The translations under genes were made by a program, and so were the position numbers. From assembly GCF_019430945.1 (NCBI RefSeq), contig NZ_JAHYCB010000004.1, positions 1-64,000 on the forward strand: a stretch of 64,000 nt of DNA. The letters run 5' to 3'. The DNA is from Neorhizobium populisoli. GTDB taxonomy: Bacteria > Pseudomonadota > Alphaproteobacteria > Rhizobiales > Rhizobiaceae. The notes under the pieces are model-generated. The model was not told the DNA's origin and did not search any database. It saw only the letters and a list, made by a program, of their open reading frames with translations. Positions 1 through 64,000 of the stretch are shown in pieces (the stretch's first letter is position 1; each line of letters begins with the position of its first letter).

Positions 1-16
1 TCGGGACGGCTTTGCT

Positions 17-379
17 CTACCGCATGGCCAGTCTTTTTTTGCGCGTCTGGCCGTGCCGAACCAAAAACCGGTGCAGGGACGATTTGCTCGCGATGATGCC
101 TTGGCCCGCAAGAGCGTTACGAAGCTCAAACAGCGTTCCATCCCGGTGCTCTCCGAGCCAGCCCATAATCACATCGGCATGAGCTTCAATCTTGTGGGAG
201 CTACGGTCGCCACCGAGCGGACCGGGACGAACGTTTCCTTGCCGGATTTGTAGATTACGCCAACGGCTCACGCTGGCCGCACTAACGCCGAAACGCTCGG
301 CAGCCTCCCTATGTGAAGCGCCGCCGTCAACGGCGGCAAGCACGCGTATGCGAAGATCAACGGAAAGGGCTTTCGACAT
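17..379 (-). CDS. IS630-family transposase, first frame (orfA)
   Basis: This 120-residue protein is the DNA-binding half of a two-frame IS630 transposase. It has an N-terminal helix-turn-helix of Tc1/mariner type (REAAERFGVSAASVSRW at about residues 25-41) and a second winged-helix-like part around SSLHRFLVRHG. I start it at the ATG at 379 (MSKALSVDL) and not at an upstream in-frame ATG at 439, because relatives begin at this motif. The frame ends at TAG 17-19, just after a run of seven A. In the -1 frame the reading continues as KKTGHAVEQSRPD, which is the usual start of IS630 orfB. The catalytic domain is beyond the left edge. Confidence 0.85.
   Translation of the reverse strand: MSKALSVDLRIRVLAAVDGGASHREAAERFGVSAASVSRWRNLQIRQGNVRPGPLGGDRSSHKIEAHADVIMGWLGEHRDGTLFELRNALAGQGIIASKSSLHRFLVRHGQTRKKRLAMR
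33..41 (-). other. Probable programmed -1 frameshift site in the IS630 transposase
   Basis: On the minus strand a run of seven A preceded by CGC and followed by GAC sits at the join of orfA and orfB. Frame 0 reads KKRLAMR then stop. The -1 frame reads KKTGHAVEQSRPD, which matches the conserved continuation of this transposase family. Slippage of the ribosome or of RNA polymerase on the A run would give the full fusion transposase. The rate is unknown and the second frame leaves the window at base 1. Confidence 0.7.
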
Positions 380-468
380 ATCTGCCGACCTCCATCGGCA
401 GATAGCTTGAATCAGAACGCGAGCGATTTGCAAAGCCATTCGATTCAGTCAGACAGGGAACTGCTCTA

Positions 469-767
469 AGGGCCGTGCGTGGCGTGTAGTCGATCAATCC
501 ACCGGCAGCGGGTTTCGGTTCACGGCAACGGAAACAGTAGAATTCATGCAGCCCGCATCGCTGCTTCGGCTTGTCCCGCTTGTCGAGGAAGGCGCGCAAA
601 TCGCTTCCCAGGATCAGGAAGGGCCGTTGGTCGGCCAGGTGCGGCAATCCCGCCTTTAGCCATCGCCGCACGCTGCCCTTCGCCACACCAAGAACAAGGG
701 CCGCTTCCTCGGTGGTGTAGCTGTAATGCTGCTTGATCGCCCGCCGGATCGGACGACGCCCGGCCAT
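469..767 (-). pseudogene. Small helix-turn-helix island protein, interrupted by the IS630 element
   Basis: The first 100 residues (from ATG at 767) form a MerR/excisionase-like helix-turn-helix (YTTEEAALVLGVAKGSVRRW, about residues 17-36). A possible zinc-binding segment with C71, C78 and C81 follows, ending ...GGLIDYTPRTA. Related island proteins continue with further cysteines after this point. Here the IS630 element enters after residue 100, and the frame then runs into IS sequence until a stop at 357. The missing C-terminus should lie on the far side of the IS, outside the window. Its start codon directly follows the stop of the AlpA-like gene, so the two were probably one operon. The function is likely regulatory for the integrative element, by inference only. 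Confidence 0.7.
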
Positions 768-974
768 TCACCGGCCTCCGCTGTCGATAAGCGATCGAAT
801 GTCTTCCACCCGCCATGCAGTGATGCGCGGGCCAAGCTTTACCGGCTTCGGAAACCGCCCGTCCTTGATGCCCGCCCACCATGTGGACTTGCTGACAGGG
901 ATCGGCCCGTTCGGCGCGATGATTGCGGAAAGCCGGACGAAGCCGGTTGTAGGGAAATGGGTGTTGTTCGGCAT
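768..974 (-). CDS. AlpA-like helix-turn-helix regulator
   Basis: This 68-residue protein has the AlpA/excisionase pattern: a short N-terminus, FVRLSAIIAPNGPIPVSKST as the winged helix-turn-helix, then WWAGIKDGRFPKPVKLG and a closing ITAWRVEDIRSLI. Proteins of this type control integrase expression or act as recombination directionality factors in integrative elements next to tyrosine integrases. That suits the context, with the integrase about 1.2 kb upstream on the same strand. The stop touches the start of the next small helix-turn-helix gene. A GAGATGG stretch lies just before the ATG. A perfect 13-base inverted repeat sits 60 bases upstream and could be its operator. Confidence 0.8.
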   Translation of the reverse strand: MPNNTHFPTTGFVRLSAIIAPNGPIPVSKSTWWAGIKDGRFPKPVKLGPRITAWRVEDIRSLIDSGGR

Positions 975-1033
975 GGTGCCATCTCGTCTTGGTTGAAACG
1001 AGATGGTTTTAAGTCGGCCGATAGTGGGCTTGG

Positions 1034-1064
1034 CCGAATTCGGTTTACGTCAAACCGAATTCGG
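1034..1064. repeat. Perfect 13-base inverted repeat, each arm itself palindromic
   Basis: CCGAATTCGGTTT (1034-1046) is followed by a 5-base spacer and its exact reverse complement (1052-1064). Each arm contains the 10-base palindrome CCGAATTCGG. The site lies between the stop of the coiled-coil gene (1077) and the start of the AlpA-like gene (974), both on the minus strand. It may be an operator for the AlpA-like gene or a weak terminator of the upstream gene. There is no long T run, so I prefer operator. Confidence 0.6.
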
Positions 1065-1076
1065 TTTTGGAAGGTG

Positions 1077-2138
1077 CTATTCGGTTACCTCGCCATGCAG
1101 CAAGGCTTTGCCTTCGTTGAGGTATTTTCGGATGGTGTCGGCATCCAGGGGAATGCCGCGGGTGGCGAGGTCGGTTTCAATGTCCGCTGTCGCACAATTT
1201 CGCGCCATTGTTGGATTGAAGCAGTAGGCGCCTATGGCCATGCCAATGACAAGCTTCAACAGACTTTCACGTTCGCGCACGCCAATATCACGCTTGCCTG
1301 CATCGGCTTCGTCTTTCTGGAGACGGCCCAGCGCTTCAGATAGTTCTTTGTTTTTGGCCTTCAGGCTCTCGACTAACGTCTGGTATCCCGTAATCGTACT
1401 GTTGGCCTGTGCAGAATATTCTTCTTGAAATTTCGATCTTTCGTTCATCGCTAGCAGGTATTTTTCCCGCTCTTCAGCAAGGCTAGCGCTCAATTTGGAG
1501 AATGCCTCCTGTTGCTGATCGAAAAGGCTTTTCCAGTCAGCAACTTGAATTCCAAGCGCGTCAATTTCAGCGGCAAGTTGGTCGGGGATCTCTATCCGCA
1601 TCCGGCGAGCCCATGCGACTGCCACGTTGGGAATGGTCTGCTCCCACAATTGTCCCATGGCTTTGGCACGGTTGACGATGGTGCGATGCTGTTCGTATCG
1701 GCGGACGAATTCGGACTCGGAATAGAAACGGCCGATGCTTTGCCAGTTTACCGTTTTTGGGTCGCGGCCAAGGCTGAGCGCGACGATTTCTTCAAGGGAC
1801 CAATAGGACAACTTCGCCCAGTATTTGAAATCGGGCGTACTCTCCGGCTGATTGTAGAAGCGCTCGTCCTCCAAGCGCTTTTTCGACGCGGCGATAATCT
1901 CCGCTTCGCGCTTGCGGGCATCGGCGATTCGGGCTTTCAGTTCGACCGTCGGAAGCTGCTCCAGTTCGACGCGATAGGCTTTGGATTCCTCTTCGGCCGT
2001 CTCCCGCTTTTCCTCGAAATCCGGATCATAGTTTTTTCCAACGCTTTCAGTGCGAGCGCCGAACCGCAAGATTGGGTAGCGCTGCAAGATCAGGTAAAAA
2101 ACGGGGTCAAGTGCCCACAAGGGTTCGAGTTTTGGCAT
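1077..2138 (-). CDS. Conserved island protein with coiled coil, function unknown
   Basis: This 353-residue protein resembles none of the enzymes I know. Visible parts are a charged N-terminal region rich in Glu/Lys (about 40-95), a middle segment with KYWAKLSYWSLEEIVALSLGRDP (about 125-150), a long heptad-like coiled coil (about 205-285), and a compact C-terminal segment beginning ESLLKLVIGMAIGAYCFNP. The C-terminal segment recurs in hypothetical proteins on proteobacterial mobile islands. It has no signal peptide and no clear membrane segment. It lies between the integrase and the AlpA-like regulator on the same strand, so it is probably cargo or an accessory protein of the integrative element. 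Confidence 0.7.
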   Translation of the reverse strand: MPKLEPLWALDPVFYLILQRYPILRFGARTESVGKNYDPDFEEKRETAEEESKAYRVELEQLPTVELKARIADARKREAEIIAASKKRLEDERFYNQPESTPDFKYWAKLSYWSLEEIVALSLGRDPKTVNWQSIGRFYSESEFVRRYEQHRTIVNRAKAMGQLWEQTIPNVAVAWARRMRIEIPDQLAAEIDALGIQVADWKSLFDQQQEAFSKLSASLAEEREKYLLAMNERSKFQEEYSAQANSTITGYQTLVESLKAKNKELSEALGRLQKDEADAGKRDIGVRERESLLKLVIGMAIGAYCFNPTMARNCATADIETDLATRGIPLDADTIRKYLNEGKALLHGEVTE

Positions 2139-2220
2139 TGCCGATTCCGTCCCGCTGCCGATGCAGGATAATAGACGCGGCAGCCACGACAGAAGAAGAG
2201 GCAGTTGCTCAATATTGACC

Positions 2221-3414
2221 CTATTCCACCTGTGATTTCATCTTGTGGATTTCCCCAGCCCACCAATCGGCCATTTTCACCCGCTCTTCCCAATAGAGCG
2301 CCCGGTGATAGGCCTTGTGAACCTCGTCAGCGCCGACATGGGCCAATTCTGCTTCGATCGCATCCGGCGCCCATTTGCCGCTTTCGTTCAGCAATGTGGA
2401 AGCGCTTGCCCGGAAACCGTGGGACGTCGCCTCGTCTTGGGTGAAGCCCATCCGGCGAAGTGCGCTGTTCATCGTGTTTTCGCTCATGGTGCGGGTGCGA
2501 GACGTAACGGCGGGGAACAACAGCTTCCCGTCACCGGTCAGCATGCGCAACTCTTCGAGGATTGCCAAGGCTTGGCCCGACAGCGGCTTGCGGTGCTCGC
2601 GGCGCATCTTCATTCGCGACGCCGGCAGGGTCCAGATCGCCTTGTCGAAATCGATTTCGCTCCATTCCGCTTGGCGAAGCTCGCCGGGGCGGGGATAAAG
2701 TAGGGCCATCAATTGCAGCGCCATGCGCGTTTCCGGCATTCCCTCATAGGCCCAGATCGCGCGAAGCAAGCCGCCGAATGCCTTCTTGCCGGTCACGGCG
2801 GCCCGATGCGAGACAACCGGCGCCGTCAGGGCGCCTTTTAGCCCGAAGGTCGGGTCGTTGTCGGTGCGCGCCGTGGCAATGGCATAGCGGAAAATCTGCC
2901 CGATGGTGGAGCGCACACGCCGGGCCGTTTCATAATTGCCCTTGGCTTCGATCCTTCGCAACGGAACAAGGATCTCGGCAGCGGTGATTTCGGACACGGG
3001 CCGCGAACCAATGTCGGACATGGCAAGACCAAGCAGCCATTCTTTCTTGTTCCGGGTCGTGTCGGCCTTGCCCTCTTTTGCGATCTTCACAAGGTACTCG
3101 TCCGCCACCGCCTTGAATGTGACGGCATTGCTGGCTCGTTTGGTGATGCGCTCCAGTTTCGCATGATGCGAAGGGTTGATGCCTTTGGCCAGGAGGGCCT
3201 TGGTGTTCTCCCGCAGTCGGCGCGCATCGGCAAGCGTCACGGCCGGATATGAGCCCAACGCCATCGTCTGTTGTTTGCCGTCGAAACGATAGGACAGGCG
3301 CCACAGCTTCGAGCCTTGCGGCGAAAGCAGAACATGCAGCCCGCCGCCGTCGCTGTGCTTTGTTGGTTTTTCTGTTGGTTTCAGGGCCTTTAGGGCGGTG
3401 TCGGTGAGCGCCAT
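2221..3414 (-). CDS. P4-type tyrosine integrase
   Basis: This site-specific recombinase of about 397 residues has an N-terminal arm-binding domain of the DUF4102 type (ALTDTALKALKPTEKPTKHS, then DGGGLHVLLSPQGSKLWRLSY), a central core-binding domain, and a C-terminal catalytic domain. Catalytic signatures are the Arg in PRPGELRQAEW, the His-x-x-Arg in TSHGFRASAS, the LAHVG segment and the tyrosines in AYHRALYWEER. I start it at the ATG at 3414, where the family N-terminus begins. The frame is open further upstream, to 3585. It sits 193 bases from the 3' end of a tRNA-Leu gene, the usual target of this family, and so defines 1-3607 as one end of an integrated element. Confidence 0.92.
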   Translation of the reverse strand: MALTDTALKALKPTEKPTKHSDGGGLHVLLSPQGSKLWRLSYRFDGKQQTMALGSYPAVTLADARRLRENTKALLAKGINPSHHAKLERITKRASNAVTFKAVADEYLVKIAKEGKADTTRNKKEWLLGLAMSDIGSRPVSEITAAEILVPLRRIEAKGNYETARRVRSTIGQIFRYAIATARTDNDPTFGLKGALTAPVVSHRAAVTGKKAFGGLLRAIWAYEGMPETRMALQLMALLYPRPGELRQAEWSEIDFDKAIWTLPASRMKMRREHRKPLSGQALAILEELRMLTGDGKLLFPAVTSRTRTMSENTMNSALRRMGFTQDEATSHGFRASASTLLNESGKWAPDAIEAELAHVGADEVHKAYHRALYWEERVKMADWWAGEIHKMKSQVE

Positions 3415-3539
3415 GTTGGTATCCAGCCGGAATTCTGTTGGCATCGGGCCAAGCCGCTGTTGGCATTTTCTGCCAAGCACCAACGATGCTACCAACAAAA
3501 CTTTCGGATGCAACGGGACGTCACCGGACGTCAGACAAT

Positions 3540-3567
3540 AAAAAAGCCCGGAAAACCGGGCTTTTTT
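3540..3567 (-). terminator. Rho-independent terminator behind tRNA-Leu
   Basis: A perfect stem of GCCCGG and CCGGGC around AAAA is flanked by six A and six T, so it can work in both directions. It lies 40 bases past the 3' end of the minus-strand tRNA. It may have come with the integrated element, since it lies on the integrase side of the presumed attachment site. Confidence 0.85.
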
Positions 3568-3607
3568 ATGTTGCTTCTGGACCATCTAGGACGGTCTGAA
3601 ACCGGAA

Positions 3608-3694
3608 TGGTGCCCAGAAGAGGACTCGAACCTCCACACCCTTTCGGGTACCAGCACCTGAAGCTGGCGCGTCTACCAATTCCGCCATCTGGGC
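3608..3694 (-). tRNA. tRNA-Leu, anticodon CAG
   Basis: Read on the minus strand, the 87 bases give a 7-base acceptor stem (GCCCAGA with TCTGGGC), the D-loop GGTAGACGCG, and anticodon stem CCAGC/GCTGG around loop TTCAGGT, hence anticodon CAG. The long variable arm is typical of tRNA-Leu. The T-loop is GGTTCGAGTCC, and CCA is encoded. The integrase gene lies beyond its 3' end. In P4-type integration the 3' part of the tRNA is rebuilt by the element, so this end is probably an att site. The matching repeat should lie beyond the left edge of the window. Confidence 0.95.
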
Positions 3695-3704
3695 GACGGA
3701 GAGC

Positions 3705-3733
3705 CATGTACGGGGGCTGGTTCTTCAAGTCAA
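3705..3733 (-). promoter_or_regulatory. Sigma-70-type promoter of tRNA-Leu
   Basis: On the minus strand TTGACT (3733-3728) and TACATG (3710-3705) are separated by 17 bases. The mature tRNA starts 11 bases past the -10 box, as expected. Confidence 0.7.
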
Positions 3734-3796
3734 CAGGGTTTTTGAACTTTCCGTGTCAGTCTCAAAAAAACTTTTTTATCCACATGGCGCAAAGCC

Positions 3797-4096
3797 TTAG
3801 GCTTCACCGGTTTCCGGGGTTTTACGGTCCAGGTGACCGAGATCGCGGTCGGGGTCGATTACGTCGCGGACCCGCTGTTTCAATTCTCTCGGGCCGGGAA
3901 AGCCGCCGTCGCGCTTGCGTTCCCAGAGCAAATCGCCATTCAGGCGAATCTCGAAATTGCCGCCCGTGCCTGGAATCAGCGCCACTTCGCCCAGACTGTC
4001 GTCAAAGGTCTGCAAAAGCTCCTGCGCTATCCAGCCGGCGCGCAGCAGCCAGTTGCACTGAGTGCAATAGAGAATCGTGATGCGCGGTTTTTCCAT
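3797..4096 (-). CDS. SelT/SelW/SelH (Rdx) family thioredoxin-like protein
   Basis: This 99-residue protein starts ITILYCTQCNWLLRAGW, which holds the CxxC motif (C11, C14) of the selenoprotein W-like Rdx family, here with cysteine in place of selenocysteine. Conserved GTGGNFEIRLNGDLLWERKRDGGFP follows, in two overlapping pieces: GTGGNFEIRLNG and LLWERKRDGGFP. Family members have a thioredoxin-like fold and a presumed redox role, but substrates of the bacterial forms are not established. An AAGGA stretch precedes the ATG at 4096. It is a single gene, divergent from the DoxX gene. Confidence 0.88.
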   Translation of the reverse strand: MEKPRITILYCTQCNWLLRAGWIAQELLQTFDDSLGEVALIPGTGGNFEIRLNGDLLWERKRDGGFPGPRELKQRVRDVIDPDRDLGHLDRKTPETGEA

Positions 4097-4249
4097 CGGT
4101 TTTCCTTTCGTGACTGCTCAAATCAGTCTCACAATAATGTCACCTTAAATAGTCAAGTTTTTGAATGCACGCATCTCGACTTGGGATCACCGAGAGGCAA
4201 TTTGGCGCTGTAGAGAAATCATTGCCCCCAAAGACAAGAGGTCCTCCCC

Positions 4250-4699
4250 ATGGCTCTTCATTCCACCACCCGCTCTCGCCTGTTTATTCCCGCCCTCACC
4301 CCCGTCTACACCTCGACGCATGAGATCGTCGAGACGATCCTGCGTGTTACAGCCGGCGTGCTGCTCGTCACGCACGGCTTCGGCAAGATCAGCAATCCTT
4401 TCGGTGCCATCGGCATGGTCGAAAGCCTCGGCTTTTATCCGGGTGTCTTCTGGTCGCCGCTGTTGGCGGCGACGGAATTCTTCGGCGGTATTCTGGTCAC
4501 GATCGGCCTTTTCACACGCCCTGCCTCGTTCGCCGCGATGATCGTGCTGCTGGTCACGGTCTATTTCCATGGGATCGTGCGTGCGGAAGGCTTGGCGGGT
4601 GCCGAGAAATCGATCCTCTGGGCCGCGATTTTCCTGTTCTTCGCACTGCGTGGCGGCAACAGCCATTCCGTCGACGCCCGCCTCGGCAAAACGTTCTGA
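4250..4699 (+). CDS. DoxX family membrane protein
   Basis: This 149-residue protein has four hydrophobic segments (about 28-48, 65-87, 93-110 and 122-136) and the DoxX signatures LRVTAGVLLVTHGFGKI and ATEFFGGILVTIGLFTRPA. DoxX proteins are inner-membrane proteins linked to oxidative-stress handling or quinone/thiol redox in several bacteria; no specific substrate can be read from the sequence. An AAGAGG stretch precedes the ATG. No partner gene is adjacent on the same strand, and the next gene converges on it. Confidence 0.88.
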   Translation: MALHSTTRSRLFIPALTPVYTSTHEIVETILRVTAGVLLVTHGFGKISNPFGAIGMVESLGFYPGVFWSPLLAATEFFGGILVTIGLFTRPASFAAMIVLLVTVYFHGIVRAEGLAGAEKSILWAAIFLFFALRGGNSHSVDARLGKTF

Positions 4700-4803
4700 C
4701 GGGAAGCTTAAACTCCGAGCATCGGAGTGCATCGAAATTGACAGCCTCTTGAATTGAGGCACCTGCGCGTCCTGCCAACCGGATGCGCAGCAGCAAAAGT
4801 GGA

Positions 4804-6300
4804 TCAGGCCTGCAAATCGGCCTGATCCACATAGGACCGGCCTTCCACCTGGCCGATAACTATTCGTGATATCTTGCCATCGACCGCGGCGGTATATTCC
4901 GTAACGACCGGCGCCGGCACGGATTGCCCATGCTCGAACAATTCGAACATAGGCCGGCCTGTCATGGTGGCGGCGCGTTCGACACCCAGCAGTTCGAGAA
5001 CAGTCGGCGCGATATCGTAAATCGCGGTGCGCGATGCCACGACTTGACCGCCGCGCTTGAGCACCGCACCCTCGCCGATCAACACCGCTGCAAGCTCGCT
5101 CCAGTGCAGGCCGCCATGCGAGCCGCCGCCGAGCGGAATACCACTATAGCTACCGGCATCACAGATCGAAGTGCCTCGCACGCCAAACTCGTTGACCGCG
5201 TCGTTGTCACCCTTGAGGTTGATGTAGAGATCCGGCGCACGACGATGAGCGGCGCCCGTCAATTCCAGGGCCAGCGTGCCGGGGATGATGCCCTCATGCG
5301 CGCCCGGTTCGATCGCCCGGGTAAAAGTCGCGCCATACCAAGGCTGGGCGACAAGCGCATCGAAGACCCCCTGCAGCAGGCCCTGGTCGAATTTCTTAAG
5401 CCAGAAACCCGGCGCACGGCCGCGTCGATAGAGGACATCGATATCGTCATCCAGCTTCGTATCGGCCGCGATGCCGGCCTGTTTAAGCGCATCTCCGACC
5501 GAGATGAACTCGTTGATTGTCGAATGGCCGTGATCAGAGGTCACGAAAATGACGATATCATCTTTCTCCGGCTGTCTGTCGCGCCACTCCAGAAGATTGC
5601 CGATCGCCTCGTCGCAATCCTTCATGGAAGCCAGCATGCCTTCGGCACCGAGACCATAACGATGCGAGGCGCTGTCCACCTCCGTCAGCCAGATGATCGC
5701 CGCATCCGGCTTTTTCGCCGGCCATACGGTATCGGTGAAAACGGCAACGGCCTGGCGTTCGGCACCACGGTCGAGGCCATGGGCCGGCATGCGATGCTGT
5801 TCGGCGACATCGACGGCGAGTTCCGGAGGGAAGGCGATCGCGGGATGGCGGACGTTATAGCCCACCTGCCCCCAATCGGCGCCTTTCCAGTTGAGCGCCG
5901 TAAACGAGCCCTGCCCACTCGAATTGACCACTGCAAAGGACTTGCCGCTCTTGGCAAAAGTTTCGGACAGATTGGTCGCCGTCACCATGCCGCCGATGAT
6001 ACGCCTGTCGCCGGCGCGCCAATCATGGATCGTATCGGTGCCCGTCAGGCGGTCCGAGCCGTCGCGGGAATAGAATTCGTTGCCGAGAACGCCAGTCGTT
6101 TCCGGGCGGGCACCGCTGGCCAGCGCCGTTAGCGCACCACGCGTCTCGCTCGGGAATACGGTGCGGTGATCCTTGCTGGAAACACCACGGGCCTGCATGG
6201 CGGTCAGGTTTGGCATCGTCTTCTCGTTGATCATGTCTGGACGCAAGCCATCAATGCCCACGACGATGACATGACGCGCGTTCGAACCGTTGGAAACCAT
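4804..6300 (-). CDS. Alkaline-phosphatase-superfamily phosphodiesterase/nucleotide pyrophosphatase
   Basis: This 498-residue enzyme of the nucleotide pyrophosphatase/phosphodiesterase (NPP) branch starts at ATG 6300 (MVSNGSNARHV). D17 in IVVGIDGLRPDMI and nucleophile T53 in VFPSETRGAL are the first metal and catalytic sites. Later metal ligands are in IIWLTEVDSASHRYG, VTSDHGH and GGSHGGLHW. There is no signal peptide, so a cytoplasmic place is likely. Family members split phosphodiesters, pyrophosphates or phosphonate esters. It faces away from the NitT/TauT-type transporter operon across a 330-base gap, which hints at a shared phosphorus- or sulfur-bearing substrate, but only weakly. Confidence 0.82.
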   Translation of the reverse strand: MVSNGSNARHVIVVGIDGLRPDMINEKTMPNLTAMQARGVSSKDHRTVFPSETRGALTALASGARPETTGVLGNEFYSRDGSDRLTGTDTIHDWRAGDRRIIGGMVTATNLSETFAKSGKSFAVVNSSGQGSFTALNWKGADWGQVGYNVRHPAIAFPPELAVDVAEQHRMPAHGLDRGAERQAVAVFTDTVWPAKKPDAAIIWLTEVDSASHRYGLGAEGMLASMKDCDEAIGNLLEWRDRQPEKDDIVIFVTSDHGHSTINEFISVGDALKQAGIAADTKLDDDIDVLYRRGRAPGFWLKKFDQGLLQGVFDALVAQPWYGATFTRAIEPGAHEGIIPGTLALELTGAAHRRAPDLYINLKGDNDAVNEFGVRGTSICDAGSYSGIPLGGGSHGGLHWSELAAVLIGEGAVLKRGGQVVASRTAIYDIAPTVLELLGVERAATMTGRPMFELFEHGQSVPAPVVTEYTAAVDGKISRIVIGQVEGRSYVDQADLQA

Positions 6301-6630
6301 AGCCCGTTTGAACCTTTCCGGAATTCTCTTGGTGGCATTGCGCCTATTGATGCGCCGCCTTCTATGATCCAAACATATCGGCAGCGTGACATGTGCTGTC
6401 AGCTCGAAGACATCGCCTACACCGAGAAACGGAACAGTAAGCCGCAAATGGGATCACCTGGGCTGCTTTGCCCGTCAAAGCTTGACAAACACAGGTTCTG
6501 GAATATGCGACTTTATGACAGGCCCGCGTGCTGCTGAAGGCACCATGATTATTCATTGTCTTCGAAGGCGTTGAGTGACACTGAGATGATATGACGCCGC
6601 CAAGCGCGTCGACATTGGAGGAGACCCCAT
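6301..6630 (+). promoter_or_regulatory. Divergent intergenic region with a candidate sigma-70 promoter
   Basis: This 330-base gap separates the phosphodiesterase gene from the binding-protein gene. The best promoter candidate for the plus-strand operon is TTGACA at 6482-6487 and TATGCG at 6504-6509 with a 16-base spacer. GGAGGAG at about 6617-6623 is the ribosome-binding site of the next gene. I see no repeat, small gene or riboswitch in the rest. Confidence 0.45.
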
Positions 6631-7656
6631 ATGACTTTTGCCCTGAACCGCCGTCAGGCACTTATCAGCATGGGCGCCGTCGGCGCCGCAGCCGCATTCG
6701 GCATGCCGGCGCTGGCCGCCGGAAAGCGCAATCTCGCCGTCCTCAACCTTGCCAGCCATGCGCCGAGCTTCATCGCTTACGAGCGCGGCTACTTCAAGGA
6801 TGCAGGCCTCGATATCGAGCTGAAGTTCTTTGAAGCCGCCCAGCCGATGGCTGTCGCGATCGCCTCGGGTGATGCGGAATTCGGCGTGACCGCCATGAGC
6901 GGCGGCCTGATCAGCCTGGCGCAGAAGGATGCGGTCAAGGTGGTCGGTGGCGCGCTGACCGAGGAAAAGGGCGTTGTCGGCGCGGTCATCCTTGCCTCCA
7001 ACAAGGCTTACGAAGCCGGTCTGACTGATCCGTCCAAACTTGCCGGCAAGAGCTTCGGTATCACCACGACGGGCTCGTCCTTCCACTTCATGGCCCACAA
7101 GATCGCCACTGCCAACAATATCAAGCTCGCTGACATCCAGCTTCGCCCGCTGCAGAAGCTCGGCGCCGTGGTCGGCGCGCTGTCGACCGGCCAGATCGAT
7201 GCCTGGGCGATCCAGGCCAATGTGGCCAACAAGATGATCCGCGAAGGTGCAGCCAAGAAGATCGGTCTCGTTTCTGATTATGCGCCGGACTATCAGGTGA
7301 CGACCGGTTTCACTTCGACGAAGAACGCCAAGAACGACCGGGCGCTGACCCAGTCCTTCATCACCGCCTATTCCAAGGCGATCGACGACTATAACGCCGC
7401 CTTCGTCGACAAGACCGCAGACGATGCTACGCGCGATGCCCTGGCCAAGCTCGTCTACAAATATGTCGAAGCCGACAGCCCGTTCGAAACCGCCAAGCAG
7501 AACCTCATCGAGGGTGCGATGCGCGTCAACAAGGGTATGGCGATCTCGCTGAAGAGCTGCGTCGAGCAGCTCGAATGGTTCAAGGCCGAAGGCATGGTCA
7601 AGGATGCCATCACCAACGACCAGCTTTTCGATACATCCTACGTCAAGACGATCTGA
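6631..7656 (+). CDS. NitT/TauT-type ABC transporter substrate-binding protein
   Basis: This 341-residue periplasmic binding protein of the SsuA/NMT1-like family has an N-terminal export signal (NRRQALISMGAVGAAAAFG, cleavage near PALAA) whose paired arginines suggest Tat export. The mature part opens with NLAVLNLASHAPSFIAYERG and YFKDAGLDIEL, typical of binding proteins for nitrate, taurine, alkanesulfonates or thiamine precursors. The ligand cannot be told. It heads an operon with ATPase and permease genes. A perfect hairpin lies in the 53-base gap to the ATPase gene. Confidence 0.88.
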   Translation: MTFALNRRQALISMGAVGAAAAFGMPALAAGKRNLAVLNLASHAPSFIAYERGYFKDAGLDIELKFFEAAQPMAVAIASGDAEFGVTAMSGGLISLAQKDAVKVVGGALTEEKGVVGAVILASNKAYEAGLTDPSKLAGKSFGITTTGSSFHFMAHKIATANNIKLADIQLRPLQKLGAVVGALSTGQIDAWAIQANVANKMIREGAAKKIGLVSDYAPDYQVTTGFTSTKNAKNDRALTQSFITAYSKAIDDYNAAFVDKTADDATRDALAKLVYKYVEADSPFETAKQNLIEGAMRVNKGMAISLKSCVEQLEWFKAEGMVKDAITNDQLFDTSYVKTI

Positions 7657-7673
7657 TCGCCTGGCGCCCAGGA

Positions 7674-7697
7674 CCGGAGGCCTTTCAAGGCCTCCGG
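7674..7697 (+). repeat. Intercistronic hairpin after the binding-protein gene
   Basis: CCGGAGGCCTT and AAGGCCTCCGG are exact reverse complements, separated by two bases. There is no T run, so it is more likely an mRNA 3'-end stabiliser or partial terminator than a full terminator. It would raise binding-protein output relative to the membrane parts. Confidence 0.7.
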
Positions 7698-7709
7698 CAG
7701 TGAGGCCGC

Positions 7710-8477
7710 ATGGACCTGAAACTCAAAAATATCAATCATCATTACGGTTCCGTCGAAGTCATCCGAGATCTCTCGCTCGATATCCCACGGGGCCAGATCG
7801 CCTGCCTGATCGGCCCTTCGGGCTGCGGCAAGTCCACCCTGCTGCGGTTTCTCGGCGGACTTGAGCGCCCGTCGTCGGGAGAAATCCTGCAGATCGGTCA
7901 GCCGCCGGAAGATTGTCTCAATCCGCTGACCTATGTCTTCCAGCACTTCGCGCTGCTGCCCTGGCGCACCGTGGAAGGCAATATCAAGCTCGTGCTGGAA
8001 GATCACGGTCTTTCTCGGCGCAAGATGGACGATATCGTCACCAACGTACTGGAGCGCACACGTCTTTCGGAATTCCGCGAAGCGCTGCCCAAGCAGCTCT
8101 CCGGTGGCATGCGCCAGCGTGTGGCGATCAGCCGTGCGCTTGCCGTGCGCCCCGCGGTAATGCTGATGGACGAGCCGTTGTCGGCGCTGGACAGCCAGAC
8201 TCGGGAACTACTGATGGACGATCTGATCGCACTCTGGACCCGCCAGCCGTTCACCTCCGTATACGTCACCCACAACCTGAACGAAGCCGTCCGGCTCGGC
8301 CACCGCGTCGTGGTGCTTTCCCGCCGCCCAGGCCGCATCCGCGAGATCGTCGATATCGATATCCCGCTGTCGGAACGGCATCTCGGCGATCCGGTGCTGG
8401 ACGAAAAACAGAAACAGCTCTGGGAGCTGATGCGCGAGGAAGCGGCTGCCGCGGACAAGGAGCTGATCAATGTCTGA
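7710..8477 (+). CDS. NitT/TauT-type ABC transporter ATPase
   Basis: This 255-residue ATPase has Walker A GPSGCGKST (about residues 34-42), the Q-loop in YVFQHFALLPW, the signature LSGGMRQR, Walker B VMLMDEPLSALD and the switch histidine in VTHNLNEAV. These are typical of SsuB/TauB/NrtD-type subunits. Its 3' end overlaps the permease gene by 8 bases, so the two are translationally coupled. It energises uptake of the unknown ligand bound by the protein encoded upstream. Confidence 0.9.
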   Translation: MDLKLKNINHHYGSVEVIRDLSLDIPRGQIACLIGPSGCGKSTLLRFLGGLERPSSGEILQIGQPPEDCLNPLTYVFQHFALLPWRTVEGNIKLVLEDHGLSRRKMDDIVTNVLERTRLSEFREALPKQLSGGMRQRVAISRALAVRPAVMLMDEPLSALDSQTRELLMDDLIALWTRQPFTSVYVTHNLNEAVRLGHRVVVLSRRPGRIREIVDIDIPLSERHLGDPVLDEKQKQLWELMREEAAAADKELINV

Positions 8478-9327
8478 CGCCGGCACGCTTTCGACACAAT
8501 CCACGATTTCGAACGACAGGGATACCGGCCAGACCGGTTCGGTCGTTCAGCCCGTACCGTTCCGCGGCGGCGGCTTTGCGCCGAAGCCTGTTCGCGGCGT
8601 GGCAATTGCCGTTTTCGTGGCGCTGCTGATATTCGCAGAAATCGGCACCCGCACCGGCTTCATCACCAACCTCACTCTGCCTCGCCCGACCGCCGTTTTT
8701 GAAACGCTCGTGCAACTGTGGCAGACAGGCGGTCTCTGGAAACATCTCATCCCGTCGCTGCAGCGGCTTCTCGTCGGCGGGGCGCTCGGTATCTCCGTCG
8801 GTGTCGCACTTGGCGTGATGATCGGCCTGTTCAGCTATGTCCGAGCCGGCCTCGTTCCGCTGGTCGCGGCACTCTTCCCTATCCCGAAGATCGCTCTCCT
8901 GCCGCTTTTCGTCATCTGGTTCGGCATCGACGAAATGTCGAAATACATGCTGATCGCCTTCGGCACGTTTACGCCGACCGTTGTCGCCACGTTCGGCGCG
9001 GTCGACAATGTCGATCGTTCGCTGATCCGCATGGGCCAGAGCTTCGGCCTGAGCTGGTGGTCGATCGTCCGCAAGATCGTTCTGCCCGGCGCCTTTCCGG
9101 CGATCTTGTCCGGCCTGCGGGTTTCGATCTCGATCGCCATCATTTTGCTCGTCGCCGCCGAAATGCTGGGCGCGCAATATGGCATCGGCTCCTACATCCT
9201 CGAAGCGGGCTCGCTCTACGATCTCGAGAAGCTCTTTGCCGGCGTGACGATCCTGTCAATCATGGGCCTGATCGTAAACTTCGTGATCGGACGGATCGAA
9301 CGGCGCTTTCTGAACTGGCGCGAATAA
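8470..9327 (+). CDS. NitT/TauT-type ABC transporter permease
   Basis: This 285-residue inner-membrane protein has about 30 polar N-terminal residues followed by six hydrophobic segments. The cytoplasmic EAA loop is seen as SLQRLLVGGALGISVGVALG and later VRKIVLPGAFPAILSGLR. It matches the SsuC/TauC type (BPD_transp_1). It overlaps the ATPase gene and is followed after 33 bases by an SGNH hydrolase gene on the same strand. Confidence 0.9.
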   Translation: MSDAGTLSTQSTISNDRDTGQTGSVVQPVPFRGGGFAPKPVRGVAIAVFVALLIFAEIGTRTGFITNLTLPRPTAVFETLVQLWQTGGLWKHLIPSLQRLLVGGALGISVGVALGVMIGLFSYVRAGLVPLVAALFPIPKIALLPLFVIWFGIDEMSKYMLIAFGTFTPTVVATFGAVDNVDRSLIRMGQSFGLSWWSIVRKIVLPGAFPAILSGLRVSISIAIILLVAAEMLGAQYGIGSYILEAGSLYDLEKLFAGVTILSIMGLIVNFVIGRIERRFLNWRE

Positions 9328-9360
9328 CCGGTTTGAGCAGGAAATCTGGACAAAAGGTCG

Positions 9361-9993
9361 ATGAAACAGATTCTGGCATTCGGTGACAGCCTGACCTGGG
9401 GAGCCAATCCCCAGGGCGGCAGATACGCGTTCGAAGACAGGTGGCCGAGCGCCTTGGAAGCTGCTTTCAATGATGTTCGCGTCATAGCGGAAGGTCTGCC
9501 CGGAAGAACGACATGTTTCGATGACCGGACAGCGAATATCGACCGAAATGGCGCAAACATCCTTCCCATCTTGCTCGCCAGCCATTCGCCGCTCGACCTC
9601 GTCGTTTTCATGCTCGGGACCAACGACCTGAAACCGCATGTCTGCGGCACCGCGGAAGGTTCCGCCGAAGGCATCGAGCGGCTCGTGGAAATCGTCACCA
9701 CCTTCGACTACGGCAAAGGGCGCCCCGCGCCGGAGATCGTGATCGTCAGCCCGCCGCATTTTCGTCAGCCGGCTCCGCCTATGACGACCCTGATGGAAGG
9801 GCTGGAGATCGATAAATCCCTGCTCCTCGCCCCTCTCTACAAGGCGGTTGCAAACAAACGGAAATGCCTGTTTTTCGATGCCGCCGGCATTGCAGAAGCA
9901 TCGCTGGTCGATGGCATACATCTGGACGCAGCGAACACCCGCATTATCGGGACCGCGATCGCGGAAGTCTTGAAGAAGACCGATCTCATCTGA
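9361..9993 (+). CDS. SGNH/GDSL-family esterase
   Basis: This 210-residue enzyme has the block I motif ILAFGDSLTWG with nucleophile S10, block III LGTNDLK (about residues 82-88), and the C-terminal Asp/His pair in VDGIHLDAANTRI. It resembles arylesterase/acyl-CoA thioesterase I-like hydrolases. It lacks a signal peptide and so is likely cytoplasmic. It lies 33 bases after the permease gene, so it probably belongs to the transport operon and may deacylate or de-esterify the imported compound. That is inference from position. Confidence 0.85.
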   Translation: MKQILAFGDSLTWGANPQGGRYAFEDRWPSALEAAFNDVRVIAEGLPGRTTCFDDRTANIDRNGANILPILLASHSPLDLVVFMLGTNDLKPHVCGTAEGSAEGIERLVEIVTTFDYGKGRPAPEIVIVSPPHFRQPAPPMTTLMEGLEIDKSLLLAPLYKAVANKRKCLFFDAAGIAEASLVDGIHLDAANTRIIGTAIAEVLKKTDLI

Positions 9994-10041
9994 TCGAGCG
10001 AAGATTGCGCCTCTAGCCGCTACACGCGACCTACGGGCCTG

Positions 10042-10800
10042 TCAGCGGCGATAACCAAGAGCGCGGCTTATATCGTCCGCCGCGCTGCGGACCATCAATA
10101 GCAGCGTCTCACGCCGTTCGACATAACGAATGGTCGGCATGCCGAGATTGAGGGCTGCAACGACTGAACCGCCGGCATCATGGATCGGCGCTGCGAGGCC
10201 CGTGGAACCGGTGACGAATTCCTCATTGTTGAGCGCGTAGCCATCCCGGCGAATCCTCACCAGCATGTCGCGAATACCGTCCAGATCGGTGACGGTGTAG
10301 CGGGTATAGGAGAGAAGCTGAACGCGGGCCAGATAATGCTCGAGGGCTTCCTTCGGCGCATAGGCAAGCAGCACGCGGCCGGTCGCCGTGCAATAGGCAG
10401 CGATTGCCGCATCGAGGTTTACATCGTAGCGCACCCGATGACGGCTCACGCATTTCGCTAGCCGGCGTACGTCGCAATGGGCGTTCATCGTGGCCAACAG
10501 AACGGTTTCACCGGATTCGTCCCGAAGCTTCTCCATGAAGGGCTGAGCAACAACCACAAGCGGCTCCTCATGGCGGCGGAAGGGAAAGCCGTGACGGCTC
10601 GCTTCCACCAGCATATACCGGCCGGCATCGTCCTGAACCACATGACCGCGCGCCGACAGTGTTTGCACCAGACCATGAGCGCTACTTTTCGGGAATTCAA
10701 GGTCCCGAACGATCTGCGACAGCGGCACGGCTTCACGCCGCGAAGCCATATATTCCAGGAGATCCAGAATCCGACCGGCACTTTTCACTTCAGAGTTCAT
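10042..10800 (-). CDS. IclR-family transcriptional regulator
   Basis: This regulator of about 252 residues has an N-terminal winged helix-turn-helix (SAGRILDLLEYMASRREAVP, then LSQIVRDLEFPKSSAHGLVQ) and a C-terminal GAF-like effector domain (from about 85) that includes GRVLLAYAPKEALEHYL and TGSTGLAAPIHDAGGSVVAA. I start at the ATG at 10800 (MNSEVKSAGRIL) because the family begins there; an in-frame ATG exists at 10821. It is divergent from the deacetylase/ABC/acylase operon and is the natural candidate for its control, with the effector unknown. Confidence 0.9.
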   Translation of the reverse strand: MNSEVKSAGRILDLLEYMASRREAVPLSQIVRDLEFPKSSAHGLVQTLSARGHVVQDDAGRYMLVEASRHGFPFRRHEEPLVVVAQPFMEKLRDESGETVLLATMNAHCDVRRLAKCVSRHRVRYDVNLDAAIAAYCTATGRVLLAYAPKEALEHYLARVQLLSYTRYTVTDLDGIRDMLVRIRRDGYALNNEEFVTGSTGLAAPIHDAGGSVVAALNLGMPTIRYVERRETLLLMVRSAADDISRALGYRR

Positions 10801-10922
10801 GGATGTGAACAAAACCCCCATTGCTGGCTACCGGATCGGCTCATAACAATTCTGCCTATAAAGCAGCCAGTCCATTCTTGCTTACGCAATGGCAGACTGC
10901 GCGCCGGAGGACAAACGATCTC

Positions 10923-11858
10923 ATGAACGCCCCGAATAAGCAAAACGATGTCTCCGAACCTTGGAAGTGGTCGGATACAGTCTGGCGACAGAAGGTTCAG
11001 AAAGTGCGCGCCGGGCGCTCCCTGCGGCCGAGCAAATGGAAGAACGGCGCGCGCATGGCAGTGGCAATCTCCTTCGATTCCGACCACGAGACGATGGAGC
11101 TGAAAAACGGTGGCATGTCCTTCGGCACAATGAGCCGCGGCCAGTACGGCGCCCGCTCTGGCATGCCGCGTATCCTGCGGCTCCTGGAGAAGTATTCCAT
11201 CCCAGCTTCCTTCTTCATGCCGGCGGTCTCGGCGATGATTAACGAGGAGGAGGTCAAGACTGTCACATCCTCCGGCCACGAGCTGGGCATCCATAGCTGG
11301 ATTCACGAGTTCAATTCCCGTCTCGACGAAGAGACGGAACGCGACCTCGCCTTCCGGGCCGCCGACGTTCTTGAAAAGCTCTCCGGTACGCGCCCTGTCG
11401 GCATGCGCACCGCCTCTTGGGATTTTAGCCCTTATACGCTGAAGATCGCCCGCGAGATGGGCCTGCTCTACGATTCATCCCTGATGGCCGACGAGGAGCC
11501 TTACGAGCTTCTGGAAGACGGCGAGCCGACTGGCATCGTCGAAATCCCGGTCGAGTGGATCCGCGACGACGCGCCTTATGTGGCGATGGATCGGATGACC
11601 GGCGCCCGCCCCTACGGCGGCCCGGCCATGGTACTCGATATTTTTGCACGCGAACTGGAAGTCGCCTGGGAAGAGGAAGGTCTCTTCCAGCTCACCATGC
11701 ACCCGCATCATGTCGGCCACCGGTCGCGTATCTTCATTCTTGAAGAAATCATCCGCCTCGCGAAATCGAAGGGCGATGTCTGGTTCTGCACGCATGCGGA
11801 ACTAGCACGCTACTGCGCCGACGAGGCAGGCCTGAAGACCGCTGAAAAGGCGGCGTAG
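10923..11858 (+). CDS. CE4-family polysaccharide deacetylase-like hydrolase
   Basis: This 311-residue protein has the NodB-homology fold. D52 and D54 are in SFDSDHETMEL, and the metal pair H124/H128 is in GHELGIHSWIHEF. RPVGMRTASWDFSP and LTMHPHHVGH are further motifs. The form resembles the PgdA/PuuE-like subgroup, which acts on small N-acyl or amide compounds as well as on sugars. There is no signal peptide, so a cytoplasmic role is likely. GGAGG lies 12 bases before the ATG. It leads the operon of a dipeptide-type ABC importer, a dehydrogenase and an acylase, so it may deacylate an imported amide. Confidence 0.85.
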   Translation: MNAPNKQNDVSEPWKWSDTVWRQKVQKVRAGRSLRPSKWKNGARMAVAISFDSDHETMELKNGGMSFGTMSRGQYGARSGMPRILRLLEKYSIPASFFMPAVSAMINEEEVKTVTSSGHELGIHSWIHEFNSRLDEETERDLAFRAADVLEKLSGTRPVGMRTASWDFSPYTLKIAREMGLLYDSSLMADEEPYELLEDGEPTGIVEIPVEWIRDDAPYVAMDRMTGARPYGGPAMVLDIFARELEVAWEEEGLFQLTMHPHHVGHRSRIFILEEIIRLAKSKGDVWFCTHAELARYCADEAGLKTAEKAA

Positions 11859-11906
11859 AACAGACTAGGAATGCAGCAGCAACAGAGGAAAATGAGGGTA
11901 AGGAAC

Positions 11907-13400
11907 ATGTCTGCAAAATTCACATCAATCGCCGCAATGCTTTTGGCGCTCACCGCGTCGACCGCATTCGCCCAGACCAAGGACACGCTGACCATCGACC
12001 TGCCGAACGATGCGGCGACGCTCGATCCGCATCTGCAGTGGAACACGGACAGCTACACGATCTACCGCAACATCTTCGACAACCTGCTGACACGTGACGT
12101 CAAGGGCGAGATCGTTCCGCAGATCGCCAAGTCATGGAAATATATCGACGACAAGACGATCGAGTTCCAGATCCGCGACGACGTGACCTTCCAGGACGGA
12201 TCTAAGCTGACCGCCGATGACGTCGCCTTCTCGATCAACCGCATCATCGACCCGAAGCTGAAGAGCCCGCAGCTCTCGCAGTTCGACCAGATCGCCAAGG
12301 CCGAGGCCACCAGCCCGACCGTCGTGAAAATGACCACCAAGTCCGCCTATCCGGCGCTGCTTGCCCAGCTCGTCAAGCTGTCGATCGTCCCGAAAGCCTA
12401 TGTCGAGAAAGTCGGCGACCAGGAATTCAACGTCAAGCCGATGGGTTCCGGCCCCTACAAGATGACCAACTGGCAGAAGGGCGTGCAGACCGAGCTCGAA
12501 GCCTATCCGAGCTATTGGCGCGCCAAGCCGCCGTTCCAGAAGGTCGTCTTCCGCACCGTACCTGACGTCTCCACCCGCATCGCCGACCTGAAGACCGGCA
12601 AGGCCGACCTCATCCGCGAAGTACCGCCGGATCAGGCCGAAAGCATCAAGAGCGACAGCAATTCGCAGGTCCTCTCGGTCCCGACCGAGCGTATCGGCTA
12701 CCTCTTCGTCAACGCCCAGGGCGGCGTCACCCAGGACATCCGCGTCCGTCAGGCCATCGCCTACGCAATCGACCGTCAGGCGCTGGTCGAAGCACTGCTC
12801 GAAGGTTACGGCAAGCCGGTGGAAGTGCTCGGTGCCGAGCCGGTCTTTGGTTATACCGACAAGATCAAGGGCTATGAGTACAATCTCGACAAGGCCAAGG
12901 AACTGGTGAAAGCCGCCGGTGCCGAAGGCAAGACCGTCGAATTCCTCACCTCGCCGGCCTATAGCCGCGCGACGGTCGAGGCGATCCAGCAGATGGTCAA
13001 CGAAGCCGGCCTGAAGGTGGAAATCTCCTCCAGCGACCAGGCCACCTTCCTGAAGCGCCGTCAGGGCGATCCGGCCAATGCCGGCGGTCTCGCCTTCGGC
13101 GCATGGTCCTGCGCCTGCCAGGACGTCGACGGCGTGATCTTCCCGCTGTTCCGTACCGGCAGCATCTGGGCCAAATATTCGAACCCGAAGTTCGATGAAG
13201 CCGTCGACAAGGCCCGTGTTATCCTCGACCCGAAGGAGCGCCTGAAGCTTTACGAACAAGCCTACCAGATCATCAAGGACGACGTTCCGGGTCTCGGCCT
13301 CTATCAGGCTTATGCGCTTTACGGCGCGGCCAAGAAGCTGAAGTGGCAGCCGACCGCCAACGAAGCCATGTTCGTCATGGACATGAGCTGGCAGCAGTAA
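11907..13400 (+). CDS. Dipeptide/nickel-type ABC transporter substrate-binding protein
   Basis: This 497-residue family-5 extracellular solute-binding protein has a Sec signal (MSAKFTSIAAMLLALTASTA, cleavage after FAQ). The mature part opens DTLTIDLPNDAATLDPHLQW and contains the family signature around SWKYIDDKTIEFQIRDDVTF. Such proteins bind peptides, opines, glutathione or other amides. I start at the ATG at 11907, which precedes the signal peptide. It lies between the deacetylase and permease genes. The gap to the permease is only 13 bases and, unlike other binding-protein genes here, carries no hairpin. Confidence 0.9.
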   Translation: MSAKFTSIAAMLLALTASTAFAQTKDTLTIDLPNDAATLDPHLQWNTDSYTIYRNIFDNLLTRDVKGEIVPQIAKSWKYIDDKTIEFQIRDDVTFQDGSKLTADDVAFSINRIIDPKLKSPQLSQFDQIAKAEATSPTVVKMTTKSAYPALLAQLVKLSIVPKAYVEKVGDQEFNVKPMGSGPYKMTNWQKGVQTELEAYPSYWRAKPPFQKVVFRTVPDVSTRIADLKTGKADLIREVPPDQAESIKSDSNSQVLSVPTERIGYLFVNAQGGVTQDIRVRQAIAYAIDRQALVEALLEGYGKPVEVLGAEPVFGYTDKIKGYEYNLDKAKELVKAAGAEGKTVEFLTSPAYSRATVEAIQQMVNEAGLKVEISSSDQATFLKRRQGDPANAGGLAFGAWSCACQDVDGVIFPLFRTGSIWAKYSNPKFDEAVDKARVILDPKERLKLYEQAYQIIKDDVPGLGLYQAYALYGAAKKLKWQPTANEAMFVMDMSWQQ

Positions 13401-13413
13401 GGGTATCACGATC

Positions 13414-14334
13414 ATGTTGAGATACGCCGTAGAACGGTTGATACAGGCGATCATCGCGATCTTCGGCGTTCTCACCATCGTGTTCGTCGTCATGCATCTC
13501 TCGGGCGATCCCACCCTGCTGCTCGTGCCGCAGGACGCATCGGCCGAGATGATCGCCCAGTTGCGCAGCCAGCTTGGTTTCGACCGGCCGATCTATGTGC
13601 AATATCTCGAATATCTCGGCGGCCTGACGCAGCTGGATTTCGGCGTCTCCGTGGTCCAGCGCGTGCCGGCGCTGGATATCGTGCTCTCCCGCGTGCCCTA
13701 TACGATCATGCTTGCCGCCGGCGCGCTGGTGGTGGCGATCGGCATGGGCATTCCGGCCGGGATCATCATGGCGACCCGCCGCGGCACTGTCATCGAGCGG
13801 CTGCTGACGGCGATCGTCGTCACCGGCCAGAGCGTGCCGACCTTTCTCTCTGGCATCGTGCTGATCTTCTTCTTCGGCGTGACGCTACGCTGGCTGCCGA
13901 CCTCCGGCTCCGGCGATTTCGCCTCGTTGATCATGCCGTCGATCGCGCTCGGGGCGATCTCGATGTCGACCTTCGCCCGCATGACCCGTATCTCGATCAT
14001 TGACGAACTCGGCAAGGACTATGTCCGCGCCGGCCGCGCCCGTGGTCTGTCATTGAGCTCGGTGGTCTTCCGGCATGTGCTGCGCAATGCGGCAATCCCG
14101 GTCATCACCATCGCCGCACTCGAAATCGGCAACCTGCTTGCGGGCGCCGTCATTGTAGAAACCGTGTTTGCCTGGCCGGGCATCGGCCAGCTCGCCATCC
14201 AGTCCATCCAGTCGCGCGACTTCCTGGTCGTCCAGGTCATCGTGCTGCTGATCTCCTTCGTTTACGTGCTGACCAGCGTGCTCGCGGACTTCGTCTACGC
14301 GATCGTCGATCCGCGCATCCGCTTGGTCCGTTGA
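13414..14334 (+). CDS. Dipeptide-type ABC transporter permease, DppB-like
   Basis: This 306-residue membrane protein has a first transmembrane segment at about 10-30, a periplasmic stretch, then five more segments. Motifs are YAVERLIQAIIAIFGVLTIV at the start, EYLGGLTQLDFGVSV, and the EAA region DYVRAGRARGLSLSSVVFRH. This is the OppB/DppB pattern. An 11-base gap separates it from the second permease gene, and it will pair with that protein in the inner membrane. Confidence 0.9.
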   Translation: MLRYAVERLIQAIIAIFGVLTIVFVVMHLSGDPTLLLVPQDASAEMIAQLRSQLGFDRPIYVQYLEYLGGLTQLDFGVSVVQRVPALDIVLSRVPYTIMLAAGALVVAIGMGIPAGIIMATRRGTVIERLLTAIVVTGQSVPTFLSGIVLIFFFGVTLRWLPTSGSGDFASLIMPSIALGAISMSTFARMTRISIIDELGKDYVRAGRARGLSLSSVVFRHVLRNAAIPVITIAALEIGNLLAGAVIVETVFAWPGIGQLAIQSIQSRDFLVVQVIVLLISFVYVLTSVLADFVYAIVDPRIRLVR

Positions 14335-14345
14335 GGAGGTAGAAC

Positions 14346-15209
14346 ATGAACACCGCCGTCCTCGCCCTTGGAAACCGCCTGCGTCGTATACCGATCTCGG
14401 TCATCGTCGTCTCGATCATCTTCCTGGCGATCGTGCTGATCGCCATCTTCGCGCCCTGGCTTGCACCGGCCGATCCCGCGAAACAGAACCTGCTTGCACG
14501 CCTCAAGGGACCGGGCTTCGAGCTGCGCGGCGTCACCTATTGGCTGGGCACCGACGATCTCGGCCGCGACCTCCTGTCCCGCACCATGTATGGCGCCGGC
14601 GTCTCGCTCTCGGTCGCCATTCTCTCCGTCGTCGTCTCTTCGCTCGTCGGCGTGACGCTCGGCATGGTGGCCGGCTGGTTCCGCGGCAAGATCGAGATCG
14701 TCATCATGCGTCTCGTCGACATTATGATGTCGATCCCGGCGATCCTTTTGGCCGTGCTGACTGTCGCCGTTCTCGGCCCGGGCTTCCTGAAACTCGTTCT
14801 GGTCCTCGGCCTTACCCGCTGGCCGCGTTATACCCGCGTTGCCTATGCCCAGACGCTGCAGGTGGCGAACCTGCCGTTCATCAAGGCGTCCGAACTCGCC
14901 GGCGCCGGTGCGGGGCGCATCCTCTTCCATCACATCCTGCCAAATATCGCCGGTCCGCTGCTGATCGTCGCGACGGCTGAATTCGGCCTGATGATCCTGA
15001 TGGAAGCGGGCCTCTCCTTCCTCGGCCTCGGCATCCAGCCGCCGGCGGCAAGCTGGGGCTCGATCATGAGCGTCGGCCGTCAATATCTGGAACGGGCCTG
15101 GTGGATCGTCGCCTTCCCCGGTGTCTGCCTCTTCCTTCTCGTGTTCTCCGTCAACGTGCTGGGCGACTGGCTGCGTGACGAGATCGATCCGCGCTCCCGC
15201 GCTCGCTAA
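14346..15209 (+). CDS. Dipeptide-type ABC transporter permease, DppC-like
   Basis: This 287-residue membrane protein of the OppC/DppC type has an N-terminal segment (about 18-40) followed by a periplasmic loop with YWLGTDDLGRDLLSRTMYGA, the hallmark of the family. Five further segments follow, with the EAA loop in FIKASELAGAGAGRILFHH. GAGGAGG lies just before the ATG. It works with the preceding DppB-like protein and the two ATPases encoded downstream. Confidence 0.9.
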   Translation: MNTAVLALGNRLRRIPISVIVVSIIFLAIVLIAIFAPWLAPADPAKQNLLARLKGPGFELRGVTYWLGTDDLGRDLLSRTMYGAGVSLSVAILSVVVSSLVGVTLGMVAGWFRGKIEIVIMRLVDIMMSIPAILLAVLTVAVLGPGFLKLVLVLGLTRWPRYTRVAYAQTLQVANLPFIKASELAGAGAGRILFHHILPNIAGPLLIVATAEFGLMILMEAGLSFLGLGIQPPAASWGSIMSVGRQYLERAWWIVAFPGVCLFLLVFSVNVLGDWLRDEIDPRSRAR

Positions 15210-15221
15210 AGGTTGTTTGCC

Positions 15222-16004
15222 ATGGAATTCGAAAACAAGACCATCGTCATCACAGGTGCCGCTGGCATTTTCGGCCGCTGGATTGCCGCCTACTTTGCCA
15301 AGGAAGGCGCAAAACTCTGCCTCAGCGACAATCGCATGGACGGGCTGGAAAAGGCGGTGGAAGAGCTCGGCTTCGACCACTCGAAGGTTTTGCTGCACGC
15401 GACTGAGTTGACGAGCGATACTTCGATGCTCGAGCTTGTCGATCTCGTGAAGCGCGAATGGAAAGCGCCGGATATCCTCGTCAACAACGCGGGCATTTAT
15501 ACCCGCTTCAGTCTGCTCGACATGGAATTTGCCGACTGGGACCGCGTCTTCGACGTCAATGTGCGTGCGCCCTTCGTGCTGTCGCGTGAATTTGCCAAAT
15601 TGATGATTGCCGAAGGCAAGCAGGGCTCCATCGTCAACATCTCCTCAGGCGCCGCCCGCAAGATGACGCAGAACGGCGTTCCCTATTGCACGTCCAAAAC
15701 GACCGTCGAGCGGCTTTCCAAGGGCTTTGCCATGGAACTTGCCGAATACGGCATCCGCGTCAATGTCGTCGAACCGGGCTTCGCGCCGGGCAGCGAAGTC
15801 AGCGAACTTTCCGACGAGTACGTGACCAACATGCTGAAAAACATTCCGCTCGGCCGCGCCAGCGGGCCGGAAGACGCGCCAGGTGCGATCGCCTATCTCT
15901 GCTCGGAGAAGGCCGCCTTCATTACCGGCGCGGTGATCTCGGTCGACGGTGGCAATTCGATCGGCAACTACAAGCGCCCCGAGCGCAGCACCCAGAAGGT
16001 CTGA
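15222..16004 (+). CDS. Short-chain dehydrogenase/reductase
   Basis: This 260-residue Rossmann-fold oxidoreductase has the nucleotide site TGAAGIFGRWIAAYF, NNAG in ILVNNAGIYTRF, serine in NISSGAARK, and the catalytic pair Y-x3-K in YCTSKTT. I start at ATG 15222, with AAGG nine bases upstream, and not at the in-frame TTG at 15213. It is inserted between the permease and ATPase genes of one transporter, so its substrate is probably derived from the imported compound, for example an alcohol or hydroxy acid released by the acylase. The specific substrate is unknown. Confidence 0.88.
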   Translation: MEFENKTIVITGAAGIFGRWIAAYFAKEGAKLCLSDNRMDGLEKAVEELGFDHSKVLLHATELTSDTSMLELVDLVKREWKAPDILVNNAGIYTRFSLLDMEFADWDRVFDVNVRAPFVLSREFAKLMIAEGKQGSIVNISSGAARKMTQNGVPYCTSKTTVERLSKGFAMELAEYGIRVNVVEPGFAPGSEVSELSDEYVTNMLKNIPLGRASGPEDAPGAIAYLCSEKAAFITGAVISVDGGNSIGNYKRPERSTQKV

Positions 16005-16007
16005 CCG

Positions 16008-17006
16008 ATGAATGCTGTCGCAAACCCGTTATTATCCGTCGACCGGCTGACCATCGAGATCGGTGGTGCCAACGTCGTCGACGATATCTCGTTCACCGTG
16101 GCGCCCGGCAAGGTCATGGCGCTGGTCGGCGAGTCGGGTTGCGGCAAGTCCTTGACCTCCTACGCCATGCTCGGTCTTCTGCCGCCGGCAGCCAAACGCA
16201 CAGGTGGCCGGATCATGCTGGAAAGCACCGACCTCGGCGCCATGTCGGAACGGCAGCTCCGCAAGGCGCGCGGCAAGGACATCTCGATCATCTTCCAGGA
16301 GCCGAGCGCTTCGCTTGATCCGCTGACCACGGTCGGTTCGCAGATCGCCGAAGCCTACCGCGTCCACCAGGGTGCGTCGCGAACGGAAGCCTATGAAAAG
16401 GCGCGGCAGATGCTGGTCGATGTCGGCATTCCCGATCCGACACGGCGGCTCGATCAATATCCGTTCGAGCTCTCCGGCGGCATGTGCCAGCGCATCATGA
16501 TCTCGATCGCGCTGATCAACGGCCCTCGCCTGCTGGTCGCCGACGAACCGACGACAGCGCTCGACGTGACCATCCAGGCGCAAATCCTCGACCTGATGAA
16601 GAAACTGGTCTCCGAGCGTGGCACGGCGATCGTGCTGATCACCCACGATATGGGCGTGGTAGCCGATATCGCCGACGAAGTGGCGGTGATGTATGCCGGC
16701 CGCATCGCTGAGATCGCGCCGGTCCACGCACTTTTTGCCGCTCCAAAACATCCCTATACGGCCCTCCTGTTGGCCAGCGTACCGAAGCTCGATCACTCGC
16801 CCAAGGCGGACCTGGCGACGATCGAGGGTACGGTGCCGACGCCGAGCGAATTCGGCGTCGGCTGTCGGTTCGCGGACCGCTGTCCGCTGGTGACCGACAA
16901 ATGTCGTAGCGAACAGCCGCCGCTCTTCCAGAGCGGCGAGAGCGGCCACCGCTCCGCCTGCTGGCATATCGACCGCATGGCCGAAATCCGCGGGGTAGCG
17001 GCATGA
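16008..17006 (+). CDS. Dipeptide-type ABC transporter ATPase, DppD-like
   Basis: This 332-residue ATPase has Walker [10 protein letters not shown]-loop [13 protein letters not shown], signature [15 protein letters not shown], Walker [14 protein letters not shown] and the switch region [14 protein letters not shown]. The C-terminal oligopeptide-transporter extension has four cysteines ([15 protein letters not shown] and later), seen in DppD/OppD proteins, some of which bind an iron-sulfur cluster. The stop overlaps the start of the next ATPase gene in ATGA. Confidence 0.9.
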
Positions 17007-17980
17007 GCGACGCGCCCAAGGTTCTCGAGCTGCGCGATGTCGCGGTCCATTTCGGCGGCCGTGGCGGCTTCCTGTCCTCGCCCGGTCCGGTGGTGAAAGC
17101 TGTCAATGGCGTCGATCTGGAAATCGGCCGTGCCGAAACGGTGGCGCTCGTCGGCGAATCCGGCTGCGGCAAGTCCACGCTTTCCAATACGATCGTCGGC
17201 CTGCAGGCTCCGGTGTCCGGCAGCGTCAGGGTGAGTGGCGAGGAAGTGGTTGGCGCCGACAAAAAGAAGCTCAACGATATAAGACGCAAGGTGCAGATGA
17301 TCTTCCAGGATCCTGCCCTATCGCTCGACCCGCGTTCGACCGTGGGTGCCACAATCGCCGAACCGCTGATCGTTCGCGGCGTCGCCAAGGGCAGGGAGCT
17401 GAAAGAACACGTCGCGACGCTTTTGCAGCAGGTCGGTTTGCGGCCCGAGTTCGCCGATCGTTATCCGCATCAGTTTTCCGGTGGTCAGCGCCAGCGTGTC
17501 GTCATCGCCCGTGCACTCGCGCTCGAACCGGACCTTGTCATCTGCGACGAACCCGTCTCGGCGCTCGACGTTTCGGTGCGTGCGCAAATTCTCAACCTTC
17601 TGGTGGCGCTGCAGAAGCGCACCGGCGTTTCCTACCTTTTCGTCTCTCACGATCTCGGTGTGGTTCGCCATATCTGCGACCGCGTCGTGGTGATGTATCT
17701 CGGCCGCTTCGTGGAGATGGCGGACCGAGATACATTCTTTGCCAATCCCAAGCACCCCTACACAAAGGCGTTGATGTCGGCCGTACCGGAAGCCGATCCC
17801 GTCGTGCAGCGGTCGAAGGAGCGGATCATACTGGGCGGCGAGCTGCCAAGCCCGGCCAATATCCCGTCCGGCTGCGCCTTCCACACGCGCTGCCCGCTCG
17901 CGACGGAAATCTGCTCGAAGGAACGGCCGGAATTGACTTCACGTCCGGACGGTGCTCGCGTCGCCTGCCATCACGCCTGA
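17003..17980 (+). CDS. Dipeptide-type ABC transporter ATPase, DppF-like
   Basis: This 325-residue second ATPase of the importer has Walker [24 protein letters not shown], signature FSGGQRQRVVIARAL, Walker B LVICDEPVSALDV and VSHDLGVVRHICD. The C-terminal family extension is GCAFHTRCPLATEIC. It is coupled to the DppD-like gene by a 4-base overlap. The acylase gene follows after 18 bases, so transport and hydrolysis are co-expressed. Confidence 0.9.
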   Translation: MSDAPKVLELRDVAVHFGGRGGFLSSPGPVVKAVNGVDLEIGRAETVALVGESGCGKSTLSNTIVGLQAPVSGSVRVSGEEVVGADKKKLNDIRRKVQMIFQDPALSLDPRSTVGATIAEPLIVRGVAKGRELKEHVATLLQQVGLRPEFADRYPHQFSGGQRQRVVIARALALEPDLVICDEPVSALDVSVRAQILNLLVALQKRTGVSYLFVSHDLGVVRHICDRVVVMYLGRFVEMADRDTFFANPKHPYTKALMSAVPEADPVVQRSKERIILGGELPSPANIPSGCAFHTRCPLATEICSKERPELTSRPDGARVACHHA

Positions 17981-17998
17981 TTTGCAACAGAGAACCCC

Positions 17999-20395
17999 AT
18001 GACCGAAGCCCCGACGAACGAAATTCTCCTCCTCGCCGGCCTCGATGCCGAGGCGCAAATTCGGGTCGATCGCTGGGGTATCCCGCATATCAAGGCCGCG
18101 AGCGAAAAAGACCTGTTCTTCGTTCAGGGCTTCAATGCCGCCCGCGACCGGCTGTGGCAACTCGATCTCTGGCGCAAGCGCGGCCTTGGCCTGCTGGCTG
18201 CCGATTTCGGCCCCGGCTACCTGGCGCAGGATCATGCTGCCCGGCACTTTCTTTATCGCGGCGATATGGCGCCCGAATGGACTTCCTACGCACCGGATAC
18301 GCAGGCGATCTGCATCGCATTCGCCGCCGGCATCAATGCCTATATTGCACTTTGCGAGGCAGAGCCTTCCCGCCTTCCGCCGGAATTTGCCGTCTTCGGC
18401 ACCAAGCCTGCTTTCTGGCAGCCGTCCGATGTCGTGCGTGTCCGCAGTCATGCGCTGACCCGCAACGGTCTCTCGGAAATCCTGCGCGCCAACATCATGG
18501 CGCTGGCCGACGCCGAAACCGATCTGCTGCGCTACGAGATCGATCCTCCTGTCCAGCCGAAGCCGGCCGATGGCATCGTGCTTGCGGACATTCCGCTGGA
18601 AGCGACCCGCCTTTTCAAGCTCGCGACCGCACCCGTCACCTTCGACAAGACCCGCCTTGCCGCGACACTCGACGATGTCTGGAAATGGACCGAGGTGACC
18701 GATCTCGGCGATATCATCCAGCGTGTCGCGGAAGAAGGTTCCAACAACTGGGCAGTCCACGGTTCGCGCACCGAGGCCGGCCGGCCGATCCTGGCCAGTG
18801 ACCCGCACCGCGCCCATGCCGTACCGTCGCTGCGATACCTCGTGCATCTCGAAGCCCCGGGCTTCAACGCCATCGGCACCGGTGAGCCGACTGCACCGGG
18901 GATTTCACTTGGCCACAACGACAAGATCGCCTTCGGCCTCACCATTTTCGGCGCGGATCAGGAAGACGTTTATGTCTATGAGACGAAGGACGGCGATCCG
19001 GAGCAATATCGTTATGGCGATGGCTGGGAAACGATCAGCCGCGTTGCCGAAACCTTCGAGGTAAAAGGCTATGACGAGCAGACGCTGACGCTCTCTTTCA
19101 CCCGCCACGGCCCGATCCTGTACGAAAACCCGGCAAAGCGGATAGCGATTGCCATGCGTTCCGTCTGGCTGTCTCCCGGCTCGGCCGCCTATCTCGGCAG
19201 CCTTTCCTATATGCGCACGGCGACCGTGACGGATTTCTCCGAAACGCTCCATCATTGGGGCACTCCCTCCGTCAACCATGTCAGCGCCGACATGGACGGC
19301 AATATCGGCTGGTTCACCGCAGGCTTCACGCCGGTACGGCACAATTGGGAAGGCCTGCTGCCGGTACCGGGAAACGGTTCGCGTGAGTGGGACGGCTTCC
19401 TGCCAGCCGACCAGCTTCCACGTAAATACAATCCGGCCGAGGGTTTCGTCGCTTCCGCCAACGAGATGAACCTGCCCGCCAACCGCGATCCAAAGGCGCC
19501 GTCGATCGGTCATGAATGGGCGGAAGTCAGCCGTGCGCAGCGGATAAAGTCCGTCCTGCGCGCCGATCCGCAGCATACGGTGAAAGCATCGATGGCGCTT
19601 CAAACGGATACCTATTCCCGCCCGGCCGCCGTCATCTGCGGCGTTCTGGAAAAAGTTGCCAGCCGTCAACCGCTAACTGCCGAGCAACAGCGGGCGCTTG
19701 TGATGTTCCGCGATTGGGATCATCGCCTTGAAGCGACAAGCGGCTGCGCTGCTCTATTCGAAGTCTGGTGGATGAAGCACCTGCGCCCCGCCCTGCTCGC
19801 GAGGGTTGCGCCGAACCCGATCGTGCGGCAATTGCTGCTGCCGGGCGACGTCGACCGCATGCTCACGCTCCTGTCTGAGACGGGCACCCGCTGGGATGAG
19901 AGTGAGCGCGATGCCATGATGCTCTTGACACTTTCTGCCGGCTTTGCCGATTGCGAAAAGCGTCTCGGCGCCGATCCGGTCACCTGGCAGTGGGGTCACC
20001 TGCACAAAGCGCTGTTCGAACATGCGACCAGTCGCGTAAAGGCCGAAAACATCGCAGATTGGAATGTCGGCCCTCTACCGGTCGGCGGCAGCCGGTCCAC
20101 TGCCATGCATGCCGGCTACCGGATGAGCGATTTCGGCGTCAATGCCGGCGCCTCCGTTCGCCTCGTCATGGATGTCGGCAACTGGGACAATAGTTTTTGC
20201 GTCAACACGCCGGGACAGTCCGGCGACCCGCGCTCACCGCATTACGATGATCTCGCAGAGATCTGGTCGAAAGGGGTATACGTGCCGCTGGTCTACAGCG
20301 AAAAACGTATCGCCGAAGAGACGATCCGCACGATCACGCTTTTGCCGGACACAAGGCACGCTGATCCGCTGAACTTGTCTGGCTTGATGTCGTAG
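17999..20395 (+). CDS. Penicillin-acylase-family amidase (Ntn hydrolase), apparently cytoplasmic
   Basis: This 798-residue precursor is of the type that self-cleaves into alpha and beta chains. The alpha part starts IRVDRWGIPHIKAASEKDLF, the typical opening, and ends at about Gly247. Ser248 of GSNNWAVHGSRT would be the N-terminal nucleophile of the beta chain. Further family motifs are HRAHAVPS, the Asn in NHVSADMDGNIGWF, and ASANEMNLP. The usual Sec signal peptide is absent, unlike many penicillin or acyl-homoserine-lactone acylases. With the importer operon in front, the likely role is cleavage of an imported N-acyl compound in the cytoplasm. The true amide is unknown. Confidence 0.88.
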   Translation: MTEAPTNEILLLAGLDAEAQIRVDRWGIPHIKAASEKDLFFVQGFNAARDRLWQLDLWRKRGLGLLAADFGPGYLAQDHAARHFLYRGDMAPEWTSYAPDTQAICIAFAAGINAYIALCEAEPSRLPPEFAVFGTKPAFWQPSDVVRVRSHALTRNGLSEILRANIMALADAETDLLRYEIDPPVQPKPADGIVLADIPLEATRLFKLATAPVTFDKTRLAATLDDVWKWTEVTDLGDIIQRVAEEGSNNWAVHGSRTEAGRPILASDPHRAHAVPSLRYLVHLEAPGFNAIGTGEPTAPGISLGHNDKIAFGLTIFGADQEDVYVYETKDGDPEQYRYGDGWETISRVAETFEVKGYDEQTLTLSFTRHGPILYENPAKRIAIAMRSVWLSPGSAAYLGSLSYMRTATVTDFSETLHHWGTPSVNHVSADMDGNIGWFTAGFTPVRHNWEGLLPVPGNGSREWDGFLPADQLPRKYNPAEGFVASANEMNLPANRDPKAPSIGHEWAEVSRAQRIKSVLRADPQHTVKASMALQTDTYSRPAAVICGVLEKVASRQPLTAEQQRALVMFRDWDHRLEATSGCAALFEVWWMKHLRPALLARVAPNPIVRQLLLPGDVDRMLTLLSETGTRWDESERDAMMLLTLSAGFADCEKRLGADPVTWQWGHLHKALFEHATSRVKAENIADWNVGPLPVGGSRSTAMHAGYRMSDFGVNAGASVRLVMDVGNWDNSFCVNTPGQSGDPRSPHYDDLAEIWSKGVYVPLVYSEKRIAEETIRTITLLPDTRHADPLNLSGLMS

Positions 20396-20500
20396 AGATC
20401 TTGAGCCAACTGTGAAAATTGGTGTTACGCGCCCGGCTTTTTGTCGTGCGTCTTTGAATGCCGAAGAATCCCACACCCGCTGCCGAGCTCCCATATTGTG

Positions 20501-20753
20501 CTGCATGCCTATGCGCTGCAGATCGAGGGCATGCTCGGACACCTCGTCCTATCTGAAATAAATCAACATCCCGACACTGGTCGTGGCCGGCGGACAGGAC
20601 TGGCTTCTACCCGGCTATCACGCGGAGCAAATTCACGCCGCGCTGCCGTCCTCTGTGCTCGTCCTGATCGACCAAGGCGCGCATTTCATCCCATACCAGC
20701 GGCCGCGGGAATTCGGGCCGCTGGTCAGTTCATTCCGACAGGCTCTGAAGGCT
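20501..20753 (+). pseudogene. Remnant of an alpha/beta-hydrolase C-terminus
   Basis: Two frames together give the end of an alpha/beta-fold hydrolase: HAYALQIEGMLGHLV in one frame, then INIPTLVVAGGQDWLLPG and LVLIDQGAHFIPYQRPREFG after a shift near 20555. These hold the typical strand before the acid residue (GGQD) and the catalytic histidine region (GAHF). No N-terminal part or nucleophile elbow is present upstream. It lies between convergent genes, fills most of a 356-base gap and runs into the end of the TRAP gene. I read it as a decayed fragment. Confidence 0.6.
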
Positions 20754-22617
20754 AGAGCAAAGCTGTCGAGAAGATTGGGAAGACCGCAATCAGGAACAGG
20801 CCGATCAGCAATGCGCCGATATAGGGCCAGATCGCCTTCATCGCATCGTCCGGTGGCACGCCGCCGATCTTACAGGCGATGTAGAAACCGATGCCGATCG
20901 GCGGGGCGATCAGGCCGACATTCATCGCCGTCACCACCACCATCGAGTAATGTACATCGTTGATTCCGAGCGTCTTGGCGATCGGAAACATGATCGGCGC
21001 CATCAGCACGATAGCCGGCAGGCCTTCCAGCACGCAGCCGAGCACCATGAAGATCAGCACCGTCACACCCATGAAGGTAAGCCAGCCGCCCGGAAGATCG
21101 GTCACCGCCTGCGCCAGCTTGAACGCAAACCCGGTCTGGGTCAGTGCCCAAGCCATGGCGGAAGCACAGCCGAGGATAATCAGGATGGCGCCGGACAAGG
21201 CCGCCGTTTCGACCAGCATGCCGTAAAGCTTCTTCAGGCTGATGCCGCCGTAAAGCGTCGCACCGATGATCAGTGCGTAGAGCACGGCGATTGTTGAAAC
21301 TTCCGTCGCCGTCGCGACCCCGCCGCCGACGGCGCTACGGATCAGGAAGGGCAGAAGCAGCGCGGGCGCGGCAACGACGATCGCCTTCCAGATATTCTTG
21401 AGCGATGCGCGTTTCACACCGGCCATGGATTCACGCCGCGACTTCCAGCGAGCGAGAACGGCCAGAACCAGCAGCAGGACCATGGCAATGGCGAAGCCGG
21501 AGGTGAACAGGCCGGCAATCGAAACGCCTGCCGTCGAGCCGAGCACGATCAGCACGATCGACGGCGGCACGGTTTCCGCCATGGCGGCACCGGTCGCCAA
21601 AAGTGCGATCATTTCCGGCGGCTTGTGGCCGCGACGTTTCATTTCCGGGAAGAGCGCCGGTGCGACGGTCGCCATGTCGGAGACTTTCGAGCCGGAAATG
21701 CCGGAGACGAGGAACATCGAACCGAGAAGCACATAGGACATGCCGGCTTTGACGTGGCCAAGCATGGAGGCCAAGACCTCGACGATCGCTTTGCCCATGC
21801 CGGTCGCATCGAGAATGCAGCCGAGCAGAACGAAGATCGGCACGGAAAGCAGGATGATGCTCGACATGCCTTCATCCATGCGGCCGACGATGACGAAGAT
21901 CGGCACGGAACTGGTAAAGGTGAGGAAGGACAAAGCGCCAAGGCCGAAACAGAAGGCGATCGGAACGCCCATGGCAAGCAGGATGCCGACGCCGAAGACC
22001 AGGAAAACGACGATATTCCAGTTGCCGAGTGCCGCCAGCGCCGGCTCCAGCGCAAACAGCGCGCCGCCGACCGCACCGACTAGCACCGCCGCACCAAGCA
22101 GCATGCGGATATTGCCGATCCTCACCCCATGCAGGATGACGATCGCCAGCATCAGCCCGAGGCCGACCGGCAGCGCCGACGCACGCCAGCTCATCGGGAT
22201 CAGCAACGAGGCCGAGGTGACATAACTCTCCTCGATCGCATAATCGATTGCCGGATAAAGCAGGCTGCCGAGAAAGACGGCTGTCAGAAGCAGGCCGACC
22301 GTGGTGACGAATTTCTGCTTTGGCTCGCTGAGGAGATGCAGAAAAACCGTCAGGCGCAGGTGTTCATGGCGGTCGATGGCGATTGCCGCGCCCAGCATCG
22401 CAAGCCAGAGGAAGGCAAGCGATGCGGTTTCATCACCCCAGATGATCGGCGAGGAAAACACGTAACGCGCCGTGACGCCGACGAGAAGAATGCCGATGAT
22501 GAATGTCAGCAGCGCCGCCGCGACCACTTCCACCGGCCGCATCCATAAGGAACCCGGCGCCGATTGCTGCAGCTCCATCAGCGGCAGGTCGTCCATCACG
22601 TCTGAATTGATTGCCAT
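20752..22617 (-). CDS. TRAP transporter fused small and large permease (DctQ-DctM)
   Basis: This 621-residue membrane protein joins both TRAP membrane parts. Residues 1-185 are DctQ-like, with four segments and GDETASLAFLWLAMLGAAIA. From about 190 to 621 it is DctM-like, with about 12 segments and the conserved MGVPIAFCFGLGALSF, SVPIFVLLGCILDATGMG and GLPAIVLMAPIMFPIAK. It pairs with the periplasmic binding protein encoded at 24007-25029, with the LacI regulator gene between. GGAGGACATAA precedes the ATG. Substrates of this family are usually organic or sugar acids, and a branched sugar acid such as apionate would fit the enzymes nearby. Confidence 0.9.
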   Translation of the reverse strand: MAINSDVMDDLPLMELQQSAPGSLWMRPVEVVAAALLTFIIGILLVGVTARYVFSSPIIWGDETASLAFLWLAMLGAAIAIDRHEHLRLTVFLHLLSEPKQKFVTTVGLLLTAVFLGSLLYPAIDYAIEESYVTSASLLIPMSWRASALPVGLGLMLAIVILHGVRIGNIRMLLGAAVLVGAVGGALFALEPALAALGNWNIVVFLVFGVGILLAMGVPIAFCFGLGALSFLTFTSSVPIFVIVGRMDEGMSSIILLSVPIFVLLGCILDATGMGKAIVEVLASMLGHVKAGMSYVLLGSMFLVSGISGSKVSDMATVAPALFPEMKRRGHKPPEMIALLATGAAMAETVPPSIVLIVLGSTAGVSIAGLFTSGFAIAMVLLLVLAVLARWKSRRESMAGVKRASLKNIWKAIVVAAPALLLPFLIRSAVGGGVATATEVSTIAVLYALIIGATLYGGISLKKLYGMLVETAALSGAILIILGCASAMAWALTQTGFAFKLAQAVTDLPGGWLTFMGVTVLIFMVLGCVLEGLPAIVLMAPIMFPIAKTLGINDVHYSMVVVTAMNVGLIAPPIGIGFYIACKIGGVPPDDAMKAIWPYIGALLIGLFLIAVFPIFSTALL

Positions 22618-22698
22618 TTATGTCCTCCCCGGCGGTAATCACTACGACGCCGTCTCCTTGAATTCGAAACTAACTGATGCGGGTGCCGCAAATTCCTG

Positions 22699-22829
22699 TC
22701 TTCCCCCTTGCGGGGAAGATGTCAGCGGAGCTGACAGATGGGGGTGGTGCCACAAACCCGACTGTCGAATATGCTGAACCACCCCCTCTGTCGCCGCTGG
22801 CGACATCTCCCCCGCAAGGGGGGAGAGGG
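22699..22829. repeat. RIME-like mosaic repeat, two inverted half-units
   Basis: A unit of about 47 bases with a TTGCGGGG-type stem (22700-22747) is followed after about 31 bases by an inverted, slightly diverged copy (22779-22825). The type is common between genes in rhizobia. It fills the gap between the TRAP permease and LacI genes. Confidence 0.75.
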
Positions 22830-22846
22830 AGCTCGCGGCATCCCAC

Positions 22847-23905
22847 TCACGGCAGGTTTTCCCGGAAAATCACCTCGCTGCGTAGCGGCTCGACATCCTC
22901 GTCCGCCGGCCTGCCATCGCGCAGGTTCTTGAACACCCGAGCAACCCGGCTGATCGTATCGTTCGGGTTCTGCGTAATGACGGCATCCATCGTGCCGTCG
23001 ATCAGGAAGGCGCGGGTATCCGGCGTCAGGCCATGGCCGACGAAGACCAGAGATTCCTCGCGCCGTGCATCCTTGATCGCCTTGCCGACGCCGCTCGCGC
23101 CGCCGCCGATATTGTAGATGCCGGCGAGATCGGGATGTTTGCTCAAAAGCATGCGCATCTGCCGGTAGTTCATGTTCTCGTCGTCATGCCCCTCCCGGAT
23201 GCCGACCACTTCGATATGCGGGTAGCTTTCCTTCAGCACATGCAGGAAACCCATCTCACGCTCCTCATGAGCGCGATAGCTGAGGCTGCCGGCGATCATC
23301 GCCACCTTGGCCGGCGCCTTGCCGACGAAACGGGCAATTAGATAGCCGGCGAGCCGTCCCGTCGAGCGATTGTCGAGGCCGAGATAGGCGGAGCGCTGGG
23401 CATTGCCGATGTCGGAAATCAGCGTCACGGTCGGTACGCCCTTGGCCGAAAGCCGGTTCACCGCCTCCCGCACTGCAGGGTGCTCCAGCGCCATGAAGGC
23501 GATGCCATCCGCCGAGCGGCCATGCCGCTGCAGCGCCACTGCGAGAGCCTCCGGATTGAAACTCTTGATGTATTCCACCGACGGCTTGATGCCATGTTTG
23601 TGGAAAAGTGCGGATTGTTCGACGATCGAGCGGCCGAGATGTGCAAGATACCGGTTGGTCCCTGCCGGCAGCAGGAAGGAGATGTTGGCGAGCGTTTGCG
23701 GCGCGACGGCACTCAACGCATCTTCCTCGACATAGCCCAGTTCGGCGGCCGATCGCATCACCCGCTGCACTGTCGGCGCCCGCACGCCCTGCCGGCCGTT
23801 CAACACGCGATCGACCGTCGCGGTCGAGACGCCGGCATGCCGCGCCACGTCGACAATGGTGGCACGACGGTTGATTTCGATGGGTTCAAGCGTATCTAAC
23901 AACAT
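22847..23905 (-). CDS. LacI-family transcriptional regulator
   Basis: This 352-residue repressor-type protein has the helix-turn-helix ATIVDVARHAGVSTATVDRV followed by hinge NGRQGVRAPTVQRV. A type-1 periplasmic-binding-like sensor domain from about 70 has SLVFVGHGLTPDTRAFLIDG near its end. This subgroup usually senses sugars or sugar acids. It is divergent from the TRAP binding-protein gene, and TRAP permease follows on its own strand, so it probably controls both the TRAP genes and the VOC/RuBisCO-like/kinase genes. An operator region is seen in the 101-base divergent gap. Confidence 0.9.
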   Translation of the reverse strand: MLLDTLEPIEINRRATIVDVARHAGVSTATVDRVLNGRQGVRAPTVQRVMRSAAELGYVEEDALSAVAPQTLANISFLLPAGTNRYLAHLGRSIVEQSALFHKHGIKPSVEYIKSFNPEALAVALQRHGRSADGIAFMALEHPAVREAVNRLSAKGVPTVTLISDIGNAQRSAYLGLDNRSTGRLAGYLIARFVGKAPAKVAMIAGSLSYRAHEEREMGFLHVLKESYPHIEVVGIREGHDDENMNYRQMRMLLSKHPDLAGIYNIGGGASGVGKAIKDARREESLVFVGHGLTPDTRAFLIDGTMDAVITQNPNDTISRVARVFKNLRDGRPADEDVEPLRSEVIFRENLP

Positions 23906-23909
23906 CGGA

Positions 23910-23959
23910 TTACATCAATTTACATCAGATTTCATGTTTGACTTCATCATTCATATGAT
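23910..23959. promoter_or_regulatory. Candidate operator region between LacI and TRAP genes
   Basis: Two direct copies of TTACATCA (23910-23917 and 23920-23927) are spaced by one helical turn, and an inverted repeat ATCAT-TCAT-ATGAT lies at 23946-23959. The region separates the divergent regulator and binding-protein genes, so control of both is likely. Which element is the true operator is not known. Confidence 0.45.
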
Positions 23960-24006
23960 CGAATTTCCGGCTTGGGAAGTGACTTTTTTCATCGGGAGGG
24001 AACAAG

Positions 24007-25029
24007 ATGACGATGACACTCAACAGGCGCACCCTGCTCAAGGGCCTGGCCGCAGCACCTGCCGCCGGCGCCGTATTTTCGATCCCGCGTTTTGCCAAGG
24101 CCGCCGAAATCCAGCTGCGTTACGGCAACAACCTGCCGCTCAGCCATCCGCTGAACATTCGCGCCAAGGAAGCCGCTGAACGGATTGCCAAGGAAACCGA
24201 CGGCAAGGTGGAGATGCTGATTTTCCCTGCAAACCAGCTCGGCGGCGATACCGACATGCTATCGCAGGTTCGGGGTGGCGCACTCACCTTCTTCACGCCC
24301 TCCTCGCTGGTCATCGCGACGCTGGTTCCGACTGCGGCGCTCAATGCCGTCGGCTTCGCGTTCAAGGATTACGACCAGGTGTGGAAGGCCATGGATGGCC
24401 CGGTCGGCAAGCTGGTGCGGGCAAAGATTGCCGATTCCCGCCTCTATGCCATGGAGACGATGTGGGATAACGGCTTCCGCCAGACCACGACCAGCGGTGC
24501 ACCGATCACCAATGCCGACGGCATGAAGGGCCTGAAAATCCGCGTTCCGGTAAGCCCGCTGTCGATCGACATGTTCTCCGCGCTCGGCGCTTCGCCGACC
24601 AGCCTGCAGTTCTCGGAGGTCTATTCTGCGCTACAGACCAAGGTCGTCGATGCACAAGAAAACCCGCTGCCGATCATTCAGGTCGCCAAGCTTTTCGAAG
24701 TGCAGAAGAACTGCGCGCTCTCCAATCACATCTGGGACGGTTACTGGTTCATCGCCAATGGCCGGCAGTGGTCGGACATGAAGGACGATATCAAGACGGT
24801 CGTTTCCCGCGCCATCAACGAAGCCGGCCTCAAGCAGCGCGCCGATATCGCGGCGTTGAATGCGGGCGTCCAGGCCGATCTCGAAAAGGCAGGCATGAGC
24901 TTCAACAAGGTCGAGACGGACAGCTTCCGCGCCAAGTTGAAAACCGGCGGCTTCTATTCGAAGTGGAGCAAGGAGTTCGGTGCGGAAGCCTGGGGCGCTC
25001 TCGAAAGCGTCGTCGGCTCGCTCGCCTGA
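24007..25029 (+). CDS. TRAP transporter substrate-binding protein, DctP family
   Basis: This 340-residue periplasmic binding protein has a Tat-type signal (NRRTLLKGLAAAPAAGA, cleavage near FAKA). The mature part opens IQLRYGNNLPLSHPLNIRAK, typical of DctP. The conserved arginine that usually pairs with the ligand carboxylate is probably in the GLKIRVPVSPLS segment. The ligand is therefore likely an acid. It is divergent from the LacI gene and followed by a perfect hairpin before the VOC gene. Its membrane partner is the fused permease encoded on the other strand. Confidence 0.9.
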   Translation: MTMTLNRRTLLKGLAAAPAAGAVFSIPRFAKAAEIQLRYGNNLPLSHPLNIRAKEAAERIAKETDGKVEMLIFPANQLGGDTDMLSQVRGGALTFFTPSSLVIATLVPTAALNAVGFAFKDYDQVWKAMDGPVGKLVRAKIADSRLYAMETMWDNGFRQTTTSGAPITNADGMKGLKIRVPVSPLSIDMFSALGASPTSLQFSEVYSALQTKVVDAQENPLPIIQVAKLFEVQKNCALSNHIWDGYWFIANGRQWSDMKDDIKTVVSRAINEAGLKQRADIAALNAGVQADLEKAGMSFNKVETDSFRAKLKTGGFYSKWSKEFGAEAWGALESVVGSLA

Positions 25030-25041
25030 TCTTCGCCTCCC

Positions 25042-25070
25042 GGACGGCGGAACGGGGTATTCCGCCGTCC
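25042..25070 (+). repeat. Intercistronic hairpin after the TRAP binding-protein gene
   Basis: GGACGGCGGAA and TTCCGCCGTCC are exact reverse complements around a 7-base loop, without a T run. It probably stabilises the upstream message or ends part of the transcripts, so that binding protein exceeds the enzymes encoded downstream. Confidence 0.7.
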
Positions 25071-25108
25071 ATCAAATCACATCAGAAAATTAAAGCAAAA
25101 GACATCAC

Positions 25109-25648
25109 ATGAGCCGTTTTTTCGGAAAGATCCGCCAGGCGGGATATGTCGTCGACGATATCGAAGCGGCGATGGATTATTGGAGCCGCGTACTCGGCGT
25201 CGGTCCGTTTTTCTATAATCCGAAAGTTCCGATCGTGAACTATCGCTATAACGGTGAAAGCTATCAGCCACATAATTCGGTGGCGCTCGCCAATTCCGGC
25301 GAGTTGCAGATCGAGCTGATCCAGACCCGTAACCACGTGCCGTCCATGTACAAGGACTTTCGCGATGCCGGCCATCGCGGGCTGCAGCACGTCGCCTATT
25401 GGACGGACAGCTATGACGCCGATCTCGAACGGTTGCTGAAGGAAGGTTTTAAGCCGGTCATGAGCGGCGAAGTGGGTGAAAACGGCCGCTTCATCTATTT
25501 CGACACCCACTATCATCCGGGCACGGTGATCGAGCTTTCGGAAGTTGCCGGCCCAAAGGGCCGCATGTTCGATGCGATCCGCAAAGCGTCGGAAGACTGG
25601 GACGGCAAGGATCCGGTTCGCCCCTTCCCCGATCTCTCCAAGATCTGA
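25109..25648 (+). CDS. VOC-superfamily (glyoxalase-like) protein
   Basis: This 179-residue protein begins with the vicinal-oxygen-chelate motif GYVVDDIEAAMDYWSRVLGV. A second beta-alpha unit follows with HRGLQHVAYWTDSYDADLER and GRFIYFDTHYHPGTVIELSE. The His and Glu positions (LQHVAYW and VIELSE) can supply the metal site of this fold. VOC enzymes include epimerases, isomerases, lyases and dioxygenases. It sits 6 bases before the RuBisCO-like gene. It could therefore catalyse an isomerisation or epimerisation step of the same pathway, by inference. Confidence 0.82.
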   Translation: MSRFFGKIRQAGYVVDDIEAAMDYWSRVLGVGPFFYNPKVPIVNYRYNGESYQPHNSVALANSGELQIELIQTRNHVPSMYKDFRDAGHRGLQHVAYWTDSYDADLERLLKEGFKPVMSGEVGENGRFIYFDTHYHPGTVIELSEVAGPKGRMFDAIRKASEDWDGKDPVRPFPDLSKI

Positions 25649-25653
25649 GGCGC

Positions 25654-26928
25654 ATGGTGACGGACACGCATTTCACCGCCGGTTATCTGATCGAAACGCC
25701 TCTGCCTCTAGCAAAGGTGGCGGAGATCATGGCCGGCGAACAGTCTTCCGGCACGTTCATCCGCGTCGAGGGCGAAACGGACGATCTGCGCGCTCGCGCC
25801 CGTGCAGAGGTGATCGGCATCGAGGATCTCGGCGAGGTCGAATTCCCGACCCTGCCGAGCGCCTGGCTGAACCGCCGCGGCATCTCCGCCCGGTCGCATC
25901 GCGCCACGGTAAAAATCCGCTTCCCGATCGACAATATCGGCGTCAACCTCGCAGCGCTCGCCTCGACGGTTGCCGGCAATCTCTACGATCTCGGCGAAGT
26001 GACGGGGCTGCGGCTGGAGAACATCACCCTGCCCGCCTCCTGGCGACGGCAATACGCGATGCCGAAACAGGGGATCGCCGGCACCCGAAAACTGATGGGC
26101 GTCACCGATGGACCGATGATCGGTTCGATCATCAAGCCGAATGTCGGGCTGACGGCCGAAGATACCGGCAAGCTGGTCGAGCGGCTATGCGCTGCCGGCG
26201 TCGATTTCATTAAGGACGACGAGATTTCCGCCAATCCGGTACATGCGCCGCTTGCCGAGCGCATCCCGGCTGTGATGGCTGCGGTGAAACGCGCCGAGGA
26301 CCATCTCGGCCGCCGCGTGATGATTGCTTTCAACATTACCGACGAGACGGACGCGATGCGCCGCCATGCCGATCAGGTAGCGCGCGAAGGCGGAACCTGC
26401 GTGATGGCGAACCTCAACTGGTGCGGTTTTTCTGCAGTCGAGACGCTGCGGCGCTCCACCGATCTGGCGCTCCACGGCCACCGCAACGGTTTTGGCGCGT
26501 TCTCCCGTTGCGATGTTCTGGGTATCGGTTTCGGGGCCTATCAGGTTCTCTGGCGGCTGGCCGGCGTCGACCACATGCATGTGCATGGCCTGGACGGCAA
26601 GTTCGCGCAGGAAAACAGCGAAGTGATCGACAGTACGGCCATGTGCCTTTCCGCTCTCGACGACCAGTCCGACGACCGTGTCCTGCCGGCCTTCTCCTCC
26701 GGCCAATGGGCAGGCACGGTTCCGGTCACCTGGAAGGCCGCCGGCGGCGACGATTTCCTGTTCATGGCGGGCGGCGGCATCATGGGCCATCCGGGCGGAC
26801 CAGCAGCCGGGATCGAAAGCATCCGCGCGGCCTTCCGGGCGATGAGCGACGGCAAGACGCTGGAAGAGGCGGCCGGATCATCGGAACCTTTGCGTGAAGC
26901 ACTCGCCTTCTTCGGGAAGACTGCATGA
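25654..26928 (+). CDS. RuBisCO-like protein, probably of the 3-oxo-isoapionate-4-phosphate type
   Basis: This 424-residue form IV RuBisCO homologue keeps the catalytic lysine K161 in GSIIKPNVGL, the metal-site lysine and acids K187, D189 and E190 in FIKDDE, and H276-R277 in GHRNGF. The canonical KPK is KPN, and the phosphate-site SGG is GGG (AGGGIMGHPGG), so it is not a carbon-fixing enzyme. The DUF1537 kinase gene overlaps its stop by 4 bases. RuBisCO-like protein plus DUF1537 kinase is the known OiaX or OiaT plus OiaK pair of D-apionate breakdown, where the phosphorylated oxo acid is decarboxylated or hydrolysed. Which of the two reactions this protein performs cannot be read. Confidence 0.85.
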   Translation: MVTDTHFTAGYLIETPLPLAKVAEIMAGEQSSGTFIRVEGETDDLRARARAEVIGIEDLGEVEFPTLPSAWLNRRGISARSHRATVKIRFPIDNIGVNLAALASTVAGNLYDLGEVTGLRLENITLPASWRRQYAMPKQGIAGTRKLMGVTDGPMIGSIIKPNVGLTAEDTGKLVERLCAAGVDFIKDDEISANPVHAPLAERIPAVMAAVKRAEDHLGRRVMIAFNITDETDAMRRHADQVAREGGTCVMANLNWCGFSAVETLRRSTDLALHGHRNGFGAFSRCDVLGIGFGAYQVLWRLAGVDHMHVHGLDGKFAQENSEVIDSTAMCLSALDDQSDDRVLPAFSSGQWAGTVPVTWKAAGGDDFLFMAGGGIMGHPGGPAAGIESIRAAFRAMSDGKTLEEAAGSSEPLREALAFFGKTA

Positions 26929-28235
26929 GCATGCCGGCCAAAACCCCGTTTTACGGCTGGTATGGCGACGATTTCACCGGCGCGACGGACACTTTGGCGA
27001 CGTTGTCGCTACGTGGGGTAAAGGCCTTCCTCTTTCTTGGCCCACCATCCGAACGGCAATTGGCGCAGGCCGGCGAACTCGATGCCATCGGCATCGCCGG
27101 TTCGGCACGCACCATGTCGCCGGCTGCGATGGAAGCCGAACTGGAACCGGTCGGCCGTTTTTTTGCCGAAGCGGGCATTCGGCTCCTGCATTACAAATGC
27201 TGTTCGACCTTTGATAGCGCGCCCGAAATTGGCAATATCGCGGTGGCGGTGAGGGTACTGCGCCGTTTCGTCAGCCGCGAGCAGGCTTTCATCCTGGGGG
27301 GACAGCCTTCGCTCGGTCGCTATTGCGCTTTCGGCAACCTGTTTGCCGCAGGCGGCGCAAGCGGCGTCCACCGCCTCGACCGGCATCCGACCATGAGTCG
27401 CCACCCCTCGACGCCGATGACCGAGGCCGATCTGCGCCGGCACTTGCAGGCGCTTGGCGCCGGTGAGATCGCGCTAGTGCCGTGGACCGCATTGGATGCC
27501 GGCGACACTACGCTGGAAGCGCAGGCGGACATTCTTTTCGATGCGCTGACACAGGACCACATCGCGACGATCGGCAAGGCGCTCAACCGGTTTGCCGAGG
27601 AAGGTTCGTTTATAATTGCCGGAGCCAGCAGCGTGGCAGAGGCTGTCTATCAAGATCGTGCAGCCTCTCCACCGGCCTTCTCAGCGACCGATAGCGGCCC
27701 CGTCCTGGCTGTCGCCGGCTCTCTGTCGCCCCTTACGCACCTACAGGTGGAGGCTGCGACAGCTTATATCCGCATTGAAGCGGATGCCGAGCGTTTCGTC
27801 AGCGAAGAAAGCTATCGCGAACGACTGGCAGCAAAAATCTGCCTCTCGCTCTGCGAGGAGCGCAATGTGCTGCTATCCACAGCACCGCAAAACCCGGCCT
27901 CGATCTCAGGTGCGAATGCCGAACTTGCGGAAGCCACCGGCCGTTTTGTCGATCGCCTGCTCGATCAGGTCCCGGTCCGCCGATTGATCGCCGCCGGCGG
28001 CGACACGTCCAGCCATCTTGCCCAAAATCTCGGGCTCTGGGGGCTGGCCTATGGCGGGCAACTCTCGCCCGGCGTCGCGATTTCCACCGGCCGAAGCGAC
28101 AATCCGGCTCGCGATGGCATGACCCTGATGCTGAAGGGCGGACAGATGGGCAGTGTCGATCTTTTCGACCGCTTTGCTGTTATCCCCTCTCAAACTGTGA
28201 TCCCGAACGATCAGCTGGCGATCAATACCCGATGA
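26925..28235 (+). CDS. DUF1537-family (four-carbon acid sugar) kinase, probably 3-oxo-isoapionate kinase
   Basis: This 436-residue kinase has the N-terminal sugar-acid-binding domain with GWYGDDFTGATDTLATLSL and HYKCCSTFDSAPEIGNI. The C-terminal nucleotide-binding domain has RRLIAAGGDTSSHLAQNLG and GVAISTGRSDN. Members phosphorylate D-threonate, D-erythronate or 3-oxo-isoapionate. The overlap (ATGA) with a RuBisCO-like gene favours 3-oxo-isoapionate (OiaK), since that pair acts in sequence. The TRAP acid transporter and LacI regulator complete a catabolic module. It is the last gene before the nitrate locus. Confidence 0.85.
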   Translation: MSMPAKTPFYGWYGDDFTGATDTLATLSLRGVKAFLFLGPPSERQLAQAGELDAIGIAGSARTMSPAAMEAELEPVGRFFAEAGIRLLHYKCCSTFDSAPEIGNIAVAVRVLRRFVSREQAFILGGQPSLGRYCAFGNLFAAGGASGVHRLDRHPTMSRHPSTPMTEADLRRHLQALGAGEIALVPWTALDAGDTTLEAQADILFDALTQDHIATIGKALNRFAEEGSFIIAGASSVAEAVYQDRAASPPAFSATDSGPVLAVAGSLSPLTHLQVEAATAYIRIEADAERFVSEESYRERLAAKICLSLCEERNVLLSTAPQNPASISGANAELAEATGRFVDRLLDQVPVRRLIAAGGDTSSHLAQNLGLWGLAYGGQLSPGVAISTGRSDNPARDGMTLMLKGGQMGSVDLFDRFAVIPSQTVIPNDQLAINTR

Positions 28236-28385
28236 TGTGTTCTTCGATCACTCCATAAAAACCTCACTTCAAAGATATGGCATGAGACCTCAGGAATTGC
28301 CCTCTTTATGTGCAATTTCGAAAGAGGCACATTTTATCGCATATTGGGCCTTGCCAAAATGCTGCACTGCGGCAACACTTGAAGC

Positions 28386-28973
28386 ATGCCGGCCTCCGAT
28401 CTCACCATTCTGGTCATCGATGAAAACGCCATCCGCGCCTCCATTATCGAGGAAGGATTGCGAGAGGCGGGGCATGAGAACGTTACGGTCGTCCAGGAAG
28501 TGAACGGCATCGCGCGTATTATCGAAACTTCCAAGCCTGACGTGATCGTCATCGATATCGAAAACCCCAACCGCGATATGATGGAACATCTTTTCCAGCT
28601 TACGCGGACGGTGAGCCGGCCGATCGCCATGTTCGTCGATCGCTCGGATACGGCACAGATCGAGGCTGCGATGGAGGCGGGCGTTTCCGCCTATGTGGTC
28701 GATGGGCTGAAGAAAGAACGGGTCAAGTCGATCCTCGACATGGCGGTCAGCCGCTTCAACGCTTTCAGCCGCCTGCAGCGGGAACTGGCAGAAGCCAAAT
28801 CGGCACTTGAAGAACGCAAGGTCGTCGACCGCGCCAAGGGCATCTTGATGAAGATGCGCGGGCTCTCCGAGGAGGATGCCTTCGTATTGCTGCGCCAGAC
28901 CGCCATGAACGAAAAGAAAAAGATGTCCGAAATTGCCCAGAGCGTCGTTACCGCCGCAGGACTTCTGATGTGA
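28386..28973 (+). CDS. nasT: ANTAR-domain response regulator, nitrate antiterminator NasT
   Basis: This 195-residue protein has a receiver-like domain at 1-120 (ILVIDENAIRASIIEEGLRE, then VIVIDIENPNRDM) and a C-terminal ANTAR domain (about 130-190) containing VVDRAKGILMKMRGLSEEDA and FVLLRQTAMNEKKKMSEIAQ. ANTAR proteins bind paired hexaloop hairpins in leader RNA and prevent termination. It is followed after 43 bases by nasS, whose product sequesters NasT without nitrate. Its target is most likely the nrtA leader at 30472-30603. I saw no strong ribosome-binding site before the ATG. Confidence 0.92.
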   Translation: MPASDLTILVIDENAIRASIIEEGLREAGHENVTVVQEVNGIARIIETSKPDVIVIDIENPNRDMMEHLFQLTRTVSRPIAMFVDRSDTAQIEAAMEAGVSAYVVDGLKKERVKSILDMAVSRFNAFSRLQRELAEAKSALEERKVVDRAKGILMKMRGLSEEDAFVLLRQTAMNEKKKMSEIAQSVVTAAGLLM

Positions 28974-29016
28974 TTTGGGTTTCCGAGATGATGGAATATC
29001 CGGGAGAGAGCCGGAA

Positions 29017-30294
29017 ATGAACATGATGAGCAGTATCGACCTACCCGGGAGCAATCTTGCGGCACCTTTCCGTTCCAATGGCGAAGGCCCGAAAGTGCTG
29101 TGTGTCGGCTTCATTCCACTCGTGGACGCTTCGGTTCTGATCGCTGCCGCCGAATTCGGGTTTGCCCGTAAAGAAGGCCTGACGCTCGATCTGGTCAAGG
29201 ATGTCTCCTGGGCCAATGTCCGCGACCGCCTTGCATTCCGGCAGTTCGATATCGCCCATATGCTCTCTCCCATGCCGGTCGCCTCGATGCTGGGTCTCGG
29301 CTCCAATCCCTCACCGACCATCACACCATTTTCGCTCGGCCGCGGCGGCAATGCGATTACGCTCTCGACACGGCTATTCGAGCGCATGCGCGAAGTGGGC
29401 GGGATTTCGGAAAACGCCAGCGCATTGGAGAATGCAAAAGCGCTCGCGAAAGTGCTCGCGGCGATGAAAGCGCGCGGCGAACCGCTGCCGATGTTGGGCG
29501 TCACCTATCCGTTCTCCTCCCACAATTACGAATTCCGCTACTGGCTGGCCGCCGGCGGCATCGACCCGGACAAGGACGTCAAGCTTGTCGTCGTGCCGCC
29601 ACCGCTCACGTCCGACGCTCTCGTCGCTGGAGCGATCGACGGTTTTTGCGTCGGGGCGCCGTGGAACATGATCGCTTCGGAACGAGGCGTCGGCCGCATC
29701 GTCGCCGCGAAGCAGGATATCTGGCCGTCTGCCCCGGAAAAGGTCGTCGCCATGCGGCCGGAATGGGCGGAAAGCCATCCGGAAATCGTTTCACGCCTGA
29801 TCGTCGCGCTGGATGCAGCGGCGCACTGGTGTGATGCCGCTGAAAACCATGATGCGCTTGCCGAAGCGCTGGCCGATCCGCGCTATATAGCGGCTCCGGT
29901 CGAGATCATCCGGCATGTGCTGGCTGGCGAATTCAGCCTGGATGCCAAAGGCAACCGCCGGATCATTCCCGATTATTTCAGGTTCCATCGCGACTTTGCG
30001 AACTATCCGAAACCCGGACATGCGCTCTGGATCTACAGCCAGATGATCCGCTGGGGACAGGCGCAGCTCAGCGAAGAGGGCCTGCGCGCTGCCGCAGGCA
30101 CCTATCGGCCGGACCTTTATCAAGCCGCACTCGGCATCGGCCCGTCGGAAACCGATCATGGCCTGGAAGGGATAAAGAGTGGCGACCGCTTCATGGATGG
30201 CCATGTTTTCGACCCCGGGGCCATCGGCGCCTATGTCGAAAATTTTGCCGTAAGCAGCCCGCCGCCCATTCATTCCTTAGAGCAGGACGTCTGA
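29017..30294 (+). CDS. nasS: Nitrate sensor NasS (NrtA/CmpA-like, cytoplasmic)
   Basis: This 425-residue protein is homologous to the nitrate-binding protein NrtA but has no signal peptide. It opens VLCVGFIPLVDASVLIAAAE and has the ligand-region motifs FDIAHMLSPMPVASMLGLGS, ITPFSLGRGGNAITLS and VDGFCV-like IDGFCVGAPWN. In NasS-NasT systems NasS holds NasT inactive until nitrate or nitrite binds. I start at ATG 29017, preceded by GGGAGAGAG. It lies directly after nasT and before the nrtA promoter region. Confidence 0.9.
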   Translation: MNMMSSIDLPGSNLAAPFRSNGEGPKVLCVGFIPLVDASVLIAAAEFGFARKEGLTLDLVKDVSWANVRDRLAFRQFDIAHMLSPMPVASMLGLGSNPSPTITPFSLGRGGNAITLSTRLFERMREVGGISENASALENAKALAKVLAAMKARGEPLPMLGVTYPFSSHNYEFRYWLAAGGIDPDKDVKLVVVPPPLTSDALVAGAIDGFCVGAPWNMIASERGVGRIVAAKQDIWPSAPEKVVAMRPEWAESHPEIVSRLIVALDAAAHWCDAAENHDALAEALADPRYIAAPVEIIRHVLAGEFSLDAKGNRRIIPDYFRFHRDFANYPKPGHALWIYSQMIRWGQAQLSEEGLRAAAGTYRPDLYQAALGIGPSETDHGLEGIKSGDRFMDGHVFDPGAIGAYVENFAVSSPPPIHSLEQDV

Positions 30295-30445
30295 TTTTTC
30301 AAAGTGCACTGCACATCATTTACGCGTCTTGGATTTAGCAAGCGCACAAAATAGTCGCGATGAAATTAAAAGCGCAAAATCTATCCATTTCCCAAAAGAC
30401 GATATTTCAGTTTATTTTCAACCACATGGTCCAGATTTTTTAAAC

Positions 30446-30460
30446 TGGCACGCCTCTTGC
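30446..30460 (+). promoter_or_regulatory. Sigma-54 promoter of the nitrate assimilation operon
   Basis: TGGCACG-CCTC-TTGC matches the RpoN consensus at every position, with GG at 30447-30448 and GC at 30459-30460 separated by ten bases. Transcription would begin at about 30472, at the first leader hairpin. Upstream activation by NtrC is expected from known nitrogen control. I could not identify a convincing NtrC site in 30295-30440, which is AT-richer than the surroundings and otherwise empty. Confidence 0.85.
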
Positions 30461-30471
30461 GTTCTAACTCT

Positions 30472-30603
30472 TGCACCGGTCAACGGCGATCGGTGCAGAT
30501 GAGCGCGGCATAAGCGCTTACAAAAGACACCGACGTCGCAAGGTTTTTGCTGCCTGGGAATCCTCCTTATCCCGCGGGCGCAATCTCCGAGCGGCGTTTT
30601 TTT
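30472..30603 (+). ncRNA. ANTAR-type leader RNA with terminator, target of NasT
   Basis: At the start of the transcript a 10-base stem (5' arm TGCACCGGTC at 30473-30482, 3' arm GATCGGTGCA, one G-U pair) closes a hexaloop AACGGC, with A at position 1 and G at position 4 as ANTAR targets require. A second hairpin candidate is AGCGC/GCGCT at 30502-30518 with a 7-base loop, less canonical. A GC-rich segment with CCGC/GCGG pairing then leads into seven T (30597-30603), read as the terminator that NasT would overcome. nrtA starts 50 bases later. Function is inferred from known NasT/NasR systems. Confidence 0.75.
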
Positions 30604-30652
30604 GTGCCTGAAAACCGGCCAGCCCGAACCTGGCAGCAGAGGGAACCTGCGC

Positions 30653-31951
30653 ATGACGAAGATTTTGACGACCGGCATCTCCCGCCGCAGCATGCTCAAG
30701 ACAACCGCCACCGCTGCCCTTGTAGGCGCGATCAAGACCGCGTTCCCATCCGGCGCTTTTGCCGCCGCCCCGGGGCCTGAAGTGAAGGGCATCAAGCTCG
30801 GCTATATCGCGCTGACCGATGCCGCCCCCCTTATCATCGCCAAGGAAAAAGGCCTTTTCGACAAACACGGCCTGCCGGAAGTCGATGTCGCCAAGCAGGC
30901 TTCCTGGGGCGCGACGCGCGATAACCTCGTGCTCGGCGGCGCCGCAAACGGCATTGACGGCGCCCACATCCTCTCGCCGCTTCCCTATCTGATGCATACC
31001 GGCAAGGTAACCCAGAACAACAAGCCGGTGCCGATGGCGATCCTCGCTCGCCTCAACCTCGACAGCCAGGGTCTCTCAGTCGCCAAGGAATATGCCTCGA
31101 CCGGCGTGCAGCTCGACGCCTCGAAGCTGAAGGAAGCCTTCGCGAAAAAGAAGGCAACCGGCAACGAGGTGAAGGTCGCGATGACTTTCCCGGGCGGCAC
31201 CCACGACCTCTGGATTCGCTACTGGCTCGCCGCCGGAGGCATCGACCCGAACAAGGACGTCTCGACCATCGTCGTGCCGCCGCCGCAGATGGTGGCGAAC
31301 ATGAAGGTCGGCAACATGGACGCCTTCTGTGTCGGCGAGCCGTGGAACGAACAGCTCGTCAACCAGGGCATCGGTTTCACGGCCGCCACGACCGGCGAGC
31401 TCTGGAAGGGTCATCCGGAAAAGGCGCTCGGCATTCGCGCCGACTGGCTGGAAAAGAACCCGAACGCCGCCAAGGCCTTGCTGATGGCCATCATGGAAGC
31501 CCAGCAATGGGCGGAGAAGATGGAAAACAAGGAGGAGATGGCGGACATTCTCGGCCGTCGGCAGTGGTTCAACGTGCCGCCGAAGGATGTGCTCGGCCGC
31601 CTGAAGGGCGACATCAACTACGGCAACGGCCACGACGTGAAGGGTACCGACCTCTTCATGAAGTTCTGGCGCGACCACGCCTCCTATCCGTTCAAGAGCC
31701 ACGACAGCTGGTTCGTCACGGAAAACATCCGCTGGGGCACGTTTGCCCCGAATACCGACATCAATAAGCTGGTCGATCAGGTGAACCGCGACGACGTCTG
31801 GCGCGAAGCAGCCAAGGAACTTGGCGTTGCCGCGGCCGATATCCCGGCCTCATCCTCGCGCGGCAAGGAGACCTTCTTCGACGGTAAGGTCTTCGATCCG
31901 GAAAACCCCTCCGCCTATCTCGACAGCCTGTCGATCAAGGCCGCGTCGTGA
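30653..31951 (+). CDS. nrtA: Nitrate ABC transporter substrate-binding protein NrtA
   Basis: This 432-residue CmpA/NrtA-family protein has a Tat signal (SRRSMLKTTATAALVGAIKT, cleavage near AFAA). The mature part opens VKGIKLGYIALTDAAPLIIA and includes GAHILSPLPYLMHTGKV, MTFPGGTHDLWIRYWLAAGG and MDAFCVGEPWN, which shape the nitrate site. AGAGGGA lies before the ATG at 30653. It is the first gene of the operon nrtABC-nirB-nirD-nasA-cysG-like. A RIME-like repeat separates it from nrtB. Confidence 0.92.
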   Translation: MTKILTTGISRRSMLKTTATAALVGAIKTAFPSGAFAAAPGPEVKGIKLGYIALTDAAPLIIAKEKGLFDKHGLPEVDVAKQASWGATRDNLVLGGAANGIDGAHILSPLPYLMHTGKVTQNNKPVPMAILARLNLDSQGLSVAKEYASTGVQLDASKLKEAFAKKKATGNEVKVAMTFPGGTHDLWIRYWLAAGGIDPNKDVSTIVVPPPQMVANMKVGNMDAFCVGEPWNEQLVNQGIGFTAATTGELWKGHPEKALGIRADWLEKNPNAAKALLMAIMEAQQWAEKMENKEEMADILGRRQWFNVPPKDVLGRLKGDINYGNGHDVKGTDLFMKFWRDHASYPFKSHDSWFVTENIRWGTFAPNTDINKLVDQVNRDDVWREAAKELGVAAADIPASSSRGKETFFDGKVFDPENPSAYLDSLSIKAAS

Positions 31952-31963
31952 TGCGTCGAGTTT

Positions 31964-32124
31964 GCCCCTCATCCGCCTGCCGGCACCTTCTCCCCGTTTT
32001 GACGAGGAGAAGCACGCATGCCGCACTGTCTCTCTCCCTCTCCTACGTAGCGCAGGGCACGTCCCCTCTCCCCGCGCGCGGGGAGAGGCGGAGAGCAGCG
32101 AGCTGTTCTCTGGGTGAGGGGCGC
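31964..32124. repeat. RIME-like mosaic repeat between nrtA and nrtB
   Basis: The 161-base element begins GCCCCTCATCCGCCTGCCGG and ends TGGGTGAGGGGCGC. It contains a CCTTCTCCCCG-type half-palindrome and a second stem CTCCCCGCGCGCGGGGAG. It lies inside an operon and would form strong RNA hairpins between the binding-protein and permease messages. Confidence 0.8.
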
Positions 32125-32160
32125 TTTCACGCCATGCACTTGAATTAAAAGGAATAACCC

Positions 32161-33042
32161 ATGTCCGCATTGGCAAAGAATGAGATTGCCACCCCAAAGG
32201 CGACACCCAGACCGGCAAACGTCGTCCACTTGGCAAAACAGACGCCGCGTCGCGTTGACTTCAAGCGCATCGGCGCGACTACGCTGCAGAACATCGCCCC
32301 GCCCCTCGTCGTCCTGGCTCTGATCCTGCTGGTCTGGCAGGTCCTCTGTTCCTCGCCGGATGCCTCGCTGCCCTCGCCTCATCGCGTGTGGCTGGAGGCC
32401 TACGACCTGATTGCCTACCCGTTCTTCAACTACGGCTCGCAGGATATCGGCCTCGGCTGGCGCGTGCTCGTCTCGCTGCAGCGCGTCGCCTACGGCTTCG
32501 GCATGGCGGCCGTGGTAGGCGTCATTATCGGCGCGATCATTGGCCAGTCGGTCTGGGCGATGCGCGGCCTCGATCCGATCTTCCAGGTACTGCGCACCGT
32601 GCCGCCGCTCGCCTGGCTGCCGCTGTCGCTGGCTGCATTCCAGAATGCCTACCCTTCAGCAATCTTCGTGATCTTCATCACTTCGATCTGGCCGGTGATC
32701 ATCAACACCGCCGTTGGCGTGCGCAATATCCCGCAGGATTATCGCAACGTCGCGCAGGTTCTGCGGCTCAACCAGTTCGAATTCTTCTTCAAGATCATGC
32801 TGCCATCTGCCGCACCCTACATCTTCACGGGGCTTCGGATCGGCGTTGGCCTCTCGTGGCTGGCGATCGTTGCTGCCGAAATGCTGACTGGCGGCGTCGG
32901 CATCGGCTTCTTCATCTGGGATGCGTGGAACTCGTCGCGCCTGCCCGACATCATCGTCGCACTCGCCTACATCGGCGTCGTCGGCTTCGCGCTCGACAAG
33001 CTCGTGGCAGCAGCCGGCAAACTCGTCACCCGCGGCGCATAG
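32161..33042 (+). CDS. nrtB: Nitrate ABC transporter permease NrtB
   Basis: This 293-residue inner-membrane protein has a polar N-terminus of about 45 residues and six hydrophobic segments (first at about 45-62). NrtB motifs are VWAMRGLDPIFQVLRTVPPL, the FITSIWPVIINTAVGVRNIP stretch and the coupling loop FFFKIMLPSAAPYIFTGLR. It follows nrtA after the RIME-like repeat and is 7 bases from the ATPase gene. It carries nitrate across the inner membrane with NrtA and the ATPase. Confidence 0.92.
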   Translation: MSALAKNEIATPKATPRPANVVHLAKQTPRRVDFKRIGATTLQNIAPPLVVLALILLVWQVLCSSPDASLPSPHRVWLEAYDLIAYPFFNYGSQDIGLGWRVLVSLQRVAYGFGMAAVVGVIIGAIIGQSVWAMRGLDPIFQVLRTVPPLAWLPLSLAAFQNAYPSAIFVIFITSIWPVIINTAVGVRNIPQDYRNVAQVLRLNQFEFFFKIMLPSAAPYIFTGLRIGVGLSWLAIVAAEMLTGGVGIGFFIWDAWNSSRLPDIIVALAYIGVVGFALDKLVAAAGKLVTRGA

Positions 33043-33049
33043 GAGCGAC

Positions 33050-33850
33050 ATGATGAACGCCTATCTCAAGCTCGACCATATCGACAAGCATTTCGACCGC
33101 GGCGGCATGCGCGCCGAAGTCCTGAAGGACATCAACCTGACGATCTCGAAAGGTGAATATGTCTCGATCATCGGCCATTCCGGCTGCGGCAAGTCCACGC
33201 TGCTCAACCTGATCGCCGGCCTCACGCCGGTCTCGAAGGGCGCCGTCCTTCTCGAAAACTGTGAGGTCAATGATCCCGGCCCGGAACGCGCCGTGGTCTT
33301 CCAGAACCATTCGCTGCTGCCCTGGCTGACGGTCTATGAAAACGTCAATCTCGCCGTCTCCAAGGTCTTCAAGAACACCAAGACCAAGGCGGAGAAGCAC
33401 GACTGGGTGATGGCCAATCTCGACCTGGTGCAGATGGCGCATGCCAAGGATAAGCGCCCCTCGGAAATCTCCGGCGGCATGAAGCAGCGCGTCGGCATTG
33501 CCCGCGCCCTTGCCATGGAACCGAAGATTCTGCTGCTCGACGAACCGTTCGGGGCGCTCGATGCCCTGACCCGCGCCCATCTGCAGGATGCCGTGATGGA
33601 AATCCACGCCCGGCTCGGCAACACGATGGTGATGATCACCCACGATGTGGACGAAGCCGTGCTGCTCTCCGACCGCATCGTGATGATGACCAATGGCCCG
33701 GCCGCCCGCATCGGCGAAATCCTTGAAGTGCCGATCCTACGCCCACGCAACCGCATCGAACTCGCCTCCGACCGCACGTATCTGAAGTGCCGCGAGGCCG
33801 TCCTGAAATTCCTCTACGAGCGCCACCGCTTCGTCGAAGCCGCGGAGTAA
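33050..33850 (+). CDS. nrtC: Nitrate ABC transporter ATPase
   Basis: This 266-residue ATPase has Walker A GHSGCGKST, Q-loop VVFQNHSLLPW, signature ISGGMKQRVGIARAL, Walker B ILLLDEPFGALDAL and the switch histidine in ITHDVDEAVLL. It lacks the regulatory binding-protein-like C-terminal domain of cyanobacterial NrtC, so it is the short NrtD-like form that rhizobial annotation often calls NrtC. AGGAG precedes two adjacent ATG codons at 33050 and 33053; either could be used. The nirB gene follows after 6 bases. Confidence 0.88.
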   Translation: MMNAYLKLDHIDKHFDRGGMRAEVLKDINLTISKGEYVSIIGHSGCGKSTLLNLIAGLTPVSKGAVLLENCEVNDPGPERAVVFQNHSLLPWLTVYENVNLAVSKVFKNTKTKAEKHDWVMANLDLVQMAHAKDKRPSEISGGMKQRVGIARALAMEPKILLLDEPFGALDALTRAHLQDAVMEIHARLGNTMVMITHDVDEAVLLSDRIVMMTNGPAARIGEILEVPILRPRNRIELASDRTYLKCREAVLKFLYERHRFVEAAE

Positions 33851-33856
33851 CGACCT

Positions 33857-36307
33857 ATGACCGAAAAACTCGTCATCATTGGCAATGGCATGGCGCCGGG
33901 GCGCATGCTGGAACATCTCTTCGAACAGGCGCCCGGCCGTTACGCCGTCACCATCTTCAACGCCGAACCGCGCGTCAATTACGACCGCATCATGCTCTCG
34001 CCGGTGCTGTCAGGCGAAAAGTCCTACGAACAGATCGTCATCCACGGCGACGGCTGGTACATTGACCATGGCATCACGCTTTACAAAGGCCATCGGATAG
34101 TTGCGATCGATCGCGGCACGAAGGCCGTAACCTCGGATCACGGCGTCACCGAAAGCTACGACAAGCTGGTGATCGCCACAGGCTCGGTGCCTTTCATCAT
34201 TCCGGTTCCCGGCAAGGACCTGCCGGGCGTCATCACCTATCGCGATCTCGACGATGTGCAGGCAATGCTGCTCGCCGCGCAGTCCCGCGAAAAGGCGATC
34301 GTCATCGGCGGCGGCCTGCTCGGCCTTGAGGCCGCTGCGGGCCTGGCCCTGCGCGGCATGGATGTGACGGTCCTGCATGTCAACTCGAGCCTGATGGAAC
34401 GGCAACTCGATCCGGCGGCCGGTTATCTTCTCCAGACGGAGCTGCAACGCCGCGGCATCAAGGTGATCTGCAAGGCCAACACCAAGGCAATCATCGGCAA
34501 TGGCAGGGTGGAAGGCGTCGAACTCGACAACGGCACCATCATCCCTGCCACACTCGTCGTCATGGCAGTCGGTATTCGTCCCAGCGCCGGGCTCGCCAAG
34601 GACGCGGGCCTTGCCGTCAATCGCGGCATCGTCGTCGATGCCGGCATGCAGACTTCGGATGGCGATATCTATTCCATCGGCGAATGCGCCGAAGTGGGCG
34701 GCATGGTCTACGGCCTCGTCGCGCCGCTTTACGAAATGGCCCGTATTGCCGCCTCGCATCTTGCAGGCGATAGCAAACCGGCCTTCGTGCATTCCGATAC
34801 GCCGACCAAGCTCAAGGTCACCGGCATCGATCTCTATTCGCTGGGCGACTTCGCCGATGGCGACGACCGGCAGGAAATCGTGCTGCGCGATGCCACCGCC
34901 GGCGTCTACAAGCGCCTTGTCCTGAAGGACAACCGCATCATTGGCACCGTCCTCTATGGCGAGACCGCCGACGGCGCATGGTTCAACGACCTGAAGAAAA
35001 AGGCTGTCGATATTTCCGAGATGCGCGACACCCTGATCTTTGGCCAGGCCTATCAGGGGGGCGCCCCGCTGGACCCTATGGCGGCCGTTGCAGCCTTGCC
35101 GGATGATGCGGAAATCTGCGGCTGCAACGGCGTCTGCAAGGGCAAAATCACCTCGACGATCACGGCCAAGGGCCTCACATCACTGGACGAAGTGCGCGCC
35201 CATACCAAGGCTTCCGCCTCCTGCGGCACCTGCACCGGCCTCGTCGAGCAGCTGATGAGCCTGACGCTGGGCGACGCCTATAATCCAAAAGCTGTGTCGC
35301 CCATGTGCCCCTGCACCGAGCTTGGCCACGACGATGTGCGCCGCCTGATCAAGGCGAAGGGACTGAAGACCATTCCGGCCGTCATGCAGGAACTGGAATG
35401 GAAGACGTCCTGCGGCTGCGCCAAATGTCGGCCGGCGCTCAACTATTATCTCGTCTGCGATTGGCCGGATGAATATGCCGATGACTACCAGTCGCGCTAC
35501 ATCAACGAGCGCGTCCACGCCAATATCCAGAAGGACGGTACCTATTCGGTCGTGCCGCGCATGTGGGGCGGCGTCACCAATTCGCAGGAACTCAGGGCGA
35601 TTGCCGACGTGGTCGACAAGTTCGAAATCCCGATGGTGAAGGTGACCGGCGGCCAGCGCATCGACCTTTTAGGCATCGAGAAGGAGGATTTGCCCGCCGT
35701 CTGGGCTGATCTCGGCAAAGCCGGTTTCATCTCCGGCCAGGCCTATGCCAAGGGACTGCGCACGGTCAAAACCTGTGTCGGCTCCGACTGGTGCCGTTTC
35801 GGCACGCAGGATTCCACCGGCCTCGGTATCCGCATCGAAAAGTTCATGTGGGGTTCCTGGACGCCGGCAAAGCTGAAGCTCGCCGTCTCCGGATGTCCGC
35901 GAAACTGCGCTGAAGCAACCTGCAAGGACATCGGCGTCATCTGCGTGGATTCCGGGTTCGAGATCCATTTCGCCGGCGCGGCCGGCCTCGATATCAAGGG
36001 CACGGAAGTCCTCGGCCTCGTGAAGACCGAGGATGAGGCGCTCGAGCATATCGTGGCGCTGACACAGATGTACCGCGAACAGGGCCGTTATCTCGAGCGC
36101 ATCTACAAATGGGCCAAGCGCGTCGGTCTCGACGAAATCCGCCGGCAGATCATGACCGATACCGAGAAGCGACAGGCCTATTACGAGCGCTTCGTCTTCT
36201 CCCAGACATTCGCCCAGGTCGATCCCTGGTCGGAGCGCGTCTCCGGCAAGGACAAGCACGAGTTCAAGCCGATGGCGACCGTCGGCTTCAATCAGGCGGC
36301 GGAGTGA
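33857..36307 (+). CDS. nirB: Assimilatory nitrite reductase large subunit NirB
   Basis: This 816-residue flavo-siroheme enzyme reduces nitrite to ammonia with NAD(P)H. An FAD/NAD-binding reductase part covers about 1-320 (IIGNGMAPGRMLEHL, AIVIGGGLLGLEAAAGL). A BFD-like [2Fe-2S] domain at about 420-460 has CGCNGVC and SCGTC. A second cysteine-rich segment has CGCAKC. The siroheme/[4Fe-4S] half from about 560 has CVGSDWC (about 640-646) and SGCPRNC (about 678-684). It is cytoplasmic. The NirD gene follows after 5 bases. Confidence 0.95.
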   Translation: MTEKLVIIGNGMAPGRMLEHLFEQAPGRYAVTIFNAEPRVNYDRIMLSPVLSGEKSYEQIVIHGDGWYIDHGITLYKGHRIVAIDRGTKAVTSDHGVTESYDKLVIATGSVPFIIPVPGKDLPGVITYRDLDDVQAMLLAAQSREKAIVIGGGLLGLEAAAGLALRGMDVTVLHVNSSLMERQLDPAAGYLLQTELQRRGIKVICKANTKAIIGNGRVEGVELDNGTIIPATLVVMAVGIRPSAGLAKDAGLAVNRGIVVDAGMQTSDGDIYSIGECAEVGGMVYGLVAPLYEMARIAASHLAGDSKPAFVHSDTPTKLKVTGIDLYSLGDFADGDDRQEIVLRDATAGVYKRLVLKDNRIIGTVLYGETADGAWFNDLKKKAVDISEMRDTLIFGQAYQGGAPLDPMAAVAALPDDAEICGCNGVCKGKITSTITAKGLTSLDEVRAHTKASASCGTCTGLVEQLMSLTLGDAYNPKAVSPMCPCTELGHDDVRRLIKAKGLKTIPAVMQELEWKTSCGCAKCRPALNYYLVCDWPDEYADDYQSRYINERVHANIQKDGTYSVVPRMWGGVTNSQELRAIADVVDKFEIPMVKVTGGQRIDLLGIEKEDLPAVWADLGKAGFISGQAYAKGLRTVKTCVGSDWCRFGTQDSTGLGIRIEKFMWGSWTPAKLKLAVSGCPRNCAEATCKDIGVICVDSGFEIHFAGAAGLDIKGTEVLGLVKTEDEALEHIVALTQMYREQGRYLERIYKWAKRVGLDEIRRQIMTDTEKRQAYYERFVFSQTFAQVDPWSERVSGKDKHEFKPMATVGFNQAAE

Positions 36308-36312
36308 AGGAG

Positions 36313-36651
36313 ATGGACATGGGTTGGTATCCGATCGGCGACATTTCCGACATCCCGCTGCGCGGTGCGCGCTGCGTGAAAACCCCACAGATGAACATCG
36401 CCATCTTCCGCACCGGCGAAAACGAGGTTCATGCGATCGAGAACCGCTGCCCGCACAAAGGCGGGCCGCTTTCCGAAGGCATCGTGCATGGCAATGCGGT
36501 GACCTGCCCGCTGCACAACTGGGTGATCTCGCTGGAAACCGGCAAGGCGCTTGGCGCGGATGAGGGGGAGGTGCGGGTGATCCCGGTGCGCAACGAGGGT
36601 GGTCGGCTTTCGATAGCGCTGGAGAATGTGATGATGGTGGCGGCGGAGTAG
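36313..36651 (+). CDS. nirD: Nitrite reductase small subunit NirD
   Basis: This 112-residue Rieske-type protein has both ligand pairs present, CPHKGGPLSEG and CPLHNWVISL, so it should hold a [2Fe-2S] cluster. E. coli NirD has lost these ligands. GAAGGAG precedes the ATG at 36313; a second in-frame ATG lies at 36319. It works with NirB in the cytoplasm and is followed by a RIME-like repeat before nasA. Confidence 0.92.
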   Translation: MDMGWYPIGDISDIPLRGARCVKTPQMNIAIFRTGENEVHAIENRCPHKGGPLSEGIVHGNAVTCPLHNWVISLETGKALGADEGEVRVIPVRNEGGRLSIALENVMMVAAE

Positions 36652-36672
36652 CGGGCGGATGTGCGCCGAGTT

Positions 36673-36851
36673 ACCCCCCTCTGTCCTGCCGGACATCTCC
36701 CCCACAAGGGGGGAGATCGACTCGCGGCTCATCCATCGCCCTGAACCGACCGCCCGTGACCTTTGCACCGTCCGAAAGTGGGACGAGACGCCGTTGCTCC
36801 ATCCAATCTCCCCCCGTGTGGGGGAGATGTCCGGCAGGACAGAGGGGGGTA
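36673..36851. repeat. RIME-like inverted pair between nirD and nasA
   Basis: ACCCCCCTCTGTCCTGCCGG and following bases (36674-36718) return as an inverted copy at 36806-36850, with about 87 bases between. Each half also holds its own stem of the CTCCCCC/GGGGGAG type. The half-unit is the same type as the piece found inside nasA at 38506-38542. Confidence 0.85.
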
Positions 36852-36881
36852 GCCTCATCCAATTCCGCATAAGAGGGCACT

Positions 36882-39572
36882 ATGCCCACTGAAACCAAAA
36901 CCACCTGCCCCTATTGCGGCGTCGGCTGCGGCGTCATCGTCACGGTAGCGGATACGGGCACAGTGACAGTCAAAGGCGATCCCGACCACCCCGCCAATTT
37001 CGGCCGCCTTTGCTCCAAGGGTTCGGCGCTTGCCGAAACCATCGATCTCGACGGCCGCATCCTTCATCCGGAGATCCATGGCCGTCAGGCAGATTGGAAC
37101 GAAGCCCTCAACCTCGTCGCGGCGAAATTCTCCGAAGCCATCGCAGAACACGGCCCGGATTCTGTCGCCTTCTACGTCTCCGGCCAGTTGCTCACCGAAG
37201 ACTATTACGTCGCCAACAAGCTGATGAAGGGCTTCATCGGCTCGGCAAATATCGACACCAACTCCCGTCTCTGCATGTCGTCTTCCGTTGCAGGCCACCG
37301 TCGCGCCTTCGGATCGGATACCGTGCCCGGCACCTACGAGGATATCGAGCTTGCCGATCTCGTCATCCTCACCGGTTCAAACCTCGCGTGGTGCCATCCG
37401 GTGATCTACCAGCGCCTCGCCGCCGCCAAGGCCGCGCGGCCAGCAATGAAGATCGTCGTCATCGATCCGCGCCGGACGATGACCTGCGATATTGCCGACT
37501 TGCATCTGGCGATCCGGCCGGATGGCGACGTGGCGCTGTTCATGGGCCTGCTCGCACATCTTTCCACCAGCCCGGCGATCGACCAGAACTATATCGGCGC
37601 CCACACGCAAGGTTTCGCCGAAGCCTTCGCGGCTGCAGCCGCCCTTTCCTTCATCGACCTGATGGAGCGCACGGGCCTGCCGGCCATGCAGCTGCGCGAA
37701 TTTTTCAGGCTGTTCGAGACGACGGAAAAGGTGGTCACCTGCTACAGCCAGGGCGTCAACCAGTCCTCGTCCGGCACCGACAAGGTCAATGCCATCATCA
37801 ACTGCCACCTTGCCACCGGCCGCATCGGCCGTCCGGGCATGGGACCTTTCTCACTGACCGGCCAGCCGAATGCGATGGGCGGCCGCGAAGTCGGCGGGCT
37901 TGCCAATATGCTGGCCGCCCATATGGCCATCGAGAGCGCCGAGGATCGGGATCGGGTGCAGCGCTTCTGGGCCTCTCCGACAATCGCCTCAAAACCCGGA
38001 TTGAAGGCCGTCGATATGTTTCGCGCCGTCGCGGATGGGCGGATCAAGGCATTATGGATCATGGCCACCAATCCGGTCGTCTCGATGCCGGATGCCGATG
38101 TGGTGGAAGCAGCGATAAGGGCCTGTCCCTTCGTTATGGTCTCCGACATTCTGCGCGATACCGACACCGCTCGCCACGCGCATGTCCTGCTGCCCTCGCT
38201 CGGTTGGGGCGAAAAGGATGGCACGGTCACCAATTCGGAGCGCCGCATTTCCCGCCAACGGCGATTTTTACCCGCTCCCGGAACGGCAAGGGCCGACTGG
38301 TGGCAGATGGCCGAAGTCGGCCGGCGAATGGGATTTGCCGGGTTCGAATATCAATCGCCTGCGGATATCTTTGCAGAACATGCGGCGCTCTCGGCTTTCG
38401 AGAATGACGGTAGCCGGGATTTCGATATCGGCGCAGCGGCGGCAATCAGCGCGGGTGAATATGACGCGCTCCTGCCTTTCCAATGGCCGGCGTCGTCGAA
38501 AAACACCCATCCTGTGGGGGAGATGCCCGGCAGGGCAGAGGGATGTGGCGATACCCGCTTCTTCGCAAACGGCGACTTCTACCACCTCGACCGCAAGGCG
38601 CGTTTCATTGCCGTGCAGGCGCCAACTACCGACCGCACCAATGAAAAATTCCCGCTGACGCTGAACACTGGCCGCATCCGCGACCATTGGCACACGATGA
38701 CCCGCACCGGCAAAAGTGCCCGGCTTTCAAGCCATATCGCCGAACCCTTCGCAGAAATCCACCCGTGGGATGCGGCCGAACTCGGTATTCGCGATGCCAC
38801 CCTTGTCGAGCTGGAAAGCCCGCATGGCCAGGTGATCATTCGGGCTCTCGTTACCGAGCGTCAGGCACGCGGCAACGTCTTTGTTCCCATGCACTGGAAC
38901 GACCAGTTCGCCGCAAAGGCGCGGATCGATGCGCTCGTGACCTCGTTGACCGATCCAATCTCTGGCCAGCCCGCCTCCAAGAACGTGGCGATCGCAGCCC
39001 GGCTATTCGCGTCCGCATTTTACGGCTTTGCCGTGTCCATCGAAAAACCGGTGGCCTTGGGCGCCGATTATTGGGCAATGGCCAGGGCCGATGGCGGCTG
39101 GCGGATCGAACTCGGCTTCAAGGAGATGGTCGAAGACTGGACCGATTGGTGCCGGGGGACCTTCGATATCGCGGCCGGGATAGAACCGATCGGTTATGCG
39201 GACCTGCAATCGGGCGATATCCGGCTCGCCTTTTTCGAAGGTCCGCGCCTGCTTGCCGCACTCTTCCTGGCCCGCCAACCCGTCGCCGTCGCCCGCAACT
39301 GGGCGATCAGCCAGCTGACGGCCGATCATTCAGATATGCGCAGGCGCTTCTCAATTGTCGCCGGCAGGCCAGGGGCCGACCAGCCGGACCCGGGCGCGAC
39401 CGTCTGCTCCTGCTTTTCGATCGGGGTCAACCAGATCGTGTCCGCTATCCGCAGCGGTTGCCATAGCGTCGAAGCCGTGGGCAGGCAAACCAATGCCGGC
39501 ACAAATTGCGGCTCCTGTCGCTCCGAAATCAGGGGGATCATTGATGGATGTCTTGCCGTTGCCGCGGAATGA
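36882..39572 (+). CDS. nasA: Assimilatory nitrate reductase catalytic subunit NasA
   Basis: This 896-residue molybdopterin enzyme reduces nitrate to nitrite in the cytoplasm. The N-terminal [4Fe-4S] motif uses C9, C12, C16 and C44 (CPYCGVGC, GRLCSKG). The Mo-bis-MGD core runs to about 730, with NSRLCMSSSVAGHRRAFGSD and TGRIRDHWHTMTRTG. The C-terminal BFD-like [2Fe-2S] domain (about 845-890) has VCSCFSIGVNQIV and GTNCGSCRSE, as in Klebsiella-type NasA. Residues of about 542-555 (THPVGEMPGRAEG) are encoded by an in-frame RIME half-repeat. The cysG-like gene overlaps its end by 29 bases. Confidence 0.94.
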   Translation: MPTETKTTCPYCGVGCGVIVTVADTGTVTVKGDPDHPANFGRLCSKGSALAETIDLDGRILHPEIHGRQADWNEALNLVAAKFSEAIAEHGPDSVAFYVSGQLLTEDYYVANKLMKGFIGSANIDTNSRLCMSSSVAGHRRAFGSDTVPGTYEDIELADLVILTGSNLAWCHPVIYQRLAAAKAARPAMKIVVIDPRRTMTCDIADLHLAIRPDGDVALFMGLLAHLSTSPAIDQNYIGAHTQGFAEAFAAAAALSFIDLMERTGLPAMQLREFFRLFETTEKVVTCYSQGVNQSSSGTDKVNAIINCHLATGRIGRPGMGPFSLTGQPNAMGGREVGGLANMLAAHMAIESAEDRDRVQRFWASPTIASKPGLKAVDMFRAVADGRIKALWIMATNPVVSMPDADVVEAAIRACPFVMVSDILRDTDTARHAHVLLPSLGWGEKDGTVTNSERRISRQRRFLPAPGTARADWWQMAEVGRRMGFAGFEYQSPADIFAEHAALSAFENDGSRDFDIGAAAAISAGEYDALLPFQWPASSKNTHPVGEMPGRAEGCGDTRFFANGDFYHLDRKARFIAVQAPTTDRTNEKFPLTLNTGRIRDHWHTMTRTGKSARLSSHIAEPFAEIHPWDAAELGIRDATLVELESPHGQVIIRALVTERQARGNVFVPMHWNDQFAAKARIDALVTSLTDPISGQPASKNVAIAARLFASAFYGFAVSIEKPVALGADYWAMARADGGWRIELGFKEMVEDWTDWCRGTFDIAAGIEPIGYADLQSGDIRLAFFEGPRLLAALFLARQPVAVARNWAISQLTADHSDMRRRFSIVAGRPGADQPDPGATVCSCFSIGVNQIVSAIRSGCHSVEAVGRQTNAGTNCGSCRSEIRGIIDGCLAVAAE
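38506..38542 (+). repeat. RIME-like half-repeat inside the nasA coding region
   Basis: CTGTGGGGGAGATGCCCGGC and the bases after it match the intergenic half-unit at 36819-36850 (GTGTGGGGGAGATGTCCGGC) with few changes. The insert keeps the nasA frame and adds about 12-20 residues just before RFFANGDFYHLD, a surface-loop position between the third and fourth parts of the enzyme. Confidence 0.75.
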
Positions 39573-40716
39573 GCGGACACGAAGCGCCCGCATGGCGCCA
39601 CTCGCCAAACTGCCGGTGTTCTGGGCTCTAGAAGGCAAACGCGTCATCGTCACCGGCGGCTCGGATGCCGCGGCGTGGAAGGCAGAGCTTCTGGCGGCCT
39701 GCGGGGCCGAGGTCCATGTCTATGCTCAGAAGCTGTCCGAAATGTTCGAGGTCTTGATCGCGCGGCCGGCAGAACATCCTGGCGGCCGTTTCATCCATCA
39801 CGCCCTGCCCTGGCATCGTGGCATTTTCGCCGGCGCCGAACTCGCAGTCGCCGACTGCGAGGACGAAGCCGATGCAATGGCTTTGGCGAGTGCTGCGCGT
39901 GCAGCCGGCGTTCCGGTAAATGTCATCGACAAGCCGGCCTTCTGCCGTTTCCAGTTCGGTTCGATCGTCAACCGCTCGCCGGTCGTGGTGTCGATCTCGA
40001 CAGACGGCGCGGCGCCGGTTCTCGCCCAGGCGATCCGGCGGCGTATCGAAACATCGCTGCCGCAATCCCTTCAGGCATGGGCCGAAATCGCCCAATCTCT
40101 GCGCGAGACGATCAACAAGCGCCTTCTGCCGGGACAGCAGCGCCGAAGCTTCTGGGAACGCTTCGTCCATCGCGCTTTCGGACCGGCGCCCGACGGCCGA
40201 AGCGAAGCAGCCATCCTTGCAGATGTGACCGCCGTGGCAGCTGCACAGAACGGCAAGGGCCGTGCGACGCTGATCGCCACCCATCCAGACGACGCAGAGC
40301 TTCTGACCCTAAAGGCTGTCCGCGCCCTGCAGGCTGCCGATATCATTCTGTACGATGACCGAATTTCCCCTGACGTGCTGGAGCTCGCCCGCCGGGAGGC
40401 AGAACGGCGGCCTGTAGAGCGCCGGCAAGATTTGAAGATCACGGCTTCGGACGATATCATCGAAGCAATGGCGGCATCTGCAAATGCCGGCAAGAATGTC
40501 GTGCGCTTGACAGTCGATGATTCAGCAGCTTCCAGGGAAATCGCTTTTCTCACCGCAAGAGGAATCCCGATCAACATCATTCCCGGTGTGGTCGCAGCTA
40601 ATACCGCGCCATCTTGCCGGGAAAGGCGTGAGCGTAAATTCAAGCGGAATATCCCACTGGGCGCCGGTGGTCCTGACGTAAGCGGGAGGGAGCCCGCACA
40701 AGGATCGAACGGGTGA
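39544..40716 (+). CDS. CysG-like siroheme synthase with degenerate methyltransferase half
   Basis: This 390-residue protein has residues of about 20-210 as the precorrin-2 dehydrogenase/ferrochelatase half: LEGKRVIVTGGSDAAAWKAE, HALPWHRGIFAGAELAVADC and FGSIVNRSPVVVSISTDGAA. From about 235 it aligns with the uroporphyrinogen methyltransferase domain (LLTLKAVRALQAADIILYDD), but GxGPGD reads ATHPDD, the RLKGGDP motif reads RLTVDDSAA, and most of the domain is missing. The end looks frameshifted near 40606: the other frame gives SHWAPVVLT and stop at 40681. It probably still makes siroheme for NirB from precorrin-2. Confidence 0.75.
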   Translation: MDVLPLPRNERTRSARMAPLAKLPVFWALEGKRVIVTGGSDAAAWKAELLAACGAEVHVYAQKLSEMFEVLIARPAEHPGGRFIHHALPWHRGIFAGAELAVADCEDEADAMALASAARAAGVPVNVIDKPAFCRFQFGSIVNRSPVVVSISTDGAAPVLAQAIRRRIETSLPQSLQAWAEIAQSLRETINKRLLPGQQRRSFWERFVHRAFGPAPDGRSEAAILADVTAVAAAQNGKGRATLIATHPDDAELLTLKAVRALQAADIILYDDRISPDVLELARREAERRPVERRQDLKITASDDIIEAMAASANAGKNVVRLTVDDSAASREIAFLTARGIPINIIPGVVAANTAPSCRERRERKFKRNIPLGAGGPDVSGREPAQGSNG

Positions 40717-40827
40717 TGGTGCTCTCGCGACGCGGGCCAATGGACAGGATCGCCTCAACCGAATTTGCATCCGAGCGACACCCTTCCGCCGCTGTCATCC
40801 GCCCTACACGAAACGGGTTCATTATAT

Positions 40828-40841
40828 TCTCCGTTCGGAGA
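40828..40841 (+). promoter_or_regulatory. Palindrome over the ribosome-binding site of the TetR gene
   Basis: TCTCCG-TT-CGGAGA, an inverted repeat with a 2-base centre, contains the GGAG of the TetR-family start at 40849. It is preceded by AT-rich ATTATAT. It may be the operator for autoregulation or an RNA hairpin limiting translation. Confidence 0.5.
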
Positions 40842-40848
40842 GCGATGC

Positions 40849-41490
40849 ATGCACGGCCGCACCAATCTGACCGCTATCAGGCTTATGGATGCCTGCGAGC
40901 ATCTGTTATGTGAATCCGAGGTTCTGGAGGAGCTGACGGCACGCAAGATTGCGGTTGAAGCGCATGCGACGCCTTCGGCGATCGTCTATCATTTCGGATC
41001 GCAGGAAGCCCTGATCGCGGCTGTCGCTGAGCGCGTCTACCGCCGCTTGAATGCCGAGCGGTTGAGCCTGCTACGCAAGGCGATCGATCGCCGGGCGCCC
41101 GAGCCTGCCGATCTCGACGAGGTCATTGCGGCACTGGTCGGCCCGTCGATCCGCTGGAGCCTCGATCCGTCATCCAGCTATCCGGTCCTGTCGCATTTCA
41201 CCTCGATGGCAAAGGCTCATCGCGAGGGCGGTCCGCATTACCGCAAGATCATCGACAATGTCGAACATCACTTGGCCTTCATCCCGCCTCTGAAGCGGAT
41301 TGCGCCGTGGCTGGATGAGGTGGATATCGGCTGGCGGCTGAACTCGGCGCTCGGCATCCGCTCGCAGGTAACGAGAAGCCGTTCCCGCACCGAAATCCTC
41401 ACCAATCACAGCATGAATCTCGACGATCCCGAATTCGTCATCGCCCGCATGATCGAGGTGATCGCGCCGATGTTCCGCCGCCCCATTTAA
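40849..41490 (+). CDS. TetR-family transcriptional regulator
   Basis: This 213-residue protein has an N-terminal helix-turn-helix ending in RKIAVEAHATPSAIVYHFGS and QEALIAAVAERVYRRLNAER, the classic TetR recognition helix with YHF. The C-terminal ligand domain continues to about 205 and includes SIRWSLDPSSSYPVLSHFTS. I start at ATG 40849, eight bases after GGAG. It precedes the metallophosphoesterase/ABC operon on the same strand by 103 bases and may regulate that operon. The effector is unknown. Confidence 0.88.
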   Translation: MHGRTNLTAIRLMDACEHLLCESEVLEELTARKIAVEAHATPSAIVYHFGSQEALIAAVAERVYRRLNAERLSLLRKAIDRRAPEPADLDEVIAALVGPSIRWSLDPSSSYPVLSHFTSMAKAHREGGPHYRKIIDNVEHHLAFIPPLKRIAPWLDEVDIGWRLNSALGIRSQVTRSRSRTEILTNHSMNLDDPEFVIARMIEVIAPMFRRPI

Positions 41491-41505
41491 GCTTTCCACG
41501 ATCAA

Positions 41506-41522
41506 TTCGAACGGCATTCGAA
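41506..41522. promoter_or_regulatory. Paired TTCGAA sites ahead of the phosphodiesterase/ABC operon
   Basis: Two TTCGAA hexamers (41506-41511 and 41517-41522) are separated by CGGCA, giving a 17-base quasi-palindrome 72 bases before the next start codon. It is a candidate operator for the TetR protein encoded upstream or the LacI protein encoded at 46717. Low certainty. Confidence 0.35.
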
Positions 41523-41593
41523 ATCCGTCACGACCGGGAAACAAACCGCTCCTATCGATCCTCCTGACGAAACTGCCCTTCAGGAGGCATCCG

Positions 41594-42436
41594 ATGCGCC
41601 GCGAAACCACCTTCATCCATCTTACCGACCTGCATATCGGCACCGCCGATGACAGCCATCTGCATTCGGACACGACCGAGACGCTGCACAAGGTGCTCGA
41701 TCTCGTCGCGACCGTGACGCCGAAGCCGCAATTCGTCATCGCCAGCGGCGACCTGACGAACCGTGGCGATGCGGAAAGCTTCCGCCGGCTGAAGGAAATC
41801 ATCGACGCCAAGATCGACGTTCCGGTGATTTACGCGCTCGGCAACCACGATACCCGCCCCGGCTTCTACGAGGGCATGGGCGTCGAATCGGTCGATCCGG
41901 ACGCGCCTTACGACCACGATACGATCATCGACGGCATTCACATCGTCACGATCGACTCCACCACGCCGGGCCTGATCGGCGGCACGATCGATCCGGAACA
42001 GTTCGACTGGCTCGCATCGACCCTCGACAAGCACCTGGAACTGCCGAAGCTGATCGTCGTCCATCATCCGCCGGCACTCGGCGAAGAGGCGGACGCCACC
42101 CATTGGCGCACCATCCACTTCCCGCAGTCCGAACGTTTCCGTGAACTGCTGAAGGGCCGCAACATCATCGGCGTCCTCAGCGGCCATATCCACCATGACC
42201 GCGTTTCCGTCTGGCACGGCATTCCGGTCGTCGTCGGCACCGGTCAGCATGCCGCGACCGATATCCTGCGCACCGACATCCTGCGCATGGTCCGCGGCGC
42301 CTCCTTCGGCATCGGCACCATCCGCCCGTCCGGCCTCACCATGGCCTTCGTGCCGCTGCCGTCCGACCGCGCCGAACTCAACACCTATCCGCTCGAACTT
42401 CTGATGGCCCGGGCAATGCCCGTCGCCGCCGAATAA
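41594..42436 (+). CDS. Metallophosphoesterase, Icc/GpdQ-like phosphodiesterase
   Basis: This 280-residue calcineurin-like enzyme has HLTDLHIG (D-x-H, about residues 9-16), SGDLTNRGD, GNHDTRP, then HHPPAL and GHIHHDR. These are the five metal-ligand blocks of the CpdA/GpdQ group, which splits cyclic nucleotides or glycerophosphodiesters. It has no signal peptide. CAGGAGG precedes the ATG. It is the first gene of an operon with a binding protein and two permeases, so it likely hydrolyses an imported phosphodiester. A second, different metallophosphoesterase lies in the facing operon at 52097. Confidence 0.88.
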   Translation: MRRETTFIHLTDLHIGTADDSHLHSDTTETLHKVLDLVATVTPKPQFVIASGDLTNRGDAESFRRLKEIIDAKIDVPVIYALGNHDTRPGFYEGMGVESVDPDAPYDHDTIIDGIHIVTIDSTTPGLIGGTIDPEQFDWLASTLDKHLELPKLIVVHHPPALGEEADATHWRTIHFPQSERFRELLKGRNIIGVLSGHIHHDRVSVWHGIPVVVGTGQHAATDILRTDILRMVRGASFGIGTIRPSGLTMAFVPLPSDRAELNTYPLELLMARAMPVAAE

Positions 42437-42460
42437 TCCTACCCTCCCGGAGACACGCAA

Positions 42461-43756
42461 ATGCTGCGCAGAACCATTCTCAAGCTGATGGCGACGCTGG
42501 CCGCTACGTCGCTTCTTCCCTTCGGCGCCTTCGCCGAAATGCCGAAGACCGTCGACAAGCCGGTCACCATCACCTTCTACAACTACAATCTCGCCTCCGC
42601 CGGCGCTGGTTCCGAAGCCACCAAGGAGCTGATTGCCAATTTCGAGAAGAAGAACCCGAACGTGAAGGTGGAGACGATCGCCGTCCCCTCCAACGAAATC
42701 ATCAACCGCGTTCAGGCCGATGTCGTTGCCGGCAAACAGCCGGACGTCGCCCAGCTGACCTTCCGCGACCTGATCTTCATCGCCTCCGACCTCGGCGGCA
42801 ATGCGCTGGAAGACATGGTCAGCCCGGCCGAACTGAAGGAACACCTGACCGGCATATTCCCCAAGGGCTTGGAACTCGGCAAGGTCGACGGCAAGACCTA
42901 TGGTCTCGCCTATACGTTCTCCACCCCGATCCTTTATTACAATGCCGACCTCTTCAAGGCTGCCGGCCTCGACCCGAACAACCCGCCGAAGACCTGGGCC
43001 GACGTCGCCATCGCCGGCAAGGCGATCAAGGAAAAGACCAGCAAGAACGGCTTCTTCCCGGGCGCCTACGGCCCGACCGACGGCACGTTCGTCTACCAGT
43101 CGATCGTCATGTCGAACGGCGGCAAGGTGCGTGAAGGCGACAAGCTGACTTTCGCCGACAAGAACGCTGCCGAAGCCGTCAAGACGATGCGCGACATGGT
43201 TCAGAGCGGCGCGCATGCCAAGATCGATCCGGCCAGCGCCTCCGACACGTTTTCTGCCGGTAACATGGGTATGTTCCTCTACACGACCGCACTTCTTTCC
43301 AGCGTCAAGAAGTCGGCTGCCGGCAAGTTCGACCTGCGCCTTGCTCCGATGCCCTCCTTCGGCGAAAAGCCGACGGCACCGACGAACTCCGGCAGCGCGC
43401 TGTTCGTCTTCTCGAAGGACCCGGCCAAACAGCGCGCCTCCTACGAGCTGCTGAAATACCTGACCAGCCCGGATGCCTACACGATCATCACCAGCAAGAT
43501 CGGCTACCTGCCGCTGCGCCTCGATATCGTCGACGATCCGAACCAGCTCGGTCCGTGGGCGAAGGAAAACCCGATGTTCCGTTCCAACCTGGAGCAGCTC
43601 AATCGCCTGACCCCGAATATGGCCTTCCCCGGCCCGAACTACCGTCAGGTTGAGAAGATGATGATGGACTCGGTTCGCGAAGCCGTCTTCGGCTCGGGTG
43701 ATCCGATAGCGACGCTGAAGACTGCGCAGGAGCAGGCTCAGGATCTGATGCCTTAA
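42461..43756 (+). CDS. ABC transporter substrate-binding protein, family 1 (UgpB/MalE-like)
   Basis: This 431-residue periplasmic protein has a Sec signal (MLRRTILKLMATLAATSLLP, cleavage near AFAEM). The mature part has VTITFYNYNLASAGAGSEAT and the family pattern GLAYTFSTPILYYNADLFKA with PPKTWADV. Such proteins bind sugars, sugar phosphates or glycerophosphodiesters. Phosphoesterases beside both transporters here favour a phosphorylated ligand, by inference. It is followed by a RIME-like element and two strong hairpins before the permease genes. Confidence 0.88.
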   Translation: MLRRTILKLMATLAATSLLPFGAFAEMPKTVDKPVTITFYNYNLASAGAGSEATKELIANFEKKNPNVKVETIAVPSNEIINRVQADVVAGKQPDVAQLTFRDLIFIASDLGGNALEDMVSPAELKEHLTGIFPKGLELGKVDGKTYGLAYTFSTPILYYNADLFKAAGLDPNNPPKTWADVAIAGKAIKEKTSKNGFFPGAYGPTDGTFVYQSIVMSNGGKVREGDKLTFADKNAAEAVKTMRDMVQSGAHAKIDPASASDTFSAGNMGMFLYTTALLSSVKKSAAGKFDLRLAPMPSFGEKPTAPTNSGSALFVFSKDPAKQRASYELLKYLTSPDAYTIITSKIGYLPLRLDIVDDPNQLGPWAKENPMFRSNLEQLNRLTPNMAFPGPNYRQVEKMMMDSVREAVFGSGDPIATLKTAQEQAQDLMP

Positions 43757-43768
43757 ACACGTAAGGCT

Positions 43769-43883
43769 GCCCCCTCACCCTGACCCTCTTCCCGCAAGCG
43801 GGGAGAGGGAACGGAAAGGCCGCGGCTTGTGGCCTTCTCCCCGTCAGAACGGGGAGAAGGTGCCGGCAGGCGGATGAGGGGCA
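43769..43883. repeat. RIME-like mosaic repeat after the binding-protein gene
   Basis: The element of about 115 bases begins CCCCCTCACCCTGACCCTCT and ends CGGATGAGGGGC. It carries the two stems CTTCCCGCAAGCGGGGAG and CTTCTCCCCG/CGGGGAGAAG. It matches, in inverted sense, the type after nrtA and rhaS. Confidence 0.8.
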
Positions 43884-43902
43884 AAACTCTCGACGCAGAC
43901 GA

Positions 43903-43937
43903 AGGCCTCCAGAAAACGCGGCGTTTTCCGGAGGCCT
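43903..43937 (+). repeat. Strong hairpin, first of two between binding-protein and permease genes
   Basis: AGGCCTCCAGAAAACGC pairs with GCGTTTTCCGGAGGCCT at 16 of 17 positions, with almost no loop. It has no T run and is likely a message-stabilising or processing element. Confidence 0.7.
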
Positions 43938-43953
43938 GAGATCACGAGGAAAG

Positions 43954-43989
43954 AATGCCGGGCGGGCTCGCTTGTTACCGCCCGGCATT
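43954..43989 (+). repeat. Strong hairpin, second of two
   Basis: AATGCCGGGCGG and CCGCCCGGCATT are exact reverse complements around a 12-base loop, followed by TTGAAAA. It lies 26 bases before the permease start at 44015. Confidence 0.7.
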
Positions 43990-44014
43990 TGAAAAACACC
44001 CGGATGGACCAACC

Positions 44015-44968
44015 ATGACCGATATTCAGGCAGATTTCGCCAGACCGCTGACGATCGCCCGCGCGCCGGCAAAGATACGCCGCCAGCGCGAGCCCTTCAC
44101 CATTTCACCCTGGCTTTATCTCACCCCCGCGCTCGTGCTGTTGTTCGTCTGGACCTATATCCCGCTGGTCGAAGCCTTCCAGCTTTCCTTCTACCAGTGG
44201 AACATGCTGCCCACCGCCACACCGCGCTATGTGGGCCTGAAGAATTACGAGCGTCTGATGGCGCTGCCCGAGATGCGCAACGCGCTCTGGAATACGCTCT
44301 ATTACATCCTCGGCCTTTTCCCGATGTCAGTCATCATCCCACTTTTCGTGGCGATCTGGACGCAGGACCTGACCGGCCGCGCCCGGATGATCTATCGCGG
44401 CCTGATCTTCGTGCCGATGATCGTCGCCCCCGTCGTCGCCGCCATCCTCTGGCGCTGGCTGCTGAACGAGGACCAGGGCCTGATCACGCTCGGTCTCGAA
44501 CAGCTTGGCCTCGGCCGCATCGGTTTCCTGACCGATCCGAACTATGCGCTGGCGACGCTGACCTGGATCACCGGCTGGAAGCTGATCGGTTTCTCGACGC
44601 TGCTGTTTTCGGCAGCGAATGCCAGCATCAACCCGTCCTATATCGAGGCGGCGCGCATCGATGGCGCCAGCCGCTGGGGCATCATCCGCGATATCCGTCT
44701 TCCGCTTCTGTCGCCCACCATCCTGCTTCTGTCGATGATGACCATCCTGTTCGGCGCGCAGTGGAGCTTTGCCTATATCAACGTGCTGACCAATGGCGGC
44801 CCGCTGAAATCCACCACCAACATCTTCTACCTGCTGTGGGAATACGGCTTTCAGACCATGTCGGCCGGCTGGAGTTCGGCCGCCGGCATGATCGCCTTCC
44901 TCGGCTTCGCCATTCTCGCCGCGGGCTGCATGTGGCTGACCAAGAGGTTTGCGGTCTATGACAATTGA
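44015..44968 (+). CDS. ABC transporter permease, UgpA/MalF type
   Basis: This 317-residue membrane protein has a polar N-terminus of about 30 residues, then six hydrophobic segments starting at SPWLYLTPALVLLFVWTYIP. The EAA loop is YIEAARIDGASRWGIIRDIR. I start at ATG 44015, where the homologous part begins soon after. Its end overlaps the second permease gene by 11 bases. No ATPase gene is in this operon, so it probably shares the ATPase encoded at 50934-52100. Confidence 0.9.
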   Translation: MTDIQADFARPLTIARAPAKIRRQREPFTISPWLYLTPALVLLFVWTYIPLVEAFQLSFYQWNMLPTATPRYVGLKNYERLMALPEMRNALWNTLYYILGLFPMSVIIPLFVAIWTQDLTGRARMIYRGLIFVPMIVAPVVAAILWRWLLNEDQGLITLGLEQLGLGRIGFLTDPNYALATLTWITGWKLIGFSTLLFSAANASINPSYIEAARIDGASRWGIIRDIRLPLLSPTILLLSMMTILFGAQWSFAYINVLTNGGPLKSTTNIFYLLWEYGFQTMSAGWSSAAGMIAFLGFAILAAGCMWLTKRFAVYDN

Positions 44969-45824
44969 CACTTCACACGACCACCAGCCGCTCGCCTCGC
45001 TGACCGCCGAAACCGGCGGCAAGACACGCCGTATCGCCGTGCATGTGGTGATGATCGTTCTGTCGGTCCTGTCGATCTTTCCGATCTACTGGATGATCGT
45101 CACCTCACTCCGCCCGGAAAACGAAATCTTTTCGACCGCGATGTGGCCGGCCAATCCGACGCTCGACAATTACGTTTTCGTGCTGACCCGCATCCCGATG
45201 CTGCAGATGCTGTTCAACACCACGGTCGTGGCGGCGACGACCGCGGGCCTGCAGGTCGTGACCGGCCTGTTCGCTGCCTATGCGCTGGTGCGCTGGAAAA
45301 TGCGGCTCTCCGGCGTCATCCACGGCTTGATCGCACTGTCCTGGCTCGTCCCCTTCCAGGTGACGATGATCCCGAACTACGTGCTCGCCTCAAAGCTTGG
45401 CCTGCTCGACACGCTGACCGGCCTCATCCTGCCGAATGCCAGCCACGCTTTCGCGGTGCTGCTGCTCTACCATGCCATGCGCTCCTTCCCGACCGAGATC
45501 CTGGAGGCAGCGCGCATCGACGGGGCGAAAAGCTGGAAGATCCTCTGGCAGATCGTTGCCCCGAACATGGGCGCTCCGATCGCCTCGCTGTCGATCATCG
45601 CCTTCATCTCCGCCTGGAACGAATATTTCTGGCCCCTGCTTCTCTCCCGCAAACCGGAAAACTCCGTCGTGCAGATCGGCCTGCAGATGTTCATGACGCA
45701 GGAAGGCAATCTCTGGGGACCCTTGATGGCAGCCGCAGCACTCGCCAGCCTGCCGATCCTGATCATCTACCTCGTCCTGCAACGCCACGTCATCGAATCC
45801 TTCATGAAATCCGGAATCCGCTGA
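44958..45824 (+). CDS. ABC transporter permease, UgpE/MalG type
   Basis: This 288-residue membrane protein has six hydrophobic segments from about 28. The coupling loop EILEAARIDGAKSWKILWQI and the end SFMKSGIR are typical of MalG/UgpE. I start at ATG 44958 inside the end of the first permease gene. It forms the inner-membrane channel with the preceding protein. The phosphatase gene starts 1 base past its stop. Confidence 0.9.
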   Translation: MTIDTSHDHQPLASLTAETGGKTRRIAVHVVMIVLSVLSIFPIYWMIVTSLRPENEIFSTAMWPANPTLDNYVFVLTRIPMLQMLFNTTVVAATTAGLQVVTGLFAAYALVRWKMRLSGVIHGLIALSWLVPFQVTMIPNYVLASKLGLLDTLTGLILPNASHAFAVLLLYHAMRSFPTEILEAARIDGAKSWKILWQIVAPNMGAPIASLSIIAFISAWNEYFWPLLLSRKPENSVVQIGLQMFMTQEGNLWGPLMAAAALASLPILIIYLVLQRHVIESFMKSGIR

Positions 45825-45825
45825 T

Positions 45826-46563
45826 ATGCTCATCCATGACCGACTGATCGCGCTCGAGGGCGCCCACAATGTCCGTGACCTCGGCGGTTACAAGACGGCA
45901 GACGGCGGCTCGACCCGCTGGCGTTCCGTGCTGCGCGGCGATGCCCTGCATGATTTGAGTGAGGCCGATATCGAAGCGCTGCTCGGTCACGGTCTGGCAA
46001 CCGTCATCGATCTGCGCAATGCCCATGAGATCGCCGCGCAGGCCAATCCGTTCGTCGGCCACGACCGTGTGCGTTATCACAATACGCCGGTCTTTTCGGC
46101 GCTGGCGCCGGTCGAGATGATGGCGGAATCAACCCTTAGCTTCGACATGGGCGACCGTTATTGCCAGGCGATCGACAACTGCCAGCCGGCCATCGCAGAA
46201 GTGCTGAACATCATCGCCGATGCACCGGAAGGCGCCGTACTTTTCCACTGCAGCGCCGGCAAGGACCGGACCGGCGTCATCTCCGCCCTCCTGCTCGCCA
46301 ATGCCGGCGTCGACGAAGCGACGATCATCGAGGACTATGCGCTGACCGCGACGATTTCCGGTCCGTTGATCGAAAAACTTCGCGAACGGGCACTTGGTCG
46401 CGGCACGCCGGCAGCGCTGGTCGATATCGTGCTCGCCTCCGAGCCCCGCAGCATGCGCCAGGCGCTGGATCATATCCGTCTGCACTATGGCACCGTCCGG
46501 GATTATCTCGTTACGCTCGGCTTCGATGATGCCGCAATCGAGCGGCTGCAAAACCGGCTCTGA
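45826..46563 (+). CDS. Tyrosine-protein-phosphatase-like (dual-specificity fold) protein
   Basis: This 245-residue protein begins LEGAHNVRDLGGYKTADGGS, the usual N-terminus of bacterial atypical tyrosine phosphatases (Pfam Y_phosphatase3). The P-loop HCSAGKDRTG supplies catalytic Cys and Arg at about residues 141-147. Family members act on phosphoproteins, phosphoinositides or phosphosugars. Because it is co-transcribed with a transporter and a phosphodiesterase, a role in removing phosphate from the imported compound is as likely as a signalling role. Confidence 0.85.
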   Translation: MLIHDRLIALEGAHNVRDLGGYKTADGGSTRWRSVLRGDALHDLSEADIEALLGHGLATVIDLRNAHEIAAQANPFVGHDRVRYHNTPVFSALAPVEMMAESTLSFDMGDRYCQAIDNCQPAIAEVLNIIADAPEGAVLFHCSAGKDRTGVISALLLANAGVDEATIIEDYALTATISGPLIEKLRERALGRGTPAALVDIVLASEPRSMRQALDHIRLHYGTVRDYLVTLGFDDAAIERLQNRL

Positions 46564-46716
46564 ACCCGCAACTCCCGGTCGGTCGGCATCGCCTGGGTGA
46601 CCGCTGACAGACTGGAGCATGCCGCGAATACGTTTCTCTGACATAAAACTCTAACATATCGAGGAGAAACCTGCCGCCCGCGGCATCGAGGCCGACAAAC
46701 GGAAGGTTTCTTTTCG

Positions 46717-47697
46717 ATGGCGACGCTGGAACAGGTGGCGGCAAGGGCGGGATGTTCGCTGGCGACCGCGAGCCGGGCGCTCAGCCGCCGCGGCAATGTC
46801 AGCGATGGCATGGTGCGCAAGGTGCGCCGTGCGGCAGCCGAACTCGGTTATCGCCCGGCAAATGCGTCGGCAGGCCGGCTGGGCCGCCGGCCGGTGATCG
46901 GCGTGCTGATCCCAAGCATCACCAATCCCGTTTTTGCTTCATCACTGTCCAGCATCCAGAACCGTATGCTGGTGGCCGGCCACAATGTGCTGATCGCCCA
47001 ATCGAACTACGACCCGGCGCGCGAGGCGGATGCGGTTGCCTCGCTCCTCAACGAGCGGCCGACGGGGTTGATCCTCACCGTCTGCGATCCCGCAACGAGC
47101 GTCGCGCTGATGCCGTCGCTGCCGCCGACCGTGCTTCTCAACAACCTGCCGACCGCGCTGTTTCCGGCCGCCGTGACCGTGGACAATCGCAATGCCGGCC
47201 GCGAACTGACGCAGATGCTGATCGCAATCGGCCATCGCCGCATCCTGTTCGTATCCGGTAGCTTTGCGGGCTCCGACCGCGCCCGCCGCCGGCATGAAGG
47301 GTATCGCGATGCGATGGTCGATCACGGTATCGCACCGCTCGAAGCGGTGCAGATCTCGTTCGTCAACGGTTACGACCACCTCGATCTCAGCGCAGCGCTC
47401 GCAACCGCCTCGCCGACCGCGATCATTGCCTCCAACGATCTTCTTGCGCTCGGCGTCATCGGCTCGCTGCGGCGCGAGGGGCTTTCCGTGCCGGGCGACG
47501 TCTCCGTTGCAGGCTTTGACGGGATTGCCATCGGGCGGCTGATGGACCCGCCGCTGACGACGGTCGAGATGCCTGATGCCAGCATGGGTGCCGCAGCCGC
47601 ATCGCTGCTACTCGACATTGCCGAGAACGCCGCCCCTGCCCGCCACCTCGATCTCGCCTATACGATGCGGCGCGGCGGGACGGTGCGGGCAATCTAG
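46717..47697 (+). CDS. LacI-family transcriptional regulator
   Basis: This 326-residue protein has the helix-turn-helix LEQVAARAGCSLATASRALS, hinge RRGNVSDGMVRKVRRAAAEL, and a periplasmic-binding-like sensor domain from about 62 (IGVLIPSITNPVFASSLSSI). It lies at the end of one transporter operon and faces the 3' end of the second, so it is the best candidate to regulate one or both. The 153-base gap in front contains GTTTCTC and GAGAAAC (46632-46638, 46664-46670) as a loose inverted repeat. Confidence 0.9.
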   Translation: MATLEQVAARAGCSLATASRALSRRGNVSDGMVRKVRRAAAELGYRPANASAGRLGRRPVIGVLIPSITNPVFASSLSSIQNRMLVAGHNVLIAQSNYDPAREADAVASLLNERPTGLILTVCDPATSVALMPSLPPTVLLNNLPTALFPAAVTVDNRNAGRELTQMLIAIGHRRILFVSGSFAGSDRARRRHEGYRDAMVDHGIAPLEAVQISFVNGYDHLDLSAALATASPTAIIASNDLLALGVIGSLRREGLSVPGDVSVAGFDGIAIGRLMDPPLTTVEMPDASMGAAAASLLLDIAENAAPARHLDLAYTMRRGGTVRAI

Positions 47698-47824
47698 GAT
47701 CAGCCGGACGCTACCGTTTGCCAAGTTGCCAAGATAGCCACTATCTCCGCCGTCATGCTCGGGCCTGTCCCGAGCATCTATCCACGTTGATCGTGTCGCA
47801 CCGGCTCACATTTCCAAACAAACG

Positions 47825-47860
47825 AAAACCGCCGCCTCCCTTGGGAAGCGGCGGCTTTTT
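47825..47860. terminator. Bidirectional rho-independent terminator between convergent genes
   Basis: CCGCCGCCTCCC and GGGAAGCGGCGG form a 12-base stem with one mismatch and a TT centre. It is flanked by four A on the left and five T on the right. It serves the LacI gene (plus) and the transporter operon that ends at 47881 (minus). Confidence 0.88.
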
Positions 47861-47880
47861 ATCCTTAAGGCAGAGATCGC

Positions 47881-49146
47881 TTAGTTACGCGGCAGCAGCT
47901 TCTTCACTTCGTCTGCGGCGTCGTTCAGCGCTTCAGTCGGCTTGGCCTGCTGTTCGACGACGCGCGACAGGTTTTCGACGATGGTCTGGGTGACCTTCAC
48001 GCCGTTGGTGCCCGGGAAGGCGTACCACGGAACCATGCGGTTCATCTGGCTCAGGCCGGCAACAAAGAGCGGGTTTTCCTTGTAGAAGTTGCCAAGATAT
48101 TCCGGCGACTTGGCGGCCAGTTCGTTGTTCGGAACGTAGCCCGTGCCCGGAACGACGACGGAGGAACCGTACGGACCGGCGGCGAACTTGGCGAACTTCC
48201 ACGCGGCCTGCTGCTTGGCGGCATCGCGGGTCAGGATGACAATGGCATTGCCGCCGGTCGGCAGCTTGCCGTTGACCGGGTCGATCAGCGGGATCTGGGC
48301 GGTGCGCAGGTCGAACTTGTTGCCAACGCTCTTGATCGTGTTGCGCAGCGCGCCGGTGGTCTTGAATTCAAGACCGACCTTGCCGGCGAAGAAGGCCTGT
48401 TCGCCAGCGGCGGCGGTGAAGATCGGCAGGCCACCCTTCTTGACCATCTGGTCGAGGACGGCGACAGCCTTTTCGCCTTCCGGACCGGCAAAGGCGACGG
48501 ACTTTTCGTCGTCGCTCAGCATCTGGCCGCCGGCGCCGAACAGCAGCGCGGAGAACATCCAGTCGTCACCCTGCCAGCGGAAGTCGATACCTTCGACGCC
48601 GTTGCCAAGCGCCTTGATCTTGGCGCCGAGGGCAATGACCTCGTCCCAGGTCTTCGGCGGCTGGTCCGGGTTGCCGCCGGCAGCTTTCACCAGATCGGCA
48701 TTGTAGTACATGATCGGGTTCGACATCGCGAAGGCGAGGCCGACCTGCTTGCCCTTGACCTGGGCGATCTTCAGGAGCGTGTCGGAAAAGCCGAGCTTCG
48801 ATACGTCGCCTTCCTTGGCGAGGAACGGGCCGAGGTCGACCGGCAGGTCACGCTCCTGCACCATGCGCAGGCGGTTCAGGCCGATGAAGGTCAGGTCCGG
48901 CATTTCTGCGGTACCGGCCTGGCGCATGATCAGCTGGATGCCTTCTTCATACGTGGCGGACGGGTTGGCGAACTGGAGCTTGATATCCGGGTTCTCTTCC
49001 ATGAACTTCTTAGAGATCGTGTCCATCACGTCCTTGAAGAAGCCCGGCATCGGGTAATGCACGGTCAGCGTCGTGTCGGCGAATGCCGGGAACGACACGG
49101 TCATGGCGACCGCGGCTGTGGCGAGGAATTTGGTGAAATGCTTCAT
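47881..49146 (-). CDS. ABC transporter substrate-binding protein, family 1
   Basis: This 421-residue periplasmic protein has a Sec signal (KFLATAAVAMTVSFPAFA) and a mature start DTTLTVHYPMPGFFKDVMDT. Family signatures are VGLAFAMSNPIMYYNADLVK and QPPKTWDEVIALG. It is related in type to the binding protein at 42461 but clearly a different sequence, so a different or overlapping ligand is likely. GGAGAAC precedes the ATG. It is the last gene of the minus-strand operon phosphoesterase-ATPase-permease-permease-binding protein, an unusual position. Confidence 0.9.
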   Translation of the reverse strand: MKHFTKFLATAAVAMTVSFPAFADTTLTVHYPMPGFFKDVMDTISKKFMEENPDIKLQFANPSATYEEGIQLIMRQAGTAEMPDLTFIGLNRLRMVQERDLPVDLGPFLAKEGDVSKLGFSDTLLKIAQVKGKQVGLAFAMSNPIMYYNADLVKAAGGNPDQPPKTWDEVIALGAKIKALGNGVEGIDFRWQGDDWMFSALLFGAGGQMLSDDEKSVAFAGPEGEKAVAVLDQMVKKGGLPIFTAAAGEQAFFAGKVGLEFKTTGALRNTIKSVGNKFDLRTAQIPLIDPVNGKLPTGGNAIVILTRDAAKQQAAWKFAKFAAGPYGSSVVVPGTGYVPNNELAAKSPEYLGNFYKENPLFVAGLSQMNRMVPWYAFPGTNGVKVTQTIVENLSRVVEQQAKPTEALNDAADEVKKLLPRN

Positions 49147-49175
49147 CGCATGTTCTCCTGAGAGTTGAATGCCGG

Positions 49176-50012
49176 TCAGCCCTTGAGACCGGTCATGGTG
49201 ATGCCCTCAACGAAGCGCTTCTGGGCAAGCAGAAAGGCCGCGACGAGCGGAAAGGTGATGATGAGAGTAGCGGCCATCAGCGCGCCGTAATCGTCGCCGG
49301 CCTCGGCTGCCCGGAAATAGAGAAGCCCGAGTGGCGGGGTGGCATAGGACTGGTTCGAGATGACGATCAGCGGCCAGTAGAGGTCGTTCCAGTGCGCCAC
49401 GACCGAGAAGATCGCGAAGGCGGTGATCGCCGGCCAGGCATTCGGCACGATGACACGCGCGATGATGCCGATCTCCGACATGCCGTCGAGCCGAGCGGCA
49501 TGGATCAGGTCGTCCGGCATGGCGCGGAAGAACTGCAGGAAGAGGAAGATGCCGAAGACCGAGATGGTGAAGGGTGCCACCAGCGCGAAATAGCTGTTGA
49601 GCAGGGCGGCGCGGTCGAAAGCCACGTATATCGGCAGCGCGGTGGCATGGATCGGCACCAGCAGGCCAAGCATGACCAGCACCATCATCACCCGCGCCGC
49701 GCGGAACTTCAGCTTCGCCATCGCATAAGCGCAGGGAATGGCGATCACCACCTGGATGACGAAGATCAGCGCGCAGACCACGACGCCGTTCCACAGCAGC
49801 GTCGTCATCGAGACACGCGTCAGCGCCTTGGTGAAATTCGCGACATAGGAGAGATTCTGCGGGATAAGGTTGAGCGACGAGGAAAAGATGTCGCTCTGCG
49901 CCTTGCCGGCCGTCGAGATCATGAAAACGTAAGGCGCCAGGAAGATTAGTGCGCCGAAGCTCACGATGAAGAGGCGCAGCGCGCGACCAAGTGTGAAGGT
50001 GTTCGCGTTCAT
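49176..50012 (-). CDS. ABC transporter permease, UgpE/MalG type
   Basis: This 278-residue membrane protein has six hydrophobic segments, the first ALRLFIVSFGALIFLAPYVF. The coupling loop is LIHAARLDGMSEIGIIARVI, and the protein ends RFVEGITMTGLKG. It overlaps the preceding permease gene by 4 bases (ATGA) and is followed after 29 bases by the binding-protein gene. It forms the channel with the UgpA-type partner. Confidence 0.9.
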   Translation of the reverse strand: MNANTFTLGRALRLFIVSFGALIFLAPYVFMISTAGKAQSDIFSSSLNLIPQNLSYVANFTKALTRVSMTTLLWNGVVVCALIFVIQVVIAIPCAYAMAKLKFRAARVMMVLVMLGLLVPIHATALPIYVAFDRAALLNSYFALVAPFTISVFGIFLFLQFFRAMPDDLIHAARLDGMSEIGIIARVIVPNAWPAITAFAIFSVVAHWNDLYWPLIVISNQSYATPPLGLLYFRAAEAGDDYGALMAATLIITFPLVAAFLLAQKRFVEGITMTGLKG

Positions 50013-50941
50013 GAGTAGTGCACCTGCCGGTCCTGGATCCGGTATTGCAGGAACATCAGGATCACGAGGATGAGCAGGAAAACGACCGTCATGGCGGAGG
50101 CGTAACCGACGCGCAGGTAGACGAAACCTTCCTGATAGATGGTGAAGAGCAGCACTTCGGACGCCTTGTTCGGCCCGCCTTCGGTGAGCGTCTTGACGGT
50201 TTCGAACACCTTGACGGCATTGATGATGCTGATCGTGGTGACGAACAGCGTCGTCGGCCCGAGCATCGGCCAGGTGACCAGCCGGAAGCGGTCCCAGGAC
50301 GACCGGGCGCCATCGACATGCGCGGCCGCATACAGCTCACGCGGGATGGCGGTGAGGCCGGCGAGGAAGAGCACGAGGTTAAAGCCGACCGACTGCCAGA
50401 CTCCGATGATCGACAGGCCGTAGAGCACATAGCCGGACGCGCCGAGCCAGTTCGGACCCTCGATATCCACGAGCCGAAGGAGTGCATTCACCGGGCCGAT
50501 CGTCGGGTGGAAAAGGTATTGCCAAACGGTCGCCATGGCGACGAGCAGCGAGGCCACCGGCAGGAAATAGGCGGTGCGGAAGAACGACCGGCCGATGCCT
50601 TCGCTTTCTATCAGCATGGCAAGCCCGAGCGCCATGAAGATCGAAACGGGCGCGACGATCGCGGTGTAGACCGTGGTGTTCCACAGCGATCGCTTGAAGG
50701 TGCGGTTGGTGAAGAGGTCGGCGTAGTTCTCAACGCCGACCCATTTGAAGCCGGTATAACCGAGTTCGTAATCGGTAAAGCTCATCAGGATGACGGCGGC
50801 GACCGGCAGCAAGATGAACATGAACAGCAGCACGAGCGCCGGCAGCGAAAGCATCCAGCCGGAATGTGCCTCGCGCCGTTCGGCGGTCGAACGCGCTGAC
50901 GACTTGCCGATCAGACCGGGAGCCGCAATCGCCTCAGCCAT
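50009..50941 (-). CDS. ABC transporter permease, UgpA/MalF type
   Basis: This 310-residue membrane protein has a polar N-terminus followed by GWMLSLPALVLLFMFILLPV and five further segments. The coupling loop is LYAAAHVDGARSSWDRFRLV. I start at ATG 50941, which overlaps the ATPase gene by 8 bases. An earlier in-frame start at 50962 is possible but lies deeper in that gene. It pairs with the UgpE-type protein. Confidence 0.9.
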   Translation of the reverse strand: MAEAIAAPGLIGKSSARSTAERREAHSGWMLSLPALVLLFMFILLPVAAVILMSFTDYELGYTGFKWVGVENYADLFTNRTFKRSLWNTTVYTAIVAPVSIFMALGLAMLIESEGIGRSFFRTAYFLPVASLLVAMATVWQYLFHPTIGPVNALLRLVDIEGPNWLGASGYVLYGLSIIGVWQSVGFNLVLFLAGLTAIPRELYAAAHVDGARSSWDRFRLVTWPMLGPTTLFVTTISIINAVKVFETVKTLTEGGPNKASEVLLFTIYQEGFVYLRVGYASAMTVVFLLILVILMFLQYRIQDRQVHYS

Positions 50942-52100
50942 GGGCCGTCTCCAGCGCAACATCCGCGTTCACCGGCAGTGAGGGCAATCGGCGACCGTCT
51001 TCGGCGAAAACGAAGAGGCGATCCGCGTCGAATTGCAGGCGCACCGGCATGCCGGCGGCGAGCCCCGCACCTTCGGAGGGCGAGAGCTTGGCGATGACAT
51101 TCTCGCCGACCGCATCGAGGCGGCAATAGAGGATGATTTCGGAGCCTAGGAATTCGACGCGATCGATATGCGCCGGCAGGCCGTGCTGGCTATTGCGGCT
51201 GACGGCCACGAATTCCGGACGGATGCCAATCGTCACCGGCGTGCCGGCTGTAAGCGTCTCGGCGGGCCGCAGGCGAGTGTTACCCATTGCCACCATGCCA
51301 TCCTCAGCGACTTGCGAGGCGAAGAGATTGATGCGCGGCTGGCCGATAAACTTTGCCACCTCGATATGCTGGGGATCATCATAGATGACCTGCGGCGAGG
51401 CAAGCTGCAGCAGCGCGCCGCCGATCATCACGGCGACTCGGTCGGCCATCGACAGTGCTTCGGCCTGATCGTGGGTGACATAGATGGTCGGCACGCCGGC
51501 GCGGCGGTGCAGTTCGACGATCTCGCCGCGGGCGTGGACGCGCAGGTTGGCATCGAGGTTCGATAGCGGCTCGTCCATCAGGAAAACGGAAGGCCGGCGC
51601 ACCATGGCGCGGCCGAGGGCGACGCGCTGGCGCTGACCACCGGACATCTGGCCGGGCTTGCGATCCATCAGATGATCGATCTTCAAAGAGACGGCCATGT
51701 CGCGCACTTCGCGCTTGATCGTGGCGATCGCCTTGCGCTGGCTGGGCACCAGCGGGCCGACGAGCGGCAGGCGCTGCGCACGTGTCAGGTTGCGCATGAC
51801 GAGCGGTACGGCGATGTTCTGCGCAGCCGTCAGGTGCGGATAAAGCGCGTAGGACTGGAACACCATGGCGATGTTGCGGTCCGCGGCCGGCACCGGCGAA
51901 AGGTCGCGGTCACCCACGACGATCTCGCCGCCATCGGCGCTTTCGAGACCCGCGAGAATACGCAGCAGCGTGCTCTTGCCGCAGCCGGACGGGCCGACCA
52001 GCGCGATAAACTCGTTTTCGTCGGCATCGAGGCTGACGCCCTTGAGGATCTGGTTGCCGCCAAAGGCCTTGTGGATGTTGCGGAGAGAAAGCTTGCTCAT
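50934..52100 (-). CDS. ABC transporter ATPase, UgpC/MsmK family
   Basis: This 388-residue ATPase has Walker A GPSGCGKST, signature MSGGQRQRVALGRAM, Walker B VFLMDEPLSNLDANLR and the switch histidine in VTHDQAEALSMADR. C-terminal TOBE-type regulatory domains start at about 240 (FIGQPRINLFASQV, IGIRPEFVAVS). Members can serve several importers, so it may also power the permeases encoded at 44015-45824, which lack an ATPase gene. There is an insertion of about 25 residues between Walker A and the signature (RNLTRAQRLPLVGPLVPSQR). Confidence 0.92.
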   Translation of the reverse strand: MSKLSLRNIHKAFGGNQILKGVSLDADENEFIALVGPSGCGKSTLLRILAGLESADGGEIVVGDRDLSPVPAADRNIAMVFQSYALYPHLTAAQNIAVPLVMRNLTRAQRLPLVGPLVPSQRKAIATIKREVRDMAVSLKIDHLMDRKPGQMSGGQRQRVALGRAMVRRPSVFLMDEPLSNLDANLRVHARGEIVELHRRAGVPTIYVTHDQAEALSMADRVAVMIGGALLQLASPQVIYDDPQHIEVAKFIGQPRINLFASQVAEDGMVAMGNTRLRPAETLTAGTPVTIGIRPEFVAVSRNSQHGLPAHIDRVEFLGSEIILYCRLDAVGENVIAKLSPSEGAGLAAGMPVRLQFDADRLFVFAEDGRRLPSLPVNADVALETAHG

Positions 52101-52924
52101 GCTTCCTCCTCTGCCTTGGCCGGGCTCGGATAGACTTCGTGGATGACGTCGTCGATGACATAGGCGGTCATGCCCGGCACGGCGACGATCTCTGTCTGCA
52201 CATCGTCGCCGAACGTGTGAACCGCGGCGCCGATCAGGCGCTCGCCCGGCATTTCTCGCTCCAGCTTGTCGATGACGAAGGCGGCTGAAGGTCCCCAGGT
52301 CAGCGCCATGTTCTCATGACGGCCCTGCCAGGCCCAATGCAGATGGCCGCTGGCGTAAAGCGCAACGTCATGAGCTTTGATCAGGTCGAAGAGCTGGGCG
52401 CGTTCCTTCGGGCGGGCACCCCAATAACCGGTCTCGCCTTCATCCGGCGCATCGACGAACAGCGGCTTGTGGGCGAAAAGCGCAATGCGACGGCCCTTGC
52501 GGTCTTCCAGCGTTTCGCGCAGCCATTCGAACTGCGCCTGCTCCTCGTCGTCCTCATGGCCGAGGATCAGCGAGTTGAGGCCGACGGAGCGCCATTCACC
52601 GGCGTCATGGAACCAGCGGTCCGGGCCGGCCAGATCGCGCCAGCGCCTCAGACGCTCGGCATTGACCGGCTGGCTGCCACCCGGCATGTGGCCGACATCG
52701 TGATTGCCGGGCACGATCAGCATCGGAACCGAGACCTGACGCATCAGGTCCATGCAGAACGTGATGTCTTCAGCCTTGTCGGCGCCATCGACGGTCAGGT
52801 CGCCGGTATGAATGATCAGGTCGGCGCGAGCGTCCTCGATCCAGTTCAGGAGCGGCGCCCAGTTGCCGTTGAAATGCTGCTTTTCCGGGCTGAAATGGGT
52901 ATCGGTAATCTGGATGATCTTCAC
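52097..52924 (-). CDS. Metallophosphoesterase, second phosphodiesterase of the region
   Basis: This 275-residue calcineurin-like enzyme has ITDTHFSP (D7, H9), HTGDLTVDG, PGNHDVGHM, LFAHKPLF and SGHLHWAW as metal blocks. It starts with GTG at 52924 and has no signal peptide. It is the first gene of the minus-strand importer operon and overlaps the ATPase start by 4 bases. With the phosphoesterase at 41594 it gives two facing operons of the same plan, which points to phosphodiester uptake and cleavage. A 14-base perfect palindrome lies just upstream. Confidence 0.88.
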   Translation of the reverse strand: MKIIQITDTHFSPEKQHFNGNWAPLLNWIEDARADLIIHTGDLTVDGADKAEDITFCMDLMRQVSVPMLIVPGNHDVGHMPGGSQPVNAERLRRWRDLAGPDRWFHDAGEWRSVGLNSLILGHEDDEEQAQFEWLRETLEDRKGRRIALFAHKPLFVDAPDEGETGYWGARPKERAQLFDLIKAHDVALYASGHLHWAWQGRHENMALTWGPSAAFVIDKLEREMPGERLIGAAVHTFGDDVQTEIVAVPGMTAYVIDDVIHEVYPSPAKAEEEA

Positions 52925-52951
52925 GGCAGCTCTCCGGTCTCGCGAGCGCCT

Positions 52952-52965
52952 TTCGCAATTGCGAA
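52952..52965. promoter_or_regulatory. Perfect 14-base palindrome upstream of the minus-strand importer operon
   Basis: TTCGCAATTGCGAA is flanked by CGCCT and GGCG, which extends the symmetry with one extra base. It lies 28 bases before the GTG start of the phosphoesterase gene. The form suits a LacI-type or other dimeric repressor. Confidence 0.6.
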
Positions 52966-53075
52966 GGCGAGGTGCGAGTTTCCTTAGAGCTCTCTCGTGT
53001 CAGGCCGGTTACAGAGTTTTCCAGCCTTCTTTCATTTTCGTCATATAGCTGTAAAGCGGCTTCCGAAGGTCCCTA

Positions 53076-54368
53076 TCAGACGATCCCGCCGCCACCGGCA
53101 GAGGACGCCGGGCGCTCCGCCGTAACCTTCTTGCGATAGCCGCTGGCGCGATATGCCGCGACCGGATCGATCGCCCCGCCGGCCCTCCGCCGGGCTTCCG
53201 CGAGGATCGGCTCGACATCGGTGCGGTAAGCACGCTTCAGGCTTTCCGATGCCATCAGCGCATCGTTTTCCTGCTGATATCCATCGAGCGCCTTGCGATC
53301 GACGAGCAATGCCTGCGCATAGGCGCGGCGGATCTCGTTGGCGCTGGAAATCAGGCTTTCGATCGGATCGGTGACGTTGTGCGACTGGTCGATCATATGG
53401 GCCGGATGGAAACCCTTGACGCCGCGATATTCGGCATCGACCAATTCGTTGAAGACGAGAAACAGCCGATAGGGCTCGATCGCGCCGGCATCCAGATCGT
53501 CGTCGCCGTATTTGGAATCGTTGAAATGGAAGCCGCCCAGCTTGCCGAACTGAATGAGGCGCGCGACGATCATCTCGATATTGGTGTTCGGCGCGTGGTG
53601 GCCGAGATCGACCAGGCACATGGCTTTTTCGCCGAGCGTATTGGCGATCAGGTAATTGGTGCCCCAGTCCTGCACGACCGTCGAATAGAATGCCGGCTCA
53701 TACATCTTGTGTTCGGAGAACAGCCGCCAATCGTCCGGCAGCGCCTTGTAGATCTCCGCCATCGACGCGAGGTAACGTTCGAAAACGCGCGTGAAATGGC
53801 TCTGGCCCGGGAAATTCGAACCGTCGCCGATCCATACTGTCAGCGCCTTGGAGCCGATCGCCTTGCCGATCTCGATACATTCGAGATTGTGCTCGACCGC
53901 CTGGGCGCGGGTTGCCGCGTCCGTATGGCTGAGCGAGCCGTATTTGTAGGAATGGGCCTGGCCCGGGGCGTCGGAGAACGTGTTGGAGTTCATGGCGTCG
54001 AAACCGAGGCCCAGCGCATCACCCCTGGCCCGCAATTCCTTCGGATCGGCCTTGTCCCACGGGATATGCAGCGAGACGGTCGGTGTCGCCTGGGTCAGCT
54101 GATGGATGACCGAACAATCGTCGAGCTTGTCGAAAATGCCACGTGGTTCGCCCTGGCCGGGAAAGCGGGCAAAACGGGTGCCGCCGGTGCCAACGCCCCA
54201 TGAGGGGACGGCGACGAAAAATTCCGAGACTTTTTTGGTGATAGCGTCGATGTCCACGCCACGGCGCGACAAATTTTCGCCGAGTGCGGCGTAATCAGAT
54301 GTGAGCGCTTTTGAGCGTTTGTCGTTTTCGGCGGAGATGATGTCCGCGGCGATCTGTAGTTCTGTCAT
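53076..54368 (-). CDS. rhaI: L-rhamnose isomerase, rhizobial type
   Basis: This 430-residue TIM-barrel sugar isomerase converts L-rhamnose to L-rhamnulose. Metal-site regions are the LFSEHKMYEPAFYSTVVQDW, CLVDLGHHAPNTNIEMIVAR and GGFHFNDSKYGDDDLDAG stretches. I start at ATG 54368 (MTELQIAADIISAEN); the open frame beyond that crosses a RIME-like repeat. It follows rhaD on the same strand, as in the rhaDI operon of Rhizobium leguminosarum. It acts in the cytoplasm ahead of RhaK and RhaD. Confidence 0.9.
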   Translation of the reverse strand: MTELQIAADIISAENDKRSKALTSDYAALGENLSRRGVDIDAITKKVSEFFVAVPSWGVGTGGTRFARFPGQGEPRGIFDKLDDCSVIHQLTQATPTVSLHIPWDKADPKELRARGDALGLGFDAMNSNTFSDAPGQAHSYKYGSLSHTDAATRAQAVEHNLECIEIGKAIGSKALTVWIGDGSNFPGQSHFTRVFERYLASMAEIYKALPDDWRLFSEHKMYEPAFYSTVVQDWGTNYLIANTLGEKAMCLVDLGHHAPNTNIEMIVARLIQFGKLGGFHFNDSKYGDDDLDAGAIEPYRLFLVFNELVDAEYRGVKGFHPAHMIDQSHNVTDPIESLISSANEIRRAYAQALLVDRKALDGYQQENDALMASESLKRAYRTDVEPILAEARRRAGGAIDPVAAYRASGYRKKVTAERPASSAGGGGIV

Positions 54369-54382
54369 GTGTTCCTCCCAAA

Positions 54383-54520
54383 GCCCCTCATCCACCCTGC
54401 CGGGCACCTTCTCCCCGTAAACGGGGCGAAGGAGAATCGTGGCACCCTCTCCATTCAAACCAGCGTCGCTTGAGGCACGTCCCCTCTCCCCGCGTTCGGG
54501 GAGGGGGTTAGTGAGGGGCA
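54383..54520. repeat. RIME-like mosaic repeat between rhaD and rhaI
   Basis: The element of about 138 bases begins GCCCCTCATCCACCCTGCCG and ends TTAGTGAGGGGC, with stems CTTCTCCCCGTAAACGGGGC and CTCCCCGCGTTCGGGGAG. It sits inside the rhaDI operon, only 14 bases from the rhaI start. Confidence 0.85.
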
Positions 54521-54536
54521 AGCCGGTCGACGACGA

Positions 54537-56633
54537 CTAGCGCGTAAAACTCTGCGCATTCCCGGCATCGACATTGATGATATTGCCGGTCGATTTCGCG
54601 GATAGGTCCGACGCCAGGAAGTAGATCGCCTCCGCAATATCCTCCGGAAACACATTGAGCTTCAGCATCGAACGCTTGCGGTAATGCTCTTCAAGCTCCG
54701 AAACCTCGATCTTGGACGAGGCAGCCCGCTGTTCGCGCCACTCGCCGTTCCAGATCTTCGAACCGCGCAGAACCGCATCAGGATTGACCGTATTGACGCG
54801 AATACCAGCATCCGCGCCTTCCAGCGCCAGGCAACGGGCGAGATGGATTTCGGCAGCCTTGGCCGTGCAATAAGCGGACGCATTCGGCGACGAGGCAAGC
54901 CCGTTCTTCGAGGCGACGAAGACGACGTTACCGCCGAGCTTCTGCCGACGGAACAGCCGGAAGGCCTCACGCGACACGAGGAAATAACCGGTCGCCAGGA
55001 TGTCGATATTCTTGCTCCACATGGCAAGCGTCGTTTCCTCGACCGGAGCCGAGGAGGCAATGCCGGCATTCGAGACGAGGATATCAACGCCGCCAAATTC
55101 GACGCAGGCTTCGGAGAACGCTTCCAGCACGCCTACTTCGCTGGTGACGTCGAGCAGCACGCCGCGCACCGCATCCTTGCCGAAGGACTTTTCGAAATCC
55201 GCCTTGGTAGCGTCCAAAGCCGCGCCGTCAATATCCACCAGCACGACGCAGGCGCCCTCGCCCATCAGCCGCGAGGCCGTCGCCCGGCCGATGCCGCCGG
55301 CGCCGCCGGTGACGAAAGCCACCTGACCGGCGAGGCTTTTCGGCTTCGGCATGCGCTGCAGCTTGGCCTCTTCGAGCAGCCAGTATTCGATGTCGAAGGC
55401 CTCCTGCTCCGGCAGGCCCTGATATTCGGAAACGGTAGACGCGCCGCGCATCACGTTGATGGCGTTGACATAGAACTCGCCGGCAATGCGGGCGGTTGCC
55501 TTGTCGCGCGCGAAGGACAACATACCAACGCCGGGAATAAGGAAAACGACAGGGTTCGGGTCACGCATCTTCGGCGAGTTGTCGTGTTTGCAGGCTTCGT
55601 AATAACGTGCGTAGTCGGCGCGGTAATCTTCCAACGCCTTGTCGAGGCCGGCGATGACCGCATCGACATCGGGCTTGGCCGGATCGAAATCGACGATCAG
55701 TGGCCGGATCTTGGTACGCAGGAAATGGTCCGGGCAGGACGTGCCGAGGTTTCCGAGCGGCTTCAGATCTTTCGAATTGACGAATTCCAGCACCGCGTCC
55801 TGATCGTCGAAATCGCCGAGCTTGCGCTCCGCCTTGCCGATGCGGCCACGGATTTCCGGCATCAGCTTCGCCGCGATCGCCCGTCGCTCCGGCGCCGGCA
55901 GGCTGTTCGTCACGGAACCGCCGAAGACCGTCTTGCCTTCCGTTTCCTTGGCAAACCACTCGATCGCCTTGTTGATGATCTCGAGCGTCAGTTTATAGCA
56001 GGCCTTGGCGTCGTTATCCCAGGTAAACAGGCCATGGCTTTCCAGCACGACGCCCTTGGCATTCGGATTGGCCTTCACGAAGGCTTCGACATCGAGGCCC
56101 AGCTGAAAACCCGGGCGACGCCAGGGCAGCCAGCCTATCGCATCGCCAAAGATCTGCCGCGTCAGTTCCTTGGAATTCTTCGAAGCGGCAATGGCGATGA
56201 TCGCGTCGGGATGCATGTGATCGACGTGCGTGAAGGGCACGAAACCATGCAGCGGCGTATCAATTGAAGCAGCGCGTGGATTGAGGTTAAAGGTGCAATG
56301 CGGAAGGAAGCCGACCATGCGGTCCTCGTCCTCGACGCCCTTATAGATGCCCTTCAGCGCTTCGAGCTTGTCCATGTAGAGGGTCGCGAAACCGTCCAGC
56401 TTAATCGTGCCGACATCGCCGCCCGAGCCCTTGACCCACATGACCTTGACCTTTTCGCCGGTCAGCGGGTCGGTCTCCATCACTTTGGCGGACGTATTGC
56501 CGCCGCCGTAATTGGTGATGCGCTTGTCGGCGCCGAGCAGGTTGGAGCGATAGAGCAGTTTGCCGGGCTCATCGAGCTTGGCGGCATAGGAATCATCCCA
56601 ATGGTTTTCGAGAAGGCGGGTTTGGCCCGACAT
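54537..56633 (-). CDS. rhaD: Bifunctional rhamnulose-1-phosphate aldolase/short-chain dehydrogenase
   Basis: This 698-residue two-domain enzyme has residues of about 1-400 as a class II aldolase (NYGGGNTSAKVMETDPLTG, zinc histidines in FTHVDHMHPDAI, and VVLESHGLFTW). Residues of about 420-698 are a short-chain dehydrogenase (VAFVTGGAGGIGRATASRL, SNAGIAS, Y-x3-K in YCTAKAA). Together they split rhamnulose-1-phosphate and oxidise the L-lactaldehyde. GGGAGG precedes ATG 56633. It is divergent from rhaR across a nested palindrome. Confidence 0.93.
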   Translation of the reverse strand: MSGQTRLLENHWDDSYAAKLDEPGKLLYRSNLLGADKRITNYGGGNTSAKVMETDPLTGEKVKVMWVKGSGGDVGTIKLDGFATLYMDKLEALKGIYKGVEDEDRMVGFLPHCTFNLNPRAASIDTPLHGFVPFTHVDHMHPDAIIAIAASKNSKELTRQIFGDAIGWLPWRRPGFQLGLDVEAFVKANPNAKGVVLESHGLFTWDNDAKACYKLTLEIINKAIEWFAKETEGKTVFGGSVTNSLPAPERRAIAAKLMPEIRGRIGKAERKLGDFDDQDAVLEFVNSKDLKPLGNLGTSCPDHFLRTKIRPLIVDFDPAKPDVDAVIAGLDKALEDYRADYARYYEACKHDNSPKMRDPNPVVFLIPGVGMLSFARDKATARIAGEFYVNAINVMRGASTVSEYQGLPEQEAFDIEYWLLEEAKLQRMPKPKSLAGQVAFVTGGAGGIGRATASRLMGEGACVVLVDIDGAALDATKADFEKSFGKDAVRGVLLDVTSEVGVLEAFSEACVEFGGVDILVSNAGIASSAPVEETTLAMWSKNIDILATGYFLVSREAFRLFRRQKLGGNVVFVASKNGLASSPNASAYCTAKAAEIHLARCLALEGADAGIRVNTVNPDAVLRGSKIWNGEWREQRAASSKIEVSELEEHYRKRSMLKLNVFPEDIAEAIYFLASDLSAKSTGNIINVDAGNAQSFTR

Positions 56634-56720
56634 GGCTTGTCCTCCCAATATTTCGGCTTACGGCAGCAAACAGCCGCCATCTCCCTGCCATGGGTATCGC
56701 GCATCGCCGCAACACATGTC

Positions 56721-56785
56721 AATCAAAAACGATCACAAACTTTCATTGTGCAGCGCAATAAAAGCGAATTTGATCGTTTCTGATT
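56721..56785. promoter_or_regulatory. Nested palindromic operator between rhaD and rhaR
   Basis: AATCAAAAACGATCA (56721-56735) and TGATCGTTTCTGATT (56771-56785) pair at 14 of 15 positions. Inside them CTTTCATTG (56740-56748) and CAATAAAAG (56756-56764) pair at 8 of 9 around almost the same centre. The right outer arm overlaps the -35 box of the rhaR promoter. It probably binds RhaR (DeoR family) and controls both divergent operons. Confidence 0.75.
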
Positions 56786-56810
56786 GACAACGGTAAATTT
56801 CAAGTAATAG
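56784..56810 (+). promoter_or_regulatory. Candidate rhaR promoter
   Basis: TTGACA (56784-56789) and TAATAG (56805-56810) have a 15-base spacer, slightly short. The -35 box overlaps the right operator arm by two bases, which would allow repression by RhaR. Confidence 0.5.
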
Positions 56811-56831
56811 TTGATGCTTAGGAGGAGCCCC

Positions 56832-57647
56832 ATGCACGAACGTGAACGCCATCGCATCATCCTGAGCGCGATCCAGGAAAAGCCTGTGATCACCGTGCAG
56901 GATATTGCCGAGCTGACCGAGGCTTCCGAAGCCACGATCCGGCGCGACATTGCGGCATTGCATGTGCAGGGTAAGCTCCGGCGTGTGCGTGGTGGAGCCG
57001 AAGCGGTGCACCCGCCGCAGATCGGCCAGCTTGCCGCTCGTTCTTTCCGAGTTTCGGAAGGCGTCAATATCGACAAGAAGCGGGCGATTGCCCGCCGCGC
57101 CGTCGAGCTTTGCGACGAGGGCGACAGCGTCATCATCAACGGCGGCACGACGACGTTTCAGATGGTGCATTTCATGTCGGCCCGTCGGCTGCAGGTGATG
57201 ACCAATTCCTTCGCCATCGCCGAACATCTGGTCAAACATTCGAAAAGCACGGTGACGATCCCGGGCGGCGCGATCTATCGCGAGCAGAGCTTGATCCTGT
57301 CGCCCTTCGAGAACGATGCGATCCGCAATTTTTATGCGCGCCGCATGTTCATCGGCGCACAGGGCATCGGCCCGCTCGGCGTGATGGAAGGCGATGCGCT
57401 AGTGATCCAGAGCGAACAGAAACTGATGCATCAGGCCGAAGAGCTGATCGTCATGGTGGATTCGTCGAAATTCAACCGCCGTTCGAGCCTCATTTTATGC
57501 CCGCTGGAACGGGTGACGACGATCATTACCGACGACGGAATTTCGGATGATGCGGCGCGGATGATCGAAGAGGCCGGCGTGACGCTGATTATCGCCGGCG
57601 CCGCGGCCGCGGACATGGTGAAGGAGGATTCCTCGTCCGCCGCATGA
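56832..57647 (+). CDS. rhaR: DeoR-family regulator of rhamnose catabolism
   Basis: This 271-residue protein has an N-terminal DeoR helix-turn-helix (VQDIAELTEASEATIRRDIA, followed by LHVQGKLRRVRGGAEAV) and a C-terminal sugar-phosphate sensor domain with DSVIINGGTTTFQMVHFMS and VMVDSSKFNRRSSLI. GGAGGAG precedes ATG 56832. It leads rhaRSTPQUK and is divergent from rhaDI. Known homologues repress both operons until a rhamnose intermediate is present. Confidence 0.92.
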   Translation: MHERERHRIILSAIQEKPVITVQDIAELTEASEATIRRDIAALHVQGKLRRVRGGAEAVHPPQIGQLAARSFRVSEGVNIDKKRAIARRAVELCDEGDSVIINGGTTTFQMVHFMSARRLQVMTNSFAIAEHLVKHSKSTVTIPGGAIYREQSLILSPFENDAIRNFYARRMFIGAQGIGPLGVMEGDALVIQSEQKLMHQAEELIVMVDSSKFNRRSSLILCPLERVTTIITDDGISDDAARMIEEAGVTLIIAGAAAADMVKEDSSSAA

Positions 57648-57698
57648 GGAGCGGCTGGCGGGAGAAGGATTGAACTTTTCAACTGGGAGGACTGAACA

Positions 57699-58694
57699 AT
57701 GAAACTTGCCAAGAAATTAGCACTGGGCGTGGCGCTTGCCTTCGCCGCAATGACCACGGCAGCCGGTGCTGCCGACATGAAGATCGCACTCGTCGTCAAA
57801 TCGCTCGGCAACGGCTTCTTCGAGGCCGCCAACAAAGGTGCGCAGGAAGCAGCCAAGGAACTGGGCGGCGTGCAGGTGATCTATACCGGCCCGACATCGA
57901 CCACCGCCGAAGGCCAGATCGAGGTGATCAACTCGCTGATCGCCCAGGGCGTCGATGCAATCGCGATCTCCGCCAACGATCCGGACGCCGTCATTCCGGC
58001 GCTGAAAAAGGCCGCACAGCGCGGCATCAAGGTCATTTCCTGGGATTCGGCGGTCGCCAAGGAAGGCCGCATCATGCACCTGAACCCGTCGTCCAACGAA
58101 CTGATCGGCAAGATGTGCCTGACGCTCGCCAAGGACCATCTGGACGGCGGCAAGGGCGATTTCGCCATCCTGTCTGCCACCACCACATCGACGAACCAGA
58201 ACACTTGGATCGCCGAGATGAAGAAGCAGATCAAGGACTTTCCAGGCCTCAACCTCGCCACCACCGTCTACGGTGACGACCTCGCCGACAAGTCCTATCG
58301 CGAAGCCCAGGGCCTCCTGAAGTCGCAGCCGAACGTCAAGGTCATCGTCGCTCCGACCACCGTTGGTGTGCTCGCTGCCTCGCAGGCCGTCAAGGATGCC
58401 GGCATGATCGGCAAGGTCTATGTCACCGGCCTCGGCCTACCGTCCGAAATGGCGGGCGCCATCAAGTCGGGCGCGACGAAGGAATTCGCCATCTGGAACC
58501 CGATCGACCTCGGTTATTCGGCCACCCAGATCGCCTATCACCTCGTCAAGGGCGATGCCACGGGCAAGCCGGGCTCGGACATCAAGGCCGGCCGCATGGG
58601 TTCGATCAAGATCGGCGAAAATGGTGAGGCGGCCATGGCCGATCCGTTCGTCTACAATGCCAAGAACATCGACGAGTTTTCGAAGATTTTCTGA
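57699..58694 (+). CDS. rhaS: Rhamnose ABC transporter substrate-binding protein
   Basis: This 331-residue periplasmic sugar-binding protein of the RbsB type has a Sec signal (KKLALGVALAFAAMTTAAGA) and a mature start DMKIALVVKSLGNGFFEAAN. Ligand-site segments are AISANDPDAVIPALKKAA and SWDSAVAKEGRIMHLNPSS. GGGAGGA precedes the ATG. It is followed by a RIME-like repeat before rhaT. Confidence 0.93.
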   Translation: MKLAKKLALGVALAFAAMTTAAGAADMKIALVVKSLGNGFFEAANKGAQEAAKELGGVQVIYTGPTSTTAEGQIEVINSLIAQGVDAIAISANDPDAVIPALKKAAQRGIKVISWDSAVAKEGRIMHLNPSSNELIGKMCLTLAKDHLDGGKGDFAILSATTTSTNQNTWIAEMKKQIKDFPGLNLATTVYGDDLADKSYREAQGLLKSQPNVKVIVAPTTVGVLAASQAVKDAGMIGKVYVTGLGLPSEMAGAIKSGATKEFAIWNPIDLGYSATQIAYHLVKGDATGKPGSDIKAGRMGSIKIGENGEAAMADPFVYNAKNIDEFSKIF

Positions 58695-58728
58695 GGCTTA
58701 GGCACATATTGAACGGCAGGCGCATGTA

Positions 58729-58900
58729 GCCCCCTCATCCGCCTGCCGGCACCTTCTCCCCGCTGGGGAGAAGGGAAGATGTGGCATCGCCAACGTCCCC
58801 ATCTGACCGCGAAGAAGAAGGTGCCGCAGTATCGCTATTCCCTCCTCTCCCGTCGGGGAGAGGGTGGCCGAGCGTAGGCGGACGCCGGGTGAGGGGGCCG
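58729..58900. repeat. RIME-like mosaic repeat between rhaS and rhaT
   Basis: The element of about 172 bases begins GCCCCCTCATCCGCCTGCCG and ends CGGGTGAGGGGG. It carries stems CTTCTCCCCGCTGGGGAGAAG (21 bases; central part CCCCGCTGGGG) and CTCTCCCGTCGGGGAGAG. It fills most of the 253-base gap inside the transporter operon. Confidence 0.85.
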
Positions 58901-58947
58901 CCCGGCACGACGCTTCCAATTCCTGGCATCAAAAATAACGGCCACGC

Positions 58948-60495
58948 ATGATAAACGGCGTTACCAAAATCCAAGACGGCTCCCCTCGCCCGGTACAGCT
59001 GGCCGCCCCCGCCCCCATCCTGGAAATGCGCGGCATCAGCCAGATATTCCCCGGCGTCAAGGCGCTCGATGGCGTCAGCCTCACGCTTTACCCCGGCCAA
59101 GTCACAGCCCTGATCGGCGAAAACGGCGCCGGCAAGTCGACGCTGGTCAAGATTCTCACCGGCATCTATCGCCCCAACGAAGGCGAGATGTTCATCGATG
59201 GCCAGCCGATCGCCTTCCACAGCGCTCAGGCCGCCATCGATGCCGGCGTCACCGCCATCCACCAGGAAACCGTGCTGTTCGACGAATTGACCGTCAGCGA
59301 AAACATCTTTCTCGGCCACGCGCCGCGCACCCGGTTCGGAACGATCGACTGGCGCGCAATCAACGACCGCTCAAAAGCGCTCATGCGTGAACTCGAGAGC
59401 GATATTGACCCGACCATCCGCCTCCGCGATCTCTCAATTGCCCAACGTCATCTCGTGGCAATCGCCCGGGCGCTGTCGGTGGAAGCCCGCATCGTCATCA
59501 TGGACGAACCGACCGCTGCCCTTTCCCGCAAGGAGATCGATGATCTCTTCCGCATCGTCGAAGGCCTGAAGCGGCAGGGCAAGGCGATCCTGTTCATCAG
59601 CCACAAGTTCGATGAGGTCTACGAGATCGCTGAAAACTTCGTGGTGTTCCGCGACGGCCGCGCCGTCGGCCAGGGCCGGCTAAAGGATACGCCGCAGGAC
59701 GAGATCGTCCGCCTGATGGTCGGCCGTGACGTCAAGGATGTCTTCCCCAAGGTGGCGGTCGAGATCGGCGCACCGGTTCTTGCCGTCGAGCGCTACTGCC
59801 ATCCGACCGAGTTTCGCGACATCTCCTTCGAACTGCGCCGCGGCGAAATCCTCGGCATTTACGGCCTGATCGGCGCCGGGCGTTCCGAACTCTGCCAGTC
59901 GCTGTTCGGCATCACCCGTCCTTCCGCCGGGCAGTTGATGCTGGAAGGCCGGCCGATCGACATCCGCTCGTCGAGCGACGCGATCCGCGCCGGCATCGTC
60001 TACGTGCCGGAAGAGCGCGGCCGCCATGGTCTGGCGCTGCCCATGCCGATCTTCCAGAACATGTCGCTGCCCTCGCTCACAAAGACTTCCCGCTCCGGTT
60101 TCCTGAAGGCCGCCAACGAACTTTCGCTGGCCCGCAAATATGCCGAGCGACTCGATCTGCGCGCCGCGGCCCTTTCCGTTCCCGTTGGTACGCTGTCGGG
60201 CGGCAACCAGCAGAAGGTGGTGATCGGCAAATGGCTGGCGACGCAGCCGAAGGTCATCATCCTCGACGAACCCACCAAGGGCATCGACATCGGCTCCAAG
60301 GCTGCCGTCCACGGCTTCATCGGGGAACTCGCCGCCGAAGGCCTGTCGATCATCATGGTCTCGTCCGAACTGCCCGAAATCCTCGGCATGTCCGACCGGG
60401 TGATGGTGATGCGCGAGGGACTTATGGCCGGGTTGTTCGAGCGCGATCAGCTAAGTGCCGAACTGCTCGTTCGCGCCGCGACCGGCAATCATTGA
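58948..60495 (+). CDS. rhaT: Rhamnose ABC transporter ATPase
   Basis: This 515-residue double ATPase of the RbsA/XylG type has a first domain with GENGAGKST, a degenerate signature LSIAQRHLVAIARAL and IVIMDEPTAALS. The second domain has a degenerate Walker A GLIGAGRSE, signature LSGGNQQKVVIGKWL and VIILDEPTKGID. This asymmetry is usual in the family. It energises rhamnose uptake through RhaP and RhaQ. Confidence 0.93.
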   Translation: MINGVTKIQDGSPRPVQLAAPAPILEMRGISQIFPGVKALDGVSLTLYPGQVTALIGENGAGKSTLVKILTGIYRPNEGEMFIDGQPIAFHSAQAAIDAGVTAIHQETVLFDELTVSENIFLGHAPRTRFGTIDWRAINDRSKALMRELESDIDPTIRLRDLSIAQRHLVAIARALSVEARIVIMDEPTAALSRKEIDDLFRIVEGLKRQGKAILFISHKFDEVYEIAENFVVFRDGRAVGQGRLKDTPQDEIVRLMVGRDVKDVFPKVAVEIGAPVLAVERYCHPTEFRDISFELRRGEILGIYGLIGAGRSELCQSLFGITRPSAGQLMLEGRPIDIRSSSDAIRAGIVYVPEERGRHGLALPMPIFQNMSLPSLTKTSRSGFLKAANELSLARKYAERLDLRAAALSVPVGTLSGGNQQKVVIGKWLATQPKVIILDEPTKGIDIGSKAAVHGFIGELAAEGLSIIMVSSELPEILGMSDRVMVMREGLMAGLFERDQLSAELLVRAATGNH

Positions 60496-60502
60496 GGAGA
60501 AT

Positions 60503-61501
60503 ATGATGCAGCGCCTCTTCAAGAACCGCGAAATCCTGCTCACCCTCATCATCGCCATCATGATCACCGGGTTTGCAACCCGCGCCCAAGGGTTTGCGAC
60601 GCCCGCAAGCCTCACCAACATTTTCAACGACACCTCGATCCTGATCATCCTGGCGCTCGGGCAGATGACGGTCATCCTGACGAAATCGATCGATCTTTCC
60701 GTCGCGGCCAATCTCGCCTTTACCGGCATGGCGGTGGCCATGACCAACGCAGCTTTTCCCGGCCTGCCGCTGGCGCTTTTGATTGTTATGGCAATCGGTA
60801 TCGGCGCCTTTCTCGGCGCGATCAACGGTTATCTCGTCTGGGCGCTGCAAATGCCGTCGATCGTTGTCACCCTCGGCACGCTCACGATCTATCGCGGCAT
60901 GGCCTTCGTGCTGTCGGGCGGCGGCTGGGTCAACGCACATCAGATGACGCCGCCCTTCCTCAACATCCCGCGTCTTCCCCTGCTCGGCCTGCCCGTCCTC
61001 TCTTGGATCGCCATCGCGATCGTCATCGGCGCCTGGTTCGTGCTGACCCGCCTGCCTTTCGGCCGCGCCGCCTATGCCTCCGGCGGTAATCCCACAGCCG
61101 CCGTTTATGCCGGCATCGATATCGGCCGGACGAAGTTTCTCGCCTTCGTGCTTTCCGGCGCGCTGGCTGGCCTGTCCGGCTATCTCTGGGTTTCGCGTTA
61201 CGCGGTCGCTTATGTGGATATCGCCGCCGGTTTCGAACTCGATACGGTCGCAGCCTGCGTCATCGGCGGCATATCGATTGCCGGCGGCATCGGCTCGGTC
61301 GGCGGCGCGGTGCTCGGTGCGCTGTTCCTCGGCGTCATCAAGAACGCGCTACCCGTCATCGGCATCTCGCCATTCGCACAGATGGCGATCTCCGGCATCG
61401 TCATCGTGCTCGCCGTCGTCTTCAACGCGCGGGCGGAAAAGAAGGCAGGCCGCATCATTCTGCGTGATCGAGCAGCCCATCATCAGGAGGCGTCCGCATG
61501 A
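60503..61501 (+). CDS. rhaP: Rhamnose ABC transporter permease RhaP
   Basis: This 332-residue membrane protein of the RbsC type has about eight to ten hydrophobic segments. Motifs are LAFTGMAVAMTNAAFPGLPL, TLTIYRGMAFVLSGGGWV and VIGGISIAGGIGSVGGAVLG. GAGGAG precedes two adjacent ATG codons at 60503 and 60506. Its stop overlaps the rhaQ start in ATGA. Confidence 0.92.
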   Translation: MMQRLFKNREILLTLIIAIMITGFATRAQGFATPASLTNIFNDTSILIILALGQMTVILTKSIDLSVAANLAFTGMAVAMTNAAFPGLPLALLIVMAIGIGAFLGAINGYLVWALQMPSIVVTLGTLTIYRGMAFVLSGGGWVNAHQMTPPFLNIPRLPLLGLPVLSWIAIAIVIGAWFVLTRLPFGRAAYASGGNPTAAVYAGIDIGRTKFLAFVLSGALAGLSGYLWVSRYAVAYVDIAAGFELDTVAACVIGGISIAGGIGSVGGAVLGALFLGVIKNALPVIGISPFAQMAISGIVIVLAVVFNARAEKKAGRIILRDRAAHHQEASA

Positions 61502-62499
61502 GCGATGTCGCAGAATCAAAACGGGTGATCCCGGATCGGTTGGGCACGAAAACCTCGCGCATCCTGGCAAGCTGGGAAGTGCTGCTGTTCGGCGTGGCGG
61601 TGCTGATCTTCGTCTTCAATTCGCTCGCTTCGCCCTATTTCCTGAACGCCTGGAATCTTTCCGACGCCACCTTCAACTTCACCGAAAAGGGAATGATCGC
61701 CTTCGCCATGGCGCTGCTGGTCATCGCCGGCGAGATCGACCTATCGGTGGCCGCGATCATCGCGCTCGCCTCGACCGCGATGGGCGCCGCTGCACAGATG
61801 GGCGTCGGCACCGCCGGACTGGTAGGGATCGGCATCGGCGTGGGGCTCGCCTGCGGCGCCTTCAACGGCCTGCTCGTCTCCGGCCTTCGCCTGCCCTCGA
61901 TCGTCGTGACGATCGGCACGATGAGCCTATTCCGCGGCATTTCCTATATCGTGCTCGGCGACCAGGCCTACGGCAAATATCCAGCCGATTTCGCTTTCTT
62001 CGGTCAGGGTTACGTCGTCTGGGTCTTCTCTTTCGAATTCGCTCTGTTCATCGCACTCGCCATTGCCTTCGCCATTCTGCTGCATGCCACCAATTTCGGC
62101 CGGCAGGTCTTCGTCATCGGCAACAATGAATTCGCCGCACGCTTTTCCGGCATTCCGGTCGAGCGGGTAAAGTTCATCCTGTTTCTGCTGACCGGCCTGA
62201 TGTCCGGTGTCGCCGCCGTCTGCCTCACGTCACGCCTTGGCTCCACACGTCCCTCGATCGCGCAAGGCTGGGAGCTGGAAGTGGTGACCATGGTCGTGCT
62301 TGGCGGCATATCGATTCTCGGCGGCGCGGGCACGATTGCCGGCGTCGTCATCGCCGCCTTCGTCATGGGCCTCGTCACCTTTGGGCTGGGGCTCCTGAAC
62401 GTGCCGGGCATCGTCATGTCAATCTTCGTCGGGCTGCTACTGATCGTCACCATCGCCGTGCCGATCATCGCCCGCCGCGTCAGGGAAATGAGCAGATGA
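61498..62499 (+). CDS. rhaQ: Rhamnose ABC transporter permease RhaQ
   Basis: This 333-residue RbsC-type membrane protein has motifs [40 protein letters not shown] and [20 protein letters not shown]. It forms the channel with RhaP. Its stop overlaps the rhaU start by 4 bases, so translation is probably coupled. Confidence 0.92.
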
Positions 62500-62816
62500 A
62501 AATGGAAAAGCATGCTTTCAAGATGAAGCTCCATCCCGGCATGGAAGCGGAATATCTGAAGCGCCATAACGAAATCTGGCCGGAACTCGTCGCCCTGTTG
62601 CACGAAGCCGGCGTCAGCGACTATTCGATCCATCTCGACCGCGAAACCAATATCCTGTTCGGCGTCCTGACCCGGCCAGAAAACCATACGATGGCGAGCC
62701 TGCCGGATCATCCCGTCATGAAAAAATGGTGGGCGCATATGGCCGATATCATGGAGACCAATCCGGACAATTCGCCCATCGCCGCCGATCTCGTGACGGT
62801 CTTTCACCTGCCATGA
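62496..62816 (+). CDS. rhaU: L-rhamnose mutarotase
   Basis: This 106-residue ferredoxin-like dimeric enzyme of the RhaM/RhaU family interconverts the anomers of L-rhamnose. Family features are [20 protein letters not shown] with [26 protein letters not shown] and [12 protein letters not shown]. The length equals that of the family. It overlaps both neighbours by 4 bases (ATGA). Confidence 0.93.
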
Positions 62817-64000
62817 GTGTTGCGAAGAAGATCGCCGTTCTCGATATCGGCAAGACCAATGCCAAGGTCGTCGTGCTCGACTGCGCTACCGGAACGGAAA
62901 TCGCCGAACGCCGCGTGCCGAACCGCGTGCTTACCGGGCCGCCCTACCCGCATTACGATATCGAAGCGCTGTGGTCTTTCGCTCTTGAGGCTCTGGCGGC
63001 CTTTTCAGTTGAACTCGGTTTCGATGCCATATCGATCACCACCCACGGCGCTTCGGCCGTTCTGCTGGATGCGAGCGGCGATCTCGCCATGCCTGTGCTC
63101 GACTACGAGCATATTTATCCGGAAGACATCCAGAAGGCCTACTCTGATCTCCGGCCGCCTTTTTCGGAAACCTTTTCGCCCGCACTTTCCGGCGGGCTGA
63201 ATGTCGGCGCCCAGATCCACTATCAGAAGGCCGTCTTTCCGGAGGACTTCGCCCGTGTCCGCGCGATCCTGACCTATCCGCAATACTGGGCTTTCAGGCT
63301 GACCGGCGTTCTGGCAAACGAGGTCACCTCGCTTGGTTGCCACACCGATCTCTGGCGCCCGCGTGATGGAGATTACTCCTCACTTGTGGATGCGCTCGAC
63401 CTTCGTGATCTCATGGCCCCCATGCGGTCGGCCTTCGATGAACTCGGCCCGCTTCTGCCCGGAATTGTGAAGAGGCTGGGCCTTGAAAAGACAGTCCCGG
63501 TCTATTGCGGCATCCACGATTCCAACGCCTCGCTGCTGCCGCACCTGATCGGCCGCGAACCGCCCTTTGCAGTCGTCTCGACCGGCACCTGGGTGATCAA
63601 TTTCGCGGTCGGCGGCGATCTCGATCATCTCGATCCGCGCCGCGATGCGCTGGCCAACGTCGATGCCTATGGCCGCGCCGTGCCCTCTTCCCGTTTCATG
63701 GGTGGCCGGGAATTCGAAATTCTCACCGCCGAACTCGGTGAACTCGATCAGGCCGCCGCCATGGACGCCATGCCGGTGGCAATCGAGAGGCAGATCATGC
63801 TGCTCCCCAACCTCACGGCGGGCTCCGGCCCCTTTCCGGGAGGCCAGCGGCGATGGATCAACGATGCCGGGGCATCGACGCCGCAGCGCTGGGCCACCGC
63901 CTATCTCTACCTTGCCCTGATGACCGAGACCTGCCTTGAACTGATCGGCGCCAAAGGTCCCATACTGGTCGAAGGCCCCTTCTCGCTCAACAGCAACTAC
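62813..64000 (+). CDS. rhaK: Rhamnulokinase-type FGGY sugar kinase, cut by the window edge
   Basis: The first 396 residues of a sugar kinase of the FGGY/actin-fold family are visible. They show the phosphate-1 loop [16 protein letters not shown], the substrate part [21 protein letters not shown], and the start of the second domain with [14 protein letters not shown] and [10 protein letters not shown]. In Rhizobium leguminosarum RhaK is also needed for rhamnose uptake. The last part, including the adenosine motif, lies past base 64000. Confidence 0.92.

Follow-up and report, generated by a model that had tools for sequence, protein, structure and literature searches.

How can a RuBisCO-like protein (RLP) and a DUF1537-type kinase serve sugar-acid breakdown at a locus with no visible apionate oxidoisomerase (ApnO)? 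The question is raised by a group of genes in the window, the whole 64-kb stretch of DNA from the soil bacterium Neorhizobium populisoli analysed here. In apionate-type pathways the 3-oxo form is made by ApnO or a dehydrogenase. The original prediction described an apionate-type module and offered three ways around the missing enzyme: an oxidoisomerase elsewhere in the genome, import of a later intermediate by the TRAP system, or an analogous isomerisation by the VOC protein. All genes that it named were recovered at their places by gene calls and Pfam/NCBIfam searches (Table 1). The kinase gene does overlap the RLP gene, by ATGA, while the gap between the VOC and RLP genes is 5 bases rather than 6. 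The genes for the TRAP solute-binding protein (SBP), VOC protein, RLP, and kinase form one compact run, with the LacI and TRAP permease genes divergent and adjoining. The transporter is assigned to the TRAP type on Pfam DctP, DctQ, and DctM domains, all of which are present, and the ACATCA-N4-ACATCA repeats are a possible operator. Together, the RLP, kinase, and VOC protein probably degrade a sugar acid taken up from outside, by a route related to, and distinct from, known apionate breakdown.

Table 1. Features of the cassette, with positions in the 64-kb window
Feature	Position	Strand	Evidence or remark
Fused DctQ-DctM TRAP permease	20752..22617	-	Pfam DctM 377.6, DctQ 88.2 bits
LacI-family regulator, divergent to SBP gene	22847..23905	-	Pfam LacI 50.3, Peripla_BP_4 143.4 bits
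Conserved direct repeats ACATCA-N4-ACATCA 5' of SBP gene, candidate operator	23902..23927	+	
DctP-type TRAP solute-binding protein (SBP)	24007..25029	+	Pfam DctP 235.6 bits; closest solved structure 4oan
Extra repeat copy, 40 bases 5' of VOC start	25069..25084	+	Scan of 19 sequences found it in 3
VOC protein with glyoxalase fold, putative isomerase (metal-dependent)	25109..25648	+	Pfam Glyoxalase_4 83.3 bits
RuBisCO-like protein (RLP), 3nwr clade	25654..26928	+	Pfam RuBisCO_large 213.9 bits
DUF1537-type four-carbon acid sugar kinase	26925..28235	+	Pfam SBD_N 166, NBD_C 92.6 bits

The gene cassette is widespread. Among the best 80 of 402 RLP relatives, the VOC, RLP, and kinase genes are colinear in every locus and a LacI match is present in every locus; all 80 were kept from named genomes, and chance is excluded as the source of the gene run. 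The VOC protein is usually the best conserved member and exceeds the RLP in conservation in 74 of these 80 loci, while seven have an SDR gene added between lacI and the SBP gene, as if an alcohol were oxidised first there. Surroundings were taken for 20 of the 33 RLP matches of at least 412 bits in one sample, and for 37 of the 38 matches of 379-454 bits in another, all except the window's own. A selection of the best 80 of 402 from the RLP side leaves universality of the VOC link beyond reach, and searches starting from the VOC protein were therefore added. In these, of the 42 VOC genes with the highest scores, 40 adjoin such an RLP, two of them (in G261 and G266) with the RLP assigned by position only; the limits for "highest-scoring" were set at score gaps after the lists had been viewed (315 to 124.5, 328.6 to 202, and 346.5 to 287 bits), which set aside 5, 8, and 21 lower matches. 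SDR genes adjoin the set-aside relatives of about 180-230 bits in all eight cases looked at in the Pandoraea-family sample and in three of four in the G247-family sample. Three weaker VOC relatives adjoin an SBP and TRAP genes with a kinase and no RLP, a point against the catabolic role proposed below.

The RLP belongs to the RuBisCO superfamily (RuBisCO_large cut-off 30.1 bits; K187, D189, and E190 present), and the retention of K161, K187, D189, and E190 remarked on earlier holds in all 107 aligned clade members. Superfamily is what it has in common with the methionine-salvage enolase (MtnW) and with CO2-fixing RuBisCO, but that it is either of these is practically out of the question: all NCBIfam scores fall under the cut-offs, both for MtnW enolase (171.8 of 409 and 149.7 of 513.6 bits) and for carboxylating RuBisCO (236.7 of 497.45, 218.3 of 438, and 120.6 of 489 bits), N163 replaces K177, and the gene context speaks against both. 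The two roles were rejected on the model scores. The apionate-type reading required an RLP unlike MtnW, and both MtnW scores are indeed lower than that of the OiaX model NF042437, the best curated NCBIfam match (387.5 bits). This match is itself far under the 700-bit cut-off, and with a separate clade and clade-specific residues in the active-site loops (N163, H311, F/Y280, and Q319) identity of the RLP with OiaX proper is not supported; such residues make a quite different reaction possible. Two trees were computed without a mixture model, a quick one with long branches and a careful one with the same main split. In both, the clade formed by OiaX proteins over the cut-off excludes the RLP, which falls in its own clade with the structure 3nwr, apart from the main ApnO-linked clade. 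The placement against OiaX and OiaT suggested at the outset thus has an answer for OiaX; for OiaT it goes as far as exclusion from the ApnO-linked operon clade, in a tree without the named X. autotrophicus OiaT, and the NCBIfam matches included no OiaT model. The structure 3nwr, deposited only as "a rubisco-like protein", matches at 555.9 bits, and relatives of it up to 92.8% identical adjoin the VOC gene in 10 loci that have 3nwr as best reference.

The kinase groups with kinases of related cassettes in a clade of its own. It scores 254.8 bits with the OiaK model NF042436 (cut-off 700), too low for OiaK proper, and 162.4 bits with the 3-oxo-tetronate kinase (OtnK) model NF043035 (cut-off 350). 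The predicted link of the pair to OiaX and OiaK stands insofar as these are the nearest curated models of both proteins, yet both matches are far under the cut-offs.

ApnO was not seen in the original prediction, and no ApnO-type match was found either in the 64-kb window or in the 6.84 Mb genome. The genome is rated 99.99% complete, and neither PF16896 nor an ApnO-type protein was matched in it, so the suggestion of an oxidoisomerase elsewhere gains no support from PF16896 and protein searches. The same PF16896 search was positive in 60 of 247 relatives, including all 43 with OiaX (3-oxo-isoapionate-4-phosphate decarboxylase) above the cut-off, and in none of 14 control genomes. An ordinary apionate pathway with its ApnO at a distance would account for the family resemblance of the RLP and kinase to OiaX and OiaK, but these searches make it highly improbable, as do the 13 cassette genomes among the 247 relatives: eight have no PF16896, and the five with it each carry a further RLP, which either is OiaX or has ApnO close by. 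The fetched stretches of the 80 related loci (best 80 of 402) gave no ApnO match with trimmed references. Thirteen apparent matches there scored at most 84 bits; each overlaps the RLP gene and was read as an effect of over-extended reference ORFs. The eight positive loci described next are themselves among the 51 sequences behind the ApnO profile, so these positives are not independent.

These eight loci (L241-L247 and L249, G247-family sample) represent the D-apionate operon of the OiaK plus OiaT type, with the genes RLP-kinase-ApnO-TRAP. They have in common with the cassette an RLP gene followed by a DUF1537 kinase gene, a TRAP transporter, and the catalytic Lys/Asp/Glu, while they carry ApnO where the cassette has the VOC protein and LacI. 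Their RLP and kinase both belong to clades other than those of the cassette, and their RLP has S, N, W, and E in place of N163, H311, F/Y280, and Q319. Between the two arrangements stands one genome, G370, in which the same LacI, SBP, TRAP, and VOC genes accompany an RLP-kinase pair of the ApnO-linked clade (locus L248). This RLP and kinase are each 74% identical to their counterparts at L253, a locus that also has ApnO. In the genome with L253 (G343), LacI, SBP, and VOC genes lie at L269, and the RLP, kinase, and ApnO genes elsewhere. The G370 exception is telling. Together with the G343 arrangement and the OiaX and OiaK models as best curated matches, it argues for an RLP and kinase isofunctional with OiaT and OiaK, with 3-oxo-isoapionate itself as the intermediate, either taken up or derived from another isomer by the VOC protein, and with 3-phosphoglycerate and glycolate as products. 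Such strict equivalence is nevertheless unlikely in view of the separate RLP clade, the altered pocket residues, and the low OiaX and OiaK scores; a GlcD search of the genome also peaked below the cut-off (455.6 of 567.9 bits), so a glycolate product has no support from that side.

The VOC protein is a member of its superfamily by its Pfam match (cut-off 27 bits), its fold, and four invariant ligand-type residues that form a predicted metal site. These residues, Q10, E69, H94, and E142, are invariant in 29 of 29 VOC sequences and resemble a glyoxalase-I-type metal site; the same Q/E/H/E set is that of human glyoxalase I. The structure model is nearest to 3gm5 (Z 17.4), followed by epimerases (Z about 12-13) and glyoxalase I (Z 12.4). 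Methylmalonyl-CoA epimerase and glyoxalase I have the fold in common with the cassette VOC but a different gene context, and the epimerase model TIGR03081 gives 25.1 bits against a cut-off of 114.95. HPPD-type domains are also matched in the structure comparison, and the protein could be a dioxygenase or lyase instead of an isomerase.

A four-carbon substrate would give the VOC protein another task. The interconversion of 2-oxo-tetronate and 3-oxo-tetronate is the role of OtnI. If the VOC protein took this role, then the kinase would form the 4-phosphate and the RLP would decarboxylate it, as OtnC does, to dihydroxyacetone phosphate. The OtnK match of the kinase is consistent with this, as are weaker VOC relatives near TRAP and DUF1537 kinase genes, with a PdxA-like gene (our label) in L271 and L272. 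The C4 route is distinctly unlikely, however, as OiaK fits the kinase better, the OtnK score is well under its cut-off, and the G370 swap indicates enzymes of the OiaT type.

The RLP group nearest to that of the cassette (90/82, not starred) comes from SDR-linked RLP-kinase loci. Those of B. elkanii, Cupriavidus, and Caballeronia have TRAP transporters with an SBP and permease homologous to those of the window, while the Chimaeribacter locus has MFS rather than TRAP. These loci have SDR genes and no cassette-type VOC gene was found nearby, in contrast to the cassette; at one of them, L183, an ApnO-type gene lies roughly 6 kb away. The structure closest to the SBP, 4oan, is RPB_2686 of Rhodopseudomonas palustris HaA2, whose density was reportedly modelled as (S)-2-hydroxy-2-methyl-3-oxobutanoate (acetolactate), with a skeleton like that of 3-oxo-isoapionate. 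The review PMC5812351 names 2-acetolactate among new TRAP ligands, with the protein unnamed there. As a direct ligand clue 4oan is weak, and little weight is placed on its ligand because the 20 kb around the 100% match in G356 contain no RLP.

We arrive at sugar-acid catabolism by a cassette without its own oxidoreductase, a reading whose chances we put as even and which is drawn from sequence comparison. The comparison itself establishes the content and order of the genes, their joint inheritance, the separate RLP clade, and the retained catalytic residues. Further points in favour are the OiaX and OiaK matches, the VOC-first counts, the VOC residues and structure model, the lack of ApnO matches, the SDR gene added in seven loci, and the arrangements in G370, a single genome, and G343. 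The TRAP transporter would import a hydroxylated acid already bearing an oxo group. The VOC protein would convert this acid to the 3-oxo form through an enediolate, in the manner of a metal-dependent isomerase of the glyoxalase type. The DUF1537 kinase would then phosphorylate a terminal hydroxyl, and the RLP, with carbamylated K187 and Mg2+, would decarboxylate the phosphorylated 3-oxo acid or shift the carboxyl group and hydrolyse, yielding, like OiaX and OiaT, intermediates of central metabolism. Because the cassette has no oxidoreductase, the two other proposals of the original prediction, import of a later intermediate and an analogous isomerisation by the VOC protein, are compatible readings. 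That the acid arrives at the oxo level is itself deduced, since enzymes encoded elsewhere in the genome, such as a dehydrogenase, could participate. We infer that the cassette acts like OiaK plus OiaX/OiaT, yet it is a member of neither OiaX nor OiaK by the tests run. That the RLP is instead an oxygenase of branched-sugar metabolism, in the way reported for the D-hamamelose RLP of Ochrobactrum anthropi, is very unlikely. Precedent comes from Kim, Lim and Lee 2018, cited in PMC8914248 and PMC10176493 for an oxygenase RLP forming 3-phosphoglycerate and glycolate, but by its gene run the window has neither a sugar dehydrogenase nor a lactonase gene next to the cassette.

A bolder form of the proposed catabolism, possible though rather doubtful, is a distinct alpha- and betaproteobacterial RLP pathway where ApnO or a dehydrogenase is replaced by a VOC metalloenzyme that isomerises the imported oxo-acid in an undescribed way, and where a 3nwr-type RLP performs a new C-C cleavage or transcarboxylation once the product is phosphorylated. 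No paper on the VOC-RLP-kinase set was found in the open-access literature, a scope that excludes the founding D-apiose paper. Very few RuBisCO-like proteins have so far been characterised (PMC10176493), and the 3nwr clade holds a solved structure with a deposited name that is silent on function. The constant company of this RLP with one VOC protein, one kinase, and usually a TRAP transporter, together with the G370 swap, confines the question to a few enzymes and a restricted class of chemistry. If the distinct pathway is true, then one three-enzyme route unites a novel VOC activity with a novel RuBisCO-superfamily reaction. The cassette could widen the chemistry of the RuBisCO fold and give the VOC superfamily another function.

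The TRAP transporter, LacI regulator, VOC (glyoxalase-fold) protein, RuBisCO-like protein (RLP) and DUF1537 kinase originally predicted were all found at their places in the window (table), which lies in a 6.84 Mb genome of 52 contigs with a completeness rated at 99.99%. The VOC and RLP genes are separated by 5 bases rather than the 6 first given, and the end of the RLP gene and the start of the kinase gene share ATGA. From translations only, positions 28386-36307 resemble a nitrate/nitrite assimilation cluster (ANTAR-type regulator, two NrtA-like proteins, permease, ATPase, NirB-like reductase), and positions 16008-20395, adjoining the TRAP permease gene, encode two oligopeptide-type ABC ATPases and a penicillin-acylase-like protein of 798 aa.

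Features of the cassette in the window
Feature	Position	Strand	Remark
Fused TRAP permease	20752-22617	-	
LacI regulator	22847-23905	-	
Direct repeats ACATCA-N4-ACATCA before SBP gene	23902-23927		possible operator; conserved in many relatives
TRAP solute-binding protein (SBP)	24007-25029	+	
Extra ACATCA-N4-ACATCA copy before VOC gene	25069-25084		
VOC protein	25109-25648	+	
RLP	25654-26928	+	
DUF1537 kinase	26925-28235	+	

The apparent lack of an apionate oxidoisomerase (ApnO) was upheld by the proposed genome search: neither PF16896, which we take to be the ApnO family, nor an ApnO-type protein of a relative used as query has a match in the source genome. The 14 control genomes of the PF16896 search likewise gave none; as a positive control, the family was found in 60 of 247 genomes of a family sample, where it is present in all 43 genomes with OiaX (3-oxo-isoapionate-4-phosphate decarboxylase) over the curated cut-off. 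The cassette occurs in 13 genomes of this sample and PF16896 is absent from eight of them; the other five (G090, G133, G148, G206, G226) each have a further RLP, either an OiaX or one with ApnO nearby. An ApnO profile constructed for this analysis, which matches 8/8 ApnO loci that are among its own sources, has no match in the window, in 80 named-genome loci (the best 80 of 402 RLP relatives), in eight plasmid loci or in 17 further cassette loci. At another locus (L189), a gene adjoining RLP and kinase bears the name of the PF16896 family in the PGAP annotation.

The RLP had been proposed to be of the OiaX/OiaT type, and OiaX is indeed the best curated NCBIfam model, yet its score of 387.5 bits falls below the cut-off of 700 and the tree places the protein in a separate clade. 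The type III RuBisCO model gave 236.7 of 497.45 bits, and the two MtnW models gave 171.8 of 409 and 149.7 of 513.6 bits, so the contrary placement in the MtnW enolase group was not borne out. Of the solved structures, 3nwr comes closest (555.9 bits; runner-up 167.7). A quick tree of 79 RLPs unites 32 VOC-linked rows and 3nwr in a single group (support 100). In a second, careful tree with 69 rows, this group has 24 rows (100/100), and outside it lie OiaX (100/100) and a 32-row clade (100/96) that contains the remaining rows labelled as ApnO-linked. That clade includes the RLP-kinase-ApnO-TRAP operons of the G247-family sample, which we assume to be from Xanthobacter relatives. The label "OiaT-type" (transcarboxylase/hydrolase) rests here on operon content; according to PMC6302742, the decarboxylating and transcarboxylating RLPs come from A. 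radiobacter K84 and X. autotrophicus BAA-1158. The group nearest to the VOC-linked one comprises SDR-linked RLPs of Cupriavidus, Caballeronia, B. elkanii and Chimaeribacter (90/82, not starred). Judged by sequence, the window RLP represents a clade of its own.

Two of the SDR-linked RLP-kinase-TRAP sets, on plasmids of Cupriavidus pinatubonensis (L183, with an ApnO-type gene about 6 kb off) and Bradyrhizobium elkanii (L089), lie near lower-glycolysis genes (enolase and PEP carboxylase, pyruvate kinase), a hint that the product may be at the 3-phosphoglycerate level. A further RLP subgroup (L142, L144, L145, L148, L153, L156) has ApnO-type genes near and is a separate clade in both trees; the fetched stretches of these loci gave no kinase match.

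The RLP retains K161, K187, D189 and E190, as first noted, and together with E29, N109, H276, R277, H309, K316, S349, G374 and G375 these occupy the positions of RuBisCO catalytic and phosphate-binding residues (spinach numbering). When 107 clade rows, many of them close relatives, were compared with 74 other RLP rows, several positions in catalytic loops were fixed in the clade: N163, at the place of RuBisCO K177 (elsewhere S in 47, A in 27), H311 (N in 74/74 others), T355 (Q in 69/74) and G315, next to K316 and changed in other RLPs. Position 280 is F/Y in the clade and W in 74/74 others, and position 319 is Q (92) or D (15) in the clade and E in 73/74 others. Metal and phosphate handling look retained and the substrate pocket changed.

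Among the best 80 of 402 RLP relatives, all 80 loci have VOC, RLP and kinase colinear and on the same strand. LacI is matched in 80 loci and the TRAP permease in 76; those to SBP and permease in L078 are remote matches (31 and 28%). Median identities are 83.8% for VOC, 67.7% for RLP and 48.8% for the kinase, VOC exceeding RLP in 74/80 and RLP exceeding the kinase in 80/80. Searches starting from VOC used bit-score limits placed at gaps in the match lists, leaving out 5, 8 and 21 lower matches. In the family sample, the 13 VOC genes of at least 315 bits belong to the 13 cassette genomes, whose RLPs were assigned by tree or by phmmer score; in 200 genomes around Pandoraea, 18/18 of at least 328 bits adjoin an RLP most like the window-clade references; in 296 genomes around G247, 9/11 of at least 346 bits adjoin an RLP, seven placed by similarity and two (G261, G266) by position. 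These patterns indicate that the VOC protein belongs to the machinery of the cassette. Roseobacter-side cassettes (L084, L085, L086, L088) retain VOC-RLP-kinase and have an SBP of only 26-29% identity, which argues that the enzymes, not the transporter, are the core.

The other two of these 11 VOC genes are informative. In G370 (L248), the cassette's LacI, SBP, TRAP and VOC precede an RLP and a kinase that occupy the usual place and belong to the ApnO-linked clades; each shares 74% identity with its counterpart in L253, the ApnO-RLP-kinase set found elsewhere in genome G343. The simplest reading of this single swap is that the VOC/TRAP part would supply an intermediate usable by either RLP-kinase type. 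The VOC locus of G343, L269, consists of LacI-SBP-VOC and lacks RLP, kinase and any recognised TRAP permease. Three VOC relatives with lower scores (279-287 bits; L270-L272, from G257, G285 and G301) adjoin SBP and TRAP genes with a DUF1537 kinase and either a DeoC/LacD-family aldolase (L270) or a gene we label PdxA-like (L271, L272), and no RLP was found in the fetched stretches. VOC relatives of about 180-230 bits (L296-L303, L273, L274, L276) adjoin SDR genes in other catabolic settings.

Residues Q10, E69, H94 and E142, presumably the metal-holding places of VOC enzymes and, we assume, the same Q/E/H/E set as in human glyoxalase I, are invariant in 29/29 VOC sequences. The AlphaFold2 model (pLDDT 89.1) best resembles 3gm5, which is described as a putative methylmalonyl-CoA epimerase (Z 17.4, 1.9 A over 138 residues), followed by epimerases, glyoxalases and HPPD-type domains. 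The last of these make a dioxygenase possible; an enediolate isomerase or epimerase fits best. None of the three enzymes (VOC, kinase, RLP) requires a redox partner, so the acid taken up is probably already at the oxo level, unless enzymes elsewhere contribute. An SDR lies between lacI and SBP in seven of the best 80 loci (sharing 74.8-78.7% identity with the SDR of L087; L078 has an eighth match, at 30%, that was left out of the count), as if an alcohol were imported there and oxidised first.

For the SBP model (pLDDT 78.9), the nearest structure is 4oan (Z 32.8, 3.1 A over 294 residues, 52% identity). The repeat has three matches in the 64 kb window against 0.16 expected, of which only the VOC copy is independent, the pattern having been derived from sequences upstream of SBP in relatives. 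When up to one mismatch is allowed, it occurs within 4.5 kb upstream of VOC in 15/19 sequences and directly before VOC in 3/19. This may point to joint control, and the repeats are a possible operator, of a direct-repeat form unusual for a LacI regulator.

The original pairing with OiaX and OiaK (3-oxo-isoapionate kinase) is partly supported: the cassette would act like OiaK plus OiaX/OiaT, yet its proteins fall outside OiaX and OiaK by the tests applied. The GlcD match in the source genome is below its cut-off and neither favours nor excludes glycolate as product. The findings are best read as a sugar-acid cassette in which a putative VOC isomerase would stand in place of ApnO.
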